In this document: positions 1 to 64,000 of the stretch, piece by piece
Numbering within the stretch: the stretch's first letter is position 1
Layout: every line of letters starts with the position of its first letter
Assembly: GCA_947462335.1 (NCBI GenBank)
Contig: OX381705.1
Span: 43,724,175-43,788,174 of the forward strand
DNA length: 64,000 nucleotides
Source of the DNA: Harmothoe impar
Lineage: Eukaryota; Annelida; Polychaeta; Phyllodocida; Polynoidae
Direction of reading: 5' to 3'
Program-made: the position numbers and the translations under genes
Notes under the pieces: model-generated
The model's database searches: none
What the model was told of the DNA's origin: nothing
Seen by the model: only the letters and a program-made list of their open reading frames with translations

Positions 1-362
1 ATCGCCTGGCATACGGCGATCGACGTAGATGTCTCGGTCAAATATTTTCCCACTGGAACTGTGTTCTAATCAATTCTTTCCTCGGACTGCTTCATACTGA
101 GCAAATCATTTCCGACTTTGTTCCCTCCCTCTTTATTTTATGCACTTTAGTTTTCACATATTTCAGCATATTAAGCTGTTTTATTTTGTTTCCATGCATC
201 CAAAATAATGTACGTGACACTGTCTACTTCCCAATGCGTATGTAGGTCACTCAGACGCCCTTATTTTCCCGCGTGTACAAATGTATGTTTCGAGTACCGT
301 ACAGCTAAGATCGAGACAGAACAGTATAGGCCTATGCGTCTCTTAGACTTAGCGTACAACAA

Positions 363-497
363 CAGGGGCGGATCAAAGGGGGGGGGGGGCGGGGGAGGGC
401 GCAAGGGGCGCCCCCCCCCCCCTATTTTTTTGTAAATTTTAATATAGATTACAATTCACAGCGCCTCCCCTTTCTCAAATTCCTGGATCCGCCCCTG
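363..497. repeat. Short foldback MITE with G/C homopolymer core
   Basis: The ends CAGGGGCGGATC (363) and GGATCCGCCCCTG (ending 497) are inverted copies. Between them lie a long G run, a long C run and an AT-rich piece. I see no coding capacity. It reads as a small non-autonomous DNA transposon; the superfamily is not determined. Confidence 0.6.
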
Positions 498-604
498 AAC
501 AAGGTTAATCAAGTGTAGTATCCCCCGGGAGTATCCCGGCGGCGGAGCCGCTGGTATAGTGGAACTGTTGGACTACGGGTTACTACGGCATGCTCGATCA
601 GTCT

Positions 605-893
605 TACTCTCGTTCCCAAATCCTTCCGAAGGAAGGCTCTGGTAACTGCCAAATGTTGGGATTTTGCTGGGTCTGGTAGCTTGGAACCAGCGAACAGGAA
701 CAGGAAATGGAACCAGAAAGGCTGATGGTAAATCTACCTAAAACTACCATCATACATTCTGGTTCCATTTCCTGTTCCTGTTCGCTGGTTCAAGCCTACC
801 AGCAGGGGTTGCCCAGACCCAGCAAAATCCCAAGTTCAAGGTCATTTGGCTGTCCCCAGAGCCTTCCTTCGGAAGGATTTGGGAACGAGAGTA
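605..893. mobile_element. Foldback MITE, Mutator-like, copy 1
   Basis: Almost the whole 289 bp is an imperfect palindrome: the left arm (TACTCTCGTTCCCAAATCC) returns inverted at the right end (GGATTTGGGAACGAGAGTA). It is flanked by the 9-bp direct repeat GATCAGTCT at 596-604 and 894-902. Long terminal inverted repeats with a 9-bp target duplication are typical of Mutator-like (MULE) foldback elements; that assignment is inference. A second copy at 5499-5801 has a different 9-bp duplication, which confirms the ends. Confidence 0.8.
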
Positions 894-996
894 GATCAGT
901 CTATGTTCCTCGACTGCCCTACATCGCCAACTGCAGGAATAGTGTATAACTCATGGTTATGCCACGGCCAGAGTAATTCAGTGGACGCTGCACGCT

Positions 997-2314
997 GCAG
1001 CTCGACCGTTAGACGCCTGAGACGTTACCCCAGGTACACAAGCCACAGGCTACCTCAGGTACTCAATAAAATATCAGCCAATCAGGATTCACCTGCTGCT
1101 GCGGCAGCAGATGCATCTGCTATGTTGGGTTTGTTAGAATGTGCTGTGTACCTGAGGTACAGTAGACTACACCTAATTGAGTAATTACACTAAGTTACAG
1201 AAACCACTACTCATGTATTCATTCTGTACCTCAAGTACACAGTGGGCATGCTAGCTACTGTACCTCAGGTACACATTGGTTGTACTGTACCTCAGGTACA
1301 CAGCGTCCTACTGTACCACAGGTACACAGTGATCATCCTATGTGTACCTGAGGTACACATTCTAACCCTACTGTACCTTAGCTACACATACCTACTGTAC
1401 CCCAAGTACACGTCCACACTCCTAGCTGAGGAGAAAGGTACACCCAGGAGGGGTTTTTAGTACTGGGGTTGGCCACTAGGGGGAAGCACAATGACCACAA
1501 ATGTGAAAATTGGCCAACATTTGCTCTAAGGTGATATTTTACATAGAAAATGATGGTTTTCTCCAAAATATTCTATTTTGGGGTATTCCTTCCATATTTG
1601 GAATGTAAATGGAACGTTTTGAAGCCAATATGAGGCCTAGATAAGGCTTTCTGCTTAAAACGTGTTGCCATGGCAACCATAATTTCCTTCTGAATAGAAA
1701 AAGATTGAGAAATTCATAGGGATTACTACACTGAAAACAGAATGTCAATATCATTTCTATATCCAGATTTATAATAAAAAAATATGAAAAATAGTGGTTA
1801 GGTAATACGTGAAATTTTGCAAAATCATGTTAATTAAATATAGGAATACAATTAAAACAATAAGAGATAGAGCCTATTGGCTGTTTGGTAAGGGTAGCGC
1901 CATCTCAGATTCATGAAGCAATTTCTCAAAAACTAGAAGGGATATCTCCATTTAGTATACCTCTTTTGATAGCTTGTGGCTTCAATTCTATAACATACAT
2001 TTCACCTCGGAAGGCCCTTTCTCATGTGTTTTCTCTTCTAGAAATTGAATTGCAAGGAATGCTCTAGTATATAGACATGCTGTGTACCTGGGGTACAGAA
2101 GAATAGCCACTGTGTACCTGGGGTACAGAAGCCTACTGTACCGCAGGTACACAGCAGCCAACCAAACCCAACCACTAAGAGACACAACACATGCATCTGC
2201 TGCAGCAGCAGGTGGATTCTGATTGGCTGATTATATCCTGTGTAACCGGTACCTGAGGGTGACTGTGGCTTGTGTACCTGAGGTAACGTCTCAGGCGTCT
2301 TACGGTCGAGCTGC
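997..2314. mobile_element. MITE with inverted ends and internal palindromic satellite (type A)
   Basis: Terminal inverted repeats of about 120 bp run from GCAGCTCGACCG (997) to its complement ending at 2314. They carry a CAGCAGATGCATCTGC core and an ATTGGCTGA word. The interior holds about 12 copies of a 15-17-bp palindrome, TGTACCTNAGGTACA, at about 1148-1410 and 2083-2160, separated by about 600 bp of unrelated DNA. No transposase is visible. The architecture matches the element at 23610-24851, although that one uses a different palindrome. Confidence 0.7.
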
Positions 2315-2426
2315 CACTGCGCTACTACCGCCTAGACTCGGTGCTGTAGGTGCCCTACTCTCGATCCCAAATCCTCTAACATAAATAAAAGAGATAGATG
2401 GCAGATTGAATGGGCACTACAGATAG

Positions 2427-2496
2427 CCTGGGAGGGATTTGAACTTAGGTACTCTTGATGATGGGTCCAATGTGCTAACCACTGCACTATCCTGGA
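2427..2496 (-). repeat. tRNA-derived SINE-like sequence
   Basis: On the minus strand an A-box-like TAGTGCAGTGGTTAGCAC is followed about 30 bases later by a B-box-like GTTCAAATCCC. The putative acceptor arms do not pair, so this is a tRNA-related pseudogene or SINE head, not a functional tRNA. Confidence 0.4.
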
Positions 2497-2709
2497 CAGG
2501 TAACAAAATGAGTGCAGGTGTCCTACCATGCAGGGAATGCAGTGGTTCCACTCTCCAAGCAGAGTTTGAGCACCCCCATCTACAGGATTTGCTGAAGCTA
2601 GTAATTGGAACATAAAGGATGTATACTGGGATCAGTCAAACATGGCGCTGTACAGTGGACATCCAGCTAGGGCGGGGCGGAATAATGAGTCCAGTATCTG
2701 GCTGTGGGT

Positions 2710-3180
2710 TAAGCTCAAATCCCACGATGCACCTGTTGCCAGAAAGTTTCTGCAATATAAGAATATGTTGTGATATGCCCAGCTTGATTCAAATAGCAAC
2801 AGATGTTACTACAACTGAGAGGTATAACAGCTAAGAATCTGTTGCAATTTAGGCCTACTCTAACATCTAGATATCTAGGTATTTTCCATTGCTCAAGTGA
2901 AAAGTTTCTGCAATTTGGCATTTTCTCTTGTAATTTGAGCATATTGGCCTGAAATCATGGGTAATATTGCAATGCATGTTTCCTCCAATGTCTATATTGC
3001 AACAGATATGCCACAATTGCAAGGATATAGTGCAATATACATTGCACAGTGGGATTTGGAGTAAGCACCCTTGCAATAGAACTCTTGCAATTAAGAGTAA
3101 ATGCAAGGCTCCCAAATTGCAAGGACTTCAAATTGCAGGTGTGTAGGAAGCATAGAAAGCATCGTGGGATTTGAGCTTTA
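2710..3180. mobile_element. TTGCAA-rich MITE, copy 1
   Basis: The ends TAAGCTCAAATCCCACGATG and its near-complement ATCGTGGGATTTGAGCTTTA form about 20-bp inverted repeats. The interior is studded with TTGCAA and GCAATAT words. It is homologous, in inverted orientation, to 5090-5851. There is no credible ORF. Confidence 0.65.
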
Positions 3181-4640
3181 AAGAAACAATACATGAATCA
3201 GCTAAAATGTCACAAAAAGGAATTGCTTTCGTTAACCATTGTCCTTGTGATTGAAATCATTCTTTATTGTATCAACGTTCTCCTTATTGTTATTTGCAGG
3301 TGGGAATATACTGAATGTAGTGGTTATATACAGTTGTTGTGTTGTGATTGCAGATGAAATCCAATGGTGTTATGATGCACCCCAGGTCTTGATTTCTGTG
3401 AGCCAACGGTTATTCATTTGTAACAATATTTTATAGTTTTATTATGCTAAATGATAAATGAGAGCCTTCAAACTTTCCATACCTGCATATAATTATCATT
3501 TTATATGGCTCATGTAGTCAACCTAAAATGGGGAAATCACCTGAGATTAGCTAAGATATATTTTGTAGTAGCTTTAACGGCTTTATGCCACATCAGTGGT
3601 GATTGGTTTGTACGTAATATACAGACAGGCGGTTTCGTTTGTCATCAAGTGCGTGGTATGAGTGAAATTGTGGTATGGATGTGCGAGTCTTTCATACTGT
3701 GATAGTGGATTATATATCTGTGGTTTGCCTCCATTATTTACCAAAACGTCCCTGTTCACAAAGGTTTACGTCGATCATTGCCCATGAGGCCACTATTTAC
3801 AAAGGTTGACCTCGAACATTTCCCTTGAAGTTATTGTTTTCAAAAGTTTAACAATTCAGAAAAGAAAAATGCCCCTTTAAGAAAGATATATGGTAATTAT
3901 AGGTGTATAGCAATGATATGCAGTCTATCATTGGGCGTGTTACTGTTGTCGCCGTCATTTCATTGACTTCCGGTTTCTACTTTCTTTGTTCTCAAACATC
4001 TTTACACAATAATGTTTTTGTCCTTAATGTTCAGCAAGTGCGTAATAAAGCGGTTAACAGACTGCGCAGAGGATCCAGAATTACAAAGGAACATTAGGAT
4101 TGAGACATCATCTCCCCCTTAAATGGCTGCCTCGCAGTGAAACAAGATCGATAAAACATGTATAGCACATCATCCCGCTCTCTGCATGCTTGCACTCCCA
4201 GGTACTTGACCACAGTGTGTGGACTCTTCAACCTTCCGGACACAATTCAACAAATCACGATCAATGTATGTGGTGACATAGGTCTGTAGGGAAAATAGAG
4301 GACTCAGTCCTTTTAAAACTACTTTTTGATAAACTGTGCCGTTCATTTAATTCATTTCACATCGTCTGCATTAACAAATAAGTTTATCATGTGTATAAAG
4401 ATAGCTGGTGTGACTGGTGTTTCCAGACAGTGTGACAGCTCTAGAATTTAAACAAGAATAAGATGTTAGACATGGTGTGTTGAAAGTATATTTAAAACGT
4501 CTCGAAAATTACAAATGCTTTCTGTCCATAATGTGAAATAGTTACCTACCTTCATTTAAGGTATATGTTTTACAAAAAGGATTTTTGTTGATGTCGAAGC
4601 TGTAATGGTTATAATAAACTACCAGAAAGGAAACTATTGA
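3181..4640. other. Non-coding stretch, nothing assigned
   Basis: AT-rich DNA. The short open frames here have no recognisable domain, splice context or start context. No clear inverted repeats or RNA genes were seen. Confidence 0.5.
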
Positions 4641-4852
4641 TTCCTATTGGAAAAAAGTAGCTGGCCAGTATGTACGAGGAGGGTGTCAAGTGGGGTCCCA
4701 GTCCAGGTGTTGTGTACGTGGTCATCAGGAGGGGCAGGTTATAGGAGGGGTGGTCAGTCCCATACAGGACCCACCAGGATCAGTCTATCACCAGGCTTCT
4801 TCTCGGTTACACCACCCCCAGCAGCTCATCAACTCTCCTCTGCACACACACC

Positions 4853-6588
4853 ATGAAGGGTTTAGTGATCTGTGTTGCCATCTGTCTGGTTCTCACCCAG
4901 GTAAGGATTGAGTTCTATTTGAAGACGTTACATTTATCTGGTAGTTCCACCTATATGTACCCACTTGCCGTGACTTGGGAATATGACTACCAGATCGGCG
5001 GCTTGATGGGTGCTCATTTGCTAGTTTGTTTTACAATATCAATAGCAAATTGCTATTTTCTCCCAATGTATTGAGAGGCAAATCCCCTCTAAAGCTCAAA
5101 TCTCACGATGATTTATATGCCTCCTAAACCCCTACGATTCGGGAGCCTTGCATTTACTCTTAATTGCAAGAGTTCTATTGTAAGGGTGCTTTATTCCAAA
5201 TCACACTGTACAGTGTATATTGCACTGTATCCTTGCAATTGTGGTATATCCATTGCAATATAGACATTGGAAGAAACACACATTGTAATATACCCATGAT
5301 TTCAGGTCAATATGCTCAAATTGCAAAAGAAAATGCCAAATTGCAGGAACTTTTCACTTGAGCAAGGGAAAATACCTAAAAATCTAGATGTTAGAGTAGG
5401 CCTAAATTGCAACAGATTCTTAGTTGTTATACCTCTCAGTTGTAGTAACATCTGTTGTGATTTGGATGAAGCTGGGCATATTGCAACATATTTGTATATA
5501 CTCTCGTTCCCAAATCCTTCCGAAGGAAGGCTCTGGTAACTGCCAAATGGTGGGATTTTGCTGGGTCTGAGCAACCCCTGCTGATAGCTTGGAACCAGCA
5601 AACAGGAGCAGGAAATGGAACCAGAAAGGCTGATGGTAAAACTACCTAAAACTACCATCATACATTCTGGTTCCATTTCCTGTTCCTGTTCACTGGTTCC
5701 AGCCTACCAGCAGGGGTTGCCCAGACCCAGCAAAATCCCAAGTTCAAGGTCATTTGGCTGTCCCCAGAGCCTTCCTTCAGAAGGATTTGGGAACAAGAGT
5801 AATTTGTATATTGCAGAAACCTTCTGGTAACAATTGCATTGTGGGAGCTTTAGTAATGGCGGCCGGTGTGCTCGACTCAACACATGGGGAAACGTTACTG
5901 CTGAGGAAATTCACTCTTCATTACACTTTTAACATACATTTTAGTTACCTTTTTTTCTATTTTGCAGATGTGTCATGGTGCTGCTGTCCAGGTAAGTTAA
6001 CGAATCAAGATTGTGTTATATATGAGATGATATACATTTTGTATTCTGACATAATTTGTGGCAAATGTTTCATAATATTGATATATCTAAGAAGACGTGA
6101 TACTTCGACTGTAGCTATCCGATTTTTTAACAGATTCCCCCGTATTCCTCGATCTATGCAGCATATTGATATGTCAGGGAATCGCATAAAATATGTAAAG
6201 TTGGATGCAATTCGCGATTGTCTGATCCCTGTATACATGTATGTTGTCTTCCCCTGCTAGCCCATGTACACGTGTAGGGCCGATATGTCTGATTGTGACG
6301 GGTGATTGTTGGGCTCTCTGTGGTGATTGGACATCGTTATTGCTCCATACACGTTTATATCATGTCCCAACATCCATGCAGAAACGGACCGACCACGACA
6401 GCCTGAAGGCCATTGAGGACTATGATAAGAACGCCGACATCTGCCTGGGAGAGACTGGCTACCCTTGCACCACTGACGCCGACTGTGATGGTCTGTCCAA
6501 GGGGTCCTGTGAGACCCTCTGTAATGACCTCATGGGGGTCTGCTACCTTAAGACCGCATTTGACAGACAGCATTTCGACAAGAAGTAA
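4853..6588 (+). CDS. Small secreted six-cysteine peptide, three coding exons
   Basis: Coding exons are 4853-4900, 5968-5991 and 6382-6588, all joined in phase 0 at GT-AG introns, giving 92 residues. Residues 1-22 are a hydrophobic signal peptide. A Lys-Arg pair directly after the exon 2/3 junction is a likely pro-peptide cleavage site. The mature part (about 66 residues) has six cysteines spaced C-x7-C-x5-C-x7-C-x3-C-x6-C, implying three disulfides. The start has hydrophobic codons immediately after ATG and an upstream leader rich in CA. The stop lies 4 nt before a GTAAGA donor, so a separate 3' UTR exon is likely. Intron 1 contains a MITE with a second MITE inside it. The family is not recognised; an extracellular peptide, defence molecule or venom-like peptide are all possible, and I assign no function. 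Confidence 0.72.
5090..5851. mobile_element. TTGCAA-rich MITE, copy 2, in intron 1 of the secreted-peptide gene
   Basis: Begins AAGCTCAAATCTCACGATG and ends GCATTGTGGGAGCTTTAG. It is collinear with the reverse complement of 2710-3180 and is interrupted at 5499-5801 by the Mutator-like foldback element. Confidence 0.65.
5499..5801. mobile_element. Foldback MITE, Mutator-like, copy 2
   Basis: 303 bp, nearly identical to 605-893, flanked by the 9-bp direct repeat ATTTGTATA at 5490-5498 and 5802-5810. It lies inside the older TTGCAA-rich MITE. Confidence 0.82.
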
Positions 6589-6889
6589 ACAGGTAAGAAC
6601 AGTGTGAATGGGATGTACACAATAGATGAATAATAATCACTATAAAGATCATATCCTTCCACTATTTCTACAACATAATAATATTAATAACATAATGTTA
6701 TAAGAGCCTTCCGTTCAATTAGCAGCCAATCTATTGACACAGAGAGCAATGGCATTAACCTCTAATACACAGTCACAATAGTGAGTTATTGTAGGACTAG
6801 GAGGTGCTACGGCCAGGATTATCAGTTTACCGCTCATTTTGTATGAATTCAGGTTCGATTTTCAGATTTCGTGCTTTTTTATATTTCAG

Positions 6890-7025
6890 TTCGTCACCAG
6901 AGGCCTCTATGTTATGCAGTCTTCCAACGCATTGCATGCCTACATCAGCCAGACAATGACACACCTTTAAATTATGCATTGTTTGCTCATCCTATTTAAA
7001 AGAAATAAACCATTTTTACACATCC
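6890..7025 (+). other. Probable 3' UTR exon and poly(A) signal of the secreted-peptide gene
   Basis: A pyrimidine-rich acceptor ending TTTCAG at 6889 pairs with the donor at 6593 just past the stop. AATAAA at 7004-7009 gives a plausible polyadenylation signal. This is an inference from splice and poly(A) signals only. Confidence 0.45.
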
Positions 7026-7570
7026 CCTATCAATTGTTCATTGGATTTTTCTTTTTTTTTAGTGGATATAGTGTATAGTTGGTAGAGGAGAACCGCCAAC
7101 CACTGCAGATTATGTTGGCTATTAATCACCATGCCAACCCATTATGAGTAACTGTTTCTATGGTAACCGAGCCCCGCAGCTGTATATGTTTTGCCTGGCA
7201 GCCAATATTGTGTTAAATATGATGATAGTAAAGAATATAATGTCTCAACCATTATGTCTGTACTAGTGTTATTACCAGTATAATGATATAATTTGTACGC
7301 AAATGTGCACATTCTTACGGAGACCCTGTAAAGAAGCATATTCCGCGCTCGCCTGTCAATACCTTTTTTTTTTTAAAGAACTCCAATCTCAGCCTAATGT
7401 GGGAGTAGTCCGTGTAAAACTTCATTTTCAACCAATAACGAAGTTAGGCCTACATGATCTGAAAATGCATTTTTAATAAACCCCCAATAAGTATTTGAAC
7501 CTAATGGTGTTTTTAAACGTTGACCCTGAAGTTTTAAACTCCCACTTCAGAGTTTATTACTCCGATATCA

Positions 7571-7842
7571 CACTCAAAAAGTAAACTTGTCTCCAGACTC
7601 TTCAACTCTTTTATGACGGTCATAAAATAAACGAGCCAAAAACTCATCTAAGTGACAAGGAGGCGGGTCTTCTAGCTGGAGATAGAAGACCCACTTGGCA
7701 TGTGCCAGCCCAAAACCCGACATTTGCCAGCTCCAGATTCTAATTGTGGGCTGGTAACCTGATAGGTTAGACAACTTTTGACTCGTTTATTTTATGATAG
7801 TCACTTCGACGAGCCTGGAGACGAGTTTACTTTTTCAGTGCA
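7571..7842. mobile_element. Foldback MITE
   Basis: The left end (AAAAAGTAAACTTGTCTCCA) recurs inverted at the right end (GGAGACGAGTTTACTTTTTC). Similarity continues for about 75 bp on each side, including CATAAAATAAACGAG. No coding content. Confidence 0.6.
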
Positions 7843-8857
7843 GAGTTTTAAACTTCAATATCTTGACATTGAACTAGTTGTTCAAATCGTGATGCTTTGA
7901 TATCGAGGGTGAACAGTCAGCCAGCCTCTAAAACGCAGTATCACACTGCCATCTGTCAGTACAGAAGAGAACTTTTAGAAAGCAGCGTATGAGGTGGCCT
8001 CTGGAGTGAGCGGCTCACAGGGAACTATGCTGTCAGAGCGGTTCAAACAATTATACATAGTGTGGATAACCCTATAGTGGGGAGCGAGGATTGCTTGAAC
8101 ATCTGGCAATGAGTGGCTCATCCGAAGATATATCATATTACATCAGGGTTGCTACTTTTAAATCCCCATGTGATTCATGTGATTTTTGACTAGTTGTTTG
8201 CTTTTAATAAATCCCTTAATAACGCGTATGTACTATTACACGCGGTGCAATAAACAGAAACAATCATATTGCCTGAGACCTTTGCAGCTACAATCATGTA
8301 CCATCAGAGAAGGCATCTGACATTGGCATATAATTTATTACGCCGCGTAAATAAGCAGTAGAACGCCTAGTATGATTAAATCTCGTGTCGCTTGTGCTTT
8401 GGTATTTGGTGAGAGCAATATCAATGCAATATCATATGTACAAATAAAGAGAATGAAAAGTTGAAGAGATACTCTAGTTAACTATAGGAAAGCATGCATG
8501 GGGATGGGCGGAAGGTGGCTGCTGAATTAAGGGCAAACATGGCGCATGAGTCACAGGAGTTTATCAATATGATAATATGCTCCATACACAGAATAGCTCC
8601 CTATGAGGTGCCCACGCTAAGTATAGTATTAGCCATATTGACTAGCCTCTGAGCAGTATATCTACAGCTAATCCGTCCATTGATGTAACAATAACCCTAC
8701 CCAGACTGTACGCTCCCACACATTCGATTTCAGCCTGCATGTATAAGACTGACAACCTTCATATGAGTATAAGATACAGCTGGTCCGTAAGCTGTTCTTT
8801 ATGTTAAACAGCTCAAAATATAGAATCAAGCGAGGGTCAAGCATTGTTGCTCTAAAT

Positions 8858-8997
8858 ATGGGGTGCCATGTATCTACAGATACCAAACGAAACCAGCTGT
8901 CAGATGTTCTAAAAGAGGAGCAAATCCTCCTGGTAAGGACCACCTGGAACATTCTGGCAGAGGACATGGAGGAAACCGGGTGCATTATCATAGGACG
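8858..8997 (+). CDS. Globin X-like gene, coding exon 1 (gene spans 8858-31596)
   Basis: Exon 1 of a three-exon globin; exons 2 and 3 are at 23084-23324 and 31399-31596, for 192 residues in total. The protein starts Met-Gly-Cys with Ser at position 6, an N-myristoylation (Gly2) plus palmitoylation (Cys3) pattern known from globin X, the membrane-attached globin of many animals. Helix A has the conserved Leu-Val-x-x-Thr-Trp. Exon 1 ends after two bases of an Arg codon in helix B, matching the ancient B12.2 globin intron, and exon 2 supplies the third base. A role in membrane-linked redox signalling or lipid protection is proposed for the family. The intron that follows is 14.1 kb and contains a virus-like element. 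Globin is well supported; the globin X subgroup is inferred from the N-terminus and tail. Confidence 0.85.
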
Positions 8998-10230
8998 GTG
9001 AGTACATGGGTCAGTAACCACCAGAACATAGAGACACAAGCTAAATGAGTGTATTTCAGAGAGAAATTAGTACATATACCGATAACTCTGCAGTCGACTG
9101 TCAATCACACATTGCATCACATTTTAAAGCAAGTCGACATAATATTATGTTGACTTCCCAATACATGTATTTTAAGATAAAGTTCAAAGCTTGTTCAAAC
9201 ATTGAGCAAAGTATATTTCATATCATGTAAGACCTACTCTCCGGAGCAGGAATCACTATTAAGTGACATGTTGCTTAGTTTTACCGAAAGTTTTACTCAT
9301 GCAAATAACAAGAAATTCCACAAGTAGAATGATGACATGAATTTATCGAGTTTGATGCGTTTAAGAAAGTGTACAGAAAACGTTCCAGAAACGTTCTGAA
9401 TATCTCAAATTGCACTCGTTCAAAAAACAAGAAATTCCAGGGGATATGACATAAAAAATGTCCAGAAAACGTTCAAGGAACATTCTGAAATTCTCGTAGG
9501 GATCATGAGTCATGACTCAAGAATGGCATGATTTCCGCTTGAGATTTTGGTTGCAGGGATGCCTCTCTCAGAAAATAATTTAGAATTGCAATATCATATT
9601 TAGACATTTTCATTTAGAGAAATCATTATCTATTTATCTATTTTCTTAGAATACACAAAATTGGTGTCTATTTAGCTGGTCATTCCTTTTCCACATTAAA
9701 TGATAATAGGGTAGAGGAACCCTGAGTTGGACAGACACCTTGAGTCGGACATAATTGGCTGTGAATTACATAATCAATATATATAATACACCTGTCATGT
9801 CAACTTTGGATGAAACCTGAGGTGTTTTCCTTCGAAATAATACAATATACTCCATTTTAGCCACATTACACTTGGTCTTATGATTGCTTGTACTTGGGGT
9901 GTTTCCTGCTATATTTTCAACATGGAAGTCAAGCAAAAATGGGAAAATTGGTTTGGTTGTTCAAATTTTTTTTTTGTTATGACTCATAACAAGTTTATTG
10001 CCATGATTTTCAGTACATTACCGGACATGATCCATCTTGCTTGGTATCGCTTACTCAAGGCAAGGCTTCCGTACATTTTATAATTTGCTGGGTATATACA
10101 TTGTGACTGGGATGAATGTACATGATGGATGATAGAAACCTTAAGAGTAACATTTATCTAAAAACACTTACAGGTATTTGGGATAACAAATCAGTATTCT
10201 ATGCGAGCTTAGTCTTTGTACAGTCCGTTT

Positions 10231-10941
10231 TCAACATTGGTTAATGTTAAGGGGTTCATAAACAATTCCCTTTTTTCTTTTTTTTCTTCCTTGGCTTGTT
10301 TTTTTTTTTAAATAAGTTCCCAAGTGCTTTTTCAGTTGTAACTTAAAAGCAGGCTTATCAGTGCAAGTAGGTAGATATGAAGGTAACTTGTTCCAAACCC
10401 TTGCTCCCCTGTAGAAAGGGCTTTTTTTATAGAACTCAGTGTGAGGGCGAGATAGGGGGAAGACCGGTAGGTGATCCTTTTCAGTTCTTGGGTCTGCTTT
10501 TGGCGAGATCTTTTTAGACCTAGAGAAGAAGTGAGAGATGAGTAATTTTTTTCGTCTTAGAGGAGGGAGGGGTGTGGAACATGCCTCATGTAGACCTATG
10601 ACAGAGTTTCCTCTTATTCTAACCTTCAGACAGCAACGTAGTGCTCTGTTTTGTATCACACCGATTTTATCTTTCCACACTTGGGTGCAGCTATCGAGTA
10701 GAAAAGAACAATAGTCATATTTAGGTAACATAGTCTGTTTAAATATGTCTATAGCTGCATATTGTGGTATGCTAGGTCTTACTTTCCCAAGGTTAAAGTT
10801 AAGGTAGTTTGTACTATCCCTTACTGAACTTCTATCAATGGTCGCACCCAGATATGTATAGGCATGGACTAAAGTGATTGGCTTACCATCTATAGTAGGC
10901 AGAGTGTTTGGGCATCTGTGTGACATAAGCTGGGACTCCAC
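10231..10941 (-). pseudogene. LINE reverse transcriptase C-terminal fragment
   Basis: Reading on the minus strand gives 236 residues matching the C-terminal part of a CR1/L2-type reverse transcriptase. It has a thumb-like Tyr-Leu-Gly-Ala motif and the terminal Gly-Ala-Arg-Val-Trp-Asn-Lys-Leu-Pro segment typical of these ORFs. The fingers and palm, including the catalytic aspartates, are missing: the copy is 5'-truncated, as usual for LINEs. It sits inside the MITE 9709-22859 and has no host role. Confidence 0.75.
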
Positions 10942-11977
10942 TACCCGATTTTGTCATCAGATCGGAGCTATTCTCACAAATCTGACCCAAACAGATGTGA
11001 ATACAAGCAAATATAAACAAACCCTAACATTTGAGCATCCATGTTACCATGATCTGGCAGATTTACTTTCGTGAGAATGGACCAGATAATCGGTTAGTGG
11101 AGCCCTAGCTATATTTGCAGCGCAATACCATACAAATTTAGTTTTGTTTGCGTCAATGCTGGCTTTCCCTTCGACATTCCCATGGATAATAATAATTGTG
11201 AGAAACACATTTTAGGCCACTCTTTTTTTATTCTTTGGTTACGGGCCCGCCGCACTACCATTAAGACCTACGCTCTAAAAATAATATTGTGAATCTCCAA
11301 TTATATTGCTATATGTCATTTTTACGGCGTGTAAATCGGACCATTATTAACGTTTTTAGACAAATCTTTATTCTTTTTTCTTTTCTTTTATTTCCTTCTC
11401 CGTACCTGAGAAAATTTTCATGGTGTCTGTAACCCAAAGAATAAAAAAAAGTGTGGCCTTATGGTGATAGTTCAATTTCAATAAATGAAAAAATAATTAC
11501 CCATGATACTTTGTAAAATGGGGTTTCATCTCAGCATCAAATTGTCCCTAAAGTCAAATACTAATTACACTCAGAGTCGGACACCAAAGAAGACATGAAC
11601 AGAGAAGCAAATATGTGTGCTTTCCATCTATTATGTTCATAAAAATGTTTGTGGATGATAAATTAATAGTATTCAGTATTAGTGACAATCTGCCCACTGA
11701 CAGGAGAATGAAAATCGGTACAACATGTATCTTTCCATGACTGTCCTTCCTCTTAACATGTCATATGACTTCGGTAATTGTAACCCATATTGTTCCCATA
11801 TGAAGTCCATCGTTGAGTTGACTTTTATGCCATTCTCATATGCTATAATTGTTCAAAGATTTTGCACAAACAATTGAATACACCTACTAGATCCAATGAC
11901 AGGACAAAGTGTCCGACTCTAAGATCACTTTTAGCATGAAGTGTCCGACTTTAGGATCAGTTGGATTGTTTGAGATC

Positions 11978-13396
11978 AGTAGTATAGTATGTATCGGAAC
12001 GGGACTATAGTTAACTACTGTTTATTACTCAATCGACCTGCAGCCAATCAGAGGCCTCCATTTGGTCACGTGACCGGAAGTGACCTACTTAGGGGATTAG
12101 TGGTGACGTCACGTGACCTAGTTAGCCAATCAGAGGCCGCCATTTGGTCACGTGACCGGAAGTGACGTCATCCCAGTAAACACCCTACGTAGTTCGAACG
12201 TAGCTCAGAGGTTTCTCTAGGTAGTTTTCCAACCAACAGGTTTGAGATTGGTAATTTTGGAAGGTTTGTAGACGTCAAAACGTTAAGGTTTATTTACGTT
12301 CAACAGACGTAGACGTCTCATTTACGTTTATCTACCTCATTCAGACGTAAATATACGTAATAAATCTACGTAGATCTACGTTAATGGACGTAACTTTTCA
12401 ACCAAAGTGGGTAGATGACTTCTCAATTTCACACAAGGTGGCAGCACTATCAATTATGGAGAGAATGTTGCAGCTCTTTAACAAATCTACCACATTCAAG
12501 CAGTAAATTCGCATTAATTATGAATTCAATATCATGCAAATAAACTGTATTCAATAGAATATTTATATATAAAGGAGAGTAGATTAAAGTATTGGGCGTG
12601 AATATGTGTTTTGTGGCACCTTTACTGAGCAGACACCACATTTGTGGTAACAGAAGAAATACAAAGCCTTTCTGCAGCCCAAACTAGTCAACAGATCTAT
12701 ACTGTGAGGCTGTTCAGTTGAACTAAAAGAATATACTTTATAGAATGAAATGACATTATAGTGGTTATTTTGTATGAATATTGTTTGTTAATGTAAATTT
12801 GTCTGCAATATAAGACAATCCTTTCTCTGAATCCCACTATGTAGAATTATATGTAATGTGTTTAAATCCCAGTTGAACGTAGATTTACGTCTGAGCTACG
12901 TAAATCAGACCTGTAGGTTTGAGAGTGGTAAATAAACCTTAACGTTTCAACGTTCATAAACCTTCTAAAATTACGTAGTTCAGACCAAAAATCAACGTAG
13001 ATTTACGTCTGACCAACGTAGTTGTGTTTACTGGGATATGACCTACTTATGGACCGGAAGTGACGTCATATGACCTACTTAGGGGACCGGAAGTGACATC
13101 ATATGACCTAATTTAGGATCACGTGACCGGAAGTGACCTGATGAGTCACGTGACCGGAAGTGACGTCACATGACCTAATGGCCAACCGGAAGTGAGTGAC
13201 CTCATTGAGGATCACGTGACCGGAAGTGACCTGATTGATCACGTGACCGGAAGAAGAAGAAGAAGAAGTTTTTTGTTTAGGAAGTGAGGGTCTTTAGGAT
13301 CACGTGACTGGAAGCGACGTCGTCACATGAGTGACGCTTTAAGAGACTGCGCGACTTACTAGTAAAAGAAGACGTATGAAAATAAAAACACAACAA
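11978..13396. repeat. Left terminal inverted repeat of the Polinton-type element
   Basis: Without the MITE at 12172-13035 this arm is about 555 bp. It matches the right arm from 22654 inward to 21248, where the match ends next to the death-domain stop codon. It contains repeated CACGTGAC, ACCGGAAGTGAC and TGACGTCA words, two CCAATCAGAGG words and one GCCGCCATTTGG. Its inner end holds AATAAA-type signals on the minus strand for the polymerase gene. Confidence 0.8.
12172..13035. mobile_element. ACGT-rich MITE with CCCAGTAAACAC ends, copy 1
   Basis: The termini CCCAGTAAACAC and GTGTTTACTGGG are perfect inverses. The target duplication is the dinucleotide AT (12170-12171 and 13036-13037). This is proven by comparison with the uninterrupted right inverted repeat of the Polinton-type element. 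Both ends are packed with ACGT-containing words such as GACGTAAAT and CTACGTAGAT. A second copy is at 24911-30328. Confidence 0.85.
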
Positions 13397-13498
13397 TAAT
13401 TTATTTTATTTTTTTATTTCTTTTTTTTCAATCTTGATAAACACTCTATTTTTGAAAAGATGCACTCAATCAAGCAATAACACGCTTATTATTTTTTT

Positions 13499-16400
13499 TC
13501 ATATCTCTAAAGGACTCGTTGTCACACCGTCAGAATGCACGCGACGCTTATAATACAAGTAGCGCACGCCGTCTTTCTCTATGGTGTAGGTGACCATTTT
13601 GTTTCGCACCACTTTGAAATTTCTATTTACAGCAATGAGAGTTTTTCGTTGGCGAAGAACATCCAAGAAGTCGTCTGGTTCCTTAGGGTTTTGTTTCTTC
13701 TGTACGCCTTTTGCACTCCATTTTTTGGATTTTCTTTCACCGGTGTCGCTGACTCGATCGTAGCAAATGTAAGTCTTAGGGTTGAGACTTAGGATCCCGT
13801 CACCTTCCCACTCCGCTTTCATAAGCCCCGAAGTTCTCAGATCGTGAAGGTACCGTCTCTCACAACATCCGCCGGGCGGCGGACACCATTCTCGCACTCT
13901 TTCCGTTTTTGTCTTCACGAAAAGCTCTAAGTGATCGTCGCACACCGCTGTCGGAAGCCACTTTCGTTTCTCTCTGAAGTACGTCTCTCTCAGGCGAGGT
14001 TTGACTAGGTCATCCAACGTGTCACCGCTGAGAGCCATGTAAAGACTATCGGTGTCCATTTGACAAAGGGCATAATCGCGCCGATCGACGAATCTATCCA
14101 AGAAGTCGTATGTGAACTCTAACATTTTCAACTTCGCGTACTGGTATACCATGAACCCTATTTGAATAGGGAGGTTGTTCTTGACTGTTTTCGGTTGTAG
14201 TTCGACTTCAAACAGATCGGAACTCAACTCGGACGCCTTTTTGAAGCGCCACGAATTGGCCAATAGTTCGAACTTCCGACTGTCAGTGTATCTCACCGCC
14301 GTGTGTTTTTCTTTGTTGCAGATTGTTTTACCGTACGTAGCGTTTCCCATTAACTTGTAACAGTCTCACAGAATTTTCTCGTTCTCGTTCACGTCGCCAC
14401 GTCTTCGCGCCGCCGTTACTTCGTCCGCGAAACCGGCAAAGGAGCGTTTAGGTAGGTATTCTACGACCAGCTGCACTTTGGTGACTATCAAACCGTGCTC
14501 TAAATACCACTTGAGAAGCGGCGTTCCCAAGAGAATATTTTTTCCGTGGTAACTCCCTATCAGACATCTCTGAGGCGTGTTCAACAGCTTTTCTTCCTGC
14601 GCAAAGTCTGACATGTGAGGTCCTATGTCCGATTTTGAAACGGTCACGTTCTTGAAAACGGGGGTCATTTCTTCGAAGTAGTCTCGTAGGTGAGGCGGCG
14701 TAGTGATGTCCACTTGAACTAAACCGAACATTTTCTCCTCTTTCACAGCGGAAAGGATGTCGCTCTCGCTCATCGCGTTTCGAGACACTTTCAAAGCGTC
14801 AACCTTCCAGCGTTGTTGGGAGACCTTAACCCGCTCATCTCGACGCTTCATCTCTCTCCATTCGCACTCCCACACGACGACCAGCTTGTGACCTAGCGCT
14901 TTCAAGTAAGCGCTTACTCTAGTTGTTCTGTCGCGTCTCTCCTCCCTCAGTGAAGCACACTGATATCGGTGCGACGGTATGCACTCGTGAGCGTGGAACC
15001 AACACCCGTGAAACTGGAAAACCGTATTAGAGGCCGCGTGAAACCCGTCCACGCGAATTCTCCGACAGCCTACAACCATCTCGCCGCCGTTCAAAGCGTG
15101 GCGCAGTTTCACGTCGCGGTCGTGCTCTACGAAGCGTAACCACTCCAAAGCGCTGTGAGAGTTTCTTTGCCTAATTTCGGGCTTGAACTCGGTCTCAGGT
15201 CGTCTCACCGCGTAATAGCCCGTGCAGTGCGCTTCGCTCATGCAGCGCAAGTACAGAGAGTTAGCGTCTAGTCCTAGGATGTGTTGGCACGGTCTCGCTT
15301 CTTCGCCGTACTTGTGCTCCCTTATCCGCGTGGTGCCCTTCTCGTGAAATCTATGGAAGATGATGGAAGGACCGCCGACTAGATTTTCTTTGATCAGAGC
15401 GTGGAGGACGGCGTCGAACTGGGGGAACGTTGTGAACGCGTCTTCTAGGTTTTGGAAGAGGAACCGTAAAGTCAAACCGGCGAGAGAAACTCCGTCTTTC
15501 AACATGTCAATGCCGCGATCTTGGAAAAATTTAGCGTGATTTTTCAGAGCTTCTATGAAAGGTTTGACGTCTTTGTTGTTGTAGTGGATCAAGTAATCTT
15601 CCATAGTTTGCATCTTCTCGTCGGACCAAACTTTCTGACATGCGGCGTAGTCGGATTCGGACATTTTGACGCCCGTCAGTTCGCTGTCAAAAGCCGATCT
15701 CGGTGGCAGCGTTCTGTTTGCCAGTTTCCTGGTAGACGTCATCCATTCGTAAGGAAAGTGACCTTTCTCTTCGTTCCTGGTGAAAGCTCGCAAATAGGTC
15801 GCGTAGTTGTAACCGGGTGCCAAATAGTTGACTACGTCCAAGAAACCGTGTGCTGTGTGTAAACCGCCAAGTATTGATTGCTTCTCTTTATGACGCTGAA
15901 TTCTTGGTTTCTTCGGTCTCCGGAGGCAAAGAACGAGTGAAGGCGTATTTTGATCAGGTTCAAGTGGTAACGCCCCGAGTTGAAGCCCACGACTGGAGCT
16001 TGACGGATGTATCTCAGAAGACGCTTCTTCAGTTGAACTAACGGGTGTCTGGTCTGAGCCGCAGCGAAGCCGCCTGGAGAAGGGGTGAATGTCGCCTCCT
16101 CCAGCAGGAGAGCTTCACCTATCGCCGCATCTAACTTCGCTAACGTCGGTCGGTAAAGTTCTAGCACAGCTTCCCCGATGACTTTGGCGTTCTCATTTAT
16201 GTGATTTAAAACTCGGTCCAACAAGGGGTCGGAATCTGCGTCGGATTCTCTGACGAAGCAGACGGGCCCCTCCCACCCCGGAAAGTTGGATGCGACGCTA
16301 GCCGACAAAGGGACGTGATCCCACAGCAGGGACACGTGTTCCGTCGACGGTTCTCTGCACGGTCTGAAGAAAGCTTCGAAATCGCGATCTTGTAAGGGTA

Positions 16401-17618
16401 GATTCCGGAATGTCCGTCGGGGGGAAAAATGGAGAAGTCTGCTAGCGCTTCGAAAATCGTTCTCGAATTTTGGTAGATGCCACCTACGTAGCGCAACTTG
16501 ACTTGTCGGCAAGAGGAAAGCTGGTTCCTGTGTCTCTTCAGCAAGAACTCGGTGGTGAACGCCGCCTTACACTTGCAACATTCGTATATGCCCGCGTACG
16601 CGTTGAAGTCTGTGACGAGAGAGACGTGCAAACCGCCTTTCGCCGTCAGGTGTAGGTTGACTTTACCTCGGGCGGCCAGAGTTCTGGAAGGCGGTCTGAT
16701 CAGAGTAACGCGTCTTCTCAACTTCCGCCCCGGCACTTGACGCGACGCGGTGTAAACCGCTATTTGTACGTCAAACAAGTTCTCTAACGCGGGTAAGTCG
16801 CGGATGTTCAGACCCGGAAAGGATTCAGGTGTGGCAGCGGGACAGAACTGACGTAACAAATCTGAAGTGCGCTTGCTGGTGTTGTATAAGTGAAAGGAAA
16901 TGCAGCGGAAGATGCAGAGGTTGTCCTTGTTGGGAAAATCTAACACGCCGCTTCTCTTTCCAACTCGACCGGCCTGAGTGATCCTACCGCCTATGGGGAA
17001 TTCCCCCGGTCCCATGTAAACGCAAATGTTCAAATTGGTAGGAAAAAGAACGTGCCACTTGGTGTCAGCGTCGCAAAGTTTCCGTACTTCCTCGCAAGCG
17101 ACGGTGTTTTCCATCTTTGAGAGGAGCTCTTCCAAAGTTTCTGAATTAGTTATAGTAGGGAGCGGTTGTATGAGAGTTGCGTTGTTCTGGGAGGCGTGAA
17201 AGTAGCGCAGTTTGCTCGTGTCTTCTCTGTGTTGTAAGAGTAAGCCTACCGAGAAACCCACTTTGTATCTGAATCTTTGTGTCAAGTGAATGCGACGCAT
17301 AGTATCTACAGCGTCACTCAACTCGCCGGTTGGTAGCCTGAAGTTTGTTACACTCACGCGAGTCCCGTGCATCCTGACGCCCGTTTGTATCGCAGGCCAA
17401 TTCGCCGTGAACGTTTCCTCCCCGTTCGGTACAGCACATATGCGCGGAGGGATGGTCACCCCGTCCAGAGATTCGCGTCGACAGGCGATCTTTCGGCAAT
17501 CGCCTTCGCCGCATAGAGGGCAAAACTTAGGTATTACTCTACAACTTTCTACGTGTCTCTCGTGGTTGTACGGTTTTTTAAAAATTTTGAAACACTTTTC
17601 GCATACGTACTGCGTCAT
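13499..17618 (-). pseudogene. Decayed Polinton/adintovirus-type DNA polymerase B (protein-primed family)
   Basis: The minus-strand gene would make about 1,370 residues. In order: a C2H2 zinc finger at the N-terminus; an OTU-like segment with Asp-Asn-Leu-Cys-x-Phe-Arg-Cys (about residue 230); a second C2H2 finger (about 350); the 3'-5' exonuclease region; polymerase motif A (Asp-Ala-Asn-Ser-Leu-Tyr, near 15270); a Phe-His-Gly-Cys-Trp-Phe-His endonuclease-like insertion common in this family (near 15000); motif B (Lys-Leu-Met-Gly-Asn-x-x-Tyr-Gly, near 14345); motif C (Asp-Thr-Asp-Ser, near 14055); and the family-typical C-terminus. Breaks: a frameshift near 16390 at exonuclease motif I, a frameshift near 15855, and an in-frame TGA at 14366-14368 just before motif B. 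It would replicate the linear element from its inverted repeats. The lesions show this copy is inactive. Confidence 0.9.
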
Positions 17619-17645
17619 GTTTTTTCACTCAGTTACCAACTACTT

Positions 17646-17765
17646 AGCCGTCTAACTATCTATCTATCTATCTATCAATCTATCTGTCTATCTATCTATC
17701 AATCTATCTGTCTATCTATCTATCTATCTGTCTGCTGTCTGTGTATCCGTCTGTCTGTCTCATAC
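17646..17765. repeat. (TATC/TGTC)n microsatellite
   Basis: Interrupted tetranucleotide repeats of TATC, AATC and TGTC lie upstream of the polymerase start. There is no other content between the polymerase and the next gene. Confidence 0.9.
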
Positions 17766-17880
17766 AGCGTACGTCAAACGCTGTGTGTGTGCGCGCGTGA
17801 GCGTTGAGCGTCTCTCATTCCGAATCTATACCGAGATATTTGAGAATAATCTCTGTTTTGTCATCCAACTCTTTGAGCGC

Positions 17881-19217
17881 TCAGGCGGACAGCGTCACCC
17901 CCTGCTGTGTGGGTTTTTTGTCAGGACCTTCGTACTTGCGCACGTGGACGAGGTTCTTACCGCTGTAGTAGCTCACAGCTGCGTACACTTCGCCCTCCTC
18001 ATCCAGCACTGCGAACCAGGGGGTGTGATTAGGTCTTCCTTGCGCGGCCGCTGTGTCGCGTATGCGCACCACTGCGCGGATATCGGCGATGCGTGCTATT
18101 AGCTCACGCAGCGCGTCGGCAGTGAAGTGCACTCGCTTGCTTCTGGTCAGAGACGCCTCTTTCACCTGGCCGTCTTTTGTGTAGCGCGGCCTCCTAGACA
18201 GTCTAGCCACGTCCTCCCAGATCTCCAGCGTCAAAGCTCCGTCTAAGCAGAACTCTAACCCGAGAAGACGGGAGAAGGTTTTCTCTGCATCTTCTCGTCC
18301 ATCTCGTTCTTTTTCTTGTATTTTTCTCTTCTTAGTAGGCCTTGTTGTTCTGGAACTCACCTTAGAACGTTTCAGACCCGCAAGAAGAGTAACACCATCA
18401 GCGTGAGCTGAATCAGCAGCAGAACCGATAGCAGGAGCAGCGTCAGCGCTGGTGGTATCCGAGACCTCGTTGTTGGAACAGAGCAGCCACACGCCGTCGG
18501 TGCTGAGTGTAGCGGTAGAAGATGAAGCGCCGCCGCCCTCGTAAGGTGGCGGTGAGGGCAGTCGCCACGGACCGGACGCGCTACCAGTGGAAGTGAGGTC
18601 GAAAGGTCGAAGAGGGGAGCCGAAAAACGTACCGCCCACCCCTTTCCCTTCGGGTTCTTCGTACGCCTCGTCGTCAGCGTCGTTCTCTGTCTCACCCTGT
18701 TGCTGCTGCTCCTCCTCCTCCTCTTCTTCTCGGTTTAGGGGCTGAGTGTCCGAATAGCTGTAACTCTCAGCGCGAGCGGCGTCGAGGGCGTCGGTCGATG
18801 TAGTGGTGGAGGAGAGGGGCTGTGCAACGTGCGGCAGGTCATCAAAGTCATCAACAGTAGTGGGGAGGTAAAAACCCGGTTGCCAGTACTGCGCTGCGCC
18901 AGGAGCATTGTCGTCGGTAGTAGTAGCGGTAGCAGCAGGTGCAGCAGAAGCAGCAGCAGCAGCAGACGCAACAGTAGCAGGCGCAGCAGCCTCAGCAGGC
19001 GCAGCCGTAGCAGGCGCAGCGGTAGCAGGTGCAGCAGCAGCAGCCGCAGCAGCCGCAGCACGAGGATCACCAGCAGCGGCAGCAGCAGCAGCAGCAGGCG
19101 GGGCGGCAGTAGCAGCGGCAGCGCGCTTAGCAGCAACGTGTACCGTCGCGAGTGTAACAACGTCGCTAGCACGACGACTACTACCAGTAGTACTACTACC
19201 ACTACTACTACTACTAG

Positions 19218-19251
<34 letters not shown>

Positions 19252-19425
19252 GCTGTGAGCGCTCGCTACAGCGGGAGGGTGATAAGACCAAGCGGCTGCG
19301 GCGGTAGTCTCATTTTCAGTAGCAAGAGGAGGCACTGACGCTAAACGAGCGCTGTTCCGCGTAGTCTTCTTGTTCTTGAACTTGCTTAGATCCTTTGACG
19401 GCGCTAGGTGTTGTCTTTTGCTCAT
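17881..19425 (-). CDS. Acidic/alanine-rich protein with PC4-like C-terminal domain
   Basis: An intact minus-strand ORF. I choose the Met at 19425 because it sits in a strong CCACCATGA context, whereas the upstream Met at 19449 would be only a few bases from the start site predicted by the TATATAAG at 19484-19491. The protein has about 514 residues. The first 330 are low complexity: serine runs, long alanine runs encoded by GCN repeats, then a Glu/Gln run. A basic nuclear-localisation-like stretch (Pro-Thr-Lys-Lys-Arg-Lys) follows. The last 45 residues contain a Leu-Val-His-Val-Arg-Lys-Tyr strand and Lys-Lys-Pro-Thr-Gln-Gln-Gly-Val-Thr-Leu-Ser, matching the single-strand-DNA-binding fold of transcription coactivator PC4/p15, though it stops before the final helix. 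A plausible job is single-strand DNA binding during replication, or transcription control. Confidence 0.7.
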
Positions 19426-19449
19426 GGTGGTGACTGTAGAGAGCAGCAA

Positions 19450-20441
19450 AAGAATGAGTGAGTGAATGGAGGTTTCCAGGCCCCTTATATACGCCTTCTC
19501 GCTTCTAGAGCTAAGCTACTTACTGCCCCTGTTCAGCTGCCGCCAGCTGGCCGGCGGCCATTCACAAAGAGAAACAAAAGACATAAGGCATGGCGTTTTC
19601 AGCTGGATCCCTTTCCCCCCTTTTGAGAGATCGACTGTCATGAGCTAAGCCACTTACCACCCTGTTCAGCAATTCAACGCGCATTAGCTGTATAAAGGAT
19701 TAAGCGGTTGCTGCCGCCGACTGACCAGCAGCCATTCACAAAGAGAAACAAAAGACATAAGGTATGACGTTTTCAGCTGGATCCCTTTCCCCTCTTTTTT
19801 GAGGGATCCACTGTCATGAGCTAAGCTACTTACCACCCTGTTCAGCAATTCAACGCGCGTTAGCTGTATAAAGGATTAACGGTGATGAGCTTAGAGTGTG
19901 TATACAAAAAAAAAACTACAGGAGGCGTGTGGCGTGAAGCAGGACCCCCTAAGACGAACGTGTCTGTCTGTGAGTAGAGGCGTGTGCATGTGGTGAGCGA
20001 CTTAAGTGTAAGACAAAAAAAAAAATCACCACCTCCTGCCGTGGTGAGTAGACCGGGCCGGCCGGCGGCGGCCGGCTAGTTCAATAGGGAGGGGTGACAG
20101 CTGACTAAGGCTGTGCATGAAAAAATCTGATTTTCACCTGACCTCTGACGTTTGTTACAATGAATGTCAGAGGGAGGGAGACGTCCTCAGGTAGGGGGTA
20201 GGAGGTAAGGCTATGGATGAGGAAAAAACACCGTTTTCAGCTGGTCTCCACGGATAGCGATGACATACCCCTCGTCATCTAAGCTCTTAAGGAGCGGAGC
20301 GGCTGAAAAAGCGTCATGCGGACAGGTCGCTAGACAGCTGGAGTGCTGTTGGAAATAGGATTAAACTCCCTCTGTATAAAAGCTCTGATTTCTGTTGGAA
20401 AAAAACCATATCGCCTCTGACCACAGTAACGTCTACTACCA

Positions 20442-20495
<54 letters not shown>

Positions 20496-20507
20496 AGACG
20501 AGACGAG
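19450..20507. promoter_or_regulatory. Divergent promoter region between PC4-like and death-domain genes
   Basis: Contains a 176-bp tandem duplication (CTGTCATGAGCTAAGC recurs at 19635 and 19811, with a partial third copy from about 19508). TATA boxes: minus strand 19484-19491 for the PC4-like gene; plus strand 19691-19697, 19867-19873 and 20375-20381 (TATAAAA). The last, 127 bp before the ATG, best fits the death-domain gene. A (CCG)n/(CCA)n tract at 20430-20495 sits in the leader. TTTTCAGCTGG words recur. Confidence 0.6.
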
Positions 20508-21248
20508 ATGGCTCAAGCTATTCCACTTTCAAGCTCGCCTTCACCGCCTTGTCCACCTGAAAAAAAGTTAATGCGGCTTGACGACGTGAGACGCGCGAGG
20601 CAGACCGATGGGGAGAACAGAGAGGTAGGACAGCGGCGCTTAGCATATAGGGACGCCTTGCTTCGTCAACTAGGTAAAGAGTTGAGCGGATCTTGGAGAG
20701 AGTTGGGCAGTAGCTTAAAAGTTACCGCCGCCCGTATGGATGCTCTAGTAGAGCGCAGTGTCAAGACACCGGAGGAGCTGTGTACGGCGATGTTCCGAGT
20801 CTGGTGGGGTGAAACCCCGCATCGTCATAGATGGGGAGAGCTCGGTCGCGTCTTCACCCGCATTAGACGCGTGGAAATGTTGGCTCAGTGGATGTCCCTT
20901 CTCCACAGACAGGGGTTGGATTTCGAAAACCCCGACCCGCGCGCGATGCATAAGCACTTGGGCACCCTCGGCAGACGTCTAGGTAGCAGGTGGAAAGAGG
21001 TGGGGGACCATTTAAAATTGTCGCCTGAGAGGTTAGATAAGATCGCTGAAGAATGCGAATACGGAGGAAGTCCCGCTGAGTGGGCCTTCCGAGTGTTGAA
21101 AATGTGGCAAGATGAAGCTGACGGTGCCGGCGGTACGCCTTTTGAACTCCTTCGAGTGTTGACTGAGGACATGGGAAAGTTTGACCTCGGCATCGCGATA
21201 TTACTTGACTTTATCAAGCAAGAAACAACGAGAACGACGGACATGTGA
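20508..21248 (+). CDS. Tandem death-domain protein of the Polinton-type element
   Basis: An intact 246-residue ORF with an ATGG start. Two homologous six-helix blocks at residues about 50-133 and 149-236 each follow the death-domain pattern: Leu-Gly-x-x-Leu-x-x-x-Trp-(Arg/Lys)-(Glu)-(Leu/Val)-Gly-x-x-Leu-Lys-(Val/Leu) with Trp63 and Trp162, then a Met/Leu-Asp-x-(Leu/Ile) helix, a Phe-Arg-Val-(Trp/Leu) segment and a final amphipathic helix. Residues 1-45 are Pro/Ser-rich then basic. There is no enzyme domain, signal peptide or membrane segment. Death domains bind each other in apoptotic and innate immune complexes (FADD, MyD88, RAIDD types). A two-domain protein without an effector could act as a decoy, as tandem death-effector proteins of herpes- and poxviruses do; that role is inference. 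Its open frame contrasts with the broken polymerase beside it. Confidence 0.8.
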   Translation: MAQAIPLSSSPSPPCPPEKKLMRLDDVRRARQTDGENREVGQRRLAYRDALLRQLGKELSGSWRELGSSLKVTAARMDALVERSVKTPEELCTAMFRVWWGETPHRHRWGELGRVFTRIRRVEMLAQWMSLLHRQGLDFENPDPRAMHKHLGTLGRRLGSRWKEVGDHLKLSPERLDKIAEECEYGGSPAEWAFRVLKMWQDEADGAGGTPFELLRVLTEDMGKFDLGIAILLDFIKQETTRTTDM

Positions 21249-21396
21249 ATTGTTGTGTTTTATTTTCATACGTCTTCTTTATTAGTAAGTAAAAAAAAAT
21301 ATTATAACAATTAAGACGCGTGTCCTCTTAAAGTGTCACTTCCTCCAGTCGCAGCTGATCGCCTCATCGAGGCACGTGATAAACAAAAAAAAATGA

Positions 21397-21438
21397 AGAG
21401 ACACGCTTCTTCCTCTCGAGAGGAAGAAGCGTGTCTCT
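21397..21438. repeat. 42-bp perfect palindrome
   Basis: Centre at CTC|GAG (21417/21418). The arm AGAGACACGCTTCTTCCTCTC is matched base for base on the other side with no loop. The sequence can extrude a cruciform or fold to a hairpin. Confidence 0.95.
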
Positions 21439-21948
21439 CGATTGAAATCTTTTCTTTTCTTTTTTTCTTAAAAAGAGACAAACGCCCCTTAGAGTGCCCC
21501 CCCACCCCCCTAGAGTGCCCCCCTCCCCCCTCCCCCCCCCCCCCCCACCCGCCCCATGCATCCTAAAAGCGCCCCCCTCCCCATGCATCTTAAAGGGGCC
21601 CCCCTCCCCCCCTCCCCTCCCCCCCTCCCCTCCCCCCCTCCCCTCCCCTCCCCTCCCCTCCCCTCCCCTCCCCTCCCCTCCCCTCCCCTCCCCCCCTTAT
21701 ACACTCTAAAGAACGCTTCTACCTAGTTCAATAAGTCACTTCCAGTCGCTCGTAAAACAATAAAAATGAAAAAAACAAAACTTATATCGTAGTGTTTTTT
21801 ATTAGTTTACCGAAAAAAATAAGAGACTCGCCTCCTCCTCCTTCTCCTCCTCCTCTCCTTCTCCTCCTCCTCCTCCTCCTCCTCCTCCTCCTCCTCCTCC
21901 TCCAAAAAAAAAAAAAAATATCACATTTTAAAGCGCGTGACCCCTTAA

Positions 21949-22149
21949 CCCTTTAAGGCCGACCAAAAAAAAAGTTTGCTGGTGAAGGGGCCGGGAGATT
22001 TTCATAGGAACCCTGCCAGGGCCGAGCCTTTGCTGATTCCCATAGAGTTATGATGACTATAGTCGATGCTCGGCCAGCCATGGCATCGACTATAGTCGAT
22101 GCTCGGCCAGCCATGGCATCGACTATAGTCGATGCTCGGCCCTAAAGGG
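21949..22149. mobile_element. piggyBac-like MITE with internal 33-bp tandem repeat
   Basis: Flanked by TTAA at 21945-21948 and 22150-22153, with inverted termini CCCTTTAAGGCC and GGCCCTAAAGGG. A TTAA target and CCC...GGG ends are typical of piggyBac elements. The right half has three 33-bp units containing the palindrome ATCGACTATAGTCGAT. It inserted into the Polinton-type right arm. Confidence 0.7.
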
Positions 22150-22187
22150 TTAAAGACGCTCATCTCTTCATTAAGTCGCGTGACGTC

Positions 22188-22218
<31 letters not shown>

Positions 22219-22245
22219 CTTCTTCTTCTTCTTCTTCTTCTTCTT

Positions 22246-22654
22246 CCGGTCACGTGATCAATCAGGTCACTTCCGGTCACGTGATCCTCAATGAGGTCGC
22301 TCACTTCCGGTTGGCCATTAGGTCATGTGACGTCACTTCCGGTCACGTGACTCATCAGGTCACTTCCGGTCACGTGATCCTAAATTAGGTCATATGACGT
22401 CACTTCCGGTCCCCTAAGTAGGTCATATGACGTCACTTCCGGTCCATAAGTAGGTCATATGACATCACGTGACCAAATGGCGGCCTCTGATTGGCTAACT
22501 AGGTCACGTGACGTCACCACTAATCCCCTAAGTAGGTCACTAAGTAGGTCACTTCCGGTCACGTGACCAAATGGAGGCCTCTGATTGGCTGCATGTCGAT
22601 TGAGTAATAAACAGTAGTTAACCATAGTCCCGTTCCGATACATACTATACTACT
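22246..22654. promoter_or_regulatory. Dense array of E-box/ETS/CRE/YY1/CCAAT motifs in the right inverted repeat
   Basis: In about 410 bp I count eight CTTCCGG (ETS), seven CACGTGA (E-box, USF/MITF type), four TGACGTCA (CRE), one AAATGGCGGCC (YY1) and two ATTGGCT (inverted CCAAT). They are often fused into composites such as GGTCACGTGACGTCA. The left arm carries the matching array. Motif identities follow known vertebrate consensus sites; binding here is inferred. Confidence 0.7.
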
Positions 22655-23083
22655 GAGATCAACATGTTAGATGTAGATTTATTCCTACTTAAATTACGAG
22701 ATTTAATGCAATTCCTTCAGGGATATAAGCTGACAGATATCGAGAGTGCTATGGTGTACCTAATATTCAAATTGGTTTCCTTTGAATAGGTAAATTTCAT
22801 CAACCAAAAACGGTCACTTATTCATGATCCAGGGGTGTCCGAAATGGGTGCCTTTACCCTATCCGAAATCATTTTATATCGATTTACAAAGTTATTCAGA
22901 ATGATTGTAGGCATTATGGTGATAAATACCTAAAGAGCAGTTGATCGATAACACCTTGCCAAAATGCTCACAACTCAAACATGTTTAGACCTAGGCATGC
23001 ATGTTTAAAATCTAAACACATATTTTTGCCGTGTATGCACATGCACCTTCTCCAACTAATGGCCACACTCTATCTGCCCTCAG

Positions 23084-23324
23084 GTTAGTTGAGACGGAGC
23101 GACTGCTGCGGCCCTTATTCCTGGGTTTGTCCTCACAGCCGGGTGTGGCCCCAACCCGCCTGAGGCTCCTGGACAAGGACAAGTTGCGGCAACATGGCAT
23201 GCTGCTCATGGAGGCGCTCGGAGCAGCTGTGGAGAGCTTGGACGACTCGGAGTACCTCAGTAATATATTATATGGATTGGGTCAGACACATGCCAACTAT
23301 AATGTCACTGCTGATATGCTACCC
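23084..23324 (+). CDS. Globin X-like gene, coding exon 2 (heme pocket)
   Basis: Bounded by a CTGCCCTCAG acceptor and a GTAAGTGA donor. It supplies Phe CD1 (in Arg-Pro-Leu-Phe-Leu), the distal His E7 (Arg-Gln-His-Gly-Met) and the proximal His F8 (Gly-Gln-Thr-His-Ala-Asn-Tyr), so all heme-pocket residues are intact. It ends in phase 0 at the FG corner (Asp-Met-Leu-Pro) rather than at the classical G7.0 position. Intron 2 (8.1 kb) holds two MITEs and a LINE. Confidence 0.88.
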
Positions 23325-23609
23325 GTAAGTGACATTTGATTATACTATTAAATAAACATCCTGTATACAGCGGAAGTAACATGATACAAGCAATACCTGC
23401 ACGTCACATATCGTAGTGGATCTCAATATAATTATATGAATTGGTTATATCATTTATTGTGAGAATCGATGAGATAAGCGCGTAATGAAGATCCACCTTT
23501 ACAATCCTTCGAATGAGGTACATCCACATACAGTCTATTACTAGGCAGATACAGATGGTAAAAAAAATATTGTAAGGACAGGCGTCCAAATATAATACCA
23601 GTGCTACTA

Positions 23610-24851
23610 GCAGTGGGGCCGATGTTCAGCTTTATGTTCATCTGAGAAACATTTCTAGAAGTGTATCTGAGATACAGAAGAAACTGACCAATAGGAAACT
23701 GGCAGCTGATGCAGCAGATTCATCTGCTGCTTTTTAAGATGGCCGACCTGGAAATGGCGAGGAAGTGTATCTGGGATACACTAGGGGATTGGGTGTATCT
23801 GGGATACTCTTGGAGACTGAAGTATATCCCAGAAACACATGTACACTAGGGGAAAGAAGTGTATCTAGGATACACTAGAGGACAGAAGTGCATCTGGGAT
23901 ACATTCATTAAGAATGCACAGACTGATGTATATCTGACATAATAAGAGGGTAGTGGGGTCCTGAAACATAAGGTGATCATTTATGTGTTGTACTGTACTG
24001 TGCGATCATGGGTATAGATACTGCCAATCGCAGTGAGGCCGATGTTCAGCTTTCTGTTCACCTCAGATACACTTGTAGAACTGTATCTGAGACAGAAGAA
24101 ACTGATCAATCAGAAGCCAGCACCTGCTGCAGCAGATGCACCTGCTGCTTTCCAAGATGTCCGACCTGAAAGTGTATCTGGGATACGCATGGGGAGGAAC
24201 TGTACCTGGGATACACTAGGGGATAGAAGTGTACCTTGGATAGACTTGGAGGATGGAGGACTGTATCTGGGATACACTAGGGTATGGGAGTGTATCTGGG
24301 ATACACTAGAGGACAGAAGCATATATATGGGATACACTTGGGGACAGAAGTGTATCCAGGATACACTCATTAAGAATACACAGATGAGTGTGTATCCTAT
24401 ATAATACTGCAGTAGTGGGGTCCTAAATAATATAATCATTTATGCTTTGTCTACCCAGTACTGTACGATGAAGGGTAGATCATGACAATCTGTATTTGGG
24501 CTATGTTATGAGTGATCAATAACAATTTTGACACTTCCATCCTCTAGTGTATCCCAGAAACACTTCCATTCCCTAATGTATCTGAGATACACTTTCATCC
24601 CGAAGTGTATCTCAGATACACTTCCGTCCCCCAAGTGTATCCAGATACACTTCACTCCCCTAGTGTATCCCAGCTACACTTACCCCCCATGTGTATCCCA
24701 GATACACTTTCAGGTCAGCCATCTTGGAAAGCAGCAGATGCATCTGCTTCAGCAGGTGCTGGCACCTGATTGGTCAGATTGTTGTGTATCTGAGGTACAC
24801 TACTGGAAGTGTATCTGAGGTGAACAAAATGCTGAACATCAGCCCCACTGC
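23610..24851. mobile_element. MITE with inverted ends and internal palindromic satellite (type B)
   Basis: Inverted ends read GCAGTGGGGC(C/T)GATGTTCAGC and carry the same CAGCAGATGCATCTGCTGC core seen in the element at 997-2314. The interior has more than 20 copies of the 17-mer GTGTATCTGGGATACAC and variants such as GTGTATCTCAGATACAC, often spaced by about 25-30 bp. The left end is repeated at about 24030, so this is probably one copy inserted in, or fused with, another. Confidence 0.7.
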
Positions 24852-25208
24852 GTTCTGCTAGGTGACCACCCATTATATAATGTAAATGGGGGTATATATA
24901 AAGGAATCTTCCCAGTAAACACCCTACGTAATTCCAACGTTTTTCTCTAGGTGGTTTTCCAACCAAAGGTTTGAGATTGGTAAATTTGGAAGGTTTGTAG
25001 ACGTCAAAACATGAAGGTTTATTTATGTTCAACCGACGTAGATGTCTGATTTACGTTTATCTACCTCATTCAGACGTAAATCTATGTAACAAATCTACGT
25101 AGATCTACGTTAATCTACGTAATTTTTCAACTTCAATTGGTTATACAACTTCTCTGCTTCACACTAGGTGGCAGCACTTTTAACTGTGGAGAGAATATGA
25201 CAGCTCCC

Positions 25209-28200
25209 AGTCCGCAAATCCCCACTTCACGGCAAGCACATTCAACCAAGGCTACCCGGGCTCTGCTTTGCCCTATCCCTCGAAACCCAGATATTAAATC
25301 TAGTTTCAAAAGGGACTTTTTTATTTTTGCTTTGTTCACCATACACCCTTTACACAATGCCTGGAAGAAATTCACATAAGGAACTTCGTTTGGTATCTTG
25401 GAACTGCGAGTCTTTTAAACCCAGAGACAACGTAGGACACCGTAACTCGATAATTAAATATGCGGAGGAGAAGAAGATTGACGTTTTCTGCCTCCAAGAA
25501 ACCAGAATACTCAAAACTGCTAAGATCAATAGTATTCCTGGGTTTACTGCACACTACAACTTTAGGCCAGCGGGGAACATGCAAGGTCCTATGCTGGGCA
25601 CTGCTATATTGGTAAGAAACAGTATAAAATCAGAAAGAGTTGACTCCCCCAAGTCTAACTCAGAGACTGATATTATAACTGTCAAACTTACGCTAAAGCA
25701 CGACACTATACATGTCACCAATTTGTACCACAAGTGCCAATCGGATCCGGACAGAGTACCCAACTTGAAATCTATGGTTAGGAAATACCCGGAAAATCAC
25801 ATTATTGTCGGTGACTTCAACGTCCACCACTCTAATTGGGGTTTCTCTAACCGTGATACTCGAGCTGGTAAGAAACTATTAAGAGTACTCGACGATTGTG
25901 ATACCCTTGTTTTACTTAATGATGGCGGACCTACCCATACATCGGGCACCTCCATTGATTTAAGCTTTATCACAAACGACCTGATGATGGGCACAGATTG
26001 GGAGGTCATTGATGACCTAACATCTGACCATTACGCCTGCCTACTCACTATAGCAGCCGAAAAGGTCCCTCCATTTTCCAACATTCCCAGACTCAATATT
26101 AAGAAAACGGACTGGGAAGCTTTTAACAATAGTCTCTTTGAAATACTAGAGCCACTTCGAAGACCATCTTACGAGCAATACAGGGTTGCCATCTTTACAG
26201 CACTTACTGCCAACACCCCCAGGTTAAAGGCCCACATTAGGTCTAAGCGCTGGTGGTTTCAAAATGCTGCGTGCAAAGATGCTGCCAAGAGAAGAAACGC
26301 AGCCGCTCGTAAGATGAGATATAACAAAAATCAATTAAACAAGGATAGTCTAAGGATTAACCAGAAAATTGCTAAAAGAGTCTTCGCCATGCAAAAAAAC
26401 CAGGCATGGAAGGAGTGGATAGAAAGTATTAACAGAGACACTTCCACTAGAGACCTCTGGCGTAAGACCAAACAACTGAGGAATTCAACAATACCTGAAC
26501 CTCTTCACCCTGAACCGCTGGCAATGGCGACAGAGCTAGCAGAGATGTTTACTGACAGGACCGATCCTGACACTAACTTCTCTTTGGCTCAAATCAGGGC
26601 TATGGAAGGAGAGAGGATTGCGAGAGAGAATTATATTGAAGAAGCATGCACTCTACCAAACATGTTCGAACTTGATGGGGACTTCACCCTTTGCGAGCTA
26701 AATCGCCACATCGCAAAGACCCCCAATAAGGCTCCAGGTTCTGACAGAATCCCGGTAGCTGTGCTAAAAAACCTGGACGAACGAAACAAAAGAGTCATGC
26801 TTCAGATTTTTAATGATATCTTTCACTCCTCCACCCTCCCTCTTGAATGGAAACAGGGACACATTGTTCCTTTTCCCAAACCCGGCCACCCCACTGCCAA
26901 AAGACCCATTACTCTACTACAGACCATGAGTAAATTGATGGAGAGAATGGTACGGGAGAGATTGGTATACAGTATGGAATCCAGGCGCATTCCTACGGCT
27001 ATACCACCCTCTCCAAACCAATATGGCTTCAGAAGATTCATGTCTGCACAACAATGCTACTCAGCAAAGCTTGATCTGGTTCACCAGGCCAAGAGTGCCG
27101 GGAGAAAATGCGTTGTTGTGTACCTGGACCTCGAAAAAGCTTTCGAGTTAGTTGACCACGTCGTTGTCCTACACTCGTTAGCCAAAAGAGGTGCCAGGGG
27201 AAAACTTCTAAGCTTTATACAAAATTACCTTACTGGACGCTCTGTGAGAGTAGGCTTTCAGGGAACTCTCTCTGACTATTTGCCACTTCACGGTGGCGTT
27301 CCCCAAGGGGCAGTCCTATCCCCCACAATCTTCGGTCATGTCGGAACTTCATGAAATTGATATTCCACATACCAAAATCCTTTCATTTGCGGACGACGTA
27401 GCGTTGGTCATAACGGCTAACGACGACATCGTTCAGAAAACCCAGAACGCTTTAAACCTGGTTTACACTTGTTGCAATCACTTGGGACTTAAAATCTCAA
27501 TGGCAAAAACCAAGGCCATGGTGTATGACAAGCAACCCATTAACAACCCACTGTCCATCGCAGGGCAAGAAGTAGCATGGACTCGTTCTTTTAAACACCT
27601 AGGGGTAATATTTGATAGTCAATTGACCTTTACCCCCGAAATAGAGTACTTAAATAAGAGAATGAGAGACAGGTTAAACGTCATGCGGTCCATATCAGCC
27701 CCCACTTGGGGTATATCTAGAGCTAACCTGATGCTATTCTATACCCAAGCAATCAGGTCCATCGTCGACTATGCGGCCCCTGCTCTATTCACTCAGAGTA
27801 GGCACGCCCATTCCAGAGACGAAGATATCTCCAGAAGAATCAAAGCTATGTCAAAACTGGAGGGGATTCAAACCTCTGCAATAAGGATTGCCCTCGGAGC
27901 ATCCAGGTACACAAAGATTACCTGCATGCAAAGAGAGGCCGATCTACCTTCAGTAATTGACAGGGTTGATTACTTGGGCCAATCCTTTCTTCTTACGGCA
28001 GGCTCCGGTCTGCGGTCGGACTTTGGATTGGCCGTAAGGGATCACATGATGAAAAGAGTAGACGAGCAACACCAACCTACCACTAGTTTATCCAGGAGAT
28101 ATAGAGTGCTATGCAGCACCACGCTTGATGCTGCTGGCACTCTATTTGAATCACCCTGCATGATACTGCAACACCCATTCTACGAGGTGCACGCTTCCTT

Positions 28201-29751
28201 TCATGTGGAGAACCACTTTAAGAAGAGTGAAACCTCGCCTATTGTTCTTAAAAACCAATCATTAGCGGAAATAGAGGCACTATCCACCTCCTTCCCTGAT
28301 GCAAAACATATATACACAGACGGTAGTGTCAATCCCATTACTGGATTATGTGGCTCTGCGGCTGTATGTTTTGAAGATACTATATACATGACTAGAGTAT
28401 CAGACAACTCAACCAGCATGGCCACCGAGTTACATGCTATTAAAACGGCACTGGAGAAATGGTCAAATGACAATTTGGTCATCCATACTGATTCCCTAAG
28501 CTCCATCCATTCTATTAGGGACACCCAAACTCCTCACAGAATGGCTCGGGTCATACAACAAATGATCAACAGGAGATCCACAGCTCAGCACACTACTGCC
28601 ATTCATTGGATACCATCCCATGTTGGCATTAGAGGCAATGAAATGGCAGACGAGGCAGCTAAGGCTGCTTCTGCCATAAACCAAGACAGACCGGTCTATG
28701 GGTTAATATCTGGAGGGCAAGCAAAAACCACACTAAAACATGCACTTGCCCTCAGAATGATAGCGACCAGACAAGAAAGAGACCGGGTGGATAGAGTCAA
28801 AAATCCAACTTCTCAATCTAGAAAGTGGTTGGATTTTCTACTTCCACAGATGCCAAGGGTTTCACCCACCCTTCCCAGGTACATCCAACACGCCTTAACT
28901 CGACTTAGGCTTGATTATAGGAGAAAGGAGGACATCCCCCATAGGTCCCTTTGCTCCTGTACCTGGGAAAATTTCTCTGCGGTCCACATCCTTACGGGTT
29001 GTACGGACATGGATTACTCCGCCTTCCTCGAGATGGGAACTATCCAATCTGACACACCAATAACCTCGGAGGAGGAAATGGCTGTGCTCATCTTGAGGAC
29101 GGCGGAGAAATTCCACTACAAACCCTTGGCCAAATTCCTTAGGGACAACCGCCACTACATGTACTAGATGCCTACATCCCTCACAAAACTAATTTGTGGG
29201 CAGTTGTGGGCACATAGTACCCTAAATAGAAATGGCACCCGCCATACACTCTCACCTTTCACCCTTGAAAGGTCCTCTCCCTTGAGGTACTCCACTTTTT
29301 ATTATCCATGCGGAAAGATTTCCGCATAGATACAAAACCATACTAGGCAAAAACCTAGTCCCCTTTGAAAAGGGCTACACTCTATATGCATTCCATACAG
29401 AGACACATAATAGCTACTTGGTTCAACCAGGGATTTCAACCTTATTATTCTCCTGGCTATGCCAGAAGAACTTCACCCTCATTAGGAGGTCAAACAAGGA
29501 TCACGGTGGATTCCGGTAGGGAACTGCGCCTTTTCCCTTTTTCCTTTTTCCCTTACTATTGCAGACATGTTGACTTTTGACGAGCGATACAACGATGCGG
29601 CATCATTATTTCATCAGATCGATCTCTCTCATTGAACTCATTTCATCACAACCTCGCACTCCGCTCATCCATTGGCGTGGCTATTCCCGGGTCTTGAATG
29701 CCTGTCACCACCTTCGGTGGCTTCAAAAGATATTGTATCGTATCGTATCGT
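25209..29751 (+). mobile_element. Near-full-length LINE with endonuclease, RT and RNase H (I/Ingi-like)
   Basis: The 5' boundary lies after AGCTCC (25203-25208) and the 3' boundary before AGCTCC (29752-29757), a 6-bp target duplication inside the MITE. The 3' end has a TATCG pentamer tail (four units or so) rather than poly(A), as in some I/Ingi/Vingi-type LINEs. About 150 bp of leader precedes the ORF. No ORF1 is visible. Confidence 0.8.
25357..29167 (+). pseudogene. LINE polyprotein: APE endonuclease, reverse transcriptase, RNase H, with one frameshift
   Basis: Starts at Met in CACAATGCCTGG. The N-terminal 230 residues are an APE-type endonuclease (Ser-Trp-Asn-Cys; Gln-Glu-Thr; Gly-Asp-Phe-Asn-Val-His; Ser-Asp-His). 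The reverse transcriptase follows (Tyr-Leu-Asp-Leu-Glu-Lys-Ala-Phe; Gly-Val-Pro-Gln-Gly-Ala-Val-Leu-Ser-Pro; Phe-Ala-Asp-Asp). Near the C-terminus is RNase H (Tyr-Thr-Asp-Gly-Ser; a Glu in Ala-Thr-Glu-Leu; His-Thr-Asp-Ser; Asp in Glu-Met-Ala-Asp-Glu-Ala). A frameshift at about 27333, between Pro-Gln-Gly and the catalytic Ala-Asp-Asp, splits it into 25357-27354 and a second frame ending at 29167. The rest is open, so the copy is young. Confidence 0.88.
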
Positions 29752-30389
29752 AGCTCCTTAACGAATCTACCACATTCAAGCAGTAATTTCTTATTAATTT
29801 TGAATTAAATGTTATGCAAATGAACCATATACAATTTGATAATTATATATGATGGATAGCAGGTTAAAGAATAATTATGCATTGATATTCACATTACAGC
29901 ACTTTACTGGGTAGACACCACATTGGTGGTAATGGAAGAAATACAAAGCCTCTCTGCAGCCAAAACTATGCAATAGATCTATACTGTCAGGCTGTTCAGT
30001 TAAACTACAAAGATGTACTATATTTATATAGAAAGAAATGTGATTAAGAATGATAGTAGTTAGTTTGTATAAATATTTTTTGTTAATGTGAATTTGTCTG
30101 AGATATATTTGTCTGAATCCCACTATATAACAGTGTGTAATATCATATTAATGTGTTCACAAAGTTGGACGTAGATTCATGTCTGAGCTACGTAAATCAG
30201 ACCTGCAGGTTTGAGATTGGTAAATAAAACCTTAACGTTCTAACGTTGATAAACCTTCCAAAATTACGTAGTTCAGACCAAAAAACAACGTTAATTTACG
30301 TCTGACTAACGTAATTGTGTTTACTGGGTTGAGGCTAGATAGTTTGGACCTGCTCCAAATATTAACTGCCCTAAGCGCACAGGAAGTGA

Positions 30390-31300
30390 GTGGCCAAAGT
30401 AACCCTGGCGGTGGGGTTACTTTGGCCACTTGACCTACTTTTCCCCCATTGACCTCCCCGAAAACAGGCAATAATTGAAATAATCATGAAAACTTATCAT
30501 TTCCATGCTTATTATGTTTTAAATTGCCCACATGTTCAGTAGAAAACTGATATTTACTATGCAAATCTATAGTGGATTGACATCAAATGGGGCTGCCCAG
30601 GTATATAGATTAACCAGCCAATTGAATACAGTGCACAATGTATAAATGCATCAAAATGTGAGATTTTGCTGATTCTGCAAATTTTGAAAACAATTAATTT
30701 TGTAGAAAGAAATGGCAGAAGCTTATGATTTCTATCAGAGAATGTATGTTTGATGCCTGTATTAACAATAATGTCAAATGAAAATTCCTTGGTAACTGTA
30801 GTAGTGGTTTCCATAGCAACCAATGACAATTAGACGTCAAGTGGCCAAAGTAACCCCAAAATTGGTCAACATTGGCTGGGTAACTTTGGCCACCCAGATT
30901 TTTGACACATGGCTTAATTCTTCAATCATCATATTAAGATCTTATTTACATAGCGTCATTACAGACCCTTTTAACCCACTAATTTGCCAGGAATTATTGA
31001 TCTTTTTATTTTGACCAGCAAAAGTTTGCAGATAGGCCTATTTTTTCCTGACCCATGATTATTGACAACAATATTTCTCACGTCATCCTGTGTGCGACCA
31101 AAAAATTGACCATATGAAAAAAATAGGTTATCTGCCTCTTTATGGCTTTAGGTAACTATACTAATGCCTAATATTCATATCTGCAATAATAAAATATCAT
31201 TTTGGTACACTATTTGATGAAAAAAATGTTTTCTTTTGGAGTGGCCAAAGTAGTACAGGGTGGCAAAACTAGTCAAAAGTGGCCAAAGTAACCCCAGCTC
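30390..31300. repeat. MITE-like region with recurring GTGGCCAAAGTAACCCC words
   Basis: The word GTGGCCAAAGTAACC or its complement occurs at about 30391, 30416 (inverted), 30840, 30880 (inverted), 31240 (variant) and 31281. The paired, oppositely oriented copies suggest a MITE built from reiterated subterminal motifs. The outer ends were not resolved. This lies in globin intron 2, directly before exon 3. Confidence 0.45.
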
Positions 31301-31398
31301 TTTAGGACCAGCGCATTGTTTTGTGAGTTGTTGCATTGTTTGTAGGGCGATTATGTGAATAATGAAGAATTAATTATCATTTGTTCTTTCTTTTTCAG

Positions 31399-31596
31399 AA
31401 ACTGTGGCCAGCAATAAATTATGGGTTAGCAATTCGCTTACATGAATCCTATACATCTGAAGTAAGGGAGGCTTGGAAAAGTATCTTTCGGTTCATTATC
31501 TCAAAGATGAAAGTAGGCATCAAAGAGTATGAGGAGACACTGAAGGAGAGAGAACAAATAGCGAACAAGAAACAACAAGACAGTGTTAATGATTAG
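31399..31596 (+). CDS. Globin X-like gene, coding exon 3 (helices G-H and tail)
   Basis: Acceptor CTTTTTCAG; phase 0. It encodes helix G, the Tyr-Thr-x-Glu-Val-x-x-Ala-Trp segment diagnostic of neuroglobin/globin X-type GH corners, helix H (Phe-Ile-Ile-Ser-Lys-Met) and a charged, coiled-coil-like tail of about 28 residues ending at TAG. A C-terminal extension is common in globin X. Confidence 0.85.
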   Translation, partial: KLWPAINYGLAIRLHESYTSEVREAWKSIFRFIISKMKVGIKEYEETLKEREQIANKKQQDSVND

Positions 31597-31599
31597 GCC

Positions 31600-32900
31600 A
31601 ACATTTCTTTTAAAGGGTGTGTTTTAGGCAGCACGACCCTGGACTCCAAAAATAGCCGACCCTAGTATTTTATTCTTAATTCTTCAGATTTAAATGATCC
31701 ATATTTCTCTATTATTATTTTTCTTAATTTTCAGCAGAATTATCTATCTGTCTATGTTTGACAGTAGTAGCAGCCAGTAGTGATGTCAATGCGTCACTGG
31801 CGGGAAGGCTGGTCAATCAATACTAGTACTAACTAGTTAGTCAACATGATATTTCTCTATTATAAATTTTCTTAATTTTCAGCAATTCTTTGGTCAAGAA
31901 TAACTAGCACCCACTGACCTCAGTGACCTGAATAATATCAAGATGATATTATTCAGGAAATAGCTTTTTGAAAGGACTATAGGCAATGTATATTTATAAA
32001 AGAGGTAAATGTAGGGGGTGGAATTGCTAATCACCCTTGTGTTAAACTCACGTATAACTTTGTCCTGTTCAGGGTGCTGTTTGTCCACAAAGTATGCAAC
32101 AAGGGACAAACTTGCCAAGTCACTAGACGCCACCCATTTTCCCTGTAATCTTAAAAACCCATTTTACCTGTAATCTTAATGATTCCCCGGTCTTCTTTTG
32201 ATGGTGCCACTGTAAGGCTGCAAGTATGAATTTCCTTTCCCTTAGTTCTAACCACCCCATCCTTTAGTGGTAAATAGATTCGATTATAGTTCTGTTACAG
32301 TTTTTAAAAAGAAAAAGGAGATAAAAGAGATAAAGAAAAAGGGGGTGCCCCCGATATATATAGCAATGTTACCAACTTACAGTGGTGCCATCTAGAGGAT
32401 AGACCTGGAAACTGATTAAGATTACTGGAAAAGTGGGTCTTTTAAGATTACAGGTAAAATGGGTGGCGTCTTGTGACTTGGCAAGTTCGTTCCCACGTGC
32501 ACAAAGTATAGACATCTGCAAATTCTGGAAAACATATTCCGTTATTTGTGTAATTTCTTTGGTACCTATACATATAAATACAGACTTCCACAATTTACGG
32601 AATTGATGAACAGAAACAGTTAAAGCTAATTCCGCAAATTGCAGACATCCGTAGTTTGTGGAGAAACAGCACCCTGGAGGCAAATGGAGTGGTCAGCTTC
32701 CAATTCAGTGGAGACATCTATGGCAGTTTGGGGAACTAGTAACTGCAGCCATTTATAGGCCAGTCTGCTAATAAGAGACACTAAAATATTGTTTCAACCA
32801 CAAGTACTGAAGCTCCCTCAATGCTCTATTTGCCAGTTCATACAGCACATGTCATTCTATGTATTTCCATTTTTAGGTTCAGTGAAACTACCCATAGAAA
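31600..32900. other. Downstream of globin gene, non-coding
   Basis: Includes two related segments with the word GTCTTTTAAGATTACAGG or similar in inverted orientation (about 32120-32170 and 32430-32480), hinting at another degraded foldback. No exon or RNA gene was identified. Confidence 0.4.
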
Positions 32901-32909
32901 GTTCCAGTA

Positions 32910-33032
32910 CCATAAAACCTCACGTACAAGCCACAGCTAGTATGCAAGTCAGATCGCGGGTGCGGCTCATAGGATCGGCCCAGAGTCGAGGTGCGGCTTA
33001 TACGCAAATTAGGCTTTATGCGAGGTTTTATG
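32910..33032. mobile_element. Short Tigger/pogo-like MITE
   Basis: Inverted ends CCATAAAACCTC and GAGGTTTTATGA flanked by TA (32908-32909 and 33033-33034). The TA target and ends of this kind suggest a mariner/pogo derivative. Low information because of its small size. Confidence 0.45.
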
Positions 33033-33477
33033 ATAACTGTCTAATATTAGGCTTCATAGACAACCCATTCTCAAGACAACTAGCATTCCATGCCTCTAAT
33101 ATGTAGCAGGCACAAAGGGGAAAGTCTTTTTTATATGGATGAATCATTGGTTATAGTCTTCACATGCTGTAGTATTAGTGTATTATGGCATTTTCTCAAA
33201 CATTTCTCAGAGGTGGAGTCCTTGCAGTTGGAGCCCTGGTTGGCTCGGGTCAGCCAAGGACTGAACTGTCTTGTATATGTGCACACAAAATGTTTTGCTT
33301 GTGTAAAAGTTTCGAACCTTAGCAGCTCCACAAATATGACCTGACCTGAGGTTTTATTACAACGCTTAAGACATGAACAGTCTAGTTCTAAAATCACTCC
33401 CCCCCCCCCAGGGATCCTATGCCCACCTCTTTACCATTCACACTTAAGTAAGAGGTGTTTCAATGCACCTGATATGC

Positions 33478-33548
33478 AGGACTCACTGGTGTAGTGGTCA
33501 TGGTTTGGGACTTTGGATCGGAAAATGGAGGTTCAAATCTCCAAGATG
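33478..33548 (+). repeat. tRNA-related sequence
   Basis: A-box TGGTGTAGTGGTCA and B-box GGTTCAAATCTCC at tRNA-like spacing. Stems are imperfect. A second tRNA-like arm in the opposite orientation is at about 33665-33740 (GGGGTTCAACTCTC on the minus strand). Probably tRNA-derived SINE material. Confidence 0.4.
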
Positions 33549-33749
33549 CCCAATGTTGAATATACATGAACCTGTTGTTAGAACTCTTGTTTTTTATATT
33601 CATGTAGCATTTCGCAGTGTTTTTGGCCATAGAAAACATACTATCCCTCAAATGGATGAGCAGAAATGGTGCCAATACTGAGAGTTGAACCCCAGACCTT
33701 CAAGTCTGGGTCTACAGTAAATTCTGCTGTAGGTCTACAGCAGAATTTA

Positions 33750-35630
33750 CTGGAACCAAAGTTGCCCCTAATATTTGCTGTACAGGAACACAATTTACTT
33801 CTATCAGTGTATGTAGAAACAAACAACCTACCTACCTTAATTGAAAGATTGAGCGTGTGAGTGGCCTCACAGATGACTCAGGGTAAGCTGGAGCTGGAGC
33901 TGGAGCTTATCATGTACTTAGATATCATAGTACTCCCTTATAATCATTCATTGGTCAATTGAAAAGTACCCTCAAGTCATGTGTCATACATGTATGTTAT
34001 TCCATTTTAGTCCAGCAGGTGGGTGTGGGTTAGCAGGTGGGTGTGGGAGAGCAGGTGGGTGTGGGAGAGCAGGTGGGTGTGGGCGACAGTTGCAGGCTGC
34101 GGGCATGTACCGCCTTTTGTCCCTATCAAAAAGTGAGTCGATCGGATAATAAACCGCGGAGATACGGTGTCACTGTCGCTGTGGGACTGTCGTGCTGTCT
34201 CATTGACTTCTTGTGGAGTACAACAACTGCTAGTGGCACCACCATATCTTTTACGGGTGGAGAGAGAAGTAAAAGGCTAAATTGAATTAAATTTAAGTAG
34301 CCCAGCTGGACCCACCAATGTGACCGAAGAAGGACTCCTTTCCCGCAGTTTCATGTACGGACAAAGTTACTATAGGACTAACAGGCAGTGGCCCCCTGGG
34401 ACTTAATATCACTTTATTCAATGTTTTTATGTCTCTGGTATTCATTGTAGTAGAAAGTTATCCTTTGTTCTGATTTGGTTGTATAGCACATGTCCAGTTT
34501 TTGCCCGCTTTGGGGGTAGAAGAGAGAAATAACAGCAGATTGGTTGAAAATATCATTTCTATCTTCCACCAAAAAATGTAATGCCTTGGAGTCTATATAG
34601 TTGCCCGGTCCCGAGAGTAGATTTGTTTTAGTACATTTACATAGTAGCGAAAGAGAGAAAAAAATTGTTAAACATCGCAGTTCAATATCTCAAAAAATAA
34701 TTCCGAAGAAATATTGTGTCCCCCGATCTTGCCTATGTCTTCCTTTTTTTCCCCGTTTGTCTATGTCGAATAACAACTGAAAGACAAGCCTTCTCCCATG
34801 TCTCAAAATTGTCTTAAAATGCAAGATTGGTAGACGTATATTACTCAGGGTTAATTTACCCTGAGTCAACCATGTTGTTGAAACACACCTTCTCTTTTTT
34901 GGCCTTAGTAGGGTCCAGACAATGGCACAAGGCTACACTATCAACAAAATGTTTGTCAAACCGTATTGTCACAAATAGTCTGTATGTTTATAATGAGATT
35001 ACTCACGCGTTCGACTTCCACCATTATGTCCTGTCAAATGATTGAATTACTGCACATGTACAATAAAATATACAGTCTACGAAATGGAGTCTTCTTAATT
35101 CTGTCCTCGAACTGTGACAATGTATTTCCTTTCCCAATACTTATACCATGGGAAAAGAGTGATCAGTTTAGACAGGAGCTACCCAGCCAACAAAAATACG
35201 TTATTTTACGTCAAAGTAACGTTTTTTAACGTTATAATATTACGTTTTATCACACTAGGAGTCCGTTTTCCAAGATTGTCCAAACTCGTCCATTGTCCAA
35301 ATCATCCACTTTTGTCCAAATCGTCTAGGTTTTTGTCCAAACTTTTTGCCTAGAAATTTGTTTTAATCGTCCATGGTAGGGTGTTACATGGGCCACTAAC
35401 TTGCGTCCACGCAGGTCAATTACAAGGAGAATACTGACATGCATCCATACATATGCTCCCCATAATCTTAATATACATTCCACAATGTTGGTTCATATAA
35501 TCCCAATGAATGTGCGCTCCTGATAGGCATAGTGATTCTGAGCTTGTGTAATTATGGTTTCTTACCTAACAAGTCTACAGCAATGGCAACACTACACCTG
35601 GTCGACATACTCTATAGCACAAGAAATAGG
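33750..35630. other. Non-coding stretch with a short minisatellite
   Basis: Four units of the 18-bp minisatellite AGCAGGTGGGTGTGGG(AG/TT) lie at about 34014-34085. A partial ACGT-rich MITE end starts at about 35186 (CCAGCCAACAAAAATACGTT). No gene was recognised. Confidence 0.5.
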
Positions 35631-35639
35631 GGGGAGAGG

Positions 35640-35830
35640 GGGCCATGGCCAGTGTCTGTAAAGCGTTTGACGTGGTACACCATGGCCGACTGCTAGTTAA
35701 AATGAAGAACAATGGCCTTTCCAAAAATGCCCTGATATTACTGTCAAGTTACCTCGAAAGTCACCTCTGCACAACTATTGCAAATGGTATCCGCTCAACA
35801 CTTTTGAGTTTAAAGAGTATTTATTTTCAC
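35640..35830 (+). pseudogene. LINE reverse transcriptase fragment (motif A region)
   Basis: About 60 residues including Lys-Ala-Phe-Asp-Val-Val-His-His, a spacer and Leu-Ser-Ser-Tyr-Leu, the palm motif A region of a non-LTR reverse transcriptase. It is truncated on both sides. Confidence 0.65.
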
Positions 35831-37108
35831 CAGGTGATTTTCATAAATACAATTCAATGATCAAATGTATGTAGAGGGTGTTAGACGTGCAATTCGTCCC
35901 TTGCCTTTCTACACGCCAAAGTTTGATGTAATGATCACGGTTGTACATGTATTGCGGATTACAAAGTAATAGTAGTATAACCAGGATGTTATGTCATTAA
36001 TATTTCTATGAATAACAGCATTTTAGGTTTACAACTGTCATATTCTCAAGTGAAGTAGTTATAAACAGGTTAATGAATAATAGGCCACTGTAGCACAGCC
36101 AAACAGGTACCAACAGGGTTCCAGTGTTATTGCGTTCTAACTCACACAGACAATGGTATAAAGAATAACAGGTTGTGAAAATTAAGTAACCAAGTATTTA
36201 CTGTATACAATTTGTCCTGTATTAAACAGGCTGTTTATAAATCTTGCGCCACTTCTTCATATGCATGGCAATTAAAATTGCCTTAGTGAGCCTCTTAAAA
36301 GTAATGATATCTGTACATGTTCTACATTCAGGGGGTAGGCTATTCCATAAAACTATACCTCTATAAAGTGGACTCTTTTTAAACCCATTTTTCTTGGATG
36401 GGGGTAGACTAATAGACCTGTTTCGGCAGAGCGCATCCTCATACCTACTTGTCTAACATTTTCCAACATTAGGCCTTTGTTGGCAAAGTCAGTGTTACCA
36501 CTGTAGACATACTTGTGTGTTAGTAACAGTAACTGCATGTCATGCTTGACACCGATAAAAGGTATGTCTGTTTCCTCATGCAGCGTTATTACATTGAACT
36601 TAAGTCTTACTTTCAAACAGACTCTCAGACAGCGATTTTGAACCCGCTGTAGAGACAATTGGTTAGTTTCTGTCAGGCCATTATACAGAAAGCCACAATA
36701 TTCTAAAACAGGAGATATAGTTTGCTTATATACAAGGGTAGCTACTCTCTGAGACATTTTCTTACGTAGATTACCATACATGAATAGTCTATTAGAGCTA
36801 GAGGATACTGTTTGATTCACCATTTTATTAAGGTTAAGCCTGCTATCCAAAATGACTCCTAGATATTCATAGGAGTCACAGACACTTAGCTCAGTTGTAC
36901 CCATGTAAATAGATATTGTCTGATTATGAGTCCTAGGCTGATTGAAAATCATTATTTTTGTCTTGGCAGTGTTGATACATAAACCACTTTTGCTAAACCA
37001 ATTATATACTCTGGTAGCATCGTTTTGTAACTTTAACTCAGCTTCTGCTAAAGTATGACCAGGTACATAAAACACAACATTATCTGCATACATAGAAACT
37101 CTGCAGTG

Positions 37109-38360
37109 GTGGTTCGGAGGACGAGGCACTATCGTGTCCCAACACTACATTCCTTCTGACACAGGTGAGTTTGGTTTTGCCGCTCCAGGCTTGTGTCAGG
37201 TCATGTGGTACCAAATGCTGTTCTCTTATTGGCTGAGGGTAGATTCAGGTCAGTCTCTCCCTCTTATATTATTATTTTATTCCACCAATTCCCTTTCAGG
37301 GAACATTAATTTAGATTGGACCTCCTGTGGGTCCCTACTTAAATGAAACTCATTCATTTATAAAAAAAATCTAAACTCCATATATGGTATGGTCTCATGG
37401 TGCTGAGATGTGGTTCATGGCTGCCAATGTTTAATGGTTGCTTTGGTATTTATTTGGAATGTTTCATCCCTTTCAGGGAATCATCAGGTGTGACCTCGTG
37501 GGACTCTACACATTTAATTATTTTAAATTTTATTTTTATAGATTTTAATTGTGAATTGTGTAGATAGTGCTTGTGTGTATTCACATTAAAATCTTGACCT
37601 GTGGCTAACTGTGTTAGTGCAGATGGCCTGTGTGTTCTTGCTGGAGGGACTGTGTCCCAGGGCTTTTTTGGCCCTGGATCTTACTGTGTCAGGAGGATGG
37701 AGCTATTTAGGTAAGATCAGTTTGCTCATTGCGAGGTTATTCTTCCTTACTTTTGGTATTTTGCCATTTAAGGTTTCCTGTTGAAGGTATACCATAAATT
37801 AAATGGTCAGCGTGGGAAAAAAATGACGTGGCTTTAAGGGTACCGATCTAACCATAGCGGCTTTCCAGGATGTTCATCCCCATTGGTACTAATGTTTTTA
37901 AATGTTGTATCCACGAAAATTCTATAGATTTTCTTAGTTTTGTGCCTCTTTTTGACTCTGGGTGTTCATATATGAAGTCTAGGATGTAGACTTTCATATC
38001 TTTGTGTTTGTTGTGGTCTGGCCTGTTGAAGTGGTATGCCACTTCACTTTTGTCATATCTTTTGTGATCCATGTCACCGATATGTTCTTTTATGCGGAAT
38101 TTTATGTCCCGGTATGTTTCCCCCACATATCTTTTTTTGCAGGTTTTGCATTCTATGCAGTATACTACATTGGAGCTGTTGCAATATACGTTGTGTTTTG
38201 TCTCCTTCTGGACTTTGCTAGTGACATCAATCTTCCCTGATCTGTCCAACAGGGGGCAGATTTCACATTCAGGGTCCTTGCAGATATTTGAGTTTATTTT
38301 TGGGGGTGTCTCCTCCCCCTCCTTTTTGATCCAATCCTCCGGGTTGAAGTGGGTCCTTGA
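37109..38360 (-). mobile_element. 5'-truncated Penelope-like element
   Basis: Inserted in the LINE relic with a 9-bp target duplication TCTGCAGTG at 37100-37108 and 38361-38369. The minus-strand ORF (38360 down to 37848) has a Cys-rich linker (Cys-x4-Cys-x2-Cys pattern) followed by a GIY-YIG endonuclease: Val-Val-Tyr-Cys-Ile-Glu-Cys, Arg-Tyr-Val-Gly-Glu-Thr, an Arg in the following helix, His-x-Asn. That is the C-terminal domain of Penelope-like elements; the reverse transcriptase is missing. The remaining about 740 bp is 3' untranslated sequence, part of which recurs at 46376-46795. Confidence 0.85.
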
Positions 38361-38659
38361 TCTGCAGTGTATAAGCTGATCAGGTAGACTATTAATAAAA
38401 CAGATAAACAAAAGGGGGCCCAATATAGACCCTTGCGGCACTCCGCATCTGATATCAAGTAGAGATGATGAACTGTTGTTACAAATGACACGCTGTTTTC
38501 GGTTTTTCAGGTATGAATGTAGCCAGTCAGTGTATATAATAGGTAAATTATATTATTTCATTTTTGCAATGAGCTCACCATGATGGATCGAATCAAAAGC
38601 CTTACGTATATCCAGAAAGCATGCAGTGACTATCTTTAAGTCCCCTGAGGCCAAAAAAA

Positions 38660-38895
38660 AAAGAAGGTTTGTTTCAGGTAACATGGCAAGAAAATGTAGG
38701 GTCGGTAGGTCGGATTTTTTTTTTTTAACTTTTTTTTTTAAACATAAAAGTACTACCCGGCCTCTCTGAAGACCCAAAAATTCACCCAAAAAGGGTAAAA
38801 ATAAGGAAAATTCTTCAAAATTGCATAAAAAAACGTAGGGTCGGCCCTGTTTTGATAGGGTCGGTCGGGTGACCTAAAACAAACTTTTTTTTTTG
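38660..38895. mobile_element. MITE inside the LINE relic
   Basis: The ends GTTTGTTTCAGGTAAC and GTGACCTAAAACAAAC are near inverses, and TAGGGTCGG words recur just inside both. It separates the RT fingers from motif A of the LINE relic. Confidence 0.55.
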
Positions 38896-39142
38896 TGACC
38901 TGATTTAGGTAGGGGAACTACTTTGGTGGTTGCCCAGGACTTTGGGAAGGTTATTGTATGTAAGCTAGAATTAATTATTGATGTCAATTGTGGACAGAGT
39001 ATAATTAGAGCGTCCTTAAGCACTGTAGTAGAGATATTATCCACACCACTTGATTTGTGCACTTCTATATTCTTAACCAGCTTCATGACCTCACCGTAAC
39101 TGATAGTGGTTGTGGGAGTTTCTGAATATGTTTGTGTCACAG

Positions 39143-39960
39143 GATCACTGAGAACAGTATGCTATGGAGTACCCCAGGGTAGTGTACTGGGGTCTTTGCT
39201 CTTTTTATACTACATAAACGACTTACCAGAAATTGTCCAAAATACAACACCCATCTTGTACGCCGATGATCTAGTACTAGTGAGTCGTGGGAAGGCCCCT
39301 GCATCTGTCCGAAACCTACTTCAATACGACTTAGACGAGGTAGAAAAATGGTGTTAGATAAATAGATTGACCCCGAACATATTAAAGACCAAAAGCATGT
39401 GGTTTGTCCCGAGCCAGAAGACTGACTTAGTAAAAGGCCACCCACTCCAATTAGGGGAAAGAGTATTAGGAAAGGTACATGAATTCAAGTACCTAGGCAT
39501 CCTGCTTGACCGGGAACTAAAGTTCACAAAACACTTGGAACTCCTGGACAACCAGATAGCCGGTAAACTAAGTAACTTCAGATCTACAGAAAATACATGA
39601 ACATGGATGGAGCGATTGCCATCCACAAACAAGCCATGGTGCCCTGTATATGGGGATTTTTTGTTTGACTCAGGACCACCGGGTAAAGTGAGAAAACAAC
39701 AGCCTCAGAATATGTACATGCACCAAAGTAGGGGACGTCTCAGTAAACTACCTACACCGCATATGTAAAACTGAGAGGCTTGAACCCAGAAGAAAACATC
39801 ACCTGCTCTGGTCTACCAACATGCCTGCGATGAAAGGAACCTACTGCCCAGCCTAAATCGCACACGAGGGGACTCAAAGAAGAAAATAAAACTGGAGCGC
39901 CCAAAACGAGACGTAACCCCCTCTACTGCGAGGTAATGCGAAAGTATGGCGCCCTCCACT
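39143..39960 (+). pseudogene. LINE reverse transcriptase C-terminal relic
   Basis: Starts abruptly inside the palm with Gly-Val-Pro-Gln-Gly-Ser-Val-Leu-Gly, followed by Tyr-Ala-Asp-Asp-Leu-Val-Leu, an in-frame TAG at about 39356, then a thumb with Tyr-Leu-Gly-Ile-Leu-Leu-Asp. After 39600 only scattered in-frame similarity remains. It abuts the minus-strand relic at its left end. Confidence 0.7.
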
Positions 39961-40096
39961 GAGTAGACGCGGCCCACATCGGCTCTAGACCAAAAGGGAT
40001 TTTACTAAGGTTTAAGTAATTGACCTAAACAACTATTCGCGACAAAAAGAAGTATTAACACACATAGGAGACACTGGATCATTATTTTCATTCAAG

Positions 40097-41432
40097 ATGT
40101 CTAGTGGGAGAAGAGGAAACTTGAATAAGGTTGGCTGCGAGCTGGCACCGGATCCCAAACCACCGACAAAACATCAAAGCACCATGCCCGCCGCTGCTGT
40201 GGCCCCGGTCGACAAGTCAGTAGCAGACCAACTCAAATCTATTATGCTGAAGCTGGATGGCATACAAAAGACACAGGATACCCACAAAACGGATCTAGAG
40301 AGTCTATCCACTGACCTGGGGACCTACAAACAAGAGGTTCTATTGAAGGTGGCTGAAATAAAAGGTGAAATCTCTGACCACGTGGCGGGCCTGACAAGGA
40401 GAATAACACGTCAAGAGGCCCAGATTAAGGCCCCTCGGTGCACGCGTAATGGAACTAGAAAATGATAAGCGTAGGAAAAATCTAGTAATCGATGGGATTC
40501 CTGAAAATGATAACACCAACATAAGAGATCAATTGAATGAGCTCTGGAAAGATCTACAGGTTTCTTTCAACTCTGACGACACTGAAGCCTGCTATAGAAT
40601 GGGTGTTAGGCGGGACGATATGGCCAGACCACGTCCCATCATGATAAGACTACAGTCCATACGTCACAAGCAGCAAGTGTATAGGAACATCAAGAAGCTG
40701 GGTGATAATCCCCAAAAGTGGCGAAATACATATATAAACGACGACATGACCCCTGCTGAGCTTAGGCTTAAAAGGGATTTGAGCTCGCTGGCGGGCTATG
40801 CGCGGCAGAATGGGAGACAAGACGTCAAGGTTTCAGGCCTATCTATTCATGTTGGAGCGCAGAAATATGGTAAAGACACTCTACACAAGCTTCCCATAGA
40901 TTGCAACATGGACAAGATAAAAATAGTAAGTGTTGAGGGTGGAGTCATCTTTCAGTCGGAGTACAGCTACCTGTCCAACATGTGCCCGTGCGTCATATCA
41001 TATGAGGGGGTTCAATACCCGTCTGCGGAGAGCCTATTTCAGGCGCAAAAGGCAAAGAAATGTGGACCTCCAGACCTGGCAGAGCAGTTTGCTGAGACAT
41101 ATGATCCCTTTGAAGTATTAGAAAGAGCAAAAAGCATAAAAGAGAACGAAGATTGGAAAAATTCCAAAGATGACATTATGCAACTGGTACAAGATGCAAA
41201 GTATGACCAACACCCGGCCTACGCAGATAGGCTTATTGCTATAAAAGGCAAAATTATTGAGGGATCGTATGACAGGTACTGGGGCTCAGGTAAACATGTC
41301 TCAAAGCATGCTACGATAGACATTAATAATCTGGAAGGAAGAAATAAATTAGGCTTGATCCTCCAGACGACGCGAGATAGGCTTATTGCAGACAGAACCG
41401 CGGCGGAAGGACTGGCGCCAAATGCGTTGTAA
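40097..41432 (+). pseudogene. LINE-type ORF1 protein fused to a NADAR (YbiA-like) domain, one frameshift
   Basis: Two overlapping frames (40097-40465 and 40449-41432) read as one protein with a 1-base shift near 40435. The first part is a heptad-rich coiled coil. The second begins in that coil (Met-Glu-Leu-Glu-Asn), then gives an L1-ORF1-type RNA-recognition fold (Lys-Asn-Leu-Val-Ile-Asp-Gly-Ile-Pro; Arg-Pro-Ile-Met-Ile-Arg-Leu) and a basic C-terminal domain up to residue about 150. Residues about 168-314 match NADAR: Leu-Ser-Asn (175-177), Pro-Ser-Ala-Glu-Ser-Leu-Phe-Gln-Ala-Gln-Lys (191-201) with the conserved Glu194, Trp-Lys-x-x-Lys-Asp-Asp (236-242), Ala-Lys-Tyr-x-Gln-His-Pro, Tyr-Trp-Gly-Ser-Gly (277-281) and Asn-Lys-Leu-Gly. 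Known NADAR enzymes remove ADP-ribose from guanine bases. The fusion and the residue match are visible; activity is inference. Confidence 0.75.
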
Positions 41433-41528
41433 GAATGATACATTAAAGCACATGGTCAGCCCGCACTCTGTCCTCTGATCTAACACGGACAAGACGTTTC
41501 AGCAAAAGCTCCCCCCTCAACCTATAGG

Positions 41529-42173
41529 ATGTACCAACAGGTAAACAACCCGAATCAGGTGGGAGTGCTCATTGTCACAGATGAGAGAGGCATAGGCCTA
41601 CTACAGGGCTTTCCGGCAATTAATCACACCAATGTCCAGGTGAGGATTGAGGTGGTACAAGACGGATCCTTCAGCCAGATCTGTGAAAGGGCAAAGATGT
41701 GTGTTTTAACTGACCCGAACAACACAGTTTACCTCCTGGGAGGGACTCACGACATGCTGGACAGTTATATGGATCACCATAATTTCATGGCAACAGAACC
41801 AAGGCTATGTGCTGAAACGGTAGGAAAGAGGCTCCTACATTACTCAAACGGCCTGAGGCGGCAGTTCCCCAACACCTTGTTTCATATTGGTACCATCACA
41901 GGGGTTGAAGTTAGAAAGTATTGTAAATACACTGTTGGGAAAGACCCCCAGTGGGTAATGGATTGCAGTATTTACTATATAAATAATTGGATCAACAGAA
42001 TAAACAAGGAGTATGGCACGAGCACACCCTGGATAGCCAACAAGGTCCATCAATTCAGGTGTGGGGCGTTCCAGCAGAAATATCACCTCCTCCTACATGG
42101 TCACATGCCAACTGCTCGACTGGCACACTACTGGACATGTATCCTGATGAGACATATTCTCTCCCACTTTTAA
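41529..42173 (+). CDS. SGNH-hydrolase-like ORF of the same LINE-like unit
   Basis: 214 residues, 96 bp after the NADAR ORF on the same strand. The layout resembles the esterase (SGNH) domain found in ORF1 of CR1/L2-type LINEs: a first strand ending at the nucleophile position, a Gly-Gly-Thr-His-Asp block where the family has Gly-x-Asn-Asp, a Phe-Pro-Asn-Thr-Leu-Phe strand, an Asn-x-x-Ile-Asn helix and a C-terminal Gly-His-Met-Pro-Thr...Tyr-Trp in place of Asp-x-x-His-Pro. The nucleophile position reads Thr-Asp-Glu-Arg, not Gly-Asp-Ser, so it is probably inactive or very divergent. Assignment is tentative. Confidence 0.45.
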   Translation: MYQQVNNPNQVGVLIVTDERGIGLLQGFPAINHTNVQVRIEVVQDGSFSQICERAKMCVLTDPNNTVYLLGGTHDMLDSYMDHHNFMATEPRLCAETVGKRLLHYSNGLRRQFPNTLFHIGTITGVEVRKYCKYTVGKDPQWVMDCSIYYINNWINRINKEYGTSTPWIANKVHQFRCGAFQQKYHLLLHGHMPTARLAHYWTCILMRHILSHF

Positions 42174-42174
42174 C

Positions 42175-42412
42175 TTTTCGACGCGCTACCTTAGTAGGTC
42201 AGAGGGTTAACGAGTGCGAGCGCCAGAAAAGTAAACAAAAGTGCCACACCCACCTCAAACTCGACGATGACGCGGAACATGGACTGACTGTATTTTTCGA
42301 CGCGCTACCTTAGTAGGTCAGAGGGTCAACGAGTGCGAACACCAGAAAATAAACAAAAGTGCCACGCCCACCTCAGAGTAGACGATGACGCAGAACACGG
42401 ACTGACTGTATG
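42175..42412 (+). repeat. Two tandem 119-bp monomers before the EN-RT ORF
   Basis: Units start TTTTCGACGCGCTACC at 42175 and 42294 and are about 90 percent alike. They lie between the SGNH-like ORF and the endonuclease-RT ORF. Tandem 5' monomers act as promoters in some LINEs; that is a possible role here. Confidence 0.7.
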
Positions 42413-42666
42413 TGTGTAAAACATATCCATTGTAAGATGATCAGTCTCTATGAGTTAAAAATGGAATAACATGGTTAATGTAATTTTATTGTATAGCCGA
42501 CCCATACATTATCTATCAGAATTGCGACGGCAGATATTCAGATAGGTGATGTTTTTATTTGTTATCTTGTAAATTGTATATGTAAATGTATATGTACTGG
42601 AGACATTGTTTGTAGGATTTTACTGTGCACATCAACAACTCTTAAGGGTAAAAATAACACAAGTCG

Positions 42667-45599
42667 ATGGCTGACACAACTATAAGGAGTCTCCAGGGCT
42701 TAGACGCTTTTGATATAGCACATTGGAATGTCAGAAGTATCAGAAAGAAAAATGACGATATGATTGCCAGATTTCATCAAGGAATAATTCATGTTTTAAC
42801 AGTATCAGAAACATGGTTGGAAGGGAAAGATCCAGACAAATTTCATAGTATACCTGGATATAATATTGTACGAAATGATAGATCTTGGTGGAACAATAGA
42901 TTGAATGTGCCTAAGCTGTCTGGAGGGGTAGCTATGTATGTGAAAGATGGTCTAGAATATTGCTCTGATGAATTTAAAATTAATAATGTATCTACGCCCA
43001 ACATAGAAATGCACTGTGTTACCATTAAGCCTAGTCTTGCCAGAGCCTTCTTGATACTGAATGTTTACAGGCCCCCCAGTGGTGATGTTAATACCTTTTT
43101 CGATGTGATCTCAGCTACACTACAGGGTATAAAAAATCGTGAGCGCATGAATATATATCTAGTAGGTGACTGTAACATTGATCTATTGGAGCAGGGCAAT
43201 TTGACAGACGGGAAGCATTTCATGAATCTAATGAAAACATATGGCCTAGATTGCAGAATTATGTCGCCGACTAGACCTGTTAGTGGAAAATGTCTAGATG
43301 TTATTTTCTCTAATGACATAGACCACATGTCATCCCATGTCATCCCTATGGACATGAGTGATCACGATTTAGTGCATGCAGCCAGAGGAAAGATTGCCTT
43401 TGAACAGAAAAATATCACGTTCAGGGGTAGGGCGCTAAAGAACTTTGACTCTGTATTATTGCAAGACGCCCTCATGCGTCTCAACTGGAGTCCGTTCTAT
43501 CAGGTAAATAATGCTGATGTGCTGTGGTCTTCCATGCAGGAAAACCCAGTGGGCACAAATTTCAGGTCAACGTTGAATCAACATTGAATCAACATTGAAC
43601 CAACATTGACAACCATTCCTCAACGTTGATTTAATGTTCTGTGCCCACTGGGAAGATCAGTGTTATCATGGATCAGATGTGCCCATATAGATACTTTACT
43701 ATAAAAAAACCAAAAGAGGAATGGCTTACGCATGATATTTTGGAGTTTATCGTTGAAAAAGATAGGCTGTTGGCCAAGGCTAGATGCACAAAAAATGAGT
43801 TGGATAAAGAAAGAGCTTCTCAGGCTAGAAAGGCTTTAACTAGAATGTGTAGAGCTGGGAGGAAGGCACATGTTGATGACATCATGGCAAATTGTGTTAA
43901 TAATCAACATAGATTCTGGCAAGAGATTGCAAAACTGATGCCTGGTAAAGGGAAAAATCAGTGTAATATTGTTCTAAAAGATGACAATGGTAATATTATT
44001 CCAAAAAATAATACCTCTCGCTATGTAAATGAATTCTTCGCCAACATAGGCCCTAAGCTAGCTGAAAACCTAAACATGGATTGGGAATATTATGGTGATA
44101 CGAGCGCTACCGGTATACATGATTTCGCTGTGTCAGCTCAAGAGGTGAAAAAACTGGTAAAAGATATCAATATAAACAAGGCCTCCTCTGTTGATGGTCT
44201 ATCTTGCAAGGTACTAAAAGCAGCGTTTCAAGTTATGACTGACCAGCTCGTACATATGTTTAATGTCTCATTGAATAATGCACAGGTCCCGAGAGCCTGG
44301 AAGTGTGCGACAGTAGTGCCTATACCTAAAGGTGGTGACAAATATAGTGTTAATGATTTAAGACCCATATCCCTACTACCACTACCGGGTAAAATGCTTG
44401 AAAGAGTTGTACACACCAACATGCTCCATTACTTAGAGCACAATAACTTGTTGTCTGAAAGGCAAAGTGGATATAGAGCTGATAGGAGTACAATGACGTC
44501 TGTATCAGAATTAACTGATTATATACTAAGGAACAGAAATGTAGCTAAGAATACTATAGCCACCTTTTTCGATATGAAGAAGGCTTTCGACACCGTAAAT
44601 CACTCAATACTTTTGGAAAAAATAGAAAAAATGGGAATTAAAGGGAAAACACTACTTTGGATTAAAAATTACTTAGAAAACAGAACGCAAAAAACTCTAA
44701 TAAATAATATTCTCTCAGATAGTGCTAATATTTCATGTGGCGTTCCACAGGGTTCAATTTTGGGTCCATTACTCTTCCTAGTATATATAAATGATGCAGA
44801 AAAAACTTGTAAAAATGTGAACATTTTACTCTTCGCTGATGACACTGTATTGTATACGTCTGACACGAGAGATGTTGTTGCAAAAAATAACATGCAAAAA
44901 GATATAGACTCATTTGTCTCATGGTGTACAAAGAATAAGTTAACAGTCAATACCTCTAAGACTAAGTTTGTTGGTTTTGGCCCGAAGAATTGTTTCAAAA
45001 ATATGTATTTAAATATCCAGGGTCAAAGGCTGCAGAGGGTCCAAAGCTATAAGTATCTGGGGGTCCACTTGGACCCGCGGCTTTCATATGAAATATTTGT
45101 TAAAAGTCAATTGAAAACAGTCGCCCTCAGATCATATCAACTAGGTCGACTGGGAATTTTTCTGGGGACAAAAGACCTCATTAGATTGTATAAGAGTTTT
45201 GTACTACCGGTACTCGATTATGGAGATATTTTATATGATAAATCGGCGATTAATCTTCAAGAAAAGCTACAACGAAGTCAAAATCGGTCATTGAAATCGT
45301 GTCTAAAAGTAGACTTTAGGACACCCACAGCTAATGTACATAATACTGCCAAAATAAACCTTCTGAATGATAGACGATATATGCATTTAGATGATAGAGG
45401 CTATATGACTCGAGCTGCCCAAGGTCCATTGTTGAAGAATTTTCTCCCTCATTGTGAGGCATATAAGAAAAGTGTGGCGTATAATGCTTCTATGTGTTGG
45501 AATGCGCTAAAGCCCTGGAAAAGAAATATAATTAGTAAAGACAAATTTGTGAAACAGCTTAACATCGAACTAGCACAAAAAATACCGAAAAAAGAATAA
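42667..45599 (+). pseudogene. LINE endonuclease-reverse transcriptase ORF interrupted by a 108-bp MITE
   Basis: The APE endonuclease is at 42667-43544 (Trp-Asn-Val-Arg-Ser; Ser-Glu-Thr-Trp; Tyr-Arg-Pro-Pro; Gly-Asp-Cys-Asn-Ile-Asp; Ser-Asp-His-Asp). After the MITE at 43545-43652 the frame continues at 43653 with the linker and reverse transcriptase to 45599: Phe-Phe-Asp-Met-Lys-Lys-Ala-Phe-Asp, Gly-Val-Pro-Gln-Gly-Ser-Ile-Leu-Gly-Pro, Phe-Ala-Asp-Asp-Thr, Tyr-Lys-Tyr-Leu-Gly-Val, and a CR1-like C-terminus; no RNase H. Removing the MITE and one AA of its target duplication leaves an open frame, so the insertion is the only visible lesion. The ORF is AT-rich with many ATA/AAA codons, unlike the more balanced ORF1 region upstream. 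Confidence 0.88.
43545..43652. mobile_element. CCCAGTGGGCACA MITE in the LINE ORF
   Basis: 108 bp with inverted ends CCCAGTGGGCACA and TGTGCCCACTGGG, an AA dinucleotide target duplication, and an interior of CAACGTTGA/AACATTGA words. Related to 49130-49237. Confidence 0.85.
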
Positions 45600-46236
45600 G
45601 TTTTATAATGTACTTTCCCTACTGTCTCCTTTATATTTGCTTACCTTGTACTGTATCTAAACACCATATATTACATGATAACAAGTTTGTTAGAGGAGCT
45701 AATGTTTACATGACATAGCAACTCTTTATCTCATATACCTCAAAAGTTCTGATTTATCTCAATGTTTTCATGACATGAGGTACATCTATAATATAGAACA
45801 TATACACGTATAACATTTAAAAGAGCACATACACGTACAACACTTTGTGTAAGAGTTGTCCAATGTTTTCACGACATGGGGTAAATTTATAATTTATAAT
45901 ATAGGATACATACATGTATGACACCTTGTGTAATATTTGTCTATGTTTGTCTATATTGGTTTATAAATGAAGAATATGTAAGGTATATGACTATGATGTT
46001 ACCTTTCATTGCTATATAAAATAAATGTATAAAAAATGTACCGGTACGTAGTTGATACAGGCTGCTTAATGCATACCAGCGTATACGCTGAAGAGCGGCC
46101 TTTTATTTCTTGAATAATAAGTGAGAAGACGAGAAAAGTGACCTCAAACTATATATGATATCATTTAAACAACACTGTTATAACTCCTTGTACATGTACT
46201 ATTCAGAAATAAATCAATTCAAACTCAAACTCAATG
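45600..46236 (+). other. LINE 3' untranslated region and tail
   Basis: AT-rich sequence after the RT stop, ending in the short tandem AATTCAAACTCAAACTCAA at about 46215-46236, which reads as the 3' microsatellite tail of a CR1-like LINE. Confidence 0.5.
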
Positions 46237-46375
46237 CTGTGGGAGGATCTGGACACAGAAGTGCAAATGCTAGAGAGCATCCATGTCTTCAAAACAAGAC
46301 TCAAAACCCTATATAAATAAATAAATAAATGATACCATGAACTGCCTTATATAAAAACTAATACTGATCACCTTG

Positions 46376-46795
46376 GATCAGGGGACGTGGCATGTATATC
46401 CTCCCAACACTACATTCCAATTGACCAAGATGAGTCCAAATTTGCCGCTTCTGGCAGCAGTGGGGGTCACATGTTCCATATAGAGTGTTCTCATTGGCTA
46501 GCTGGTGCATCTCCCAGCATTCTTTTATTTTTGTTATTTTATTTGAGCATAATTTCATAAAATAATTGCCAAATTGTTGGATCCACTATGGGGTTCCTAC
46601 TACTATAAACAGACGTAGTCTATTTGTTTTAAATAAATTTTGAATTGGTTGTACTGACTGAGTCAGTTTACCAGATGCTGAATTTTGATTGGTTGCCAGT
46701 ATATACTCTCAAAGACAAATCTCTTTGGTGGAACTTGGAATGTTGCGGCCCTCTAGTGGCCTCATCAGGTGACACTGATCACCTTACTTAATTTT
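46376..46795 (-). mobile_element. Penelope-like element 3' remnant
   Basis: Shares the word CCCAACACTACATTCC and following sequence (TTTGCCGCT, TTCTCATTGGCT, GGGTTCCTACT) with the 3' end of the Penelope element at 37109-38360, in the same orientation. It also contains a related ATCAGGTGAC tail. No coding part. Confidence 0.6.
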
Positions 46796-49120
46796 AGCTC
46801 CTCTCACTTTCCAAAAGTAAATTCATGTAAAAGACCAGAATTAACATGGTCAAAGTAGAATATGACTACTGAACAATGTTTACATCCTCTACAAAACCCT
46901 CCACTCCTTGGCCAGGAGACATGCCTACGAAACAAAGAGCCCCCAAGGGAAAAGGATCCTACGAACTGATAAATTGTCTTTGTAAAAATTAATGTCTGTC
47001 TTGAGAGTGGCAGTTACTGGTTGGAAGTATAATACAAACTGATTGATTATATTTATATGTGAAAGGAACAACAACCAAAGAACTCTAGACCGCAATTGCT
47101 AACACAAAAGTAGCTTATTTGTAATATACATGTAAATATTTCCTCTGACCAACTTGGCAGAACGTGTTATCACCTCTACATGAAATTTTGCTCAATAAAC
47201 CTATTCAAAAAAGAATTCATTCCTATGTTTAAATGCCTGTGAATGTGCAGTCTTGCCAGTGTGTGAGTGGGTTGCCTGTGGCACCTACATCTGCATGCAG
47301 TAGGAGAGCTGTACATGGCCTCACTCAATGTCAAATTTGGGAGAATCTATGAGATTCTAAATAAATTTAAAGCTACTGGCGGTTTCTATACATATCTCAT
47401 AAGAGGTGCACATTTTTATTGGAACCAATAGTCTAGATTTTGTTACATATTATGTAAAATCATTTTACCATGCATCAACTTATTAGAAAGTGTTCATTCA
47501 TATCATGAAACGAAGTGTTCTGAAAGACAGAATACATCCACAAAACATGATATAGCTAGACTCCATAGCCAAATTCCCCATACTTGAAGTCAAAGTAGCC
47601 CTATATTTCCCCTATATTTTAAGTAGACTTATGGTCATGTTAAGACTTTAAATCCTTACACAGATAAAACCCAGGCACAAATAATGAAAGACACAAATTC
47701 ATATGTATATAATGATGGTGAAATAACAGTATATTTGATATACCTTTTGGGGTATTAGATTCTGAACTGAATGGACATTTTGCTCCCAGCCTGCAGGATG
47801 GTTACTCAGCGCTCAGCCCCTTGCAGTGACCACTGTATCCCCTCAGTGTGAGTGCCATGGGACTGATAAGTTATATATAGAGCAGCGCAGGGGTAAAAAT
47901 AAGGGCCTTTTCAACTTTACAGCACTCTCAAGCAATTAATTTTAACAGATAGCCACCCAGCTAGCACCTTATGTAAAAAGTATGTCTTTTACTGGTCATA
48001 TTCACGTTGATACGTAAAAATGACCCCATAATGACATCTTGAGGGAGTAAATCAATTTCCATAGTAGTTTGACCGGAAACTTACGTATTATTTACGTCTA
48101 AATGGCCATGTAAAAGAGACGTTAGTCATTTGATATCCTCCATATGTTTGAATGTGGTCACTATTTCACGTAACGAGTGGTTAAATCTTGATCAGAATAT
48201 TACATCTTTTTTGGGGGAAATTATACACGTAATACATTGATGTCAAATTCATGACATAAAGTGCATGCTAAAGTGATGTGATAGATTTGACATCAACATT
48301 ATGTATAGTTTATATATGTGGTACATCCTTATCTGGTCAGATTATGACGTCTATAACACATCTGTACTTTAACTTTCAAGGGGTTCACTCTTTTAACACA
48401 AGATGTCTCCCTTAACCAATATCGATAGAATCCAATCAACATTGGCAATACTTTGACCATAAATGAGTATTGATTTTATTCAACACAATGAATTTCCAAA
48501 GAAGATGAAATTTGACCAACTTTTGTCTGGAATGTATGATACATTATTTTTGTTCCTGTAGGATGATTATTTAAGGGAGAACCAGGAGATTAGTATGAGC
48601 ACACCTTTATCTGTGGTTGCTACAACTATTCAAATCAAAATACTGACCATGAGTTCCCCTCACCCCTCACCCTTTGGCTACCCCAGCACTATGTACCATA
48701 TAAGGAATTTCCCACTCAAATGTGTTATTATGATGGGACTGGGCCTCGACTGGTCAAAGCCATGAGTCCACCATGCTTGACAAGTTGTTATTCAGCCCCC
48801 ACCCACCACTGACAGACGCTGTACCATGGCCACATAGATCTCTCTGGCTTAAATGATTGCTCTTTATACCTGTGAGGGTAAAGGTTATAAGGGGAGATTC
48901 CAGCTTCCTCTACCGGGGGAGTGTTATTACAAATACAAGTTTAACTACATATACACTCAAGACTCTCACGTACCACTACTGTAGTACCACTACCAGCACC
49001 ACTCGGGTGGCTCAGGGGTCAAAAGCGACCTGGAGACCTGGGCTGTTTTCCAAGGCGACCTGGTACACTAATTTAAGTGACCTGGCAACTTTTGGATAAA
49101 TTTGGCTATTGTAAAAATAG
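46796..49120. other. Non-coding stretch
   Basis: No gene recognised. From about 47955 an ACGT-rich MITE-like segment begins (CCAGCTAGCACCTTATGT, several TACGTA words). Otherwise AT-rich unique-looking DNA. Confidence 0.45.
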
Positions 49121-49129
49121 TCCCCAAAA

Positions 49130-49237
49130 CCCAGTGGGCACAGAACATTGAATCAATGTTGATAGATGGTTGTCATTGTTGATTCAATGGTGATTCAATG
49201 GTGATTTAACATGGAACTGAATTTTGTGCCCAAAGGG
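49130..49237. mobile_element. CCCAGTGGGCACA MITE, second copy
   Basis: Starts CCCAGTGGGCACAGAACATT and ends TTGTGCCCAAAGGG, flanked by AA on both sides. Same family as 43545-43652 but more diverged. Confidence 0.7.
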
Positions 49238-49370
49238 AAGCGACTTTCCAACCTTAGGCCCTTAATTTCGGCGACTTTCCAACCTGAGGGAGGTACCCCT
49301 CTGCACCCCCACTCAGTGACTACTCCAATACAGGGTATTGGTACGGAATCCTTGCCTCCATTATGATGTA

Positions 49371-50244
49371 GGGGAGCCCTGGGAGAATTGGGACACTAAA
49401 TTAAAATCATAACATGTTTGCTTGTGATTTCTACAATGCTAACAATAATCAAATGCCTTTGTTTCATGAAGAAAGGCTACCAATAAACCTTTCATTTGGA
49501 CTATTTAGATTCATCCTAGCCTGCCATGATTCCCGTCTAGGGCCTTTTGAAATTTTGAGAAATTCCAGGGAGAACTGGGACACTTTGAGGAGAACTAGGA
49601 CACTACCTGGGGAGAACTGGGACAGTGTAAATAGTGTGGTTATTAACCAATGAAACATCATTTTGCTTTTCTTTACGTTCAATATGATCACATGTAACAT
49701 ATTAGCTTCAGTCATAGGTCTGAGAGAAAAAGATTATAATTAAAGCACAATAAATCTTCACCCGGAGTGTCCCAGTTCTCCCCGATAGTCAAGAGTGTCC
49801 CAGTTCTCCCTGCAATGAGTGTCCCAGTTTTCCCCAGGTTGAGATTTTTAAGCAAAATGTTTATACATGTACAGTTCAAAATATGCTTAACTGTGTTTTT
49901 GTAAGTAGCTGGTCATTTTGCCATCTATCAATGCTACATAAAGCAACACTAAAATATTTTGTCATCAAAAGGTAACACTACGTAAATTTAATCGTCCCAG
50001 ACATGAAAAAAAATCCTAAAAATGTTATAATCTGTTATAGTTCTAAGTATTATACAATCACAGTAATTTGTTTTTATCATAAAAAACTTAAATATTATTG
50101 GCCCAAAAAATAGCATTGGTGGTTATGCATTAAAGTTATTGGTTATGAGAAAATAGCAATGGTGATTATGCATTAAAGTTATGGTTATGGGCAGAATACA
50201 CAGTGTCCCAGTTCTCCTTTGTCCCAATTCTCCCAGGTCTTCCC
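49371..50244. mobile_element. MITE built from GGGAGAACTGGGACAC phrases
   Basis: The ends GGGGAGCCCTGGGAGAATTG and its near complement (CAATTCTCCCAGGTCTTCCC) are flanked by TA. The interior holds at least seven copies of GGAGAACTGGGACACT or its complement, at about 49568-49625 (direct) and 49765-49845 (inverted). Confidence 0.65.
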
Positions 50245-50342
50245 TAATGTTGGTGCCCCACCCACCACGCTGTGTATGGTTACTGATACATGAGGGTGGA
50301 GGGCATGTGGTGGGTGCTATAGGGGGATTCGAATTGCACCTA

Positions 50343-50611
50343 AGGGAGTGATCATTTTTTAATAAGGGGGGGGTGGTGGGTTTCCGCGTGGAGCGTGCGA
50401 AATTGTTTACACCCCCCGGGCAAGGGGTCGAAATGTTTTACCCCTCCCCCCCCCCCTTACGGGTCGAAAATCGGTGCATGCATAGTAACGCGCTGGCTTT
50501 TTGGCTAAAAGCAGGTTACATTTTTTTGACCCCCCCCCCCTCTCAAGAGGGGTCCAAATTTGTTTCACCCCCCCCCCCCCCCCCGCTGTTGATAATAAAT
50601 GATCACTCCCT
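50343..50611. mobile_element. AGGGAGTG foldback MITE with C-runs, copy 1
   Basis: Inverted ends AGGGAGTGATCATTT and AAATGATCACTCCCT. The interior is made of long C or G homopolymers between the words TTTCGACCCC or similar. The same family is at 51374-51710. Confidence 0.65.
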
Positions 50612-51373
50612 ATAATAATAGAACTGTGTGGGCAAACACAAGCCATGTGGTAACCACTCAATAACAGGGATCCAGGGCACTGTTTCATTTGCATAACTCT
50701 ACTTGTACTAACCTGTGGGCGGGTCCTGGTCTGTGTCAATCAAAAAGGCTGAAAAATGGATGCGAGCCCACGTATAGGTCACGTGTAAGTAAATGGCGCC
50801 ATCTACTGAGTCATATTGTATTCTGGTCTGCATTAAAGGGAGTTCTGGCTGCTGATTGGGTTATATTTCGGATGAAACAAAAATGGCTAAATTGTGAAAA
50901 AAATTCACAGGTGTTCCCAAGTACCCTTTAGATAGAATAGTACATGTAGTTGTATGCTATGTAAAGGGTTGGGGAATTTCTGAGCCATGCAAAAACTGAT
51001 GTGGCCAACGGTCGATTTTAGGCCCAAAACAGGGCAAAATGGGACTACCTGTACATAAAAGTGACGTTCTTGTGATTTTCACGGTCAACTCTTTTATTGA
51101 GGCTGAAACATTGTGTGTGAAGGATTGTTTAACTAGACTAGGGCTAACACTATGGCCAACAAATTTTGTAGATGGCTGATTTAGTGTATTATGCTATATA
51201 GAAACATAGAGGAATAATAATTGCTTCCTCGTGACCTATACATAGGCCTATTTCATATATTTTTTATATTTTGGTTTAAAGGAATAAATACTGAAATTAT
51301 TTGATGTGTTTGACATTTTCTGCTATAAGTACCAAATGTGTGAATGGTACATAAAGTCAGAGTATGGCTTTAA

Positions 51374-51710
51374 AGGGAGTGCTCATTTTTTAACAACAGG
51401 GGGGGGGGCGGTGAGATTTCGCGCTGAGCGCGCGAAATTCTTTCACACCCCCCCCCCCCCCCCCGCAGAGGGGTCGAAATTTTTTACCCCCCCCCCCGGC
51501 AGGCCGAAAATCGCGCGCGTTCGCGGCCCTTTGTAGCATAGTAACGCGCGGGCTTTTTCCCTCAAAACAGGTTGAATTTTTTTGACCCCTCCCCCAAGAG
51601 GGGTCTAAATTTTTTACCCCCCCCCCCCCGGTCAAGGGGTCCAAATTTTTTACCCCCCCCCCAAATCCACCACCCCCCCCCCCCCTGTTGTTAAAAAATG
51701 AGCACTCCCT
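51374..51710. mobile_element. AGGGAGTG foldback MITE with C-runs, copy 2
   Basis: Inverted ends AGGGAGTGCTCATTTTTTAA and TTAAAAAATGAGCACTCCCT, an interior of C homopolymers and four GGTC(G/C/T)AAATTTTTTACCCC-like units. Confidence 0.7.
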
Positions 51711-52079
51711 TAGGTGACCAACTTTACCTGAATCAACCCTAGACAGTTTAAGAGTGCCACGCCCACTCCCTTGACCGTGGCCCTGGCCTGGCTTGCAACA
51801 CTGCCGCACCGATCATAAAACTGCCCTCTCCTTACGTGCTTAGCCTTTAGGAGCAAACTAGCCATGCGACACCAATGGTTTATATTCTGAAAATAAAATC
51901 GTTCAATATACTCATACTTGTGTAGTGAAACTTGAAAGTTAAAGGTACCCGGTTGCATCGCTTGCATCCATGATTGTTTACAAATAGTTGATCCACGCCA
52001 TTTTGTACGTCATGTGACCAGCGCACCTGCACCAATCAACGGGCTGATTGTGATCATGTGACAGCAACGGAGTTAGTTG

Positions 52080-52168
52080 TGGGTCTCCAAAATGGAGATC
52101 GTGTTTTTGGACCGATTGAAGTGATGTTCAACATTCCATTGCGATAATTAATCATTCAAGATGTAATG
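52080..52168 (+). other. Candidate non-coding first exon of AGBL5
   Basis: A GC-richer patch ends in a good donor (ATG|GTAAGTGC at 52168/52169) 3 kb before the first AGBL5 coding exon, which has an acceptor at 55220. Only splice signals and position support it. Confidence 0.25.
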
Positions 52169-52899
52169 GTAAGTGCTGATGGAGAATGATGTGCACTAGG
52201 TATTGAAGGGTGGCAATTGACATTCATGGGATGCTTGGAAAGCGTACAGCTGGTCAATCATGAAGAGTTGGGTGCATACACATGCCATCTCCAACCAGTG
52301 TAGAGTAGACTAGGCTAGCCGCTAGGTTAGGTCTAGACTCTAGGCTACAATAACAATTTTCAAGCTTTGTGGAAGCTTTCTTGAATTCTAGCATCTACCC
52401 ATACGATTTGGATTTGCTTTTCTTTGGCAGCTGTTCCCCTTAATTGTCAGTTTTGTATGAATCCCGGGCATGGACGGATAGGCCTACTTAGAAGGTAGAG
52501 TTAGACTCAGTAACTTATAGAGTTAGACATGCTCGCCAACTTCTCATGAAGATACTTTTAGATAGGCAGTTCTGAGTTTTCAGGCTGGCTTCTGGGGGAG
52601 TTCTGCAGAACTAGATCTACTTATCCACCGATTTTAATCTAGATCTAGTAATATAGAGCTACATTGACATCAATGTCATATGAATGCCAGGACCTCCCCA
52701 TGGATCTAGGCCTACCTATTATTAACTTCATACCGACCCCTGACATGTCTCTTGCAGTATTTCATGATATTATTTGTCTGTACATGCATGGATCTGGATC
52801 TAGATGTACTGTGGCGTGAGTATTGCTATTAAAACCTAGCTTTAAACGTTCAGAGCTCTAAATCTCAGTCAGCTACACAAGCGCCATACAGTGACAGTA

Positions 52900-54058
52900 G
52901 GGGAGACCGGGGTACAGTGAGACAGAGAAGTTTATTTTCCCCATAGGGCCTAAACCCTGAATTTGGATACCAGTAAACGTTTATATGTCAACATTCAAAA
53001 GTGTATCATTTTCACTCATTTTGGAGTTCGCGACATATTCGCTGTGATCAATGGTGTTTGGCCTATGGACAAAATAAAATATTGTCTCACTGTGCCCCGC
53101 TGTGAAAAATCAGGGGGCACAGTGAGATGCTAGGTGGGGCACAGTGAGACAGTGTTACGGTAATCTGTGATAGATCATGCAAATAAGTGAATATTTAAAA
53201 AATCTAACTTAAACCATATATTTTAACCTTAAAACTAAAGAATAGCACTTTTTGATAGTTAGTCACTTAAAGGTTTCATAAGGTTGCTAGCTCTCGAAAT
53301 GTCTACACTATATTAGCTGTGCCCTGTGACACAGCCATTTCACTGTAACCTAGGCTATTCCTATGCTATTCCTATGCCCAATCTCCAGTGCGCTGTATAC
53401 AGATAGATGCGAGATCGTAATCAAGTTGTTTGATATAGATTAAGATTATAATAAGTTTTCCGATTTTGGGGGCTGAATGTTTACAATTCATCAATATTTA
53501 TGGCTTCCCTCTTTTATTTAAACAAATGAGGGTTTTGTTAGCACAACAACTTACAAAATAAACAAGTGCTCGCAGCCACACTGATATTTCTATTCCGCGC
53601 AGATTGGCGTTCTGCGCGGCGCTGATCCTGCGCTATTTACAAATTGCGCTGCGCAGAATGTCAATATTGGCGTTCTGCGCCGATTGGCGAATAGCGCCCA
53701 ACAGCTTGTCTCACTGTGCCCCATCCTCCCACGTTATCGACAATTCAATATGAAAAATTCATGGTTCCATATTAAATTTATCCAAAATGATAATTTTGTA
53801 AAGTAAATTATGGGAAAATTTACAAAAAATTCCTTTGAGTTACCATGACAACCTGCTTCGTCGTAAAATATGAGAAATTTACTTTTTGCAAAAATATAGG
53901 CATAAATGATAGAACACCTAGTTGTGGTACTCAAATTTTCACCATTTTTTTTAAAATATGCCATTTGTAGCTAATTTTATCTATAATAAATTATTTTGGA
54001 CAATGACCCTAAATTCTGTCTCACTGTGCCCCGTGTCTCACTGTACCCCGGTCTCCCC
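52900..54058. mobile_element. MITE built from GTCTCACTGTGCCCC phrases
   Basis: The ends GGGGAGACCGGGGTACAGTG and CACTGTACCCCGGTCTCCCC are near-perfect inverses flanked by TA. The phrase CAGTGAGAC or GTCTCACTG(T)GCCCC recurs near both ends (53085-53150, 53705-53725, 54015-54045). A GC-rich segment with repeated GGCGTTCTGCGC lies at 53595-53700. Confidence 0.7.
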
Positions 54059-55220
54059 TACCCCTCCGGGGGGGGGGACCTGATTTTTTATCTGGTACAG
54101 CCATTACAGATGTCCGGCTGGACCAATGACAACCTTACCCTTGCTAGGAAGCGTTTGCTCCAAAAACCCAACCTTGCTAGGGCACTTTTGGCCGAAGAAG
54201 TCCTTGTTTTGAAGAGGAAAAACACAAAATGTGAAATGGATGAGTAATTTTACCCCCAAAAAATACCCAGGTCAGCAAAATTCCGGCGAAAAATGGGCAA
54301 AAGTGGCATATTTTGGTGAAAACACGGGGCGATTTTGTTGAAACTACACCCTTGCTCCTTCGCCAGATACAAATTCTGTTACCAGTGACATATCAGGTGG
54401 GTTGTAGTTTGTCGTAAAGGATGTGGTATTTCATTTTCAGGCCCCAAGTGAAACGTACCTGGTATAATATGAATTATTCTATCCACACATCTTTCTATGC
54501 CGTACCATTACAGTATCAAAGTATTTCAAGTTATGATATGTCTGACATGCCATAGACCTACAGAACATCATAATGCATGTTTAACCACACCCACCGCTGC
54601 CGCTCATGTAATGGTTCTTTGCATATCAAAGACCTAGCAATTATAAAATCAAAATCAAACGACCATAAAATATAGTGTAGACCAATTCCATTTTTTGCAC
54701 TTTAATATAAAGTCTCTAATTTGTGCTATCGTCGATAACTCACATTTCTGAAACTCTCACTGACTACGGGTATTTAGTAGGCTCGTCCAGTACTTATCCC
54801 ATATCCAGCTGTTGTTACTGTATCATGTAGTTTTCGCATGGTAGGCTAGACCGGTTCTCCCCTGCCTCCAATCAAAGTGCCTACACGGCCCATATTTAGA
54901 CGTGGGGATTAGGACAGGTCTCTGGTTGCCGGTTCCTGGTACATGTTAGAGCAGAATTATTTGCTGTAACTGTGTGTATATAATCTCCTATACCTCTCTA
55001 CATTGCATAAAAAATAGCCTGCTCCTCAGCTGCAAAGAACCGAGAAGTAAATGTGTGAAAGTGACCATCTATGTACATGTGTATGTACATGTGAACATGT
55101 ATATGTATAGAGATAGAGGTATCGTTGTACACCAGTCCATTAAAATGTATTCATTTAACTGGATGTTAGGCTTATAATTCGTGAACTAATTCACAACCGC
55201 TACAATGAGATGACTGGCAG
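54059..55220. other. Upstream region of AGBL5, non-coding
   Basis: No repeats with clear ends and no ORF with recognisable content. It is probably the last part of a 5' intron or the promoter region of AGBL5. Confidence 0.4.
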
Positions 55221-55305
55221 TTGTCCTTGGTTCTATCCTGAACAGCTGCTGGTGCCGACCGAAGAGTAAGGCCACGTTGAGCCCGCCCTGCCCACCACCA
55301 CAACC

Positions 55306-58300
55306 ATGGAAGCCAGGTTCGGCAACTTGGTCTTCACCTCCAAGTTTGACTCGGCCAATCTTGCAAGGGTAGAAAAGGCTGAAAAGGACGATGATGACCA
55401 CGACAGAGGTAAGGAAATAAATTGAATAAGGAACAATGATAACCAAATCAATTTATATGTGTGCCTATAGTCTATACTTAACATGTCCCTATGTTCTATG
55501 TTTCTGTTAGGGGCATATGCCTCAGATAGTCGGGCGGACAGCGAGTTCAATGTCTGGACAACACCGGACTGTGCAGGCACTGCATACGAAAATGGAAACA
55601 GGTAAGTGTCGGCAATAATTTGGGTTCAGTTATTCGCAACTTAGTGCGTGCTCATTCCTGGGAGAGTTAAATTTTACACAGTGATTATTCTCTGCTGTCA
55701 TTTTCATCCCATTACAACAGCAATAACTTGAACAACGAAAATGCATTTAGCAAGTGGCGTTTTATTCGTTCGGTTTCCAGATCGTGGTTCTACTTTGGAG
55801 TGCGAGGGGGGACCCCCGGACGTTCAATGAAAATCAACATAATGAATCTCAACCGACAAGGCAAGCTGTACAGTCAGGGTCATGCACCCCTTGTCCGCAC
55901 AGTACCAACCAAACCCAAGTGGGACCGTGTTAGGGATAGGCCTACATATGAGGTAGGTCATGTATTATAAACAAACAAATAGAATAAATTTTGTGGCCAT
56001 TGGCAGTCACATACATATTTTTTGGAAAGTCAGTTGTAATTTTGCAATAGTATTTTTTAGATCCATATGTGAGACACACATTTCATTCCAGTGTGTGTGT
56101 TGACTGATTGTACTTCGAAAAAATTAGTAAGTCTAGCACTCTTGTGTAAATGATAGATGTATCAAATTACTGACTCAATGTATACATTTGACATACGGTA
56201 AATGTTAGCAGCTCAAGCTCATGCCTTCATAAAGTCTTAATGTACCTTTTGGTGGGAGTAGTTCTTGGTGACCCACAGTGTGTGGTCATGTATGTTCAGA
56301 CACATTTGCCATCAAATTACATGCCTGATCAGAATCTTGAGGTACCGGTATATATATATGCCCTAAATTTCTTGAACTTTAATAATAGATGATAGTTGAC
56401 TTTTTTGTTATCTATTATAACTGCTTGCACAAAGGATAGATACACATTCATTAACAGTGCTACCAGTGCATATATTGTGCGGAGTGATATATTTGAGACA
56501 ATAATGTGATAAGAGTGGAATACTGAATATTGGACCAAGATACATATACAATTAGACACAGTTGGTAGCTCCTGTACACCACCGCTAATCCACTGATCGA
56601 TGGTATCTAGAATTTAGTTAGAAAGTTAGAATCACGGGCATTTACAGGGGTAGACACTAACGCTGGCCTGGGAGCCAATGGCCCGTAGTTTTGGTTCCGG
56701 GCCCGTAGTTTTCTGCATAATAGCATTCCTACGGGCCCGGGTGGCCCACAGGTGTATTTGGAAATCATTTAAAGAAAGTTTGCCTGACAAATATAGTCAT
56801 GCAATATATCGTTGGAAAGAGGGAAATGTGCCCAAATTTATCATATTGATTACACTTTTTCATAGATCAATCTGGAATACACATGTTTTTTCTTGTAAAG
56901 AAAACATAATTTTGACCATTGGCCCACAGATCTTGGTCCGGGCCCATAGTTTTTTAGAGCTACGGGCCCGGGTGGCCCACAGTTGAAAAAGTTAGTGTCT
57001 GCCCCTGCATTTAATGATTATGAATTTCCTTGGTGTATGCATGAGCTTGCGTTTTCTTCAAACTCTCCAAGCAGTTTCAATGGTATTTATCCTTATGTAT
57101 GACGAATTTTGTGAATTTCTATAAATTCAGCCAAGATGCTTGTGTATTTAACAGTGATGATATATTTTCTTTGATTTCAGACTGTAGACGGTCAGTTCAT
57201 TCTGAGCTTTACCCATCGGTTTGTGGATGGAAGTAAGGGAGCCACAGTCTACTTCGCCTTTTGTTTTCCATGGTCCTATACAGAAACTCAAGACCAACTT
57301 GCTGAACTAGATAACAAGTTTAAACACTGTGCTTCTTTCACACCTGCTAATTGGTAAGTTGGATATGACATTGTAACTTTTTATGTTGCAACTTTTCTTT
57401 GTCATTGGGAGTGAATGGGGTTCTGCGTGATAGTAAAAGAACAAAGGGTAACACCATGCCAACCTCAATCACTTAATAGAATGTAATCGGTTATCTACCG
57501 GATGGTAATGATTGATGATATTGACACTGATGATTTTGGTTATTTAAAATACTCTTTCCTTTCTCTCCTATGCAGTTCGCCCAGTGATATCTACTACCAC
57601 CATGAGGTGCTGTGCCATTCATTAGACAGACTCAATGTGGACCTAGTCACCATCACCGACTGCTCTAGCATGGGCATTGAGAACGAGCCTCGCTTCGACG
57701 ACAAACTCTTTCCCAATACCAACACTCCACGCTGTAAATCATTCAGGGAAAAAAGGGTACAGTGTTACCATTTCACTTCCATTCAATATTTTCCCCAATG
57801 CATGCAGAGTATCCTTCAATTAATTTTTGTCTCATTTAATAAGTTCTTAAATAATGTAGGCTACACATGTATTTCATAGAGAATTACAGTAAATACCAGT
57901 CTCTGACAGTTTTTCTTTGCTTTCTATTTCAGGTCTACCTGCTATCAAGTCGTGTCCATCCAGGAGAAACTCCAGCTAGTTTTGTTTTTAATGGTTTCCT
58001 CGATTTCATCCTCCGTCCAAATGACCCGCGAGCACAGACTCTGCGGCGCAACTTTGTCTTCAAACTTATCCCAATACTCAACCCAGATGGTGTACAACGG
58101 GGACACTACCGGACAGATGCCCGCGGAGTGAACCTCAACAGGATGTATCTTGACCCTGACTTCTCCCTCTATCCGTCCATCTACGCATCCAAGAGTCTGC
58201 TCGTCTATCATCACGTGCACAACCGGGTGCTGCCAGTTAACAAGTCTCTTCCCGACACGCCCACAGCGGACATGAAAAGCACATCTGCGTCCAAAGAGAA

Positions 58301-61300
58301 CAGTAGTTATGGACAGTTTGGTATAAATGAAGGCCACATTGTTAATGACGCGGGTGCCAGCCCGCTACCACCAACCTGTTACACACCACGTAGCCGTACG
58401 TACAACGTGGTCTATGACAATGGTACCAGTAGTACAACAGTGGTCGACACTTCCCGGCTTATTGGGGACGAGATGGTCAGCCCCAAGGGGCAGTTCTGCA
58501 GCGACCAGGCAGAACTAGTGTCTAATGACCTCAACAACATGTGCAATGACCTAGGGTCCCTAGATATGGGGCCTCTCAGTAGCCCACAGCCATATCCTGA
58601 GGAGTCTGGGGCAGAAGATAGGACAGGTAATCTTGAAAAGATGCGCTGTGTATCTTTCGGAAGCTCATTGGAACGAGACTCCGAGAGTCCGTATATCGGA
58701 AACGAAGGTTCCGATGATGATGATGCAGACTGTAGTCCAAATGTTGGGACGGAGACAAACTTTGCACCGCACCTTAGGGACCCCAGTTTGAGAGAGATTA
58801 GTCCAAACGAGAGTGGAATAGCTTTCTATGTAGATCTCCACGGGCACGCTTCTAAACGTGGATGCTTCATATATGGAAATTACTTTGAGAATGAGGAGTT
58901 GCAGGTAAGTCCTAGTAAGATTATACTTTAGTAAAACGCACACATAGTTAAATGAGAAAGTTTCCTCTTGTTCTCTCGGTGACCAATGTTGTAGTCATTT
59001 GATTGCTTGTGCTTATTGACTATTTACTGAATTCCTTCTACAAAGTGGTTGTAAATACATTTTATTTATTTATACTGCATCATATAACCATCTCGATCAT
59101 TGTTTAAGGTGGAGAACATGCTCTACCCAAAACTCATCTCAATGAACACAGCACACTTCGACTTCACTGGTTGCAACTTCACCGAGAGAAATATGTACAC
59201 AAAAGATAAACGAGAAGGTCTGTCTAAAGAGGGATCAGGACGCGTTGCCATCCACAAAGGGATAGGCATCATACACAGGTAAGTAACAATTCAGTGCAGC
59301 CATTCCCTTGTTTGGGAGAAAACTCAGAAAGAACATACACATAGTGTGTTCAATTAAGCCATTTAAATTCATAAGGACCAGTCTGCTGTTGAAATGATTC
59401 CTAAAATGTATTGTGTATCTAGTCTTTATAGGATGAAAGTGCTGCCTCAGAAAAAATCATTTTATAGAGGGCGTCTATGTAGACCTTATTTTATACCTTT
59501 TACATCCAGCTATACATTAGAATGTAACTACAATACGGGCCGGATGGTGAACTGCGTACCTCCAGCCTACGGTGACGACGGCCGTGCCACTCCTCCACCA
59601 CTCGCTGGGTTTCCACCCAAGTACACCCAACAGCACTTTGAAGACGTAAGACACAAAGTATAAATAAGTAGACAGTATAGCTTCAGATAAGATGGTTAAC
59701 TCCCCATGCAAGTGTAAGAATAAATACCTGAGACAAATAAATGGTATTTCATGTGTAAAATGATAAACAAAGGGCATCCACTCAGAGGTACAAACTGCAG
59801 CCTGGAATAGCGGATTGACACAAGATGAGATGTATCTATGTAGTGTGTAACGCATTATGCATGTTTGGTTCGTCACTTGTAATGTGTGTGTATAATTCAT
59901 GTGGCTTTACCTAACAGGTGGGTCGTGCTCTGGCAGTGGCCGCACTAGATACGATTGAGTTGAATCCTTGGTCGCGACTTGTCCTCTGTGAGCACAATTC
60001 ACTACATGGAGTCCGTGACTGGGTTAGACGCTACATACGGGGACTCCGAGGGCTGCCCCGGGGGGCCCCAAACCGGGCAAACCGGGCTGCAGTCAAAGCT
60101 TCCAGGTAAGCAGCTGGCCTTTCTTTGTCTTATTTTCGCCTCTGACCTTACCTACCATTACCTGTGAAAAACTTAACCCAATGGCAGTCTGGGATGCGAT
60201 GTGCCCTCCAGACGTTAAACTACCTTACAATCATTGAAGCAATCAATATTAAACATATAATTGTTTAGGACACTCGAGTTTGAAATCTAGAAGGTACAAG
60301 GTAGATCATTGACCCAGGGTGCCCTGGGTGTCTGTGAGACAGTTTTCCAGCAAAAAACGGAGATTGGTCAGCTGACTTTGAAGAGTTCCGCTGCATTTCT
60401 TCTTTCATTTATCTGATTGAAATAAATACATGCATATAGATTGAAACAAACTGTACCTCCCTCTGTTTTTCAGTTTGTAAAAAAAAAAAAAATTGTAGCA
60501 GAAAAACACTCTTGAAAAAAGTCAAAAACCACCCTAAAATCAAGTCTGTGTGAACTAATGCTGAAGATAGGCCAGTGACCTTGAATCCAGACTTTAAAAG
60601 ATGCATGTTCACACAGACACCCATAGAGCTTAGTGTTAAAGGGAAGGTGAGATCAAAATATGAGACGCTTTTAAACAGTCTAGCGTCTAGCGATTGAAAG
60701 TGGATAAATTTTATCCTCTTGTAAACTGATCAAATAGTGGCCGCCGGCTGAGGATCGCCGGTCCCTCGTCGGCCTGACGCCTGACTGTAAAGAGGTGTAG
60801 CAACCCTGGTGATCTGTAAAGGCCAATGAGGAATTCCATACTCCCATGATCACAACTGGTTATCTACACCTAGATGGTTTATGGCCATCATGGTTCATGG
60901 TTCATGGTCATCATGGTCCACTGTCATCATGGCCCACCATCATCATGGTCCACCGTCATCATAGTTCATGGTCATCATGGTCCACTGTCATCATCGTCCA
61001 CCAAGATCATGGTCCATCATGATCCATATGTTCCATTTGTTCATGTTCCCTTTGTTCCAAATATTCCAAATGATCCATTATGACATGTATCAAACTACCC
61101 TGGGTCACCTGTGATTTAAATCACACAATCAATCTTTATACAGCGTTAAGACTCACTGACCAGTGTTTTTACTGGACATCGATTCTCTGTCTCTTTGTAG
61201 CTCTATAGTGATAGATGCCCAGTTTTAAACTTCAGACCAGTGGCTCATTTTGACTGTTTTTTGCCTCACAGATTGCTCCTAGCGCAAAATCCTGAAATTT

Positions 61301-63593
61301 CCCTGAAAACCCCCTATTTGGCGGGAAAAACGTTCAAAATCGCAAAAATGTGAAATATGCCTAAAAACACCCTCTTTGGCGAGAAAAAGTTCAAAATCGC
61401 AAAAAAAAGGTGAAAATTTCCCTAAAAACACCCTATTAGGCGAGAAAAAGTTCAAAAATCGCAAAAAAAAAGAAGTGAAAATTGCCTAAAACACCCTATG
61501 ACTGTAGCATGAATGCAGACACTCATGGACACAGACCCATGTACACCCACACAGACATACACATAGGCATGAACATGGCCTTCTCCTTCATATAGCAACC
61601 TATGGATTTCTACTTTGATGAGACTGAATATAGCTTTCTGTTAGAAGGACTCTGATACATAGATGTCAATGTCCAGTTTTAGACATATACCCATATATTG
61701 CATGGGAGTGCTATAATGTTGGACTGCTGTATATTTTTGTCATGGTCTATGTAGTAGTGCACCGGGGGCGTCGGGTGGTGGAAGCAGTAACAATGGTCCA
61801 TTCGTGCCCCGTGTGGCTTTCCTGACAACGCGTCACCATAGCAACACTGCGCAGGAAGGTAACATTGGTGCCAATCACTCCCCACTCAAGGCGGCTGGTA
61901 ACCGGCGACCACAACCCACAGCTACCGGCAATACCAGCAGCCGCAGAGAACTGGGGCCCATCAGAGACGGTATGTTCATTTGGCATAGTGTGTGATATTC
62001 ATGTTCTGTATTAACTCCAGACTGGTTTGAGTGGGTCATCAACCGGGTGCAATTGAGATTATAGTAAAATCAATCAATATTGTGTAAAGTATCAATAGAT
62101 CTTGCGATTGTCCATACTGTAATTGATGTGGGTTGTGTCGTATGAATATTATAAATATATAGGCATTTTAAATTAGCTAGAAGTTGGACCTCATCGATAA
62201 ATCGACCCCCTACTACAGTGAAATCTCGTTATAAGGAGGACGGTTATAAGGAGCAGACCGTTATAAGGAGCACATTTGCTTTGCCAGAATCTTTTCTATA
62301 TTTTTCTATAGTATAAAAACCCTTTTATAACGAGCATTTCTAACCAAAAATCGTTTATAAGGAGGAGAATTTTTTCAAGATGAGTTATTTTCTATTGAAT
62401 TAGGATTAAAAATCACATATCTCCCATATCCCCTGTGAGGCTGTGTGGATTAGTACAATAGCCCTACACCTCCTACAGTTGCTCACCACCTCCTACAGCT
62501 GCAGAGATGGGTGTGTGTGTGTGGTAAAGAAGCCCTACACCTCCCACAGTTGCCCACCACCTCCCACAGTTGCCCACCACCTCCCACAGCCGCACAGAGG
62601 GAAGGGGGCCTGGTAAAGAAGCCCTGCACCTCCCACAGTCGCCCACCACCTCCCACAGTCGCTCACCACCTCCCACAGCCGGCTAGGGGGTGGGGGAGGC
62701 CGGGTACAGAATCCCTTCACCTCCCACAGCCGCCCAGAGTGGTTATCTCCCTAGTGATGGGGCATCTCCCTAGTGTAGGGACATCTCCCTAGTGTAGGGA
62801 CTTCTCCCTAGTGATGGGGCATCTTCCTAGTGTAGGGATATCTCGCTAGTGTAAGGACATCTCCCTAGTGTAGGGACAACTCTCACAGCTGAAGGGAAGG
62901 CAAAATCGGTTATAAGGAAGGTTGGTTATAAGGAGCAAATTTGCCTTGCCAAAAGGTGCTCCTTATAACGAGATTTTACTGTATAAGGAAAAATGGTATT
63001 TGCATTGCTAACATTCATATATGTATTTCCCTCCCCTTTCTCTAGGTCCTCGAAATACCTTGGACAGGACACAAAGAAGGGTTTCAGCTTCTTCCATCCC
63101 AACCACTCTAACGTCGACCTCGTCCATAGCAACTGCATCTATGGCGTCCCTAGCGACGACTCACCCGCCCCCAGGTGGTATGTCGCTACACCACCCACCT
63201 GGCCTGCACCACTCCCTGTCTGCACCTGTAACCCTCACACTCACCACCACCACTAATGGCCGACCAGACATCAACCCCATGGTGCACCTTGACCAGGCAC
63301 AGTTCTTGGAGAAAGGTGCCAAAGTGAGCCTCATGGTGCGAAATGAGACGCTAAGTAAAGTTACCCCCAGTGTGCGTGGTGGGCGGCCCTCAGTCACCCT
63401 GCGCCAACCACAGGCAGCCTCCATCCCCAGCCGCATGCCCAAGAACCCGTCCTTCTCACGCCTCATGATGCGGCAACAACAACAACAACAAAATCAACAC
63501 CTGGTCGAAACGTCAAGACCCCACCAAGCAGACCCGTCTAGTGAAGACCCCATGCAAACAATGGAAGAGGAGAAGGTCAAACAGTTGAAAAAC
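55306..63593 (+). CDS. AGBL5: Cytosolic carboxypeptidase-like protein 5 (protein deglutamylase), 3' end probably outside window
   Basis: Coding exons: 55306-55408, 55511-55601, 55781-55952, 57181-57353, 57576-57756, 57933-58904, 59109-59278, 59510-59645, 59918-60105, 61758-61969 (or from 61755), 63046-63593. All have GT-AG borders and keep one frame for 982 residues; no stop is reached before a GTAGGT donor at 63594, so the gene probably continues. The N-terminal domain (Phe-Asp-Ser-Ala-Asn-Leu; Asn-Arg-Ser-Trp-Phe-Tyr-Phe) precedes an M14 carboxypeptidase with zinc ligands His249 and Glu252 (His-Pro-Gly-Glu), His543 (Asp-Leu-His-Gly-His) and catalytic Glu625 (Tyr-Thr-Leu-Glu-Cys). CCP5 enzymes remove branch-point glutamates from tubulin. 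Exon 6 carries an acidic Ser-rich insertion between zinc ligands, making it about 110 residues longer than human AGBL5 there. The start is ATGG after CAACC. Confidence 0.93.
56645..57007. mobile_element. MITE in AGBL5 intron 3
   Basis: The ends CAGGGGTAGACACTAAC and GTTAGTGTCTGCCCCTG are inverted. GGCCCGTAGTTTT and ACGGGCCCGGGTGGCCCAC repeat inside both ends. Non-coding. Confidence 0.7.
60870..61078 (+). repeat. TCATCATGGTCCACCG minisatellite in AGBL5 intron
   Basis: Imperfect 12-24-bp units built on TCATCATGGT(C/T)CA run for about 200 bp and decay into TTGTTCCA words. Confidence 0.8.
61290..61498. repeat. About 60-bp tandem repeat in AGBL5 intron
   Basis: Three and a half units containing CTAAAAACACCCTATT, GGCGAGAAAAAGTTC and AAATCGCAAAAA. 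Confidence 0.75.
62216..62981. mobile_element. Pogo/Tigger-like MITE carrying two minisatellites
   Basis: The ends CAGTGAAATCTCGTTATAAG and CTTATAACGAGATTTTACTG are flanked by TA at 62214-62215 and 62982-62983, typical of pogo/Tigger. Inside are a CACCTCCCACAGTTGCC minisatellite (62465-62735) and a TCTCCCTAGTGTAGGGACA minisatellite (62745-62880). No transposase. Located in the intron before the last visible AGBL5 exon. Confidence 0.75.
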
Positions 63594-64000
63594 GTAGGTG
63601 TTCACATTCTCAGATTCTCAGACTTGGCCCTTTCTCTGTACAGCAAAATATGTAACAAAACATGCTAATTACATTACTAAAGCTCTTACTTTCATACAAC
63701 CGTTTGCCATTTTTATAACTTGCAAGTGGAGGAATGCAGTTCCATATTCAATTATAGTATTTGAGGATAGATATCTCTGATCATCGTTACACATGATATC
63801 TATATAATTTGTGTCACTTTACCCTCTGGGACACGTAAAATAAATATCTAAATTGGCATTAAATTATGAAACATTAAAGTACATTACATATTATAATTCC
63901 ACATGGCAATTCACTCGCCGCTTGTCATCACTTACTTGCACTTTCTTTTACAATATTAGCATTAACCATCACAAAAAGAAGAGCAAACCTTTATAATGAT

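What the first reader, a model, noticed from the sequence alone, without database searches (positions are those of the whole stretch)
11978..22654. Capsid-less Polinton-type element with a host-signalling cargo gene
The ends (5'-AG, long inverted repeats, 6-bp duplication GAGATC) and the polymerase place it with Polintons/adintoviruses. The complete internal sequence nevertheless encodes only polymerase B, a PC4-like protein and a tandem death-domain protein. Integrase, capsids, ATPase and protease are absent rather than decayed, since the intergenic space is too small to hold them. This may be a distinct minimal lineage that is replicated by its own polymerase and integrated in trans.
Basis: partly seen in the sequence, partly recalled or inferred. 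Interest (0 to 1): 0.9.

Follow-up and report, generated by a model that had tools for sequence, protein, structure and literature searches.

The report
A Polinton split into two segments
The element read here carries a DNA-copying gene but no integrase or shell genes were found in it, while a second family with the same ends in the same genome carries integrase, packaging and shell-type genes but no DNA-copying gene was found in it, so the two likely work together as one virus-like mobile element split into two separately inserted pieces.

Summary
The element is real: 11978-22654, GAGATC on both sides, AGTAGT...ACTACT ends, pPolB, PC4-like and tandem death-domain (DD) genes, and no integrase, ATPase, capsid-type or protease gene found. 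This copy looks dead (pPolB: two frame changes and a stop; PC4: a stop; a MITE in the left repeat). The genome shows the missing half. Class R (this one): 9 of 10 copies read have pol, PC4 and DD genes, 0 of 10 any M gene; 9.2-9.7 kb. Class M: 3 of 3 copies read have ATPase, integrase, capsid-type and protease genes and no pol or DD; 10.5 kb. Both share the terminal tip and 6-bp duplications (R 8 of 8, M 11 of 12 with both tips). The tip occurs 13,991 times. In the first 5 Mb of one contig the MCP-type gene lies in 11 of 11 M-size and 0 of 28 R-size tip pairs. Best reading: a bipartite Polinton whose halves complement each other in trans (inferred, not observed; a rare complete element is not excluded). 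A third tip-bearing class was glimpsed.

The parts
11972..11977 (.). left target-site duplication GAGATC
   Evidence: sequence
11978..13268 (+). left terminal inverted repeat arm, tip AGTAGTATAG; interrupted by a later insertion
   Evidence: a 31-nt tip pattern occurs 13,991 times in the genome
12157..13035 (.). ~880-bp MITE (CCCAGTAAACA inverted repeats, AT duplication) inserted in the left arm
   Evidence: two partial further copies in the window at 80-85%
13354..13397 (+). 44-nt stretch downstream of the pol gene, repeated in inverse downstream of the DD gene
   Evidence: 93%
13499..17618 (-). protein-primed DNA polymerase gene (C2H2 finger, vOTU-like, exonuclease, Vsr-like insert, palm); broken in this copy by two frame changes (~16386, ~15850) and an in-frame stop (14366-14368)
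   Evidence: domain names partly read by eye; in the genome 60 of 87 scored relatives have frames of 1320 aa or more
17881..19425 (-). PC4-like (predicted ssDNA-binding) gene with low-complexity N-terminus; in-frame stop at 17881-17883, similarity to relatives runs on to 17818
   Evidence: Pfam matches below cut-off
19485..19491 (-). TATA-box-like motif for the leftward genes
   Evidence: motif match only
19508..19879 (.). tandem ~176-bp repeats in the central divergent promoter region; related blocks (75-81%) lie in M elements
20375..20381 (+). TATA-box-like motif for the DD gene
   Evidence: motif match only
20508..21248 (+). tandem death-domain protein gene, 246 aa, intact
   Evidence: (Pfam Death, 4.6e-08, two stretches); 150 of 150 scored genome copies without stops
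21249..21290 (-). inverse partner of 13354-13397
22228..22654 (-). right terminal inverted repeat arm, end ...ACTACT
22655..22660 (.). right target-site duplication GAGATC

Best explanation
The window holds one copy of what is likely the replication half (R) of a Polinton whose genes are split over two separately inserted elements with the same ends, R carrying polymerase, PC4-like and death-domain genes and M carrying ATPase, integrase, capsid-type and protease genes, and the two halves likely complement each other in trans. Shown: both classes occur in the same genome in high copy number, with the same terminal tip, 6-bp duplications and complementary gene sets in the copies read; most scored genes are intact. 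Inferred: R's protein-primed polymerase starts on the shared tips of both segments, the PC4-like protein coats the displaced strand, M's rve integrase inserts both through the shared AGTAGT ends, M's ATPase and capsid-type proteins package both, and the DD protein interferes with FADD/RIPK1-type death signalling of the host. The window copy itself looks dead and is a diverged member.
For: R: of 10 copies read, 9 have pol, PC4 and DD genes (pol interrupted in at least four of them), 0 of 10 any of ten M proteins (tblastn E 1e-4); both tips and a perfect 6-bp duplication in 8 of 8 copies in which both tips were found, 9,188-9,694 bp. M: 3 copies read through match ATPase, integrase, penton-type, MCP-type and protease and show no pol, PC4 or DD gene beyond a 26-nt low-complexity PC4 hit (frames of one copy, Pfam in 119); 12 of 13 copies probed have both tips, 11 of those 12 a perfect duplication, 10,459-10,521 bp. 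The 24-nt tip matched without mismatch except at one end each of two M copies; TIRs are 90% alike over ~130 bp and the promoter regions share blocks at 75-81%. 0 of 96 scored MCP genes lie within 20 kb of any of 150 scored DD or 87 scored pol genes, and 0 of 109 scored integrases within 15 kb, while 18 of 87 pol lie within 7 kb of a scored DD and 17 of 109 integrases within 7 kb of a scored MCP. First 41 tip pairs on contig C1: MCP 32-mer in 11 of 11 M-size, 0 of 28 R-size, 0 of 2 others. Open frames: 150 of 150 DD, 94 of 96 MCP and 109 of 109 integrases without stops, 60 of 87 pol frames of 1320 aa or more. A one-piece relative (L001) has pol followed by the M genes in the M order. Recent activity: CpG ratio 1.12 in the element against 0.52 in the flanks; ten R copies differ by median 0.27% in DD.
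Against: No replication, packaging or integration was observed; complementation is inferred. The scored gene lists are capped top lists, so a rare complete element (pol plus integrase) is not excluded, and the search for other integrase lineages with the L001 integrase did not complete. Only 3 M copies were read through; the rest rest on size, tips and one 32-mer. Of those 3, one had no left tip in the fetched piece and one had no matching duplication. R-size and M-size pairs are unequal (28 to 11) and R-size was not checked by gene except in one pair. The ten R copies were picked among equal top scores, so their low divergence is partly selection; seven top-scored MCP genes differ by median 2.4%, up to 4.0%. 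MCP and penton names come from gene order, size and similarity to L001; Pfam and PDB sequences (MCP only) did not confirm them. A third tip-bearing class without R or M genes in the windows read was seen.
Confidence: 0.74

Rival explanations
1. R and M are each satellites (deletion derivatives) of a complete, one-piece Polinton with the same tips that was not sampled and that supplies everything in trans.
For: Search lists are capped; a related complete gene set exists in another source (L001); one R copy (R7) shows that further deletion derivatives arise.
Against: No scored pol within 20 kb of 96 scored MCP genes or within 15 kb of 109 scored integrases; the MCP 32-mer lies only in the 11 M-size pairs of 41, which are too short for pol besides the M genes, and the two long pairs show neither gene set in the windows read; R and M have their own cargo and narrow sizes.
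Confidence: 0.12
2. A two-component transposon inside the cell: R and M complement each other for copying and insertion, but the capsid-type genes no longer make particles that leave the cell.
For: Very high copy number (13,991 tips) fits amplification within one germline.
Against: Capsid-type genes are kept open (94 of 96 scored MCP without stops), which suggests that they are still used; the scored list favours intact copies.
Confidence: 0.1
3. One reading: a minimal capsid-less lineage, independent, mobilised by unrelated Polintons in trans.
For: No integrase or capsid gene was found in R; capsid-less pPolB elements are known elsewhere (PMC11071308, section 11).
Against: The M family has the same tips, duplications and promoter blocks and, in the copies read, lacks just what R has.
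Confidence: 0.04

Closest known systems
Polintons/Mavericks of vertebrates (Barreat and Katzourakis 2021, PMC8097293; passages and section 7 read)
   Same: 5'-(AGT)2//(ACT)2 ends, 6-bp duplications, TIR length within the reported 46-1,447 bp, pPolB, and (in M) integrase, ATPase, capsid-type and protease genes
   Different: intact elements there are 12.7-24.6 kb with seven or eight conserved ORFs in one piece; here the genes are divided over elements of 9.2-9.7 kb and ~10.5 kb
Adintoviruses (definition in PMC11071296, passages read)
   Same: PolB with N-terminal OTU-like region (in R, by alignment with L001), rve integrase with C-terminal chromodomain (in M; chromo match below Pfam cut-off)
   Different: the defining genes lie on two separate elements; R has PC4-like and death-domain genes
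L001, contig QGON01000029.1 in a tubeworm-symbiont MAG (probably animal contamination; inferred)
   Same: pol collinear (26-42% identity) including the Vsr-like insert; ATPase, integrase, penton-type, MCP-type and protease in the M gene order
   Different: pol and M genes on one contig; no DD or PC4 match better than E 0.094, but the contig is incomplete and shows no TIR
Bidnaviruses (PMC11071296 passages; PMC11071308 section 9)
   Same: animal elements with Polinton-type pPolB and, in some, a segmented genome
   Different: bidnaviruses have parvovirus NS1 and capsid; no such Pfam match here
Transpovirons and cytoplasmic linear plasmids (PMC11071308 section 11; PMC3671162 passages)
   Same: polymerase-bearing elements that lost the structural module
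   Different: R copies are inserted in chromosomes with 6-bp duplications and have a matching partner element

Membership tests
Polinton/Maverick | terminal inverted repeats with AGT/ACT ends and 6-bp target duplication | tested here: met
   window; R 8 of 8 copies with both tips, M 11 of 12
Polinton/Maverick | protein-primed DNA polymerase B | tested here: met
   R only: DNA_pol_B_2 match (below Pfam cut-off), 491-aa piece at 39-46% to the 120 listed relatives, collinear with L001; not found in 3 of 3 M copies; protein priming itself not tested
Polinton/Maverick | rve integrase | tested here: not met
   not found in R; present in M (rve 3.2e-13)
Polinton/Maverick | capsid proteins, packaging ATPase and adenovirus-type protease | tested here: not met
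   not found in R; in M Adeno_IVa2 and Peptidase_C5 matches above cut-off, capsid-type proteins by order and similarity to L001 only
Adintovirus | PolB with OTU-like domain plus hexon plus rve integrase with chromodomain on one genome | tested here: not met
   split: OTU-like motif region aligned with L001 in R (Pfam gave no OTU match), integrase with weak chromo match in M; hexon fold not tested
Bidnavirus | parvovirus NS1 helicase and parvovirus capsid with pPolB | tested here: not met
   no such Pfam match in the R ORFs or ten M proteins
Transpoviron / cytoplasmic linear plasmid | pPolB element without structural genes, extrachromosomal | tested here: inconclusive
   no structural gene found in R; the copies with both tips are flanked by duplications; an extrachromosomal form was not tested
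Bipartite genome | two elements with shared ends and complementary, non-overlapping essential genes in one host | tested here: met
   in the copies and lists examined:
Bipartite genome | mutual dependence in replication, packaging or integration | not testable with these tools
   inferred from gene content only

The most novel reading that the evidence does not exclude
The first bipartite (possibly tripartite) Polinton: a virus-like element whose genome is split into a replication segment with its own death-domain effector and a morphogenesis-plus-integrase segment, both copied from and inserted through identical tips, present in thousands of insertions in one animal genome and recently active.
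Probability: 0.65. Interest if true: 0.95.

Novelty: new variant of a known kind. Interest (0 to 1): 0.93.

Why it matters
Polintons sit at the centre of a current scenario for the origin of eukaryotic dsDNA viruses (PMC11071308, section 11), and virus particles of Mavericks have not been observed (PMC8097293, start of abstract). Two mutually deficient halves kept at high copy number would be strong evidence that polymerase, integrase and packaging act in trans on any DNA with the right tips, and would show how segmented viruses can arise from a one-piece ancestor. It also gives a natural experiment: gene retention on M versus R tests which Polinton functions are selected. In the open-access library, polinton or adintovirus together with death domain gave 0 papers; polinton with multipartite gave 5, none with such a title or abstract start; a wider search on bipartite, segmented or multipartite gave 218, of which 20 were listed; in passages of PMC11071296 and PMC11071308 the segmented or bipartite Polinton-related viruses mentioned are bidnaviruses.

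Tried and rejected
IMG/VR was scanned eight times with pol pieces, the DD and PC4 alignments, a TIR motif, and L001 integrase and MCP: no relative. Structure predictions of the PC4 and DD proteins had mean pLDDT 44 and 43, too poor to use; no fold search was run. A tandem PC4 duplication was suspected, but hhalign gave only a 15-column match (probability 1.5%, E 0.033). A TIR-divergence age was dropped: arms differ by 6 of 411 in the window copy but by 30 mismatches in a 423-column match in R1, whose DD and pol pieces are nearly identical to other copies. L002 is a chimeric contig and was not used. The host was not identified. PDB search of the MCP-type protein found nothing convincing. A first MCP pairwise comparison mixed strands and was redone. 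In the pol pairwise comparison R5 and R7 were left out (broken, absent). Genome counts of the DD and pol 32-mers were asked for but not answered, nor was the genome search with the L001 integrase.
Full report
WHAT IS IN THE WINDOW. The element spans 11978-22654 with GAGATC on both sides and AGTAGT...ACTACT ends. The right arm is 22228-22654; the left arm matches it in two blocks, up to 12155 and 13036-13268, separated by an ~880-bp MITE with CCCAGTAAACA ends and an AT duplication; two partial further copies of that MITE lie in the right flank at 80-85%. Genes diverge from a central promoter region with 176-bp tandem repeats and TATA-like motifs at 19491 (minus) and 20375 (plus). Leftward: a PC4-like gene and the polymerase. 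Rightward: a 246-aa protein with two death-domain stretches (Pfam 4.6e-08). A 44-nt stretch downstream of pol recurs in inverse directly after the DD gene.

THE POLYMERASE. The middle piece matches 675 database proteins; the 120 listed have 39-46% identity, and the two listed with an organism in their name are from Actinia tenebrosa and Branchiostoma. Palm and exonuclease motifs were read by eye (recalled). A Vsr-like endonuclease stretch lies within the polymerase; its HGC..H...C and EC.W residues are invariant in the 12 aligned sequences (window and 11 relatives), and their profile matches PDB Vsr chains at E 1.7e-06. The N-terminal piece aligns with L001 and shares a DNLC.FRC and an H.S motif that I read as the vOTU catalytic pair described in PMC11071308 (section 9); Pfam gave no OTU match. 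In this copy pol is broken by two frame changes and one in-frame stop, and the PC4 frame by one in-frame stop; assembly errors are not excluded.

ABSENCE OF THE OTHER GENES. A genome-contig scan found L001, an 11.8-kb contig in a tubeworm-symbiont MAG, most likely animal contamination (inferred): pPolB, ATPase (Adeno_IVa2 above cut-off), rve+chromo integrase, adenain-like protease (Peptidase_C5, below cut-off) and capsid-type proteins named by order and size. Its nine non-pol proteins gave nothing in the window element better than E 0.022 (a low-complexity segment) over 323 six-frame segments, while its two pol pieces scored 1e-24 and 1.4e-135.

THE GENOME. The own-genome tool was mostly busy; six searches were answered. 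Assembly: 1.51 Gb, 736 contigs; the host was not identified (a globin-like exon, LINE-type frames and CpG depletion in the flanks suggest an animal, perhaps a vertebrate; inference). DD: 150 scored of 3,963 candidates, all full length, none with stops. MCP-type protein of L001: 96 scored of 2,685 candidates at 36-37%, 94 without stops. Pol: 87 scored of 5,882; 60 of 87 with open frames of 1320 aa or more. M integrase: 109 scored of 6,638, none with stops. Only the best candidates are scored, so these lists favour intact copies. Tip pattern (31 nt, one mismatch allowed): 6,983 + 7,008 matches, reversed control 0. MCP 32-mer (two mismatches allowed): 801 + 816 matches, control 0.

TWO CLASSES. 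Three MCP loci were read through (L019-L024). In all three, L001 proteins match ATPase, x126, x273, integrase, penton-type, x152, MCP-type and protease in that order, and no pol, PC4 or DD gene is found apart from a 26-nt low-complexity PC4 hit. Frames were listed for one of them: ATPase 239 aa, 110, 392, integrase 378, penton-type 372, 143 aa, the C-terminal part of the MCP-type gene, protease 150, a 99-aa frame, and an Ala-rich 211-aa frame at the left (Pfam). Their ends match the R tip and a central block resembles the R promoter region (75-81%). Ten DD loci were read through (L025-L044), picked by me among equal top scores on different contigs: nine have pol, PC4 and DD (pol interrupted in R3, R5, R6 and R10), one (R7) has no pol in the piece read, none matches any of ten M proteins. 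Tips: 8 of 10 R copies have both, with a perfect 6-bp duplication in 8 of 8, 9,188-9,694 bp; of the three M copies, one lacks the left tip in the fetched piece, one has both tips (one mismatch) but no matching duplication, one is perfect. Ten further M copies probed at both ends are all perfect, 10,459-10,521 bp. Linkage of the scored lists: MCP to DD or pol 0 of 96 within 20 kb (nearest pol 79 kb); integrase to DD or pol 0 of 109 within 15 kb (nearest pol 24 kb); pol to DD 18 of 87 within 7 kb; integrase to MCP 17 of 109 within 7 kb. The first 100 listed tips (contig C1) form 41 adjacent pairs, with 18 tips left over: 28 R-size, 11 M-size, 2 longer. The MCP 32-mer lies in 11 of 11 M-size, 0 of 28 R-size and 0 of 2 longer pairs; 4 of 15 MCP 32-mers in that stretch lie outside complete pairs. 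The R-size pairs were classed by size; one of them contains a scored DD gene, and one M-size pair a scored integrase.

THIRD CLASS. The two longer pairs (13.2 and 15.9 kb) share the windows near their ends at 98%, show no R or M protein in nine 1.5-kb windows, contain an Ala-rich frame, internal repeats and, in one, frames that I read by eye as retroelement (no Pfam call), and may be a further segment or a non-autonomous derivative.

AGE. DD genes of ten R copies differ by median 0.27% (max 0.68%), the middle pol piece of eight of them by 0.34% (max 0.95%; R5 and R7 left out); these copies were chosen among equal top scores, so the value is biased low. The window copy differs from them by 1.0-1.6%. 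Seven top-scored MCP genes differ by median 2.4%, max 4.0%. The CpG ratio has median 1.12 in 20 element windows and 0.52 in 103 flank windows (max 0.87). Much of the family looks young; the window copy is an older or divergent member.

MECHANISM (inferred). Each class lacks a function that the other has. R alone would not integrate or package, M alone would not prime its own copying. Shared tips are what pPolB initiation and rve insertion would recognise. The DD protein is weakly closest to FADD (first domain, E 0.0025); for the second domain RIPK1 reaches only E 0.036, behind a chain named GPX62 (E 0.0028), so a role in damping or rewiring host death signalling is a guess. DD relatives at 98, 76 and 55% and PC4 relatives at 96 and 75% exist on unnamed contigs, so the cargo is conserved in related elements.

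LITERATURE. Intact vertebrate Mavericks are 12.7-24.6 kb, in one piece, with (AGT)2//(ACT)2 as the most common end motif (PMC8097293, section 7). Capsid-less pPolB elements (linear plasmids, transpovirons) and segmented bidnaviruses are known (PMC11071308 section 11; PMC11071296 passages). Searches for a death domain with polinton or adintovirus gave 0 papers, for non-autonomous Polintons 0, for polinton with multipartite 5, for the wider set 218 with 20 listed. Apart from the four papers named by section or passage (PMC8097293, PMC11071308, PMC11071296, PMC3671162), papers were seen only as listings.

Noticed in passing
L065-L073 (G000 C1:3921638-3934882 and C1:4267525-4283450): A third class of element with the same tips, 98% alike in the windows near the ends, without any R or M gene in the nine windows read; holds an Ala-rich frame and retroelement-like frames (by eye).
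   Followed up: partly
L021:2197-2832 (minus): The M element carries a 211-aa Ala-rich frame with a Cys-rich C-terminus at the left end, without Pfam match; the third class has an Ala-rich frame at a similar place.
   Followed up: partly
window 14850-15060 (minus), within pol: A Vsr-like endonuclease stretch lies within this polymerase clade; a possible nicking role is untested.
   Followed up: partly
L037/L038, copy R7: An R copy with PC4, DD and the right tip but no pol in the 9.6-kb piece read: probably an internal deletion derivative.
   Followed up: partly
L033:1507-1770, next to copy R5: A diverged pol fragment (43% identity) outside the R5 element, probably a relic of another Polinton lineage.
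   Followed up: no
23031-23339: Globin-like exon 0.4 kb right of the element (Pfam Globin 2.1e-05).
   Followed up: partly
25327-29167 and 40449-45599: LINE-type retroelement frames (endonuclease, RT, RNase H), one next to a NADAR-domain frame.
   Followed up: no
12157-13035, 24907-25206, 29752-30328: MITE family with CCCAGTAAACA ends; the copy inside the element still has a CpG ratio near 1.
   Followed up: partly
L001: Probable animal Polinton contig filed in a bacterial MAG (contamination of a reference genome).
   Followed up: yes
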